From a virus, in IMG/VR virus record IMGVR_UViG_3300045921_000312, positions 1-32,143 of that record: a DNA stretch of 32,143 nt; one strand, given 5' to 3'. Positions 1 to 32,143 of this stretch are shown one piece after another. A program made the translations under genes and the position numbers. Numbering within the stretch: the stretch's first letter is position 1; the number at the start of each line of letters is the position of its first letter. The notes below the pieces were generated by a model, which had not been told where the DNA came from, made no database searches, and was given only the letters and a program-made list of their open reading frames with translations.

Positions 1-270
1 CTTGTGGACACGGATTTGCGCGAGGCCATGTTGCTCCGCGCGAATTTGCGCGTTGCCAACCTGACCGGCGCCGATCTGACGGGCGTGAACATAGTCAACG
101 CCGATTTCACAAAAGCAAATTTGCGCGGAGCCAATCTGACCGGCGCCAACCTGCACGGCGCCAACCTGAAAAACGCTAACTTTGAGGACGCCAACCTGAC
201 CGGCGCCGACTTGACCGACGCCGTTCTGACCGGCGCCAACTTTGACGGGGCGGTAGGTTTTCCAGTTTAA
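1..270 (+). CDS. Pentapeptide-repeat protein, 5' end cut by window
   Basis: The reading frame is open from the first base, so the true start probably lies upstream; the GTG at position 4 has no visible ribosome binding site because the window begins there. The visible 88 or so residues are almost entirely tandem pentapeptides of the A(N/D)LxX type, such as ANLTG, ADLTG and ANLHG, which fold as a right-handed quadrilateral beta-helix. The protein ends shortly after the last repeat with a short GFPV tail. Some family members (MfpA, Qnr) mimic DNA and bind gyrase, but most have no known role, and nothing here points to one. A second, longer pentapeptide gene runs off the other end of the window. 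The two frames do not join if the window ends are abutted. Confidence 0.85.
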   Translation, partial: LVDTDLREAMLLRANLRVANLTGADLTGVNIVNADFTKANLRGANLTGANLHGANLKNANFEDANLTGADLTDAVLTGANFDGAVGFPV

Positions 271-288
271 GGCTACAGCCACTGCCCG

Positions 289-313
289 ATGCCCGCCGTG
301 CGATGGCGGGCAT
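289..313 (+). promoter_or_regulatory. GC-rich stem-loop in leader of the coiled-coil gene
   Basis: A perfect 9-bp stem (ATGCCCGCC pairing with GGCGGGCAT) closes a 7-nt loop. It lies between the pentapeptide gene and the next start codon. There is no U-tract after it, so it is not a standard intrinsic terminator. It may shield the transcript end or separate expression of the two genes. A smaller GCGCG/CGCGC stem follows, closer to the ribosome binding site. Confidence 0.45.
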
Positions 314-374
314 TAGGGAGCAGCTGTCGCTGCCCCCGAGCGCGCCGGTTGCGCGCAAAGAGGAGAAAAAAACC

Positions 375-977
375 ATGACCACCACCGTCGAACAACAAGA
401 TGTGTTGCTTGCACTAGAGCTGGCAAGCAGTGAGCAAGAAAGCGCCGAGAGAAACTTTGCGCTTGTGCAGCAAAGACTAGCGCAAGCAGCTTCAGCAGAC
501 GAGCTTGTCGCGCTATTCGACGAGCTCGCAACAGCTCGAGAATCCCGCGAACAAGCACATCAAAAAGTCGCAGCAGCGCGGGAAGCAATTGCCTTAGCCT
601 TCTCCGACGCTATGGCCGCAATCGAAGCGGTGCGGGCAGGGGAAGCAGCAAAAGCAGAGCTTGAGGCAGCGCTGGCCGCCTCGATGAGCGGAGAGCAGCG
701 ACAGCTTCAGGCGTCGATTGATGCCGCCACGAAAGCTCTCGCGGTTTTAATCGAAGCGGCCAAGGACAAGGTACGTGAGGCGGGTGTATCTCCATCTAGC
801 GCGTTTGTGCTCAGCCGTCGCGCTGAGGTATCGGCTGAGCACCCCGAGCGCTTGCCGGCTCAGCACATCACCATTAAAGCGAGTGCCGCAAAGCTCATTG
901 GCACTCCTGAAGCTGAAAGTGCCGGATTGACCGTCTCCGAAAAATTGACGGTCAGCTACTATCCTACCCGACTGTAA
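375..977 (+). CDS. Coiled-coil protein of unknown function (200 aa)
   Basis: I chose the ATG at 375 because an AGGAG site lies 9 nt upstream; the frame is open further upstream but without another good site. Residues 1-135 or so are rich in Ala, Glu, Gln, Lys and Arg with heptad-like spacing, so a long coiled coil is likely. The C-terminal 65 residues look globular (HITIKASAAKL, LTVSYYPTRL). No catalytic motif or membrane segment is visible. It sits directly before a RecT-like gene in an apparent early or recombination cluster. In some phages the gene before the annealing protein is a nuclease or Gam-like protein, but I cannot support either here. Function unknown. Confidence 0.8.
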   Translation: MTTTVEQQDVLLALELASSEQESAERNFALVQQRLAQAASADELVALFDELATARESREQAHQKVAAAREAIALAFSDAMAAIEAVRAGEAAKAELEAALAASMSGEQRQLQASIDAATKALAVLIEAAKDKVREAGVSPSSAFVLSRRAEVSAEHPERLPAQHITIKASAAKLIGTPEAESAGLTVSEKLTVSYYPTRL

Positions 978-1020
978 CCATTGAAGTGGGGCGCGCATAC
1001 TCATCACGCGCGAGGGGAAA

Positions 1021-1920
1021 ATGGATCTGCTCGAAACAAGCCGGATTCTTCTAAGATCTGGGTTCTTGCCGCCGCACTTGGACAGCGAGGCCAAGGTGTT
1101 TGCTGTGATCACGATGGGGCGTGAGATAGGGATCGGGATGTGGCAAGCCATCAATGGCATCAATGTCATTAAGGGTAAGCCCACAATTTCGCCTCAGCTG
1201 ATGCTGGCTTTAATTTATCGATCGGGGCAGCTGGAAGACTTACAAGTCGTCTCGGATGACAATCGCGCGTCGGTTACGATGAAACGCCGTGGCATGTTCC
1301 CGCACACGGAAATCTTCACGCTGGATGATGCCATCCGCCTTGGCGTCGCCGGAAGAAACGACAATTACAAAAAGCAGCCCGCCGTGATGCTGAAATGGCG
1401 TGCAGTGTCGGCCGCCTGCCGCGTTGTGTTCCCAGATGTGATTATGGGCTTCTACACGCCTGAGGAAATGGGGGCAGATGTGGTAGTAGATGCTGATGGC
1501 GATATGCGCTTAATGCCACCGACATCATCAGAAGCGCAACCGCCCGATGAGGGCGATGCCCGACAGATTGTTTTGGCGCAGCGCGCCATGCTTTATCGTG
1601 GTGCGGGAGACCCTGCACCAGTTTGGCGCCTGCGCTGCCAAACGGAGCAAGGGAATTTGATTACCGTGATAATGAAATCGCGCAAAGACCTCAAGCGTCC
1701 CGAGTGGATTGAATTTGCCGATAGCTGGGACACTCAGCTTAAGCCGCCTGCCGCTGGCAGCGCGGACGTCAGTGAAGTCACAATCTTTGATGACACCCCG
1801 CTTGTGATTTGGGCAGAGCGCGAGCCTGGCCAAAAGGATTGGACATTTTTGTTTCCGGCGGGTCTTGAAGACGAAGGGCTGCCGGACTGGATCAAACAAC
1901 ACATGAATGGAGACTCATAA
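1021..1920 (+). CDS. RecT-like single-strand annealing protein
   Basis: The 299-aa product resembles the phage RecT group, which coats single-stranded DNA and anneals complementary strands during recombination and replication. What I see: an N-terminal block with GREIGIGMWQA, then INVIKGKPTISPQLMLALI, which matches the usual 'G.ELG.. A..gI.vi.GKP..s..lm' pattern. In the middle is NYKKQPAVMLKWRAVSAACR followed by FPDVIMGFYTPEEMGADV, the typical RecT core ending with the YTPEE signature. The last 130 residues are not conserved in that family as I know it. A GAGGGG site precedes the ATG by 3-4 nt. The stop codon overlaps the next ATG (TAATG), implying translational coupling. No partner exonuclease is visible in the window. 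Confidence 0.72.
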   Translation: MDLLETSRILLRSGFLPPHLDSEAKVFAVITMGREIGIGMWQAINGINVIKGKPTISPQLMLALIYRSGQLEDLQVVSDDNRASVTMKRRGMFPHTEIFTLDDAIRLGVAGRNDNYKKQPAVMLKWRAVSAACRVVFPDVIMGFYTPEEMGADVVVDADGDMRLMPPTSSEAQPPDEGDARQIVLAQRAMLYRGAGDPAPVWRLRCQTEQGNLITVIMKSRKDLKRPEWIEFADSWDTQLKPPAAGSADVSEVTIFDDTPLVIWAEREPGQKDWTFLFPAGLEDEGLPDWIKQHMNGDS

Positions 1921-2312
1921 TGGCCAGCAGCAAATTCCACCTAAGCGTCATCCCCGTTCGCTGCCGGCGCTGCGACCATGGCAGCATTGCCGGAGAAGAT
2001 TGCGAATATTGCCTCGGCCTAGGCGCGCATTATCCTCAAGCAGAGCTGTCACAGGTGCTGCGCCTTGCGCGCCTGCTGGCAAAATATGCCAATCCAGACA
2101 TCACGATTGAGGCCGAAACCGACAATCGTGATGCGCTCGACATCTACAGCCAGATGCTCTTTGAAGCGCGTCTAGCCATCGACAAGGCCGCACGGGCTGT
2201 GGCAGTCGCGCAGCAGCAAATGCGCAATAGATTGCCGCCGTGCCAAGGCGGTACATGCGGCGACAATGCCTGCTGCTCCAACCCTAACTGCCGAAACTAC
2301 TGCCCATTTTGA
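1920..2312 (+). CDS. Small Cys-rich protein, two putative zinc-binding clusters
   Basis: The 130-aa protein starts at an ATG that overlaps the recT-like stop by one base. Near the N-terminus it has CRRCDHG followed by CEYC, a CxxC...CxxC arrangement typical of a zinc ribbon. The last 25 residues hold seven more Cys (CQGG, TCGDNACC, NPNCRNYC), a second possible metal cluster. The region between them is a helical segment rich in Ala and Gln. No enzyme family is recognised. By position it belongs to the recombination or early cluster and may bind DNA or partner proteins, but this is inference from context. Confidence 0.75.
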   Translation: MASSKFHLSVIPVRCRRCDHGSIAGEDCEYCLGLGAHYPQAELSQVLRLARLLAKYANPDITIEAETDNRDALDIYSQMLFEARLAIDKAARAVAVAQQQMRNRLPPCQGGTCGDNACCSNPNCRNYCPF

Positions 2313-2322
2313 GGAGGAGACA

Positions 2323-2547
2323 ATGCGAAACTGGAAAAGCGTGAAAAAAATCACACCGAAGCAGCTGGCAGCGCTAGAGGCAGCAATGCGCGAAGGCCTC
2401 TCCGTGCCGGCCACCGTCGAGCGCATGAACGCGGCTGAGCCCACCCCGCCCGACCACCCGCAGCACATCACGCAAGCCAAGCTGCGTTGGATTTTGCAGA
2501 GAAACGGGTTGCGCGTCGATATTCGATTCGTGTGGATTGACAGTTAA
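2323..2547 (+). CDS. Small basic protein, possible helix-turn-helix (74 aa)
   Basis: The ATG at 2323 follows a strong GAGGAGGAG site by 3-4 nt, so I prefer it to upstream in-frame codons inside the previous gene. The N-terminal third (KKITPKQLAALEAAMREGLSV) reads like an amphipathic helix pair, and the LSVPATVERMN stretch could be a degenerate helix-turn-helix. The C-terminus is basic, then acidic. No family assigned. Its TAA stop is inside a 17-bp palindrome, and a terminator follows 73 nt later, so it is the last gene of the early cluster. Confidence 0.7.
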   Translation: MRNWKSVKKITPKQLAALEAAMREGLSVPATVERMNAAEPTPPDHPQHITQAKLRWILQRNGLRVDIRFVWIDS

Positions 2548-2561
2548 GCTAAGATAGCTTA
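2545..2561. repeat. Perfect palindrome TAAGCTA-AGA-TAGCTTA
   Basis: The 7-bp arms are perfect inverted repeats around a 3-bp spacer, and the left arm includes the stop codon of the preceding gene. The symmetry and size fit an operator for a dimeric regulator better than a terminator (AT-rich, no U-tract). No second copy was noticed. Confidence 0.4.
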
Positions 2562-2619
2562 TCATCTAGAGTGTTGGCTGGTCATGGCCAATTCTCCTAC
2601 TTCAGTACCTCCCTGAGCG

Positions 2620-2651
2620 CAAGCGCCCCCAAATCAAAATGGGGGCGCTTG
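2620..2651 (+). terminator. Intrinsic terminator after the early cluster
   Basis: A perfect 12-bp stem (CAAGCGCCCCCA with TGGGGGCGCTTG) closes an 8-nt A-rich loop. It is followed by a modest T-rich stretch (TGTTTGT). It separates the recT cluster from the independently promoted gene at 2762. Confidence 0.75.
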
Positions 2652-2682
2652 TGTTTGTGCCGCCCCTTCAGAAATTGGGGTC

Positions 2683-2735
2683 TAGACAAAAGTAGCACCC
2701 TGTGCTATTGTTAAAGGGTAAGGCGATGCACAGGG
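2683..2735 (+). promoter_or_regulatory. Promoter with embedded palindrome and GCACAGGG leader element
   Basis: A -35 box TAGACA (2683-2688), a 17-bp spacer and a -10 box TATTGT (2706-2711) form a good sigma70-type promoter. The palindrome AGCAC-CCT-GTGCT (2694-2706) sits in the spacer. GCACAGGG (2728-2735) begins 16 nt after the -10 box and is the exact reverse complement of CCCTGTGC at 2698-2705. The same layout recurs on the minus strand at 27072-27124. Binding by a phage repressor or activator is inferred, not shown. Confidence 0.6.
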
Positions 2736-2761
2736 CATCACCCGACATAGGAGAAAACACC

Positions 2762-3067
2762 ATGTATGCAATCACCGTATATAGTCGCCATGACCACCGC
2801 CCCCTGAACAAGATTACCCGACCTGTCACGAAAGACGCCAGCGCGATGGCCGCCTACGCGGTCAAGATCTTAGCGGGTATTGAGAAGGTCAAGCACAGCG
2901 ACGGTTCGTTCGCTATCAACTCAGATGGATTGATCGTGTGGCATTACGGAGAAATTGCCGTAGAGGTTGGTCAGACCGGCAAAATCTCATACGCTGAGCA
3001 CGTCCAAGGTGCTCAGCAAATCGCCGCCGCGTTGCGTAGCGCACTAAAGCGCGAGCTGGCGGGCTAA
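2762..3067 (+). CDS. Hypothetical phage protein (101 aa)
   Basis: The ATG at 2762 has an AGGAG site (in ATAGGAGAAAACACC) with good spacing, and the gene has its own promoter with a leader closely resembling that of the gene at 30726. The protein is small and mixed alpha/beta by eye. It starts MYAITVYSRHDHRPL, then has a helical middle (DASAMAAYAVKILAGIEKV), a beta-rich stretch (SFAINSDGLIVWHYGEIAVEV) and a C-terminal helix (GAQQIAAALRSALKRELAG). No known family. The regulatory architecture shared with genes around the cas operon suggests co-expression with them. Confidence 0.8.
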   Translation: MYAITVYSRHDHRPLNKITRPVTKDASAMAAYAVKILAGIEKVKHSDGSFAINSDGLIVWHYGEIAVEVGQTGKISYAEHVQGAQQIAAALRSALKRELAG

Positions 3068-3069
3068 CG

Positions 3070-3393
3070 GTGTACGCCATTTTTAAGGCCGAGCTGATTA
3101 ATGGCTCGGCCTTTTACGCATCCCGCCCGCGCCCGTGGGTGGCGCGACTGACTGCCATTGACCACAAATGGGGCTTTGTTCGTGAGTTTGTCAAGCCGCT
3201 GCACGACTTCACCCATGCGCGACCGTCGGGCAACAGGGGAATTTACGCCTACTTTTCGCTTGCGCCCGGCGCATACGAGATATACCACTGTACATCATGG
3301 CGTAGTGAACGCCGGTTTTTTGCGCTGGTGAGCGAAAGCGGGGACTTGTCAGAAGTCACCAAGCACGATGTGACAAAGTATCTAGGTGAATAA
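3070..3393 (+). CDS. Hypothetical phage protein (107 aa), GTG start
   Basis: It starts at GTG 3070, two bases after the previous stop, so it is probably translationally coupled; no independent strong ribosome site is seen. The sequence has a block RPWVARLTAIDHKWGFVREFV, which recalls small phage proteins with a 'pWVA.i.g.d.kyGf.R.F' pattern, and a C-terminal KHDVTKYL helix. I know of no function for such proteins. It is transcribed with the preceding gene. The frame stays open after its TAA into the TnpB-like remnant, but that segment is unrelated to this protein. Confidence 0.72.
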   Translation: MYAIFKAELINGSAFYASRPRPWVARLTAIDHKWGFVREFVKPLHDFTHARPSGNRGIYAYFSLAPGAYEIYHCTSWRSERRFFALVSESGDLSEVTKHDVTKYLGE

Positions 3394-3447
3394 TCATGCT
3401 GGGCGGCAATCGGTACCAATGGTCGCCCATGGGTTGCTAGAGTAATT

Positions 3448-3648
3448 GGCTTATGCCCCGGCTGGGGGCGCGATTTTCGAAGACCTGAAGCTGTCCGACC
3501 GATGGGTAGATGCGGCTGCGGCCTCTCGCTCGCCAGAGACCACAATGCCGCCATCAACATTTTAAAGCGAGCCGGATGGGACGCATCCGTAAGCGCGAAC
3601 GTGGAGTGCCTGTGGCTCGTGCGTTGCTTAGAAGCTGCGCGGCTTTAG
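3448..3648 (+). pseudogene. Remnant of a TnpB-type transposon protein, C-terminal zinc ribbon
   Basis: In the frame starting at 3448 the translation reads GLCPGWGRDFRRPEAVRP, then MGRCGCGLSLARDHNAAINIL, then a tail ending EAARL and a TAG at 3646-3648. TnpB (IS200/IS605 family) proteins end with a CxxCG...CxxCG ribbon directly followed by (D)RD.NAA.NI, which carries the last RuvC aspartate. Here the second Cys of the first knuckle is Trp (TGG for TGC) and the second knuckle is CxC instead of CxxC. There is no start codon or body of the gene: the rest of the roughly 400-aa protein is missing. It sits just before the ibrA/ibrB pair, so a transposon once landed here. Whether it brought the neighbouring genes is unknown. 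The rest of 3394-3688 holds only the ibrA ribosome site. Confidence 0.72.
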
Positions 3649-3688
3649 CCGCAGCAGAGCGTCACATCAGCAGAGAGGAGGTTATAGC

Positions 3689-4918
3689 ATGCCTGAAAAA
3701 AGACATCTCGGAGTCAGCGTCCTAGAAGCCGCACAGCAGCGCATTGCTTGGACGTTTGACACCTTCCCACGCATCTATCTTAGCTTTAGTGGTGGCAAGG
3801 ACAGCACGGTCATGATGCACTTAGTCATGGCTGAGGCAATAAAGCGCAACCGCAAAATAGGTGTACTATTGGTTGACCTAGAAGGCCAGTACCGCCTAAC
3901 CATCGAACACGCCCAGCGCATGTTTGACCTATACGCCGATTGGATTGAGCCATACTGGGTATGCCTGCCGATTGCGCTGCGAAACGCCGTCAGTCAGTTT
4001 GAGCCAAAATGGTGTGCTTGGCAACCCGACCGAATAGATGATTGGATACGCCAGCCGCCGCCGATGGGGATCACCGACCTAAAGCATTTTCCGTTTTATC
4101 GCTACCGCGCTGAATGCCCGATGGAGTTCGAGGAGTTTGTTCCTGCATTCGGAGACTGGTATTCGCAAGACAAACTAACCGCCTGTTTTGTTGGCATTCG
4201 TACCGCCGAAAGCCTGAACCGCTGGCGAACGATTGCCGGTCACGGCATGAAGTTTGAAGGTCGCAAGCACACCAACCACGTCATGAAATCAGTTTGGAAC
4301 GTGTACCCCATCTATGACTGGTCTACCGAAGACATCTGGACATATCACGGCAAAACCAATCTGCCCTACAACGCGCTTTACGACCGGATGCACCAAGCAG
4401 GCTTGACGCTGCACCAAATGCGGATTTGCCAGCCGTATGGCGACGACCAGCGCAAGGGGCTATGGCTGTTTCACCTGATCGAGCCAGAAACATGGGCGCG
4501 GGTAGTGGCGCGGGTATCCGGCGCAAACCAAGGCGCACTATACGCCAATGAGCGTGGGAACGTAATGGGCGTTGGCAAGGTTAGCAAGCCGTCCGGCCTG
4601 ACGTGGGAACAATTTGCGGACAAGCTACTAGAGTCCATGCCGACCAAAACAGCGGAGCATTTTAAGAACAAAATAGCGGTGTTTATTCGGTGGTATCACG
4701 AGCGCGGATACCCCGACGGGATACCGGACGCACACCCCTCGACCAAGCTGGGTGATGAATACCCGTCTTGGCAGCGCATTTGTAAGGTATTGCTCAGAAA
4801 CGATTACTGGGCGAAAGGCTTGGGGTTTGACCAGCAAAAGGGCAACGCCCACCAGAAGTACATCCAACTGATGAAGAAGCGGAGGAACACATGGGGCATT
4901 TATCCCTTATCGGAATAG
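3689..4918 (+). CDS. ibrA: IbrA-like PAPS-reductase-family protein (DUF3440)
   Basis: The 409-aa product has the PPi-loop SGGKDS at residues 34-39 of the adenine-nucleotide alpha hydrolase/PAPS reductase fold and GIRTAES at 169-175. The long C-terminal half includes HQMRICQPYGDDQRKGLWLFH, the layout of IbrA (PAPS_reduct plus DUF3440). Such enzymes activate a substrate by adenylation with ATP. The substrate of IbrA is not known, and it lacks the C-terminal Cys motif of true PAPS reductase. A strong GAGGAGG precedes the ATG. The next gene, an IbrB-like ParB-fold protein, overlaps the 3' end by 28 nt. In E. coli, IbrA and IbrB together activate eib genes; in phages the pair is common and its role unclear. 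A second SGGKDS protein lies in the cas operon. Confidence 0.85.
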   Translation: MPEKRHLGVSVLEAAQQRIAWTFDTFPRIYLSFSGGKDSTVMMHLVMAEAIKRNRKIGVLLVDLEGQYRLTIEHAQRMFDLYADWIEPYWVCLPIALRNAVSQFEPKWCAWQPDRIDDWIRQPPPMGITDLKHFPFYRYRAECPMEFEEFVPAFGDWYSQDKLTACFVGIRTAESLNRWRTIAGHGMKFEGRKHTNHVMKSVWNVYPIYDWSTEDIWTYHGKTNLPYNALYDRMHQAGLTLHQMRICQPYGDDQRKGLWLFHLIEPETWARVVARVSGANQGALYANERGNVMGVGKVSKPSGLTWEQFADKLLESMPTKTAEHFKNKIAVFIRWYHERGYPDGIPDAHPSTKLGDEYPSWQRICKVLLRNDYWAKGLGFDQQKGNAHQKYIQLMKKRRNTWGIYPLSE

Positions 4919-5541
4919 GGATTGTTAAGCAGGCTAATGCATTGGCCGAACAGTTGGCCGATTTACCTGAAGATGAACGCATTGAGGTGCTGAATCAAAT
5001 TCGCGCCGCGCTACACGCTGTCAGCCCAATGGCAGATCACCCAGTGGATTTTGTGCGCTGGGTGCGCTTGGATGATGTAGTCTCAAACGATTACAATCCC
5101 AATGTAGTAGCGCCGCCTGAGATGAAGTTATTGGCCCGCTCGATTGAGGCTGACGGCTATACCATGCCGGTAGTTACATATGCTGATGCTGACCGGCGGG
5201 AAGTGGTGGATGGCTTTCACCGCACCCGTGTAGCGCGAGAGAATAAACGCATTAACGCATCCGTCAAAGGCTATCTACCCGTTACCACGATTCGCGCACA
5301 GCAAACCGATAAAGCCGACCGCATGGCCTCAACCATACGGCACAACCGCGCCCGTGGTCAACACGTAGTAAGCAACATGAGCGAGATTGTGTTGGAACTC
5401 TCCCGTCGGAACTGGTCAAACGATAAAATTGGCCGTGAACTTGGCATGGAGCCGGACGAGGTGCTGCGCTTGAAGCAGGTCAGCGGATTAGCCGAAATGT
5501 TCGCTGACCGTGAGTTTAGTCAAGCGTGGGAAATCGAGTAA
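4891..5541 (+). CDS. ibrB: IbrB-like ParB/sulfiredoxin-fold protein
   Basis: The 216-aa protein starts at an ATG with GGAGGA 4-5 nt upstream, inside the end of ibrA, so the two are translationally coupled. It has the ParB N-terminal-domain pattern: NDYNPNVV, LLARSIEADGYTMPVV, then VVDGFHR with the GFHR at residues 108-111. This is followed by IRHNRARGQHVVSNMSEIV and a helix-turn-helix-like segment (WSNDKIGRELGMEPDEVLRLKQ). The order and wording match IbrB closely. The ParB fold here is thought to bind DNA and/or nucleotides. With IbrA it likely acts as one functional unit, possibly transcriptional. Confidence 0.85.
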   Translation: MGHLSLIGIGIVKQANALAEQLADLPEDERIEVLNQIRAALHAVSPMADHPVDFVRWVRLDDVVSNDYNPNVVAPPEMKLLARSIEADGYTMPVVTYADADRREVVDGFHRTRVARENKRINASVKGYLPVTTIRAQQTDKADRMASTIRHNRARGQHVVSNMSEIVLELSRRNWSNDKIGRELGMEPDEVLRLKQVSGLAEMFADREFSQAWEIE

Positions 5542-5545
5542 CCTC

Positions 5546-5701
5546 ATGCAAAAGTCCGTCTTAAACCTAATTGTCGTATGCGCCTGCGGCGGGCGCGTGC
5601 CAGACTGCCACAGGCGCCGAGGTGAGCGCACCCCTATGTTGGACGTCCTGCGTTGGGGTACGCGCGTTGACCTCGGCCTTGATGAGGATGATGGCGAATA
5701 A
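5546..5701 (+). CDS. Small ORF after ibrB (51 aa), uncertain
   Basis: An ATG four bases after the ibrB stop opens a 51-codon frame that ends just before the terminator. The product has CACGG and PDCH, possible metal ligands, a basic middle (HRRRGER) and an acidic end (DEDDGE). No strong ribosome binding site is visible, so expression would depend on coupling to ibrB. The tight fit between ibrB and the terminator is the main support. No homology recognised. Confidence 0.42.
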   Translation: MQKSVLNLIVVCACGGRVPDCHRRRGERTPMLDVLRWGTRVDLGLDEDDGE

Positions 5702-5717
5702 TCCCCACTAGCCCACC

Positions 5718-5748
5718 AGCACCGCCCATAGTTTGGCGGGGCTTTTTT
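5718..5748 (+). terminator. Intrinsic terminator closing the ibrAB unit
   Basis: AGCACCGCC pairs with GGCGGGGCT (one A/G mismatch) around an 8-nt loop, followed by a run of six T. It isolates ibrAB from the structural operon that starts 20 nt later. Confidence 0.85.
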
Positions 5749-5767
5749 GTTGTCCGCTGCCGCTTAT

Positions 5768-5796
5768 TTGACGCTTTGCGATAAATTTGGGATAAT
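5768..5796 (+). promoter_or_regulatory. Promoter of the structural (late) operon
   Basis: TTGACG (5768-5773), a 17-bp spacer and GATAAT (5791-5796) give a near-consensus sigma70 promoter. It lies between the ibrAB terminator and the small terminase start at 5834. No GCACAGGG element follows, so its control differs from that of the accessory genes. No further clear promoter was found for the next 21 kb on this strand. Confidence 0.72.
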
Positions 5797-5833
5797 AGAT
5801 AAAGTCGATTGCCAAACACCAAGAGGGGTAAAC

Positions 5834-6325
5834 GTGCCTAAAGGCCCACGCAACCAACAATCTCATCTTGAGGCTGTCGAGCGCCAGCGCATGGCCTTAG
5901 AATTGCGCAAATCGGGTATGAGCATACGAGGCATAGCCCAATCTATTGGTGTGTCGCCTGCGTCTGCGCATAAGTATCTCAAAAGCGCACTCGTTGACCT
6001 TGCGAATGAACAGAGGGCTTCTGCTGCCGAATTGCGTGCTTTAGAAGACGAACGCCTTGACCGCCTGTTGATGGCGTGGTTTCCCTTGGCAATAGGGGGT
6101 GAAAACCGCGCGCCTGACCCAGCCGCAGCAGACCGCGTGCTGCGCATCATGCATCGACGGGCAGCTATGCACGGACTTGATGCGCCAGCAAAGGTGCAGG
6201 CGGAATTTTCTTGGCAGGATGAAGCCAAGCGTTTAGGCTTGCAACCCAATGATTTGCTGGCTGCTGTGTCGCAGGCCATTGCAGAACGCTTAAGCAGTGA
6301 TGAGGCTGATGATGAACCTGCTTGA
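5834..6325 (+). CDS. Small terminase subunit (probable)
   Basis: I chose GTG 5834, which has GAGGGG 5-6 nt upstream and yields a 163-aa protein; the open frame upstream overlaps the promoter. The N-terminal half has a helix-turn-helix (MSIRGIAQSIGVSPASAHKYLKS) suited to recognising the packaging site. The second half, with AADRVLRIMHRRAAMHGLDAPAK, matches a pattern common in small-terminase-like phage proteins located before the large subunit. Small terminases form rings that bind phage DNA and hand it to the ATPase. The gene overlaps the large-terminase start. Identity rests on the helix-turn-helix plus gene order, so a regulatory DNA-binding protein remains an alternative. Confidence 0.7.
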   Translation: MPKGPRNQQSHLEAVERQRMALELRKSGMSIRGIAQSIGVSPASAHKYLKSALVDLANEQRASAAELRALEDERLDRLLMAWFPLAIGGENRAPDPAAADRVLRIMHRRAAMHGLDAPAKVQAEFSWQDEAKRLGLQPNDLLAAVSQAIAERLSSDEADDEPA

Positions 6326-7685
6326 GCGATTCAGTCCACAGGCTCAGGCGCAGCTTATTGGGCAGGCAATAAAGCGTGCTCAAAGGCTTGCCAGCTATCG
6401 AAGCGCTACCGTTCAAAAGGGAGAGTTTCGCGGGGGGAATTTGGCCGCACAAACCTGTGCTGACGCCGAAATCGTATTGATTGGCCCGGCAGGCACAGGC
6501 AAAACCTACGCCAATTTGGTAATGTTGAATCGTGAATTATGGAGACACCCTAATCTTAGGGTGCTGATTGTGCGACAGGTGCGGGCAGACCTTGCGCAAT
6601 CCGTACTTGTGACGTTTGAGCGAGACGTCCTAGGCTATGGCCATCCAATTTGTCAGGGGGCAACCCGTGAGCACCGGCAAGCTTATTATTATCCAAACGG
6701 CAGCATGATTGCACTGGCAGGCATGGACAGACCCGGGAAAGTGCTGTCAAGTGAATGGGATATTATCTATGTGCCAGAGGCAACTCAACTGTCTGAAAAC
6801 AGTTGGGAAATGTTGGGTATGCGTTTGGCCCGCGCAAGCAATTACCCCCACCCGCGTTTGATTGGAGATACAAACCCCGATAGCCCGCACCACTGGTTGA
6901 AGCGACGCATTGATGCCGGTTTGACCACGGGACTATATACACGCCATGAGGACAACCCTCTTTTCCATGACGGTACACGATGGACAGAACAAGGCGAACT
7001 ATACCTAAGCCGTCTCAATCGGCTGACAGGTGTGCGGCGAGCGCGATATCTTGAGGGTAAGTGGGCACAGGCCGATGGAATGGTGTATGATGGATGGGAT
7101 GATGCTGTACACGTGATTGACCCGTTTGAAATACCGGCGGACTGGTTGCGCTACCGCGCAATTGACTTCGGATACAGCAACCCTTTTACGTGTCAGTGGT
7201 GGGCGCAAGACCCTGATGGGCGGTTATATTTGTACCGAGAACTATACCGCACACAGCGATTGGTTGAAGACCATGCGGCGGACATTCAGCGCTTAAGCGC
7301 CCAAGAGCGCATTGTATTTACGGTCGCTGACCATGATGCGGAAGACCGCGCGACGCTGCACCGGCATGGCATCATCACTCGACCGGCCAACAAGGCCGTG
7401 CTGGCCGGCATACAAGCGGTGCAAGAGCGCCTTCGGGTGCAGGATGATGGCAAACCCCGATTGTTTGTTTTCCGGAACGCATTGGCAGAATTTGACCCTC
7501 TGCTGAATGAAGAGGGCAATAAACGCCCAACATGCCTTTTGCAAGAAATTAGTGGATATGTGTGGGCAAATAAAGCGACGCGGGAAGAGCCTGTCAAGCA
7601 AGATGACCATGGCCTAGACGCAATGAGATACATGGTCATGGCGCTGACAAATGGGCGACGGAAGTTAGCTTGGGCCATAGGATAA
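6312..7685 (+). CDS. terL: Terminase large subunit (packaging ATPase/nuclease)
   Basis: The 457-aa protein has both expected domains. ATPase: Walker A GPAGTGKT at residues 58-65 and a Walker B-like DIIYVPEA around residues 150-157, with Glu156 as the likely catalytic acid. Nuclease (RNase H fold): AIDFGYSNP with Asp285, VADHDAED with Asp340/Asp342, and DDHGLDAMRY with Asp431/Asp436. It drives DNA into the prohead and cuts the concatemer. The start is ambiguous among GTG 6297 and ATG 6300, 6309 and 6312. I chose 6312 because GAGG lies 6 nt upstream; all overlap the small terminase end. Confidence 0.95.
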   Translation: MNLLERFSPQAQAQLIGQAIKRAQRLASYRSATVQKGEFRGGNLAAQTCADAEIVLIGPAGTGKTYANLVMLNRELWRHPNLRVLIVRQVRADLAQSVLVTFERDVLGYGHPICQGATREHRQAYYYPNGSMIALAGMDRPGKVLSSEWDIIYVPEATQLSENSWEMLGMRLARASNYPHPRLIGDTNPDSPHHWLKRRIDAGLTTGLYTRHEDNPLFHDGTRWTEQGELYLSRLNRLTGVRRARYLEGKWAQADGMVYDGWDDAVHVIDPFEIPADWLRYRAIDFGYSNPFTCQWWAQDPDGRLYLYRELYRTQRLVEDHAADIQRLSAQERIVFTVADHDAEDRATLHRHGIITRPANKAVLAGIQAVQERLRVQDDGKPRLFVFRNALAEFDPLLNEEGNKRPTCLLQEISGYVWANKATREEPVKQDDHGLDAMRYMVMALTNGRRKLAWAIG

Positions 7686-7692
7686 AGGTTTT

Positions 7693-10600
7693 ATGGGCAG
7701 AAAAAACAAGCGCAAGGCAAATGCGCAGCAGCGTGCGGTGGCACCGCTGCTGGGATGGGGGATGTCGGGAACGGATGCGGGAGACTTTGCCGCTTCGATG
7801 GTGGATCGCGGTGCAAGCCTTCCCCGCAGCGACTACGGTCTAGCGGTAGCGTTTTTGGTGTCGGTATGGGCGTTTCGATGTGTCTCGGTGCGTGCTCGCA
7901 TGGTTGGCTCAACGCCATGGCGCATTATCGATAAAGACACCCAAAAAGTGGTGTGCGACAGCAAAGACCCGAACCCGACCCCACTTATCGGCAAGGCCAT
8001 CCAAAACGTCCGCCTGAAGCAAGACGCCGGCTTGTTTGAACTGTGGGAATACAGCTTGTGCATCTGGGGAGAAACTTATCTTGAAAAGGTGCGCACTCCC
8101 AAACCATTTGAATTCCCAGCCGGCCTCCGGTGGCTAAACCCTGTAGATGTCAGCCCTATTGACATTGGGGGGCTGCTTGATGGGTTGATTTACCGTGGCG
8201 CAGGCGGATATACGGTGCAGTTGGCGCGCGATGATTTCATTATTTCGCGCATGTTCAACCCGATTGACCCCACCCGTGGGACGTCACCGATGGAAGTTGC
8301 GCTTCAGAGCATCACGATTGACGCCAATGCCAAAGCATTTATCCGCCAAAACTACCGAAACTTTTCGTACATTCCCCTTATCATCCGCCCCAAGGAAGGG
8401 TCAATTGACCTGAGCCAAGATGAGGTCAACGAGCTTGCACGAACCATCAGCACAAAATGGATGGGTGTGCAAAACGTTGGGCGGGTGCAGGTGCTTGGCA
8501 CACCCCTCGACGTGACAACGATTAACCCGACGAAACTCGATGACCAACTACATACCAGCGATTCGCTGGTGCGGGATATTTGCAGTGCATTTGGTGTGCC
8601 AAGGTCGTTGGCGGGCGACACAGACAGTGCACAATATAAAGCCAACGATGACGTGTTGGAGTGGTTTTATCGCGTCACGCTCAAACCAGAACTCGACATT
8701 ATCGAGGAGACCATGAACCTCGTGGTCATGCCGTTCTTTGATGAGACAGGGCAATATCTGTTTGAGTTTGACCACAGTCAGTACGAATTCATCACAGACG
8801 CTGACCAAACACGTCAAGAACTGCTGGCACAGCGTCTGAACACGACAGCCATCACGTTGTACGATTATCAAAAGCAGTCAGGCGTTGAAGCACCCCCACT
8901 TGAATTCCAAAACCTGTGGAAAGTAGAGGGGTTCAGTGGGTTTGTGCCCACTTCGGAATTGCCCAAGCTGTGGAAATATGGTGTGCTTGATGGCGTTGGT
9001 ACGGTGTTTAGCTCACAAGTGGCAGCAGCTGACACCCCCAGCAGCACCGAACCGGCGCAGCTCCCACAGAAAACGCCTATTGCCATTCCTGCGGTCGATG
9101 AGGTTGAAACCCGTGATGGTCGAGCGTTATGCATCGCGCTAGATTTAGCTAATCATCCCGACCTGATTGCTTTGCAACAGCATGTTAAACGTTTGATACC
9201 CGATGAGCACGTTCAGTGGAACTCCCCCGATTCTTTCCACATTACGCTTGTATACGCACCGACTGTTTCATCAGAGCAGTTTGTCGCCGCGCTTGATGCC
9301 GTGACGGCAATCCCTGTGCCAGACCTGTCGTTGCACGTTGGTAGCCTTGCCTCGTTCGATTCTGTTAGACAGTACGCGGTGCATTTTCGCATCCGCCGCA
9401 GTGTCGAACTGTTAAACTATCAGGCCGAGATTGCGGACACGTTGCGAGAAATGGGCATAGGCCTGTCGGCTTATAGCGTGCCTGAACAATATAAACCGCA
9501 CATCACCATGTGCTATGCGCCCGACAAAGTCCGCATCACCTACCACAGTCAATTACGGGTTTCTCCAGCAGGTCTCGTGGTTTGGGACGGAAACGAGAAA
9601 GAGGTATACCGTACAGGGTTAAACGATGACGCGGTGACAAATTCAAGTGGAGAAATTGCAGTGTTGCCGCAGAGCGACATTGACAACAACGCCCAAGCTG
9701 CCGCTGATGAGTTTGACCGGTTTGTGAAATTCACACGCAATCGCACTCATATCGAGCGCGCGTTTGTGTGGCAGCACGTCGATGAAGAGTTGTATCGCCA
9801 AATCGAGGCGGATATTGTCACGGACGACGCGGTCACAAGACACGCGGAAGTGATGCGCTGGCAAATGACGCTTCAGGCCCGTGCCGGCATTTTGCCAAAG
9901 AGGCTCCCCGACAAGGTTGATGCGCTGGTGAAAGTGTATCGCAGTGCGTGTATGCAACTGCTGGCACAATCCGAGCATCGCCGTGCTCACGGGTTACCGG
10001 ACATTGACGGGCTGTTGACTGATGCGATTGAAAGCGCGGTGCGCTCTTTTACGCTAAGTGTATTGAGTGCTCGGGCCTTAACAAAAGAGCGCGCACGGTT
10101 TGAGACCGAATTTTACCGCCTTGTGCGCCGTGCGCAGCTCGGACGCATTAACGAAAACACGTTGTCGGCAGACCTGTTTGCCTTTATCACACGCTTCTGT
10201 TTTGCGGTCATGGTAGACGGGTACAGCGACGGCGGTGTTCCAGACCATGAATTGACCCCGAGAGACCTTGATTGGTTGGATGCACACATTGAGCAGCAGC
10301 GCCCTTATGTGACACAGTTTGCGGCGGAGATTTTTGCTGCAGGCGAAGATGAGGCACTCAGCAGCAAACTAGTCAACGACCGTGCTAAATTGTGGTGGAA
10401 CAAGTCAATTATGCCGGCGTACAATGAAGGTTTGGCGCGTGCTGCCGCAGACATGATGGCCACGTTCGTACAAGGGCGCACACAAGAAAAATGCCGAGAT
10501 TGTGTGCAGCTCAACAACCGTACTTACCGGTTTAGTGAGTGGTTTGCGTATTTCGGCCGGCAGCTTGTACCCTGTGAGTTGACCGAATGCCAAGGGTGGA

Positions 10601-10764
10601 ACTGCCAATGCAGCATCGTTCCGACGCCCAACAAACGTCGCACCGCGGGACGCATCCCGCGGTTGTACGGCCCTAAACGGTCGGTGCTGCAATTTGAGAA
10701 TGACGCTGTATCGCAATTTCAGGGGTACAATCAGGTGATAGAAAAGGGTGTGGGGAATGGATAA
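7693..10764 (+). CDS. Portal protein fused to 2H phosphoesterase and MuF-type domains
   Basis: One uninterrupted 1023-aa frame holds three parts. Residues 1-440 or so are an HK97-type portal, the dodecameric DNA gate of the head (LVSVWAFRCVSVRARMVGSTPW near the start; AFGVPRSLAGD in the middle). Residues 476-640 or so carry two HxT motifs, FHITLVYAP (His516) and KPHITMCYAP (His603), the signature of 2H phosphoesterases, which cleave 2',3'- or 3',5'-cyclic or oligonucleotide phosphodiesters. Residues 670-1000 or so look like a MuF head-morphogenesis domain, ending in Cys934, Cys937, Cys961, Cys966, Cys971 and Cys973 (KCRDC; CELTECQGWNCQC). Portal-MuF fusions are known; the embedded 2H domain is unusual. 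The start is ATG 7693 with AAAGG upstream. Confidence 0.88.
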   Translation: MGRKNKRKANAQQRAVAPLLGWGMSGTDAGDFAASMVDRGASLPRSDYGLAVAFLVSVWAFRCVSVRARMVGSTPWRIIDKDTQKVVCDSKDPNPTPLIGKAIQNVRLKQDAGLFELWEYSLCIWGETYLEKVRTPKPFEFPAGLRWLNPVDVSPIDIGGLLDGLIYRGAGGYTVQLARDDFIISRMFNPIDPTRGTSPMEVALQSITIDANAKAFIRQNYRNFSYIPLIIRPKEGSIDLSQDEVNELARTISTKWMGVQNVGRVQVLGTPLDVTTINPTKLDDQLHTSDSLVRDICSAFGVPRSLAGDTDSAQYKANDDVLEWFYRVTLKPELDIIEETMNLVVMPFFDETGQYLFEFDHSQYEFITDADQTRQELLAQRLNTTAITLYDYQKQSGVEAPPLEFQNLWKVEGFSGFVPTSELPKLWKYGVLDGVGTVFSSQVAAADTPSSTEPAQLPQKTPIAIPAVDEVETRDGRALCIALDLANHPDLIALQQHVKRLIPDEHVQWNSPDSFHITLVYAPTVSSEQFVAALDAVTAIPVPDLSLHVGSLASFDSVRQYAVHFRIRRSVELLNYQAEIADTLREMGIGLSAYSVPEQYKPHITMCYAPDKVRITYHSQLRVSPAGLVVWDGNEKEVYRTGLNDDAVTNSSGEIAVLPQSDIDNNAQAAADEFDRFVKFTRNRTHIERAFVWQHVDEELYRQIEADIVTDDAVTRHAEVMRWQMTLQARAGILPKRLPDKVDALVKVYRSACMQLLAQSEHRRAHGLPDIDGLLTDAIESAVRSFTLSVLSARALTKERARFETEFYRLVRRAQLGRINENTLSADLFAFITRFCFAVMVDGYSDGGVPDHELTPRDLDWLDAHIEQQRPYVTQFAAEIFAAGEDEALSSKLVNDRAKLWWNKSIMPAYNEGLARAAADMMATFVQGRTQEKCRDCVQLNNRTYRFSEWFAYFGRQLVPCELTECQGWNCQCSIVPTPNKRRTAGRIPRLYGPKRSVLQFENDAVSQFQGYNQVIEKGVGNG

Positions 10765-13006
10765 GAAATTTGCGTTTGGTTCTACGGTTAGAGCGCTTGA
10801 TGATGGGATTGTCGAAGGATACCTAGTCCCCTTCACCACCGCAGCAGAGAAAGACTATTATGACACCTACTTTGACAAAGTCACTGATTATGACCTTGCC
10901 AACTGGCCAGCGGTAGGCCTAAATGTGTTGTATCAGCATGGCATGGATGAAACGATGGAGACGCGTACTATCGCAAAAGTGCGCGCTGCTCGCATTGACG
11001 ACGTTGGATTATGGGTCCAAGCACAGCTCGATATGCACGACGAATATCAGAAAGCAATCCACGCACTTGCAAAAAGAGGTATACTGGGGTGGTCAAGTGG
11101 CGCGCTGCCGGCATCTGTGCAAGTAGCCGATGACGGGCATATGGAACGGTGGTACATCATCGAGGCATCGATGACGCCCACTCCCGCTACGCCCAATGGG
11201 CGCACTAAAATCAACGTTGTTCGTTCTGCTGCCGATATTCGCAGCCTGCCGTCCCTGAAAGAGCTTCAGGCTAAAGAGGGCAACGGCGCAGGGAAGCGAG
11301 AGGCGGAAGTTCATCAAGACGCAAATCAAAGCGCCGCGGATGCGGCAAAGGAGAGGGAAATGTCTCCCGAAGAATTTAAGGATATGATCCGGCCCATTTT
11401 GGCCGAGCTGCTGGTTGAACTGGGCATTGTTTTGCCGGCAGCAGAGGTTGAGCAAACCGTAGATGAGTACGCTGAAGAATATGCCAAATCAGCTGAGGGT
11501 GAGGGAATCAAGCTGGATGAGGAAGAAATGCGCGCACTCATCCAGAAAATGGCCGAAGGGGTGATGCGCAAGCACACCGCCCGCAGCACGGCAATTAAAG
11601 CCGCAGCGCAGGCGGCCAAAGACAAAATTCGCCACGCCGCGCCTTCAATGGGCGTCAGCAAAACCGAAGGGATTGGGTCAGCGGCGGCAGAGCGGGGCGC
11701 GTCCGATCCTGCGCTCACTCAGCGCAGTGGCGGTTACATCAGCGTTGGCAGCGAGTATGATCATGTCAGCACGTCTGAATTGGCCTTGGCCGGTCTCATC
11801 ATGCGTGCACAGTTCAAGGCCACGGGCATCAGCATGGAGTACGCATCGGATGCGGACAAACGGATGCTGCGGGCACTGGCATCACGATTGCTGGAGGATA
11901 TGGCGGGCAAAGGCGGCGTGAGCATGTCGCCAGAAGCCGTACGCTCCATCCGCAAGGCGATGCCGTTCCGCGCCAATGAGCTGGACGCCACGAACCTTGC
12001 GGGCCAAGGTCTCGAATGGGTGGCAGTCGCATATGGCAGTGAAGTGTGGGAAAAGGTGCGGGAACAGCGCATCTACGAAGCGCTTATTGCCAAAGGTATG
12101 CAAACCAAGGAAGTGCCTTTGGGCGCAAAAGAGGCAGTGTTCTTCACTGAAGGTGCTGACCCCGTCCCGTACAACAGCCCTGAAGGGAACAGCGTGGACG
12201 CCACGGGGCGACCCGAAGTGGTAGTTGGCATTAACCCGTTTGGGACTGGGAAAGTGACTGCTACGCTGGCGTACACCAAGCTGGCAAGTTCGTTCACGAT
12301 GCGTCTTGGCGATAGCACGCCGGTCGATGTTGCGGCACAACTCGCATACCAGATGCGCGAGACCGCGATGGAGACCATCGAAAACCTCATCATGAACGGT
12401 GACACGGCCACTGCCGCAAATACGAACATCAACTTGATTGATGGCACACCAGCCACTGGCATCACCACCCCCTACTACATCGGTTTGGACGGTTTCCGCA
12501 AGTTTGCGCTGGTGACCAACACGGCACGGTCGGCTAACGCCGGCGGCACAATGTCGTCTGACCTGTTTAAGCAGGCAATGGGGCTGCTGCCGTCGAAAAT
12601 CCGCGCGCGCAAAGACCGCCTTGTATTCATCCTGAGTGCTGGCGCGGAACAAGCCGCGTTGAGCATCCCTGAATTGCTGACGCGGGATGTCAGCGCATTT
12701 GCCACACTGGAAAGCGGCGAAATTCGCCGCATCTGGGGCATCGACACACTAACTTCCGGTTTCGTGCTGCCGGCAAACACTGCCGGCAAAATCAGCTCAA
12801 ACTCGGCCAACAACACTCGCGGCACAATCATGCTGGTGTATGCGCCGTATTGGGGCTTGGGCTTCCAGCGCGCATTCAACCTCGAGGTAGTGCGTGACCC
12901 GCTGTCGGACACGAACACGTATGTTGGCGGGTTCAACATGTCATTGGTAGCGCGTTCCAACGACGCCCTGTCGCTGATTTACAACACCGCCTCGGAAGGC
13001 GTGTAA
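10757..13006 (+). CDS. Prohead protease - scaffold - major capsid fusion
   Basis: The 749-aa polyprotein starts at ATG 10757, overlapping the portal stop by 8 nt. Residues 1-165 or so match HK97-type prohead proteases: VEGYLVPF, then LYQHGMD with His61, GWSSGA with Ser113/Ser114, and IIEASMTPTPATP with Glu136, a plausible His/Ser/Glu catalytic set. Residues 200-320 or so are highly charged and helical, like a scaffold or delta domain (MSPEEFKDM, DEYAEEYAKSAEG). Residues 330-749 look like an HK97-fold major capsid protein (GGYISVGSEYDHVSTSELALAG; C-terminal FNMSLVARSNDALS). The protease is expected to cut itself and the delta part away during maturation. An in-frame internal start at 11360 could make scaffold-capsid alone. 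Confidence 0.9.
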   Translation: MDKKFAFGSTVRALDDGIVEGYLVPFTTAAEKDYYDTYFDKVTDYDLANWPAVGLNVLYQHGMDETMETRTIAKVRAARIDDVGLWVQAQLDMHDEYQKAIHALAKRGILGWSSGALPASVQVADDGHMERWYIIEASMTPTPATPNGRTKINVVRSAADIRSLPSLKELQAKEGNGAGKREAEVHQDANQSAADAAKEREMSPEEFKDMIRPILAELLVELGIVLPAAEVEQTVDEYAEEYAKSAEGEGIKLDEEEMRALIQKMAEGVMRKHTARSTAIKAAAQAAKDKIRHAAPSMGVSKTEGIGSAAAERGASDPALTQRSGGYISVGSEYDHVSTSELALAGLIMRAQFKATGISMEYASDADKRMLRALASRLLEDMAGKGGVSMSPEAVRSIRKAMPFRANELDATNLAGQGLEWVAVAYGSEVWEKVREQRIYEALIAKGMQTKEVPLGAKEAVFFTEGADPVPYNSPEGNSVDATGRPEVVVGINPFGTGKVTATLAYTKLASSFTMRLGDSTPVDVAAQLAYQMRETAMETIENLIMNGDTATAANTNINLIDGTPATGITTPYYIGLDGFRKFALVTNTARSANAGGTMSSDLFKQAMGLLPSKIRARKDRLVFILSAGAEQAALSIPELLTRDVSAFATLESGEIRRIWGIDTLTSGFVLPANTAGKISSNSANNTRGTIMLVYAPYWGLGFQRAFNLEVVRDPLSDTNTYVGGFNMSLVARSNDALSLIYNTASEGV
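11349..11362 (+). promoter_or_regulatory. Internal ribosome binding site and in-frame ATG
   Basis: AGGAG at 11349-11353, six nt before an ATG at 11360-11362, lies in frame inside the protease-capsid gene, at the boundary between the protease and scaffold-like parts. It is stronger than the site at the gene's annotated start. Initiation here would give a 548-aa product without protease. Nested starts in capsid protease genes are known (lambda C/Nu3); use here is inferred. Confidence 0.45.
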
Positions 13007-13018
13007 GGGAGGTCTTTC

Positions 13019-13387
13019 ATGTCTACGATTCCGACGCGCCCTATCCCGTACATCCTGCGGCAGGGCGCACCATTCCAGCACAACGTGGAAGTCAAGGCCG
13101 CTGATGGGGCAATCCTATCGGTGGCTGGTGGCATGATCATCATCACCAAGGGCACAGCAGCGGCGCTTACGCTGGCCGCACCGGCGGCGGATGGCTGTCG
13201 CCTGACCATCCTAAGCACCACGGCAGCGGCACACACCGTCACGGTTGCTGGCGGTATTGGTGGCGCAGGGGCAAGCGCCGATGTCGGCACGTTTGGCGCG
13301 GCCATTGGCAACGGCGTCAGTCTCATCAGTTACAACGGGTTCTGGTGGGTTGACCCGGGCACTAACCTCAACGTCACGTTTGCTTAA
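13019..13387 (+). CDS. Probable head decoration/fibre-like protein (122 aa)
   Basis: The ATG follows GGGAGG and lies 12 nt after the capsid stop. The protein is rich in Ala, Gly, Thr and Val with alternating polar/nonpolar residues, typical of a beta-sandwich: TAAALTLAAPAADGCRLTI, HTVTVAGGIGG, VSLISYNGFWWV. Similar small proteins directly after the capsid gene in other phages serve as head decoration or head-fibre proteins, and the position fits. There is no membrane segment or enzyme motif. The assignment is from position and composition, so it stays tentative. Confidence 0.68.
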   Translation: MSTIPTRPIPYILRQGAPFQHNVEVKAADGAILSVAGGMIIITKGTAAALTLAAPAADGCRLTILSTTAAAHTVTVAGGIGGAGASADVGTFGAAIGNGVSLISYNGFWWVDPGTNLNVTFA

Positions 13388-13395
13388 CGACAAAA

Positions 13396-13419
13396 GGGGC
13401 ATGGCGTATGCCATGCCCC
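13396..13419. promoter_or_regulatory. Strong stem-loop between head genes
   Basis: GGGGCATGGC pairs perfectly with GCCATGCCCC around a GTAT loop. On the + strand no U-tract follows, so it is probably not a full terminator. It may block 3' decay of the abundant capsid message or partly attenuate the downstream genes. On the minus strand it is followed by CCTTTTG, which could weakly stop antisense transcription. Confidence 0.5.
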
Positions 13420-13438
13420 CCGATGAAAGGTACACAGC

Positions 13439-13690
13439 ATGAAGATTGAGGTATTGCAAAACTATGGTGGGCTAGATACGGGTTGGGCGCGCATTAGCGA
13501 GGGCATGTATGACGAAAACGCGCCCGAATTGTTTGGGGTTGGGCGTTCGTTGGTCGAGCGCGGCATTGCGCGCTATGTGGTTGAAGTTCAGCAGAACCCC
13601 AAACAAAGCAACTTGCCCGAAGATAATGACACAGCAATCCCATCGCCTGCACCACGTGGGCGGCCTAAAAGGGTGACGAACCATGAGTAA
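13439..13690 (+). CDS. Hypothetical small head/neck protein (83 aa)
   Basis: It starts at ATG 13439 with GAAAGG about 9 nt upstream, after the stem-loop. The N-terminal half is probably folded (MKIEVLQNYGG, ELFGVGRSLVERGIARYVVEV), while the C-terminal 30 residues are Pro/Asn-rich, ending in a basic RGRPKRVTNHE tail. Small proteins with this build are common between the capsid and connector genes, but I do not know a function. The stop overlaps the next gene's start region by 8 nt. Confidence 0.68.
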   Translation: MKIEVLQNYGGLDTGWARISEGMYDENAPELFGVGRSLVERGIARYVVEVQQNPKQSNLPEDNDTAIPSPAPRGRPKRVTNHE

Positions 13691-14051
13691 GTGGGTGAGA
13701 GTACCGGTTACAACCGCGGGGACTGCCGGCAGCGCCGGCGGCTCAACGCAAACGTCTGCCTATGCCGGCCTGCTTATGGCGGTGAAACTTGAGTACCATG
13801 CCAGCGCACCCAATACAACCGATGTGACGCTAAGCGAGGTTGGGGGTGGTGGGCGGACGCTGCTGACGGTGACCAACAACAACACATCAGGTTCGTACTA
13901 CCCTACTGTCGAGGCGCAGGACAGCGCAGGCGCTGGGATCAGCGGCGTTCGGTTGCCCATCGCACTAGGCGGCGCAGGCCTAAAGGTTGAGGTGGCACAG
14001 TCTGACGCGCTGATTGAAGCAGTTGTTGCGTGGCTGTTGATTTTGGAGTAG
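13683..14051 (+). CDS. Hypothetical beta-rich virion protein (122 aa)
   Basis: The ATG at 13683 lies inside the end of the previous gene, implying coupling. The product is Gly/Ala/Thr-rich with beta-like alternation (GLLMAVKLEYHA, DVTLSEVGGGGRTLLTV, GLKVEVAQSDALIEAVVAWLLILE). Its length equals that of the decoration candidate at 13019, although the sequences are not obviously related. It is probably a second minor head or decoration protein by context; no family recognised. Confidence 0.65.
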   Translation: MSKWVRVPVTTAGTAGSAGGSTQTSAYAGLLMAVKLEYHASAPNTTDVTLSEVGGGGRTLLTVTNNNTSGSYYPTVEAQDSAGAGISGVRLPIALGGAGLKVEVAQSDALIEAVVAWLLILE

Positions 14052-14055
14052 AGCA

Positions 14056-14889
14056 ATGCCCACATTGTGCACACTGGCGGATGTTGTCGCCGAAGGCAAA
14101 ATCACGGGGGCGTTAAGTACGTCGGATAAGGCATACCTGTATGCACTTATCGAGCAGGTCAGCGCGCGCATGGAAACGGTGGAACTCAAAACACTACTTG
14201 AACCGCGTGTGGCGACCTACTATCACGACGCCATTCGCACACCGGTAAGCGTCGGAGGCGATGTTTTGACCCTGCGCTATCCCCTTGTTGGGTTGACCTC
14301 AGTAATATTGGGTGACGGGACGGATGTGACCAGCAGTGTGCAGCGCAGACCGCGCGGCGCATATCCCACCCTTCAGCTCATTCTTACATCCCGAACGTTG
14401 AATTTCTATCAGGTCGGTGGCAATGTCCCGTATGATGCAATCGCCGTGTCTGGACACTGGTGCTACCATCCTGAGTGGGACAATGCATGGCGTGTGGCTG
14501 ATACGCTTGACACCAGCATCAATACAAGCGCAACGAGCATCGCAACAGACAACAACAACCGTTTGTCTGCTGGCATGCTGCTGCGCATCGGCACTGAGTA
14601 TCTGCGCGTTCTCGATGCGCATGATGACACGGCCACTGTCGAACGCGGCGTGAATGGTTCAACGGCTAGCACCCACTTGGCAGGGGCAACAATTGCCTAT
14701 TTTGCGCCTGCGCAGGTCATCCACCGTGTCGCAACGCGCTGGACATCGTATCTGTGGGCACGCCGCGCGGCATTTGAACAAACGTCGTTTGATGGGGTGG
14801 CGCAGGTGTCTTATCCCCCAGATATGCCGGCAGAGCTAAAAAATGCGCTGGCCAATTTGCGCCCAAACGGGATTACAGGGGGCATTTGA
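14056..14889 (+). CDS. Head-tail connector (adaptor) protein, probable
   Basis: The 277-aa product begins with a helical segment typical of gp6/gp15-like adaptors (CTLADVVAEGKITGALSTSDKAYLYALIEQVSARMETV), followed by beta-rich repeats around LLEPRVATYYHDA. It ends with a helix pair (VATRWTSYLWARRAAFEQ). Adaptors of this kind form the ring below the portal. It is longer than usual: residues 150-220 look like an inserted beta domain (SATSIATDNNNRLSAGMLLRIG, TEYLRVLDAHDDTATVERG). Its stop overlaps the next start (TGATG). Order within the neck module supports the call. Confidence 0.62.
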   Translation: MPTLCTLADVVAEGKITGALSTSDKAYLYALIEQVSARMETVELKTLLEPRVATYYHDAIRTPVSVGGDVLTLRYPLVGLTSVILGDGTDVTSSVQRRPRGAYPTLQLILTSRTLNFYQVGGNVPYDAIAVSGHWCYHPEWDNAWRVADTLDTSINTSATSIATDNNNRLSAGMLLRIGTEYLRVLDAHDDTATVERGVNGSTASTHLAGATIAYFAPAQVIHRVATRWTSYLWARRAAFEQTSFDGVAQVSYPPDMPAELKNALANLRPNGITGGI

Positions 14890-15392
14890 TGATTGACAGT
14901 ATCAGCGTTGTGGACACCACAGTGAAAGCTACGGCGGTGTTTTCTCGTGAGTTTCCGTCTGTCGTGGCAGAAGCGGCGCAGGAAGCGGCAGTGCGCGTGA
15001 CCCCTAAGCTGCGGTTGTTGGCCAACGCGCCCCGCCCCGTCAAATACCCCATTCAGTGGAAAACAGAACGGCAGCGGAGGGCGTTTTTTGCGTCGGATGG
15101 GTTCGGCAAAGGCATTCCGTACCAGCGCACTGGCACAGTAGCGCAAGGGTGGCGTATTGAGGCGGATCGCGTGGATAATGCGACGGTGTTGGCTATTAGC
15201 AACCCTGTTTCGTATGCAAAGTTTGTGTACGGCACGACCGAAGACCCAAAGGCGCAGCAACCGTTCCACGTGGCAACCGGATGGTCAAATGCCAACACGC
15301 TTGTCGATGCCGCAAAAGCATTGATGCTTGAGGATGTGCGTGGCCAGTTTCTAGACGCGGTGGCAAAGCTGCTGGTGGTGCGTAATGCCTAG
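14889..15392 (+). CDS. Neck/tail-completion protein, HK97 gp10-like (probable)
   Basis: I chose ATG 14889, overlapping the connector stop (TGATG), over TTG 14886. The 167-aa protein has an N-terminal helix with alternating Ala/Glu (EFPSVVAEAAQEAAVRVTPKLRLLANAP) and a central basic block, followed by RTGTVAQGWRIEADR and SNPVSYAKFVYG. This wording is typical of HK97 gp10-like neck proteins ('RTG.l..sw...... i.N...YA.yve.G'). Such proteins connect the head to the tail terminator. The next gene starts 8 nt before its end. Confidence 0.68.
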   Translation: MIDSISVVDTTVKATAVFSREFPSVVAEAAQEAAVRVTPKLRLLANAPRPVKYPIQWKTERQRRAFFASDGFGKGIPYQRTGTVAQGWRIEADRVDNATVLAISNPVSYAKFVYGTTEDPKAQQPFHVATGWSNANTLVDAAKALMLEDVRGQFLDAVAKLLVVRNA

Positions 15393-15843
15393 TGTGTTGA
15401 GTGAGATTGTCCAGCGCCTTACGCAGGTGCAAAAGGAACTCGTTCCGACCAGCGAGGCTTATCCTGTTGCATTCGTGCAAACAGGTAATGCGGTATACTG
15501 GACAAATCGATTGACGATCGCGCCGGCAGCGCTCACTACCGAGCGCGCGCGAATTGTGGTTACGGTCGAAATGCGTCTTCATCGCGGCAAGTTCACAGAG
15601 TTACAAACCAATTCCACGTTGCAAGACCAATGTGTAGATGACCTTGGCACACTTACCGATGCGTTTATGCGTAATCGTGATTTAACCAGCGTGCTTTATC
15701 CAACGCGCCACCCCAACCTTGTCCCGACCAGCGCAATGGTGACAGGTGCACAGTTGGCGGTCATTCCAGCGCCAGATGGCACAGACCATTTTGGTGCAGT
15801 CATTACTTTGTCGTTCGCCTACCTAGTTGCAGGAGCAACCTAA
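15385..15843 (+). CDS. Tail terminator/completion protein (probable)
   Basis: This 152-aa gene overlaps both neighbours (8 nt with the gp10-like gene; a shared base with the tail tube gene, TAATG). The product has an N-terminal helix (LSEIVQRLTQVQKELVP) and a beta-rich core (RIVVTVEMRLHRG; HFGAVITLSFAYLVAG), as expected for gpU/gp11-type tail terminators that cap the tail tube. Sequence support is weak; gene order between neck and tube proteins is the main argument. Confidence 0.6.
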   Translation: MPSVLSEIVQRLTQVQKELVPTSEAYPVAFVQTGNAVYWTNRLTIAPAALTTERARIVVTVEMRLHRGKFTELQTNSTLQDQCVDDLGTLTDAFMRNRDLTSVLYPTRHPNLVPTSAMVTGAQLAVIPAPDGTDHFGAVITLSFAYLVAGAT

Positions 15844-16742
15844 TGGCAGATTACAACAATACGGATGTGTTTCGCGCGGGCCTTTACGGTGCGTTGATTC
15901 ACAAGAATAGCGCAAATGGGATTGCCATGGGGCAGTTTCCTGATGCGGTCATCGAAGATACCACCCCTGCCGATACCGAAGTGTCGGAGGCACTATACTT
16001 TAAGGAAGCGCTGGTCAGCATCGGCGCGCCCGGCCAAGGTCGCATTACCGTCTCCCGCTTCGGTGGCCAGCAGTTCCGTGGGCGCTTTGACCTTGGGCCG
16101 GCTGAGTTTCAGGATTTCCAATTGGCGTTCAGTGACGATTCACCGTCATTGGCCTTTGTGGCCAGCGGGGCGAAAGTCAATACCACTGAGATTGCCGGCG
16201 TGACGGTTGGTGGCGAAAACCCGCGCCCTGTCAGTCTAAACAATGTTGGGGGCATCTTCACGGTTGGGGCACAATCAATTAACCGCACAACCGGCGCAAT
16301 CAGAAGCGAATACATTCACTTTTGGATGCCTTCGTTCACGTTGGCCAAAGTGCCCGAGGAAATCGCCGGCATCCAATCCAGCACCACCAACCCCTATAAC
16401 AGCACGTACAACGTCGCTGTACAGGAGACTGCCGTGCTGCAAAACGGTCGTCTGCTGAGTGTGTTGGACATTGGTGTGACGAGCGCTTATCGCGTGGCTT
16501 ACCGCACACCGTACAAAAACTATAGCCTGACCAGCGTGATTTTCGATGGTACAGATGTCACCTTTACGCTGCCGCGGTTGCCGCTGCTTGACGAGACCTC
16601 GGCATACAACTATTTGGTCATCAATGGTGCAAAGGTGACCCCTACCGACATCAACCTGAGCACGGGCGTCGTCACACTTGCGGTTGCGCCAACTGCTGGT
16701 CACGTTGGCGTGATGTGGTATCCGTTGGCAGACCAGTCGTAA
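15843..16742 (+). CDS. Major tail (tube) protein
   Basis: The 299-aa protein is mostly beta, with regions such as GRITVSRFGGQQFRGRFDLG and GVTVGGENPRPVSLNNVGG, and it ends in a short Ig-like or beta-rich stretch (SLTSVIFDGTDVTFTLPRL; GVVTLAVAPTAGHVGVMWYP). It lies between the tail terminator and the frameshift chaperone pair, the standard place of the tube subunit in siphophages. No sheath-like gene exists, so the tail should be non-contractile. The start ATG shares a base with the preceding stop. Confidence 0.75.
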   Translation: MADYNNTDVFRAGLYGALIHKNSANGIAMGQFPDAVIEDTTPADTEVSEALYFKEALVSIGAPGQGRITVSRFGGQQFRGRFDLGPAEFQDFQLAFSDDSPSLAFVASGAKVNTTEIAGVTVGGENPRPVSLNNVGGIFTVGAQSINRTTGAIRSEYIHFWMPSFTLAKVPEEIAGIQSSTTNPYNSTYNVAVQETAVLQNGRLLSVLDIGVTSAYRVAYRTPYKNYSLTSVIFDGTDVTFTLPRLPLLDETSAYNYLVINGAKVTPTDINLSTGVVTLAVAPTAGHVGVMWYPLADQS

Positions 16743-16757
16743 GAATGGGGGAAACAT

Positions 16758-17135
16758 ATGAGTGAATTGGGGAAGGAATGCCGGTGCGTGTATCGCGATA
16801 CACGCACCATCGGATACACGTTGCGGGCGTGGGAGTTTGACAACACCAAACCCTCCAGTATGAGCAGCGAATTGCACCAAGGCTTGTGGGTTATGCTGGG
16901 CGCTGTCATGAGCGCTGTGGAGCGATTTGAAAGTGATGGCCTGTTGCCGCGGTTTTTTGAGGCAAACAAGGCAAAAAGCGCCTTGGCCGTGTGGGACGCG
17001 GTTCTGATGGCAGACATTGCGCTTATCGATGAAATCCAAGCATGGTGGGCCGCGTGGAATGCATTTCGCGCCAAAAGTGAGGAGGTGGCCACGGAAGAGG
17101 ATTTTTTGCTCGAGAGCGCGAAGGCCGACGCCTAG
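16758..17135 (+). CDS. Tail assembly chaperone, short form (gpG-like)
   Basis: The 125-aa helical protein sits between tail tube and tape measure, as lambda gpG does. ATG 16758 follows a GGGGGA site. Near its 3' end, codons 116-117 form a TTTTTTG slippery heptamer, so a fraction of ribosomes should shift to -1 and continue into the next frame, giving a 213-aa fusion. In such systems the short form and the fusion bind the tape measure and recruit tube subunits during tail assembly, and they are absent from the virion. Sequence similarity to gpG itself is not evident; gene order and the frameshift signal make the case. Confidence 0.85.
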   Translation: MSELGKECRCVYRDTRTIGYTLRAWEFDNTKPSSMSSELHQGLWVMLGAVMSAVERFESDGLLPRFFEANKAKSALAVWDAVLMADIALIDEIQAWWAAWNAFRAKSEEVATEEDFLLESAKADA

Positions 17136-17398
17136 CGCTCACAATTGCTGAGGCCCGCGCCGGTGCTGTTTTGTTGCCTGACAAAACGATGCCAAGTGGC
17201 CATTTCCAAAACGATTTGCAATTGGTGCTGTTGGCGCGGGAGTACAAACAAGCAACAGGATGGTGGCCGGCGCGTGAAGACATTGAGCGGGTAGACCAGT
17301 CTTTACGAGAAGATGTGATGTTGTTTGATGCGTGGGTCGAGTGGATCGAAGGTCATGATGAGGGCATTTTGCGGTTGCGTGCTAAGAAAGGGGGTTGA
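17081..17398 (+). CDS. Tail assembly chaperone, frameshifted T-part (gpT-like)
   Basis: This frame (-1 relative to the short chaperone) has no stop from 17081 to 17396 and no well-placed start: the only candidates are a TTG at 17171 and downstream codons without good ribosome sites. It is therefore read as the C-terminal part of the fusion made at 17102-17108, adding 96 residues after GCT at 17108 (AREREGRR..., then HFQNDLQLVLLAREYKQATGWWP). It ends at the tape measure start region. Independent translation from TTG 17171 (75 aa) is possible but unlikely. Confidence 0.82.
   Translation, partial: GGGHGRGFFAREREGRRLALTIAEARAGAVLLPDKTMPSGHFQNDLQLVLLAREYKQATGWWPAREDIERVDQSLREDVMLFDAWVEWIEGHDEGILRLRAKKGG
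17102..17140 (+). promoter_or_regulatory. Programmed -1 ribosomal frameshift site with stem-loop
   Basis: T TTT TTG (17102-17108) is in the right phase of the short chaperone frame for an X XXY YYZ slip. Five nt later, GAGCGC (17114-17119) pairs with GCGCTC (17135-17140) and an inner GGC/GCC extends the hairpin. The -1 frame is open from 17081 to the stop at 17396-17398. This is the canonical arrangement for gpG/gpGT. Confidence 0.88.
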
Positions 17399-17400
17399 GC

Positions 17401-19842
17401 ATGGTTGATACACAAGTGCTCATCAAACTCCTTGCCGATGCGCGCCCCGCACAAGGCGCGTTTGAGGCAGTCCAGCGCGCCAGTGCGGCCACTGCTGCCA
17501 GCATCAATAAGGTTGCGCAAGAGGGGCGGAAGGCTAGTGCAAGCGTAGCCGAAATCGGCTCAGCAAGCCGGCGTGAGTTTGATTTGGCCAAACGTAGTTT
17601 CGAAAGCCTAATCCGTGAGCGCGCCGCATACCTTGACCTGCTTGAGGATGAACTCAAGCTAGAACAAAAATTGAGTGCCGCTGCGCAGCAATCACAGAGC
17701 GCACGAACAAGCAGTAGCGCCTCACTGAGTGGCAGTACGCTGCAAAGTGTTGGGAGGCTTGCCGGCATCGCCGGCATCAGCGGTGCGTCTGGTGTAGGTC
17801 AAGCAGCGTCGCAAACGGTCTCGGGCTTACAAGGCCTAAAAGACTTAGGCGACAGTGTCAAACAATTGGTTGCAGATGCTGCTGCCGGCGTAGGCCCATT
17901 GGGCAAACTCTCAGGCGCTATCCAATCAGCATTGCCGGCCATTGGGGGCATTGGTGCGGGCATTGCCGCCGTTGGCGTGACTGCTGGCATTGTCGGTGTG
18001 TCGTTGGTAGCGCTCAGTGGGGTACTCGAGCAAATACGCATAGCCGGTGAGCGCAGTGCGGAGGCAGCGCGTGGATTTCTTGAGGTTCGTGATACGCTGA
18101 GAGAAATCCGTGACGAGACGCTGACTACTGCCGAGGTGGAAGAGCGCCTTGCCGCAGCGCGTCAGCGCGCACAGGATGCGCAGAACGACCTATTGACCAA
18201 CCAACGGGTGCTTGACGAAGCTTTTGCCGCTTCAGCGGAACAACTTGGGGATTTTGGCGCGCGCATTGGCCGCGCGTTGGCGGGTGATCAGGGCGCGTTC
18301 GGGGTATTGGCAAAAGACACCGAACGCGCGCGAGCGGCATTGCAGGAGGCTAATGCCGAAATTGCAGCATACGAGCGCGCCTTGCGAGACGGCACAGCGG
18401 CAAGCAATGATGCCAAAGCCGAAGAGGAACGGCTGGCACAAGTGCGCGAGGCTGCGGCACAAAAGCTAGAGGCGCTGGCAAAGCAAGAGGCCGACCTGAT
18501 CAGCGCGTTTGAGGAAAATCAGCGGCAGCGTCAAGAGGATTTTCAGCGGCAGTTGCAGCGCGAAAGTATCCTTGGCAGCGTGCGTGAGCGACGGGCACAA
18601 GAAGACCTTGCTTCAGCGCAGGCACAGCAGCAGACGCAGCTGCAAAAGCGCCTTGCGGACATCGCTGCATCCGGCTCAAATGCGTTGGCGCAGATTGAGG
18701 ATGCGCGTCTGCAAAAGCAGGTCGATACTGCCGCTAGCATTCTGGATATTCAGCGCAAACTCAATGAATCACTTCAGAAAGCCGCCGCAGACTTTAGGGC
18801 GCAAGAACTCCGCCAGATTGAGGATTTTCAGCGTCAGCGAGAACGGCGCGAGTTGGATGCGCGTCAGGCGATTGACCGCGCGGTGCAAAACAACAGCGTT
18901 ACCGCGTTTCTCGAAGCGCGTGCACAGCGCATCAGAGAGCGGCGGGAGGCCCAAGAGGATTTTGAACTTCAATCACAGCGCCGGCAAGAGGACTTTAATA
19001 AGGCGCAAAGTGAGCGGGAGCAGGCTGCGCAAGAGCGTATTTTAGTCTTACAGGCTGACCTTGCGGCATTTACCGAAGCACAGCAGCAAAAATCCGCGAT
19101 TGAACGAAGCACAATCCAAGAGCGTCAGCAGGCTGAAATCGCTGCATTCAATGAGCAGCAGGCGCGTGAGCAACAGGCGCGCGAGCTTCGAGCGCAACGT
19201 GAGGCAGAAGATGCGGCGCTGCGCAAGCAGTTTCAGGATGAAGATAGGGCTATCGCAGAAGAACGCGCTGAAGCAGCATTGCAACGTCAGTTGGCGCGTA
19301 TTGATGAAGAACGCGCCAAGCAGCTGGCTAGCATCGGGGAAGTCGGGCAAGCGGCAGTCACCGCGCGCCAGCAAGAACTGGCCCTGCTGGGGCAGATTAT
19401 CAGCGCCAGTCAAAGCGCGTTGGCCAGCGCACAAACGCTCAATGCCCAGCGCTCCACCACCACGCTCAATGCCGGCAGCATCCCAAACGCGAATGTCGGC
19501 ACGTTCAGCGGGATTGCCGCAATTGCCAACGCGCTGAAACTGCCGATTGCGGGCATTTTCGATAATGGCGGTGTGGTCAATACCGCCAGCACACCGGCCA
19601 TTGGCTTATTTGGGCGCAAAGAAAGAGAGTTTATCATGACTGAAAGGCAAATGAACGCGGCCCGCCGCGGCGCTGGTGGGGTCTCAATCAGTGTCACTAT
19701 CCCGTCGGTCAATGTTGGTTCGGTTGTGTCTGAAGCAGAGGCACGGCGAATTGCTCAAACCATCGCGTTTGCAGCCGGTGAAGATGTGTTGCGCGTGGTG
19801 CAAGAGGCCATCCGCGCTACTGATTCAGGGGGGCGGCGATGA
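17401..19842 (+). CDS. Tail tape measure protein
   Basis: The 813-aa protein starts at ATG 17401 with AAGGGGG upstream (an in-frame TTG at 17395 is a weaker choice). It contains long coiled coils with recurring EDFQRQ/QEDF/ERRE blocks (residues about 220-650), and one strongly hydrophobic segment at about 181-209 (GGIGAGIAAVGVTAGIVGV) of the kind that enters the host membrane. Near the C-terminus is a GIFDNGGVVNT motif, seen in many tape measures. At roughly 0.15 nm per residue it predicts a tail of about 120 nm. No lysozyme or peptidase motif is visible. It overlaps the next gene by ATGA. Confidence 0.92.
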   Translation: MVDTQVLIKLLADARPAQGAFEAVQRASAATAASINKVAQEGRKASASVAEIGSASRREFDLAKRSFESLIRERAAYLDLLEDELKLEQKLSAAAQQSQSARTSSSASLSGSTLQSVGRLAGIAGISGASGVGQAASQTVSGLQGLKDLGDSVKQLVADAAAGVGPLGKLSGAIQSALPAIGGIGAGIAAVGVTAGIVGVSLVALSGVLEQIRIAGERSAEAARGFLEVRDTLREIRDETLTTAEVEERLAAARQRAQDAQNDLLTNQRVLDEAFAASAEQLGDFGARIGRALAGDQGAFGVLAKDTERARAALQEANAEIAAYERALRDGTAASNDAKAEEERLAQVREAAAQKLEALAKQEADLISAFEENQRQRQEDFQRQLQRESILGSVRERRAQEDLASAQAQQQTQLQKRLADIAASGSNALAQIEDARLQKQVDTAASILDIQRKLNESLQKAAADFRAQELRQIEDFQRQRERRELDARQAIDRAVQNNSVTAFLEARAQRIRERREAQEDFELQSQRRQEDFNKAQSEREQAAQERILVLQADLAAFTEAQQQKSAIERSTIQERQQAEIAAFNEQQAREQQARELRAQREAEDAALRKQFQDEDRAIAEERAEAALQRQLARIDEERAKQLASIGEVGQAAVTARQQELALLGQIISASQSALASAQTLNAQRSTTTLNAGSIPNANVGTFSGIAAIANALKLPIAGIFDNGGVVNTASTPAIGLFGRKEREFIMTERQMNAARRGAGGVSISVTIPSVNVGSVVSEAEARRIAQTIAFAAGEDVLRVVQEAIRATDSGGRR

Positions 19843-20312
19843 GTGTTTATCGTTGGGCATACGGGCATATAGATTATGCCACGCTGACCGCTGATGACAC
19901 CGCAATAGTTGCTAACTTCCCGAACAGCGGCGCATACAATTATTGGTCGGTTGAGACCAATGGGAGTATCAGTTACTACACTCAGCGCGTGGTGACGCCA
20001 TCGCTTAGGGAATATGCGTTAGGCAGTCCGTCCACACTGTGGAACGTTGGCCCGCTCAATTTTGAACAAGCCGAATGGCTAATGGACAATCGCTTCCCCC
20101 AACGTGTTTTGACTGCGCCGGCCACCATCATGACTTACCGATCGAACAATCCAAGCGGGAGTGGTGACGCACGTCGATGGGTTGTTCTTCAGTGCATTGC
20201 ACGGCTTGAAAGTATCACCGAAATAGACAACACTGAAAACGTGTCAGACACATGGCTTAGAACCTTTAATGTTCGCTTTGTGCGCGGCACGTTTCTAGCC
20301 CCACCACCCTGA
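19839..20312 (+). CDS. Distal/minor tail protein (157 aa)
   Basis: It starts in an ATGA overlap with the tape measure stop. The protein is beta-rich with many aromatic residues (YRWAYGHIDYATLT, YNYWSVETNGSISYY, LWNVGPLNFEQAEWLMDNRF). It ends with a strand-rich segment (DTWLRTFNVRFVRGTF). Position after the tape measure fits a distal-tail or tail-tip adaptor. It is shorter than usual distal tail proteins (about 250 aa), and I see no defining motif. Confidence 0.65.
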   Translation: MSVYRWAYGHIDYATLTADDTAIVANFPNSGAYNYWSVETNGSISYYTQRVVTPSLREYALGSPSTLWNVGPLNFEQAEWLMDNRFPQRVLTAPATIMTYRSNNPSGSGDARRWVVLQCIARLESITEIDNTENVSDTWLRTFNVRFVRGTFLAPPP

Positions 20313-20321
20313 GGATACATC

Positions 20322-23276
20322 ATGCCCATTGCCAATCCGTCCCGCCTTAAATACCCTACCCAACGCGTTGTTGACTGGGCGCTCAACCTATTCCCTTTGC
20401 GGGCAGTGAGTACGGCCACCATCACCAGCAGCTTTACTGCCGCAAACTATCCACGCTCACGGTTTGTTATTACGGGCGCTACCAACTGGTCAAGCGTTCG
20501 TCCTGAGATGTTTGTCATTATTCGGCGTGCCGGCAGCGCTATCTATCATGGTTCGGTGCGGCGTGTTGATGCATCAGACCCGACATCTCTGTATCTTGCC
20601 GGCATGATGTATGGAGACACTGGACAAGCGCGTGAGCAGGAAATCGGCATCGATTCTGGTGATGTGGCAACAATTTATGATGTCCGTGTGCCGTGGGCCT
20701 ATTGGTCTCGCATCGACATCGACACAGATTCGTTTTTCAAGCGGTGGAATGAGGGGGTTTACTATGAAGGAACAACCATTTCCAAAACAGAGTATCCCCT
20801 ACCGGTAGCCAATCTTGGCCCATGGCAGCGCGGTCAGGTTGACGCCGAAAGTGGTGTCGCAACGCTGACGCACAGCGCCGCAGGATCGAAGGTGTGGCGC
20901 GGCAGCGGCTTTACAGTGCAATGGCATTTGCCCGCCGGTGCTGCACTGGCATCGGGATACAGCATCACCGATGCTACCATCGAGGTGGAATATGCCCCCG
21001 GGATTTATCTTATTGGGTGTACCGTGACTGAGGTGGGGGGGGCATCGCCGGCCCGTGCACGCACTGGATGGCGCTATGTTTGGGCCGTAGATGGGGTGAC
21101 GGTGCTTGATACCTCCGACTTGGCAGCGTGCGAAATACTCAGCGACGATGCAGACTACAATGAAGGGCGCAGCATTCGTGTTCGGGTTAGTGGAACAAAT
21201 TTGAGTTCGCTACTTTATACAGGCGCGCCCGTGCTGATGACATATCGGTATCAGTTCAGCAATGATGGTGGAGAGACATGGGTTAATGTGCCCGAGAGTG
21301 ATGGGGCATTTAGCGGGTACGTGACCGAATACACCAACATAACCAGCACTGGCGACATCGAATCGGTTGAGGTATTGGCTCAAAACCCGCTTGGCATCGG
21401 CCTTACCCGCCTTGGCATTTACGAGCAATTGCTGCGCCGGCGCAACGCCGGCAACGAATGGACAAACACCATTGCGGCGCTGTGCAATGCCGAATATTTT
21501 GTGTATTACCTGATTGACCATCATGCATCATGGATGACCATCATGCATGATTTTGACGCCACCGAACTTGCACCATTTAGTGTGAGGGCGTTTCGCACCG
21601 ATGCCGGCAAACTTACCGCGGCATTGCAACGTGCGGCAGGCTACTGCCTTGGGGCGACGGTTGGATGCACAAGTGACGGTGCGATTGTATTTAAGCGTGA
21701 CCCGCGCTATGAATCAAACACATATAACAGCGCGCTTGACATGCGCTGGACAATCGACGATGACCACGTGCGAGAATCACTGGTATTTGCACGTTCCGAG
21801 ATGAGTAGAGTTTATGACGTGCAGGGCAACTTTTTTATCAGTGGGACAACACGGCCAATTGAGGCATACATAGCGCGCACCAACAGCGGCGCGCCGGCGC
21901 AAGGCACGGACGCCCCCTCTGCTGGGGATTTCATTGCATTAGACTTGGCCGATGGGTTGGCGCGGGTGGGGCACTTCAAAGCAGCAGAGAACAGCCCTAC
22001 CCAGCAGATTGAGGTTCGATTTGCTGGGATGCAAGATGTCATAGACCCATGCCGGCAGGGGCTTTATACGCTCAATCTTTCCAGCGTTGATGCGCTGAAT
22101 ACTGGTGCAGTTGATGGGCGCTTATTCGTGGCGCGTCGTGTGAGCCGTACATGGCAAACCACGGATACAGGTGATGTTGTGGTAAACATATCTGCTGTGT
22201 TTGTGCCAGTCACGCGCGGCGTGCCAGCTCGAACCCAGCTTGTGCCCGGCGTGACCATCCCAACCGGCGGCTTGTCTTACATCCTTATCCAGAATGAAGC
22301 GACGCCCGACAATGGCTGGGGCGCATATGTGTCGGGCGGTGGAGAGTTCCAACCGGATTTTGATTGGGGGTGGGAGTTTGATTTTAGGGCCAGTTTGCAC
22401 AACTTCAATGGGGTCACATCTGCCTTAAATTGGGTGTCAGGGCAGGGTCTTGATGATGTGCTTACCGTAAACCTGACTACTCTAAAAGTTCGTGGGACGC
22501 GCGCTGTTAGTGCTTTTGGTGGCGCAGGCACATGGGAAAATGTGCGCGCTTTTGAACTTGACTATACCGCTGCAACAGGGATTTACAATCCCAGCACTTT
22601 GTATTTGCGCGTTCGCATCGCGGGTTCGCCCGGCAGCTATTTTTACAACAACACTGATGTCTCGATGCTTGACGGGTCATTCACAGTTGGGGCAGACATC
22701 GCCGCTAATCAGCGCACTGGCGCAACATTTGACATTGACGGTGCGGTTGGTTGGAATACGGGCGGTACACCGCCCGTAGCTGACCCGGGCGGCAATCTCA
22801 CATATCACGCACTTCGGTTGTATGGTGTTGGCAGCGTCCCATCCATTTTCACCACCGGCTCGGCAATCACGCCACCGGGTGGGCGTGGATACTGGTCTGG
22901 AAAAACCTATACCCAACCCAATGGGTTACAGCGCCGAATGATTGATGTTCAGGCTGACTTTACCCCCCCCTTCACTACCGTGACCGCCATTCGCATTTTC
23001 TTTGACCTAACCATCGGAACAGTGGTCAATCCCAATGCGGCCTGTATCCAACTGCTGCACACGCGCACCGATGGCGCGGAAAGCGTTATTAGCACGGTCA
23101 CATTTGCACAAGCCGCCGGCACATATGAAGGAACGGGGGTGCTTTATGAATGGCGCGGCAGACTGAAGTTGCAAGGTTTGCGCGTGCGAATCTCATCTTG
23201 TCTTGTCAACAATGGTGACCCTGTGGATGGGTTTGTGCGGTTTCTCAAAGACTACGAGTTAATTGGGGCGGTGTAA
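20322..23276 (+). CDS. Tail tip/hub protein with receptor-binding C-terminus (probable)
   Basis: This 984-aa protein starts at ATG 20322 with GAGGA upstream. The N-terminal 330 residues are beta-rich with Ig/PKD-like features (LIGCTVTEVGG, RTGWRYVWAVDG). Residues 340-620 or so resemble tail hub proteins: TNTIAALCNAEYFVYYLI, then TAALQRAAGYCLGATVGCTSDGAIVFKRDPR, a pattern seen in gpD/gp27-like hubs. The last 300 residues are a Gly-rich, carbohydrate-binding-like region (DNGWGAYVSGGGEF, TTGSAITPPGGRGYWSG). It probably closes the tail tube and contacts the cell surface. The assignment is by position and fold impressions. Confidence 0.68.
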   Translation: MPIANPSRLKYPTQRVVDWALNLFPLRAVSTATITSSFTAANYPRSRFVITGATNWSSVRPEMFVIIRRAGSAIYHGSVRRVDASDPTSLYLAGMMYGDTGQAREQEIGIDSGDVATIYDVRVPWAYWSRIDIDTDSFFKRWNEGVYYEGTTISKTEYPLPVANLGPWQRGQVDAESGVATLTHSAAGSKVWRGSGFTVQWHLPAGAALASGYSITDATIEVEYAPGIYLIGCTVTEVGGASPARARTGWRYVWAVDGVTVLDTSDLAACEILSDDADYNEGRSIRVRVSGTNLSSLLYTGAPVLMTYRYQFSNDGGETWVNVPESDGAFSGYVTEYTNITSTGDIESVEVLAQNPLGIGLTRLGIYEQLLRRRNAGNEWTNTIAALCNAEYFVYYLIDHHASWMTIMHDFDATELAPFSVRAFRTDAGKLTAALQRAAGYCLGATVGCTSDGAIVFKRDPRYESNTYNSALDMRWTIDDDHVRESLVFARSEMSRVYDVQGNFFISGTTRPIEAYIARTNSGAPAQGTDAPSAGDFIALDLADGLARVGHFKAAENSPTQQIEVRFAGMQDVIDPCRQGLYTLNLSSVDALNTGAVDGRLFVARRVSRTWQTTDTGDVVVNISAVFVPVTRGVPARTQLVPGVTIPTGGLSYILIQNEATPDNGWGAYVSGGGEFQPDFDWGWEFDFRASLHNFNGVTSALNWVSGQGLDDVLTVNLTTLKVRGTRAVSAFGGAGTWENVRAFELDYTAATGIYNPSTLYLRVRIAGSPGSYFYNNTDVSMLDGSFTVGADIAANQRTGATFDIDGAVGWNTGGTPPVADPGGNLTYHALRLYGVGSVPSIFTTGSAITPPGGRGYWSGKTYTQPNGLQRRMIDVQADFTPPFTTVTAIRIFFDLTIGTVVNPNAACIQLLHTRTDGAESVISTVTFAQAAGTYEGTGVLYEWRGRLKLQGLRVRISSCLVNNGDPVDGFVRFLKDYELIGAV

Positions 23277-23277
23277 G

Positions 23278-24669
23278 ATGGGGGAGATTTATTCGAGAGA
23301 GCGTGTTGAGCAGCTCGCTGCGGCCATGGGGGCGCAGATGGGGGGCACACGAACAGCGTGGGTGGGGGATGGCCAAGGTAACGTTAATGCGGTAGATGAT
23401 ACCGACGTGCCCAACACGATTTACATTCGCGTCGATACCCCAGACAACAACGTGCCCATGATTGCTTATGTGGACATCCTGAAGTTTGATTTGTCCAAGC
23501 TGGTAAACAATTTGTGTGTGAAAGTGCGCCCCTACTATGCCGACCGCCCCGCCGTGGCTCGCATTCGCTGGACAGTGGATGGGGCAGATGAGTTGGTGGT
23601 TGGGGTGCAGATGGGTAATTTGCCCCCCGACCCTGCCGGCGGGTGGGCGGGCACAGCCAAGCATGACCACGGTAACGATGCCAGCGGCGGCAAACTGGAC
23701 TTGGACGTTGCGGTTGATGCTGGCACGTTGGCGCTTGATTTCGGTGGCACGGGGAGCAATCTCAGTGGCACAGGCGAAGGCACTTTAATCCAAGCCTCGA
23801 TAGGCGCACCTGTTACTATCCTAAAACACAACTTTGCCGCAACCAGTAACCCCACCACATCCGATGACGATGTGGCCGGTTATGCGGTAGGATCGGTCTG
23901 GATAAATGTGTCAAGCGGCGCGGTTTTTACTTGTGTCGATGCCACCACCAATGCGGCGGTATGGGCATCAGGCGGCCCATCGCTGCCATTGGCAGTTGGC
24001 GAGGGTGGCACAGGCCTCACAAGCGTGGCAGCGGGCGCGCTGTTGGTCGGAACAAATACTTCACCCATGGCAACTTTGGCTGTGGGTAGCAACGGCCAAG
24101 TATTAAGGGTAGTGAGCGGTTCACCCGCATGGGTCACTCCGGTTACTACCATTGTTGAGCGCCGCGTGTTGTTGCAGACCGTGGTGACCAGCGGGACGCC
24201 AACCTCTATCACGTTCAGCAGCATATCAGGAACTTACAACCACCTGCTTATCAAATTCATTGCACGGGCAAACAACGGTCTGACGGATGACTTGCTAATT
24301 GCATTCAATGCAGATACCACCGATGCCAATTATCAGTACATCACCAATGTGTCTAACACCAACACAAACAACCAGCGCATTATTGGGACTGTGACCGGCG
24401 CATCAGCCTCGAGTAATGAATATGCGCAGGGCGAAATCATGATACCCTTTTACACGTTCTCGGGCGCACGCCGTCAGGCCCATGCAAACAATGCATACTT
24501 TGTCTCTGGCACAATCGGTGGTGCAATTCGACGCACGGTGAACTGGCGAAATACCGCGACAATCACTCAAATTCAGATTGCCCTTGCGGCAGAAGAGTTC
24601 GTCGATGATTGTCTTTTTGAGCTGTGGGGTATCGATTCAGGCCCCGTTGTTACAGGATTTAGCGCTTAA
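23278..24669 (+). CDS. Tail fibre-like protein
   Basis: The 463-aa protein starts at ATG 23278; an in-frame TTG at 23263 lies within the previous gene and has no better site. It carries the fibre signature GEGGTGLTSVAAGALLVG followed by ATLAVGSNGQVLRVVSGSPAWV, a repeat common in phage tail fibres. The last 160 residues form a beta-rich head (SITFSSISGTYNHLLIKF...) with the jelly-roll-like look of a receptor-binding tip. The N-terminal part likely attaches it to the tail tip protein. Confidence 0.78.
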   Translation: MGEIYSRERVEQLAAAMGAQMGGTRTAWVGDGQGNVNAVDDTDVPNTIYIRVDTPDNNVPMIAYVDILKFDLSKLVNNLCVKVRPYYADRPAVARIRWTVDGADELVVGVQMGNLPPDPAGGWAGTAKHDHGNDASGGKLDLDVAVDAGTLALDFGGTGSNLSGTGEGTLIQASIGAPVTILKHNFAATSNPTTSDDDVAGYAVGSVWINVSSGAVFTCVDATTNAAVWASGGPSLPLAVGEGGTGLTSVAAGALLVGTNTSPMATLAVGSNGQVLRVVSGSPAWVTPVTTIVERRVLLQTVVTSGTPTSITFSSISGTYNHLLIKFIARANNGLTDDLLIAFNADTTDANYQYITNVSNTNTNNQRIIGTVTGASASSNEYAQGEIMIPFYTFSGARRQAHANNAYFVSGTIGGAIRRTVNWRNTATITQIQIALAAEEFVDDCLFELWGIDSGPVVTGFSA

Positions 24670-24688
24670 TTTATCGCAAAGGTGAAAC

Positions 24689-25381
24689 ATGCAGACAGTG
24701 GCAGAATATCTGTTGGGATTTGGATTTGGGGGTGCACTGCTCATGGTAGGGCTTGTGGCGTTCCGTGCCATGCTTAAACGGGCAGACACAACGCCACAGT
24801 GGCTCGATCTTGCTGCCCGCACCCTAGACGGGTTTCGTGCGGTCGTAAACAACCTCAATGCGCTCAATAACAGCATCAATGAAGAGGCTAAAGAACGCCG
24901 CAAAGACAGTGGGCAGGCCAACGAACTGTTAGCATCCCTTGGTTCGGCAATGACCAAAACGCTGGACATCCTAAATACGATGATGGGAGAGATGAAAACC
25001 ATGAGTGATGAGGCTGAAAAGCGCCGGCAGCTAGACAACATCGATACTAAGACGCGCTATGATGCTTTGCGCTCGGAACTCGAAAGCCACAACATTCGCT
25101 TGTCCGCCATCGAAACCGCAGTGCAAAACATGAATGAGCGTCTTGTCGCCCTTGAAACGGCCACCGAGCGTATTCTCAATGAAATCTCAGGCATTCGACA
25201 AGCAGTTGTTTTGGACGTAAAAGGCGTGGTAGAATCGCTGGTGAAGTCAGCGGTTGAGTTTGCGCTTGCCGAGCGAGACAAGGCGAATGCAAGCCCTCTC
25301 ACACCGGAAGTCGCCGCAAATACTCCAAAAGGCGACAGCCTACCAGCACTTTTACTGCCCGATGAACAATCGAAAGAATAG
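24689..25381 (+). CDS. Membrane-anchored coiled-coil protein (230 aa)
   Basis: An AAAGGTG site precedes the ATG. Residues 7-30 or so form one transmembrane helix (LLGFGFGGALLMVGLVAF). The rest is a long charged coiled coil with heptads (RTLDGFRAVVNNLNALNNSIN; SHNIRLSAIETAVQNMNERL) and a disordered Pro-rich tail. Its location after the fibre gene matches the place of lysis genes in many phages, and a holin/spanin-like or superinfection-exclusion role is conceivable, but no lysis motif is present. Function unknown. Confidence 0.68.
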   Translation: MQTVAEYLLGFGFGGALLMVGLVAFRAMLKRADTTPQWLDLAARTLDGFRAVVNNLNALNNSINEEAKERRKDSGQANELLASLGSAMTKTLDILNTMMGEMKTMSDEAEKRRQLDNIDTKTRYDALRSELESHNIRLSAIETAVQNMNERLVALETATERILNEISGIRQAVVLDVKGVVESLVKSAVEFALAERDKANASPLTPEVAANTPKGDSLPALLLPDEQSKE

Positions 25382-25384
25382 ACA

Positions 25385-25837
25385 ATGTCAAAACGCCTGT
25401 TGTTTTCCGCTGTAATGCTGCTTGTCTTAGGCTGCATTACGTTTGCCCAAGACGTCACCCCGCCCCCCGCCACAGAGCCGCTGCCAACAGAAACCGCGTT
25501 GCCGGCAGTCCCTGACCTTGAGAACTTGAGTACTGAGACGATCAGTGTAGTTGTCGCTGTGGTAATTGCTGCCGCAATTGTCCTGTCTAGCCTGTTGGGG
25601 TACAGCGTGTATCAGCTTGCCAACAGCGTGCCCAGCAGGATTGCGCTGACGCTGCTAGCCAATAACCGCCATCGCATTCCGACAATGATTGATGATGTTG
25701 TGTTGGAAGTTGGTCTGAAACTCGGGAAACTGCGATTGCAGCAGCGCCCCGACGGTCAAATTGAAGTCGTTCCCGTAGAGGGGATTGACGAAACCATTAC
25801 CCGCCACCTTGAACAAATCACACCAAAGGACAACTAA
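25385..25837 (+). CDS. Signal-peptide and membrane protein, possible lipoprotein (150 aa)
   Basis: Residues 1-21 or so form a Sec signal (KRLLFSAVMLLVLGC) with a weak lipobox V-L-G-C, or alternatively cleavage after TFAQ. A Pro/Thr-rich stretch follows (DVTPPPATEPLPTETALPAV), then a second hydrophobic helix (ISVVVAVVIAAAIVLSSLLGY) and a soluble C-terminus of about 70 residues. The arrangement could fit a spanin-like or holin-like protein next to the coiled-coil membrane gene, but neither can be confirmed. The ribosome binding site is weak. Pro/Thr-rich linkers of this kind are frequent in Chloroflexota envelope proteins, a weak host hint. Confidence 0.65.
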   Translation: MSKRLLFSAVMLLVLGCITFAQDVTPPPATEPLPTETALPAVPDLENLSTETISVVVAVVIAAAIVLSSLLGYSVYQLANSVPSRIALTLLANNRHRIPTMIDDVVLEVGLKLGKLRLQQRPDGQIEVVPVEGIDETITRHLEQITPKDN

Positions 25838-25841
25838 AGCC

Positions 25842-26210
25842 ATGTCTATTATTCGCTGTCACATAAACCTATCTATCGCCCCAACCGAGACGGTTGCCAA
25901 GGGGGAACTGGCGCTAGACGGCCTGCTTGATAGTGTTGTCATCCAGTTTTATGACGCCAGCGTGCTTGGCACTATTCGGGTATTTTGCCCATTCACCGGT
26001 ATTATGGTGGCGGAAGTTGTGCGCAGCAACGTGGCCAGTCCGCTGCGCACTGTCATTCGCCCGCGGCTGCCGGAAACAGACATCAATGGGGCGCATCTTT
26101 CATCCCGCGGCTACCTTGCCGTCACTGAGTTGGCTGTGCAGGCTTTTGGCCTAGGCAGCTCAATTGGCTCAGCGGTTCTTGCAACCGTGTCCGCAACTTC
26201 GGTGTCATAA
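25842..26210 (+). CDS. Hypothetical protein, beta-rich (122 aa)
   Basis: I chose ATG 25842, with AAAGGA about 11 nt upstream; the in-frame codon at 25785 lies well inside the previous gene. The product has strands such as IIRCHINLSIAP and GTIRVFCPFTGIMVAEVV and a small-residue C-terminus (GSSIGSAVLATVSATSVS). No family recognised. Its stop overlaps the next ATG (TAATG), so it is made together with the lectin-like protein and could be its tail adaptor. Confidence 0.65.
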   Translation: MSIIRCHINLSIAPTETVAKGELALDGLLDSVVIQFYDASVLGTIRVFCPFTGIMVAEVVRSNVASPLRTVIRPRLPETDINGAHLSSRGYLAVTELAVQAFGLGSSIGSAVLATVSATSVS

Positions 26211-26920
26211 TGAAACTGTCAGAAAAGCTGCTACTTGTTCTAAGGATGCAAAGCAGCAGCGGCAATCCCGATTGGAATACCATGATGTCCAGCTTGACGC
26301 CCACGCTGTGGTGGAAGCTAGACGAAGCGGGCGCACCATTTGCGTCGAGCGGTTCACAGTCGGGCAACCTGACTGTATTTTCTGGTTCAATCACGACGCA
26401 ACAAGGGTCACTTAACGACCCTTTGGCCGGCGTTGGCCTAAACAACACTGCCACTCCTGATGTGTTGGCGGCCAATGTAGGCACACAAGCAAACACGTGC
26501 ACCTTGGTTGCGCTGGTAAAGCCCCCTGTTGTGGCCAGCAACACCAATCTGATGAGCAGCGATGTCGGCTCATTATTTGCGCGCTTAATAGCCGACGGCA
26601 CTTTGTCAATGTATGATGATGTTGCGGGATTGACGGTGTCTAGTGCATCAGGAACATGGAAGGGGGGGGAATGGAACTTGGTTTTTTACCGGTTCAGCAC
26701 CACTACTGCGCCAAGCATTCTCGCAACATCGCAAACCGCTGGCGGGGTGGTATCTGTGGTTGCGACAGGCAGCACCCCGTTTGATTTGCGGCCTACAGGG
26801 TCTACGGCCTTTCGGGGATCGGAAAATGCCAACGAGTGCATTATTGGCGCTATGGCATTTATCCCATTTGCCGTGTCGCTGGAGCAGGCGCAAGCGCTGG
26901 CCGATACATTGATCTGGTAA
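26210..26920 (+). CDS. LamG/concanavalin A-like surface-binding protein
   Basis: The 236-aa protein overlaps the preceding stop by one base. It has the layout of LamG/ConA-like lectin domains: PTLWWKLDEAGAPF at the start of the domain, then SGSQSGNLTVFSG, a central CTLVALVKPP strand, GEWNLVFYRF, and a closing region with AMAFIPFAVSLEQAQALADTL. Such domains in phages bind sugars on hosts or decorate fibres. It is the last gene of the structural operon, and a terminator follows. Confidence 0.7.
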   Translation: MKLSEKLLLVLRMQSSSGNPDWNTMMSSLTPTLWWKLDEAGAPFASSGSQSGNLTVFSGSITTQQGSLNDPLAGVGLNNTATPDVLAANVGTQANTCTLVALVKPPVVASNTNLMSSDVGSLFARLIADGTLSMYDDVAGLTVSSASGTWKGGEWNLVFYRFSTTTAPSILATSQTAGGVVSVVATGSTPFDLRPTGSTAFRGSENANECIIGAMAFIPFAVSLEQAQALADTLIW

Positions 26921-26934
26921 AAGAGGGCAAATAA

Positions 26935-26967
26935 AAAGCGCCCCTGCCGATACAGCAGGGGCGCTTT
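26935..26967. terminator. Bidirectional terminator between tail and cas transcripts
   Basis: A perfect 13-bp stem (AAAGCGCCCCTGC with GCAGGGGCGCTTT) closes a CGATACA loop. Read on the minus strand it is followed by TTTTATTT, a strong tail that should end the cas/short-ORF transcripts. On the + strand the tail is only TTT, but it still closes the structural operon. The sharp boundary shows two separate transcription units meeting here. Confidence 0.85.
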
Positions 26968-26976
26968 AAGCACGGA

Positions 26977-27069
26977 TTACGCGGCGATGAACTCAACCAG
27001 CGCGCCAATCCCATCAAACTCGATGCCGGCATAGGCGACGGGGCAACCCACCCACGTCATGGTCATCAT
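26977..27069 (-). CDS. Very small ORF (30 aa) with its own promoter
   Basis: On the minus strand a 30-codon frame (MMTMTWVGCPVAYAGIEF..., ending LVEFIAA) begins directly after a GCACAGGG element that can act as a ribosome site, with ATG at 27069, 27066 or 27060. It has a promoter of the same layout as the gene at 2762. The peptide has a short hydrophobic centre. No homology recognised. The promoter is the reason to take it seriously; the alternative is a non-coding leader RNA ending at the terminator. Confidence 0.4.
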   Translation of the reverse strand: MMTMTWVGCPVAYAGIEFDGIGALVEFIAA

Positions 27070-27071
27070 CG

Positions 27072-27124
27072 CCCTGTGCGCCGCTCGATACTATAAATAC
27101 AGCACGGGGTGCTACTTCCGTCAA
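27072..27124 (-). promoter_or_regulatory. Promoter with embedded palindrome and GCACAGGG element
   Basis: On the minus strand: TTGACG (27124-27119), a 17-bp spacer, TGTATT (27101-27096), 16 nt, then GCACAGGG (27079-27072). The palindrome AGCAC-CCC-GTGCT occupies 27113-27101. Spacing is identical to that of the promoter at 2683-2735. It lies downstream of cysH, so it drives only the short ORF. Confidence 0.62.
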
Positions 27125-27147
27125 GCCCCCAATTCCTGAGGGGCAGA

Positions 27148-27903
27148 TTATCCTCGCATAACGGGATTGGCCTCAAGCATGGCGTTGTACTCTTCGGGAA
27201 ACGCTTCAGCTTCAATGTTCATCACGCCATAGCCCTCGACACGGATGGTTGTCAGGCCACCAACGCGAGCGTTCTTCAGGTCTACTCCGATTTCAATCAG
27301 ACGCGGGTAGCGCCCGTTAATGGGTAGCCCGTAATGAGCGGTGTATGCCCAGACATCTTTATACGTCCAGTTGGCGATGGGCGCGCATCGAACCATGTCG
27401 AATGTCTTGAGATAACGTGTACTCTTCTGTAAGGCATACATGCGCTTTGTGCTTTCGTCTTTTCTCATGCCAACAAAAAACCCATCAAAGTCTGAGATGG
27501 TTCGGTAGTCCAGCCACGCTGGCACTGTGTAATCAATCCGAACCGCTTGGTTCAGCACCGAGTGAACCCCGTATCGCCGAAAAAATTCAGGGTCGGTTGC
27601 CGATCGAACGCGAATGAGGCGCGTGCCCCACTCGCGTTCGATATAATCCAAGATGTCGTGCGTGTGGCGCGTCTCCCACTCATCTTCCCAGATTGCGGGC
27701 ACAGTCGCGCCTCCGTCCACCTGCCGCACAAGGTGCAGCATCAAAATGCTATCTTTGCCCCCGCTAAACGAAAGATAGGGGTTTCGGCACTGCGCAAGCA
27801 TCTCGGCAATTTCGCGCCGTGATTGGTCTGCCAATCGCTCGATATAGGCCTTGCGATTGGCATAATCCAACCGAAACAGCTTAAGGTGGGTTGCCCAATC
27901 CAT
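27148..27903 (-). CDS. cysH: CysH-like protein of type IV-B CRISPR-Cas
   Basis: The 251-aa protein starts at ATG 27903, overlapping the csf3 stop (TGATG); longer in-frame extensions lie inside csf3. It has the PPi loop SGGKDS (residues 47-52) and GMRKDES (145-151) of the PAPS-reductase/ATP-pyrophosphatase fold, then a region (ANWTYKDVWAYTAHYGLPIN) typical of this family. It lacks the C-terminal ECG(I/L)H motif of assimilatory PAPS reductases, so sulfate reduction is unlikely. A cysH-like gene is the hallmark companion of type IV-B cas operons; its role there is unknown. It is the last gene of the operon. Confidence 0.88.
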   Translation of the reverse strand: MDWATHLKLFRLDYANRKAYIERLADQSRREIAEMLAQCRNPYLSFSGGKDSILMLHLVRQVDGGATVPAIWEDEWETRHTHDILDYIEREWGTRLIRVRSATDPEFFRRYGVHSVLNQAVRIDYTVPAWLDYRTISDFDGFFVGMRKDESTKRMYALQKSTRYLKTFDMVRCAPIANWTYKDVWAYTAHYGLPINGRYPRLIEIGVDLKNARVGGLTTIRVEGYGVMNIEAEAFPEEYNAMLEANPVMRG

Positions 27904-28571
27904 CACGCTTTCACGCACATCCTGTAGTTGTTGTTGTCCCAATAGTTGGGGCGGATGGTGCGCCGCGTCACATCCGGCAACGGCGCGTTGGGGTAGGCGT
28001 CCGACCACCACGACAACGGGATAGTCCGCACGGGTGTGCCAGATGCCGACAAGATGCTTTCATCGGTCTGACACGGCTCGACATGCCATGCCGTGACCAC
28101 CCCAAACCCTTGTGAGCGTTTCTTGCCGATGGCCGAGCACTCCGCCAGCAATTCGGTAATCGCTGCCCCGTCGCCCATCACGCACCACTGCACCGAAGTA
28201 GCATGGCGCAAGCTGATGCTATAGTGATAAGGCTTGTACCGCCCCTCACTCATCTGAACCTTTTTGCTATCGGTGTATTGCTCAGCCTCAACCACGTCAA
28301 ATCGTTTATTCCAGTGGTCACGCTGAAATGCCACCTGCTCCGGCCACAATGCAAAGCTAGCGGCAAAGAACCAGTCTGCGCCTTCATTGACCACTTTCAA
28401 GGGTACGACTTCGGGATGCACTTCAGGCGCTTGCCCCGGCAGCTGCGCCGGCAACTCTCCGAATGCGCGCACATGACTCAGATACGCCAAAATCCCATCG
28501 ATAGGCGCGGCAGGGTCGCCTTGATATGGCGACCCCAACACAGCCGTAATCCGCAGCGGCTCATAGCTCAT
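27903..28571 (-). CDS. csf3: Csf3 (Cas5 family) of type IV-B CRISPR-Cas
   Basis: I chose ATG 28571 (MSYEPLRITAVLG), overlapping the end of csf2 by 11 nt; the further upstream codon would extend it into csf2. The 222-aa product has the Csf3 look: a strand start PLRITAVLGSP followed by PIDGILAYL. Near the end come VQWCVMGDGAAITELLAECSAIGKKRSQGFGVVTAWHVE, with the glycine-rich GKKRSQGFG loop of Cas5/RAMP proteins. Cas5 caps the 5' end of the guide RNA in effector complexes. Its stop overlaps the cysH start. Confidence 0.87.
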   Translation of the reverse strand: MSYEPLRITAVLGSPYQGDPAAPIDGILAYLSHVRAFGELPAQLPGQAPEVHPEVVPLKVVNEGADWFFAASFALWPEQVAFQRDHWNKRFDVVEAEQYTDSKKVQMSEGRYKPYHYSISLRHATSVQWCVMGDGAAITELLAECSAIGKKRSQGFGVVTAWHVEPCQTDESILSASGTPVRTIPLSWWSDAYPNAPLPDVTRRTIRPNYWDNNNYRMCVKA

Positions 28572-29454
28572 TGAGCACCTCGATGATGCTGGCGCGATTT
28601 TCGCGCAAATGCTGCTCATAAGCCGTCAATTCATCTTCATAAGCGCTGGCTTGAGGGCTGAGCACCACGCTATCACCATTGGGCAAATACAGCACCGTTT
28701 CCACCATGCCGTGGCCGACCGCGCCTTTGCCGCCAATTTTGGGATGCTCGCTCCACCGTTTCAGCGCAGCGCCCCACGCGCCCATCTCAATGGCCGTCAC
28801 GTAATGGGACAAGGCATACCACCAGTAGCAGCGCGTGCCCGCTACCATCGTTTCAACTTGATAGCGCATTTGCTGCGGCGCAGCATCTTTGTCCCGCGCT
28901 TCTACCACGTGGTATTCCAGCAGAACATCCTTGCCATCGTCCTTGCGCACATACGACTCTGATTGCATCAGGTCGTACATCGAAGGCAAATCATCCCCAA
29001 TCAGCGCGGGGCTTAAATTAATCAGGTGGCGTGTCTCGTTGGCGATGGGCAGCACAATGCCAACATTTAGCTTGCCGGCCATGATGGTAGACCCAACCGC
29101 AGCACCCCAAACCGACAGCATCGGGATGGCCTCACGCAAACGCCGTGCTGCGGCAAGGTCTGCTGACCCTGTGCCCGCCCCCTTCGACAACGACCCGCCC
29201 GAAAACAGTGTGTAAAACGCTGACAGACTTAGGCTTTGGTTTGGGAGTTCCAAGATGTCCAGCATGTGCGCAGCCGCGTGGTCACGCAACAGCCCGCGAA
29301 TGCCGTTGCCGGTAATGGTCGGGATGCTGCGGATGCTGCCGTCTGAAGCCACCATTTTTGTGCGGTGGAACACCGCCTCAGTGCCAGTGCTTTCGCCGAT
29401 GTGCGACACCGACGATTGCAGTGTAATCAAAGCGTGAACTTTGTGGATGAGCAT
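28561..29454 (-). CDS. csf2: Csf2 (Cas7 backbone) of type IV-B CRISPR-Cas
   Basis: I chose ATG 29454 (MLIHKVHALITLQSSVSHIG), preceded by GAGGAGGAG in the end of cas11; codons further upstream lie inside cas11. The 297-aa product has PTITGNGIRGLLRD (GNGIRG at residues 49-54), FSGGSL, LSVWGAAVGSTIMAGKLNVGIVLP and a C-terminal KGAVGHGMVE. These glycine-rich motifs are those of Csf2/Cas7 RAMP proteins. Cas7 subunits polymerise along the guide RNA. In the characterised mycobacterial IV-B complex Csf2 and Cas11 form filaments on RNA. Confidence 0.9.
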   Translation of the reverse strand: MLIHKVHALITLQSSVSHIGESTGTEAVFHRTKMVASDGSIRSIPTITGNGIRGLLRDHAAAHMLDILELPNQSLSLSAFYTLFSGGSLSKGAGTGSADLAAARRLREAIPMLSVWGAAVGSTIMAGKLNVGIVLPIANETRHLINLSPALIGDDLPSMYDLMQSESYVRKDDGKDVLLEYHVVEARDKDAAPQQMRYQVETMVAGTRCYWWYALSHYVTAIEMGAWGAALKRWSEHPKIGGKGAVGHGMVETVLYLPNGDSVVLSPQASAYEDELTAYEQHLRENRASIIEVLNEL

Positions 29455-29458
29455 AGGG

Positions 29459-29851
29459 CTACTCCTCCTCAAAATCGGTGTCAGCGGACAAGCTGGCATT
29501 GTATGCGCGCATTTCGGCAAGGCGCGCGCGCAACAATGCAATCAGATACGGGTAGTTGTCTCGGATGTTGTCGAGCACCAGCGCGGCGTGTTCAGGCCGC
29601 GTTGCCTTTTCGATATAATATTGGGGCAGCTCGCCGCCGGCAAGCACCATGCCGCTGAATTTTTTGCACACCTCAGCGATAAAGCGGGTAAGTGCACCAG
29701 TCTGCTGAGCAGCTGCGCTCACGCGGCTTTGAAAAATCCCCCAAATGTCCCGCGCATACTTGGTTTTCAGTTCGGGGTCAATCGACACCCAAAGCACATG
29801 CAGCACATCAACTGCATGGATGTCGTTCTCAGACACGTTCAGGTCGCTCAT
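29459..29851 (-). CDS. cas11: Cas11-like small subunit of type IV-B CRISPR-Cas
   Basis: The 130-aa protein is almost all alpha-helix by composition (DVLHVLWVSIDPELKTKYARDIWGIF; RFIAEVCKKF; ALVLDNIRDNYPYLIALLRARLAEMR) with an acidic tail. It starts in an ATGA overlap with the csf1 stop and is followed four bases later by the csf2 start. Small helical subunits between csf1 and csf2 are the Cas11 equivalents of subtype IV-B. Sequence is poorly conserved in this family, so the call relies on size, helicity and exact position. Confidence 0.78.
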   Translation of the reverse strand: MSDLNVSENDIHAVDVLHVLWVSIDPELKTKYARDIWGIFQSRVSAAAQQTGALTRFIAEVCKKFSGMVLAGGELPQYYIEKATRPEHAALVLDNIRDNYPYLIALLRARLAEMRAYNASLSADTDFEEE

Positions 29852-30555
29852 TCATCATCCTCTTTCCCATTGTCATGGTCTTGTGGTTTGGTTGTGAGAT
29901 ACAGCGCAAGGGCGAAGGTCAAGCTTCCGCGCTGGTTTCTGATTGCTGCTTCATGCAAGCGAAACACCTGCATGTCACTGTCAGGGTAAAAGCGATAATT
30001 ACCGGTCTCAATGCCCTCCTTCGTAAAGCCCGCATCGTACAGCGCTTGAATGCGTGCCTGTAGCGGTATGAATTCCGCGAGGTCAAGCTCAAAGCGCTGC
30101 TCTTCAAATTGCACCCATCCAACCGACTGGCCGGCAGGGTTGGCCTGAGCCTTAAATGCAAGATGCTTTTGCCCCGATTCCGACACAATGCATACCTCGG
30201 GCATGATGCCATCCAGTAGCGCGGCCAGCATGTCTGCTTTTTGCCCTTTGCTATAGACGCCCCATACCCCATCCTTCACAAGGTGAGAATAGGTGCGAAA
30301 CTTCTGGGGCTTGTCCTTCCCTGTTTTTGCTTGTACATCAGGGTTTGGTTGCGTCATCGTCCACGCACACGCACTGCACACCCCTGCCGACATGTCTCCT
30401 TGTGCTGCATTGAAGTCGTTGAAAGTGGGCTTGATGACCGCCTTGATGGGCGTCGAGGCATATGCTATCCCCCCGCATAAATAGCATTTCCCGTCTGCTG
30501 GATTATCCAGCGCGTACCCTGCTGCTTTATAGATAATTTGTGTTGCTGTGTCCAT
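29848..30555 (-). CDS. csf1: Csf1 (Cas8-like large subunit) of type IV-B CRISPR-Cas
   Basis: I chose ATG 30555 (MDTATQIIYKAAGY), with GGGGG 4 nt upstream. An in-frame GTG at 30621 adds 22 residues that fall in the presumed promoter. The 235-aa product has a zinc finger, Cys24-x2-Cys27 and Cys60-x2-Cys63 (CYLCGG...CSAC), with PTFNDFNAA between, as in Csf1. Later come YSHLVKDGVW, SGQKHLAFKAQAN and VGWVQFEEQRFELDLAEF, also Csf1-like. Csf1 is the reduced Cas8-type subunit of type IV complexes. It is the first gene of the five-gene operon. Confidence 0.88.
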   Translation of the reverse strand: MDTATQIIYKAAGYALDNPADGKCYLCGGIAYASTPIKAVIKPTFNDFNAAQGDMSAGVCSACAWTMTQPNPDVQAKTGKDKPQKFRTYSHLVKDGVWGVYSKGQKADMLAALLDGIMPEVCIVSESGQKHLAFKAQANPAGQSVGWVQFEEQRFELDLAEFIPLQARIQALYDAGFTKEGIETGNYRFYPDSDMQVFRLHEAAIRNQRGSLTFALALYLTTKPQDHDNGKEDDE

Positions 30556-30558
30556 AAT

Positions 30559-30612
30559 CCCCCGTGCTATTGTGTTTCTATACGATACCTGAAAAATCAA
30601 TATTTGTGCCAA
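30559..30612 (-). promoter_or_regulatory. Putative cas operon promoter and leader element
   Basis: Minus strand: TTGGCA (30612-30607), a 19-bp spacer, TATCGT (30587-30582), 14 nt, then GCACGGGG (30567-30560), which contains the csf1 ribosome site. On the + strand the same stretch reads CCCCGTGCTATTGT, matching 13 of 14 bases at 2698-2711. The promoter boxes are suboptimal; the element match is clear. Confidence 0.45.
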
Positions 30613-30651
30613 TGATTTCACAGTGTAGCTACACCAGCGGGGCTTTTCATT

Positions 30652-30718
30652 AAGCGGTTCCCCCGCTTGACGATATTATTAGGGTAACGCGGTGCACAGG
30701 GCACTGCTAACATAGGAG
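30652..30718 (+). promoter_or_regulatory. Leader of gene 30726: -10 box, inverted repeat, GCACAGGG
   Basis: AAGCGG-TTCCC-CCGCTT (30652-30668) lies before a TATTAT -10 box (30674-30679), then GCACAGGG (30694-30701) and AGGAG (30714-30718). From AGGGTAA to the AGGAG the leader aligns well with that of the gene at 2762, sharing TGCACAGGGCA and ACATAGGAGAAAA. A convincing -35 box is not seen. An alternative stem, AGCGGGG (30636-30642) with CCCCGCT (30661-30667), overlaps the inverted repeat. Confidence 0.5.
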
Positions 30719-30725
30719 AAAAGCT

Positions 30726-31016
30726 ATGACCAACCAAGCTTATCAGTCGGCATCGTTGGAAGATGCCATCCGCTATCAGGCACAACTCTGTGTAACCCTA
30801 GACCAAACTGGCCTGCGTCGCCACCACATCATCAAGGCGACAAATCATAGAGAAGCGACATTGACCGCACGCGCCCGCCATTGCGCCGAAACAGGGGCTA
30901 TTTTCGATGAAATCGCCTGTGGTGATGTCACCCTACGCCACAAGCCCTCAGACATCGAATATGACCCTTTTATGGGGTCTATCCATGTGGCAAATTGGCG
31001 TGGTCAACGCGCATAG
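30726..31016 (+). CDS. Hypothetical phage protein (96 aa)
   Basis: It starts at ATG 30726, 7 nt after AGGAG, and is divergent from the cas operon. The product is helical at the N-terminus (ASLEDAIRYQAQLCVTLDQ), with a basic middle (TGLRRHHIIKATNHREATLTARARH) and a beta-like C-terminus (DVTLRHKPSDIEYD). No known family. Its leader is related to that of the gene at 2762, although the proteins are not obviously related, so the regulatory block seems to have been duplicated onto different genes. A small DNA-binding or anti-defence protein is possible; nothing shows it. Confidence 0.78.
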   Translation: MTNQAYQSASLEDAIRYQAQLCVTLDQTGLRRHHIIKATNHREATLTARARHCAETGAIFDEIACGDVTLRHKPSDIEYDPFMGSIHVANWRGQRA

Positions 31017-31072
31017 AAAAACGACAACGCCCCCTAGTTATTGGGTATCTGGAAATTCGTTGTGCTAGACCC

Positions 31073-31100
31073 TTGACAGATACGCACAACGGTGTATACT
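31073..31100 (+). promoter_or_regulatory. Strong sigma70-type promoter
   Basis: TTGACA (31073-31078), a 16-bp spacer and TATACT (31095-31100). It is the strongest promoter in the window and has no GCACAGGG element after it. It drives the 72-aa gene and probably the pentapeptide gene. Confidence 0.75.
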
Positions 31101-31109
31101 TGTATCTAT

Positions 31110-31130
31110 AGGGCGCAATTGAGACGCCCT
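31110..31130 (+). promoter_or_regulatory. 5' leader stem-loop
   Basis: AGGGCG pairs with CGCCCT around a 9-nt loop, about 10 nt after the -10 box, so it would form at the very 5' end of the transcript. Such hairpins can stabilise phage early mRNAs. Confidence 0.4.
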
Positions 31131-31156
31131 GACAGAGAACACAAGGACAAAACACC

Positions 31157-31375
31157 ATGACCAACAAGACTTCCCGCAACACCTACCTCGTTTGGGAAAA
31201 CCGCGAAACGGGCGAGCGCGTCCGTAGCGCCGCCAAGCCCACCGGCCGCGGTCGGTGGGACGCACTGTACGCAGAGAGTCGCGTCCGTAAGGGGGTCTGC
31301 TACACGCCTTACGAGGGGAAGAATGAGTGGGAAGTGGCGGCTAACGCCGCAATGAGCCACAACGCCCGCCCGTAA
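31157..31375 (+). CDS. Small basic phage protein (72 aa)
   Basis: ATG 31157 follows AAGGA (in ACAAGGACAAAACACC). The product is rich in Arg, Lys and Asn (RNTYLVWENRETGERVRSAAK; RGRWDALYAESRVRKG), with a C-terminal helix (NEWEVAANAAMSHNARP). It is likely an early nucleic-acid-binding or host-modifying protein given its promoter strength and size, but no family is recognised. The gap of 109 nt to the next gene holds one small hairpin. Confidence 0.75.
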   Translation: MTNKTSRNTYLVWENRETGERVRSAAKPTGRGRWDALYAESRVRKGVCYTPYEGKNEWEVAANAAMSHNARP

Positions 31376-31409
31376 ATAGTCGAAACAGGGGCAGACCATC
31401 GCCCTTGTC

Positions 31410-31430
31410 CACCCGTAGCCGTATCGGGTG
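31410..31430 (+). promoter_or_regulatory. Small hairpin before the pentapeptide gene
   Basis: CACCCG (31410-31415) pairs with CGGGTG (31425-31430) around a 9-nt loop. No U-tract follows, so it does not terminate. It may modulate read-through or mRNA stability between the two genes. Confidence 0.3.
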
Positions 31431-31484
31431 CTGATGAGACAACGCGCAACAATCGCCCACGAGGGCAAAAAAGGATTAAACACC

Positions 31485-32143
31485 ATGACCAACACCGACT
31501 TCCGCGACGCCGACTTCCGCGACGCCGACCTGACCGGCGCCAACCTGACCAACGCCGACTTGCGCGACGCCGACTTGCGCGACGCCAATCTGACCACCGC
31601 CAACCTGATCGGCGCTAACTTGCGCGGCGCCGACTTCCGCGACGCCGACTTGACCGGCGCCGACTTCCGCGACGCCGACTTGACCGGCGCCAACCTGACC
31701 AACGCCGACTTGCGCGACGCCAATCTGACCACCGCCAACCTGACCGGCGCCGACCTGAACGGCGCCAACCTGACCAACGCCGACCTGACCGGCGCCAACC
31801 TGACCAACGCCAACCTGACCGGCGCCAACCTGACCAACGCCGACTTGCGCGACGCCGACTTCCGCGACGCCAATCTGACCACCGCCAACCTGATCGGCGC
31901 TAACTTGCGCGGCGCTAATCTGGCCGCCGCTAATCTGACCGGCGCCGACCTGATCGCCGCCAACCTGAACAACGCCGACTTGACCGGCGCCAACCTGACT
32001 GGCGCTAATCTGGGCGCCGCTAATCTGGCCGACGCCGAGGGGATTGTGTATCAATCCTCCATGGGCGATCTGAACCGCACCGCCGTGGCGTGGTGGCTCG
32101 GGGGTGAGAACCCCACACTCATGATTAACGTGGGCTGCTTCTC
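31485..32143 (+). CDS. Pentapeptide-repeat protein, 3' end cut by window
   Basis: ATG 31485 follows AAGGA in a leader very like that of the preceding gene. The frame has no stop before the window ends, so about 219 codons are seen. Residues 2-185 or so are about 36 tandem A(D/N)LxX/ADFRD pentapeptides (ADLTG, ANLTN, ADLRD), a long quadrilateral beta-helix. After them comes a non-repeat domain (GIVYQSSMGDLNRTAVAWWL, then GENPTLMINVGCF), which is incomplete. Phage pentapeptide proteins often carry such a short C-terminal domain of unknown role. Near-identical DNA repeats inside it indicate recent in-frame expansion. Confidence 0.88.
   Translation, partial: MTNTDFRDADFRDADLTGANLTNADLRDADLRDANLTTANLIGANLRGADFRDADLTGADFRDADLTGANLTNADLRDANLTTANLTGADLNGANLTNADLTGANLTNANLTGANLTNADLRDADFRDANLTTANLIGANLRGANLAAANLTGADLIAANLNNADLTGANLTGANLGAANLADAEGIVYQSSMGDLNRTAVAWWLGGENPTLMINVGCF
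31578..31630 (+). repeat. 53-bp exact direct repeat, copy 1
   Basis: This stretch inside the pentapeptide gene is identical to 31863-31915. The offset is 285 bp, exactly 19 pentapeptide units, so the reading frame is kept. Identity at synonymous positions points to recent duplication or gene conversion. Confidence 0.85.
31863..31915 (+). repeat. 53-bp exact direct repeat, copy 2
   Basis: Second copy of 31578-31630. A shorter, partly matching copy begins near 31709. These repeats also make this part of the sequence prone to assembly collapse. Confidence 0.85.

What the first reader, a model, noticed from the sequence alone, without database searches (positions are those of the whole stretch)
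7693..10764. 2H phosphoesterase embedded between portal and MuF domains
The 1023-aa frame has two HxT motifs (His516 and His603) 87 residues apart, as in 2H phosphoesterases, placed after the portal body and before a Cys-rich MuF tail. 2H enzymes include Acb1, a phage enzyme that destroys cyclic-nucleotide signals of CBASS immunity. A virion-associated 2H domain could enter the cell with the DNA and act before any gene is expressed, or may process RNA ends. The fusion is not one I know as standard.
Basis: partly seen in the sequence, partly recalled or inferred. Interest (0 to 1): 0.76.

Follow-up and report, generated by a model that had tools for sequence, protein, structure and literature searches.

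The report
Phage portal protein carrying 2H phosphoesterase
A phage DNA-entry (portal) protein carries, built into its middle, an apparently active enzyme domain of a type that cuts unusual RNA and nucleotide bonds; the same arrangement recurs in many environmental phages and was already described in outline in 2017 and 2022, so this is a solid new example rather than a new kind of thing.

Summary
ORF 7693-10764 (+) encodes 1023 aa: an HK97-type portal body (Pfam E 1.5e-31), a linker, a 2H phosphoesterase domain (aa ~474-640, HxT at 516 and 603), and a Cys-rich, probably MuF-like tail. AlphaFold2 of the 2H domain (pLDDT 90.8) matches E. coli LigT (Z 17.5), Usb1 (15.9) and, lower, anti-CBASS Acb1 (12.3). 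Across 28 diverse relatives both HxT motifs are invariant and, with Pro602, are the only invariant residues, so the domain is almost certainly active. At least 23 other IMG/VR contigs carry portal-2H in one ORF, some with a Pfam-grade MuF tail; in others the 2H sits on the prohead protease instead: a mobile head-gene cassette. Cultured phages (Pam3, Rhizobium, Gordonia, Arthrobacter) carry comparable fusions. No RNA ligase was found in 17 records, and LigT Arg130 is Tyr here, as in T4 Acb1; both weakly argue against RNA repair. The fusion class and the 'injected, counters nucleotide immunity' hypothesis were published in PMC5512222 and PMC9503650. Substrate, virion incorporation and injection are untested here. 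Verdict: real, interpretation plausible, new member of a known kind.

The parts
7693..10764 (+). Portal-2H-MuF-like fusion gene, 1023 aa
   Evidence: Translation without internal stops; one ORF, also conserved as one ORF in relatives
7870..8850 (+). Portal body, aa 60-386 (HK97/Phage_portal type)
   Evidence: PF04860 E 1.5e-31, 110.2 bits vs cut-off 39.1; phrog_2662 1.2e-32
9010..9108 (+). Low-confidence Ala/Pro/Thr-rich linker between portal and 2H domain, aa ~440-472
   Evidence: pLDDT below 50 in the full-length model for aa 424-475; length and sequence vary among relatives
9112..9612 (+). 2H phosphoesterase domain, aa ~474-640
   Evidence: LigT_PEase 9.2e-9, 2_5_RNA_ligase2 3.4e-7; TIGR02258 2.8e-9; AlphaFold2 pLDDT 90.8; LigT Z 17.5; range 474-645 in full-length model
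9238..9246 (+). First catalytic motif His516-Ile-Thr518
   Evidence: Invariant in 28 of 28 relatives
9499..9507 (+). Second catalytic motif His603-Ile-Thr605, preceded by invariant Pro602
   Evidence: Invariant in 28 of 28 relatives
9514..9516 (+). Tyr608 (His603+5), the position of phosphate-binding Arg130 in E. coli LigT
   Evidence: Tyr in 27 of 28 relatives and in T4 Acb1; Tyr in penguinpox cGAMP PDE and Arg in Deinococcus and Pyrococcus enzymes; Arg130 role in PMC5283653
9613..10761 (+). Helical C-terminal tail, aa 641-1023, probable MuF-like domain
   Evidence: Conserved among relatives of the same architecture; same slot is Phage_Mu_F above cut-off in L022, L023, L027, L039; window tail itself not recognised
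10492..10611 (+). Cys cluster aa 934-973 (CxxC ... CxGWxCxC) of the tail
   Evidence: Cys positions; pattern conserved in relatives
6297..7685 (+). Upstream neighbour: terminase large subunit
   Evidence: phrog_2 4.6e-34
10757..13006 (+). Downstream neighbour: prohead protease fused to capsid-like region; ATG 10757 overlaps the stop of the fusion gene (ATGGATAA)
   Evidence: Peptidase_S78 22.1 bits vs 21; phrog_80 head maturation protease and phrog_1623 virion structural; sequence

Best explanation
The gene encodes a structural portal subunit that carries an active LigT-fold 2H phosphoesterase and a probable MuF-like domain on its C-terminal side, which in known portals faces the inside of the head. 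Twelve copies would therefore be built into each virion (inference from portal biology). The 2H domain is a payload cassette that moves among head-assembly genes, and its most likely job is anti-defence: metal-free cleavage of a 2'-5', 3'-5' or 2',3'-cyclic phosphoester in a host immune nucleotide signal (CBASS, CRISPR type III and similar) or in RNA, acting either after release by the neighbouring prohead protease and injection with the DNA, or in the cell during late infection before assembly. Shown: the fusion, the fold, invariant catalytic residues, mobility among head genes. Inferred: virion location. Not shown: substrate, cleavage, injection.
For: Fusion in one ORF here and in at least 23 other IMG/VR contigs. 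2H fold with high confidence and LigT Z 17.5. HxT, HxT and Pro602 are the only invariant residues of 28 sequences that fall to 22% identity to the window's domain. 2H is the most conserved part of the protein in most pairs (window vs L006: 47% against 25% portal and 27% tail) and under the strongest purifying selection in the two pairs close enough to compare (dN/dS 0.04 vs 0.11 portal and 0.09 tail for L013/L019; 0.06 vs 0.12 portal for L002/L003). L017 and L031 have a portal-tail fusion without 2H and carry the 2H on the protease gene next door; L016 likewise on a protease-capsid protein, so the domain is a cassette tied to head genes. Cultured phages show the same habit. No RNA ligase or RtcB in 17 records. 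Tyr at the LigT Arg130 position, as in T4 Acb1 and penguinpox cGAMP PDE. The head-packaging and anti-signalling proposal is published.
Against: No substrate evidence. Closest structures are LigT and Usb1, RNA-end enzymes, not Acb1. Acb1 Pfam score is below cut-off. A domain covalently attached to the portal should stay in the virion unless cleaved, and no cleavage site was identified. Most records are fragments, so missing RNA ligases are weak evidence. The Tyr608 correlation rests on a handful of enzymes and is not known to set specificity.
Confidence: 0.5

Rival explanations
1. RNA-end enzyme: the domain opens 2',3'-cyclic phosphates or trims RNA (ThpR/LigT or Usb1-like), either healing tRNAs cut by host anticodon nucleases or attacking host RNA.
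For: Best structural matches are E. coli LigT (Z 17.5) and human Usb1 (Z 15.9); TIGR02258 RNA 2',3'-cyclic phosphodiesterase E 2.8e-9. RNase action was one of the two proposals of PMC5512222.
Against: TIGR02258 score 37.1 bits is far below its equivalog cut-off 65.7; LigT Arg130 is Tyr; no RNA_ligase or RtcB gene in 17 records with working controls, and PMC5512222 says 2H domains of this class were never seen with RNA ligases. It is not clear why a repair enzyme should ride on head proteins.
Confidence: 0.27
2. Late-acting rather than injected: newly made portal protomers, abundant in the cytoplasm late in infection, act as the anti-signalling enzyme there, and the fusion only guarantees stoichiometric late expression.
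For: The domain is nearly always on a late head gene and this route needs no cleavage step.
Against: Late expression could be had from a separate gene, as with T4 Acb1; repeated fusion specifically to portal, MuF and protease suggests that location matters.
Confidence: 0.15
3. Structural role only: a 2H fold co-opted as a spacer or decoration of the portal vertex, without catalysis.
For: Pam3-type portals, one of them a deposited virion structure, have a related C-terminal region in which the second motif is HxS in Pam3 and HxT in others.
Against: Catalytic tetrad invariant in 28 of 28 while everything else varies; related phages do without the domain in the portal.
Confidence: 0.05
4. Annotation artefact: chance HxT pair in a long linker.
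For: 13.5% of shuffles show such a pair.
Against: Pfam, NCBIfam, structure and 28-sequence conservation all agree.
Confidence: 0.01

Closest known systems
2H domains fused to MuF or portal domains in polyvalent/virion-delivered proteins (Iyer et al. 2017, PMC5512222; PMC9503650, 2022)
   Same: Same enzyme superfamily, same carriers, same proposed logic (packaged, injected, RNase or counter to nucleotide signalling)
   Different: Here the 2H lies inside the chain between portal and tail, in an environmental lineage; whether their figure shows this exact order could not be read (figures not held)
Pseudanabaena phage Pam3 portal (PDB 8hds) and its relatives (43 phage records in all)
   Same: Portal with a 2H-like region containing HxT...HxS/T
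   Different: C-terminal, Acb1-like rather than LigT-like; followed by a separate minor capsid gene; Pam3 second motif is HxS; link to Acb1 is weak by sequence (E 0.063)
Arthrobacter phages Salgado/Kovu gp18/gp20 and Gordonia phages Rofo, Paries, MelBins
   Same: 2H domain on a head-module protein near a MuF gene
   Different: Carrier is the prohead protease (XkdF type in Arthrobacter) or a long head protein, not the portal
Microbacterium phages of clusters EA3, EA5, EA8, EB (PMC7302621)
   Same: Portal and MuF-like functions fused in one gene
   Different: No 2H reported between them; other phages of that set fuse MuF to a VIP2 domain instead
E. coli LigT/ThpR
   Same: Fold (Z 17.5 over 162 residues) and HxT/HxT tetrad
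   Different: Arg130 replaced by Tyr; stand-alone cellular enzyme; TIGR02258 cut-off not reached
T4/FBB1 Acb1 (anti-CBASS)
   Same: 2H fold (Z 12.3), HxT/HxT, PHITxxY second motif
   Different: Smaller, stand-alone, lower structural similarity, Pfam cut-off not reached

Membership tests
2H phosphoesterase superfamily | Two HxT/S motifs about 70-100 residues apart, conserved across relatives | tested here: met
   H516/T518 and H603/T605, 28 of 28 conserved
2H phosphoesterase superfamily | Bilobal LigT-like fold | tested here: met
   Model pLDDT 90.8; 5ldm Z 17.5, rmsd 2.9 over 162 residues
2H phosphoesterase superfamily | Both HxT motifs in one pocket | tested here: inconclusive
LigT/ThpR RNA 2',3'-cyclic phosphodiesterase (TIGR02258) | Equivalog score above 65.7 bits | tested here: not met
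   37.1 bits
LigT/ThpR RNA 2',3'-cyclic phosphodiesterase (TIGR02258) | Arg at second His +5 (Arg130 of E. coli LigT) | tested here: not met
   Tyr608; Tyr in 27 of 28 relatives
Acb1 (PF23474) | Pfam score above 27 bits | tested here: not met
   17.5 bits, only residues 131-153 of the excised domain aligned; best relative L015 21.8 bits
Acb1 (PF23474) | Aromatic base-stacking residues and C-terminal lid over the cyclic dinucleotide | not tested
   Needs superposed coordinates; lid and residues described in PMC9117128
Acb1 (PF23474) | Cleaves cyclic di/trinucleotides | not testable with these tools
   Biochemical assay
HK97-type portal protein (PF04860) | Curated score above 39.1 bits, next to large terminase | tested here: met
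   110.2 bits; TerL immediately upstream
MuF / Phage_Mu_F (PF04233) | Curated score above 29.6 bits | tested here: not met
   No hit for the window tail; 1 of 16 tail relatives at E 0.17; but L022, L023, L027, L039 pass in the same slot of the same architecture
Virion-delivered (polyvalent) effector | Enzymatic domain fused to portal or MuF | tested here: met
Virion-delivered (polyvalent) effector | Present in virion and transferred to the cell | not testable with these tools
   Needs virion mass spectrometry and injection assay

The most novel reading that the evidence does not exclude
A portal-borne 2H cassette, cut loose in the procapsid by the neighbouring prohead protease, is injected ahead of or with the DNA and removes immune nucleotide signals before any phage gene is expressed: a pre-loaded anti-CBASS or anti-type III CRISPR defence built from the packaging motor, with a LigT-like rather than Acb1-like enzyme.
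Probability: 0.2. Interest if true: 0.75.

Novelty: new member of a known kind. Interest (0 to 1): 0.42.

Why it matters
It turns a brief published remark (2H domains fused to MuF or portal) into a defined protein family with invariant catalytic residues, alternative carriers among head genes, and cultured phages in which the idea can be tested. If the enzyme acts at entry, it would be a defence suppressor that needs no gene expression, and would help explain how phages survive fast nucleotide-signalling immunity.

Tried and rejected
Chance motif: rejected by homology and conservation. Direct Acb1 membership: rejected on Pfam score, and LigT and Usb1 rank above it structurally. MuF identity of the window tail by profile: Pfam, PHROGs, solved structures and hhalign to known MuF (probability 31% whole tail, 45% C-terminal part) did not establish it; hhalign to the tails of L022/L023/L027/L021/L029 aligned only the 60-column segment just after the 2H. 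The full-length model is poor outside the 2H domain (mean pLDDT 52.6, pTM 0.37) and was not used for portal or tail folds. tblastn of the window 2H against cultured phages found nothing; distant members L015 and L017 had to be used as queries. Bacterial genome scans by peptide patterns found no relative, which does not prove absence. The PF09511 RNA-ligase search is void because its controls were silent. No substrate signature that separates LigT from Acb1 could be computed.

Full report
Observation. The frame 7693-10764 (+) is open for 1023 codons. Two HxT motifs lie at His516 and His603, 87 residues apart, exactly as reported. Because 13.5% of shuffled versions also contain two HxT/S motifs 60-110 residues apart, the motif pair alone proves little. 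Profile searches settle it: the portal body at aa 60-386 scores 110 bits against PF04860, and the excised domain scores above the curated cut-offs of LigT_PEase (35.8 vs 23.3) and 2_5_RNA_ligase2 (30.9 vs 27), with Acb1 below its cut-off (17.5 vs 27). NCBIfam gives TIGR02258, RNA 2',3'-cyclic phosphodiesterase, at 2.8e-9 but below the equivalog cut-off.

Fold. AlphaFold2 on the domain with 28 sequences gives pLDDT 90.8 and pTM 0.86. Foldseek and VIA-align put E. coli LigT and its close relatives first (5ldm Z 17.5, 162 residues, rmsd 2.9), then a Thermus homologue and human Usb1 (15.9), AKAP18, rotavirus VP3 and MHV ns2 phosphodiesterases, then FBB1 Acb1 (12.3) and penguinpox cGAMP PDE (10.3). 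The domain within the full-length model gives a similar list, with aa 474-645 matched.

Active site. In 28 sequences, which fall to 22% identity to the window's domain, the only invariant residues are His516, Thr518, Pro602, His603 and Thr605. dN/dS is lower in the 2H domain (0.04, 0.06) than in the portal (0.11, 0.12) for the two pairs close enough to compare, and the 2H is the best-conserved part in most pairs. This is what an active enzyme looks like. Position His603+5, Arg130 in LigT where it binds the product phosphate (PMC5283653), is Tyr in 27 of 28 sequences and in T4 Acb1; the penguinpox cGAMP PDE has Tyr and the Deinococcus and Pyrococcus enzymes Arg. This is a suggestive correlation only.

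Architecture and relatives. Iterative scans of IMG/VR found 35 loci in the widest scan. At least 23 contigs besides the window have portal and 2H in one ORF (L007 only with the end of the portal, L011/L012 nearly identical), and the spacing of the catalytic His is 86-88 in the ten proteins measured. The tail behind the 2H is conserved in many of them. In the window it is not recognised as MuF by Pfam or PHROGs, but in L022, L023, L027 and L039 the same slot is Phage_Mu_F above its cut-off, so a portal-2H-MuF chain is formally established in relatives and probable here. There are informative exceptions: L017 (and its twin L018) and L031 have the portal-tail fusion without 2H, and the 2H sits at the N-terminus of the next head gene (protease-like in L017; protease plus capsid in L031); L016 has 2H-protease-capsid in one chain and a portal without 2H. 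The 2H is thus a cassette that moves between head genes.

Cultured phages. Arthrobacter phages Salgado and Kovu have 2H fused to an XkdF-type protease close to a MuF gene, Pfam-grade in Salgado; Gordonia phages MelBins and Paries carry it in head-module proteins of 918 and 871 aa. T4 Acb1 weakly matches the C-terminal part of the solved Pam3 portal (PDB 8hds, E 0.063), which has HVT and HIS motifs; 43 phage records share this portal region and the aligned examples keep the two motifs (HxT and HxS/T). Whether the Pam3 domain was modelled in the map was not checked.

Mechanism. Portal C-terminal regions lie inside the head (general knowledge), so twelve 2H copies per virion at the portal vertex are expected. 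To reach the cell they would have to be released, and the neighbouring gene, overlapping by ATGGATAA, is the prohead protease-capsid protein. Alternatively the enzyme acts late in the infected cell. RNA repair is less favoured: no RNA_ligase or RtcB in 17 records with working controls, although most records are fragments. Between immune nucleotides and RNA the evidence does not decide.

Known or new. PMC5512222 (2017) already reports fusions of 2H domains to MuF or portal, notes that they are not associated with RNA ligases, and proposes RNase action or degradation of immune nucleotides. PMC9503650 (2022) repeats this with explicit head packaging and injection. PMC7302621 reports portal-MuF fusions in Microbacterium phages. 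Viral LigT-like enzymes that hydrolyse cGAMP are established (PMC11410667; PMC9117128). The window protein is therefore a new, well-supported member of a known kind.

Noticed in passing
window 27148-30621 (-): A type IV CRISPR-like effector module in this phage: Csf2/Cas7 at 28561-29541 (PDB 7jhy Csf2, E 2.3e-24), Csf3/Cas5 at 27903-28619 (7xfz, E 1.2e-9; TIGR03116 4e-14), a weak Csf1 match at 30082-30546 (TIGR03114 6e-10), next to a CysH/PAPS-reductase gene at 27148-28011. csf genes beside cysH recall type IV-B (from memory). No CRISPR array was seen at 26500-32143. Scores are below the NCBIfam cut-offs.
   Followed up: partly
window 3689-5541 (+): A second PAPS-reductase with DUF3440 (3689-4918) followed by a ParB-like protein (4891-5541), an IbrA/IbrB-like pair, so the phage carries two PAPS-reductase genes.
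   Followed up: no
window 31426-32055: About 32 overlapping copies in a 15-nt repeat register, largely inside ORF 31106-31993 (-), which would be a 5-residue protein repeat.
   Followed up: no
window 1021-1920 (+): RecT-like single-strand annealing protein (phrog_561 5.5e-22).
   Followed up: no
L040:5660-8974 (+): A 1105-aa protein combining a Fic/DOC domain (E 1e-7) with a 2H region scoring toward Acb1 (E 0.00095).
   Followed up: no
L045 (T4) 1092-1911 (-): T4 acb1 (57B) is annotated 'RNA ligase' in the record and lies next to ipI, an internal virion protein. Many phage 2H genes bear the same label.
   Followed up: no
L051:313-2178 (+), PDB 8hds: The solved Pam3 portal appears to end in an Acb1-like region (HVT...HIS), shared by 43 phage records. 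I did not find this noted in the papers opened.
   Followed up: partly
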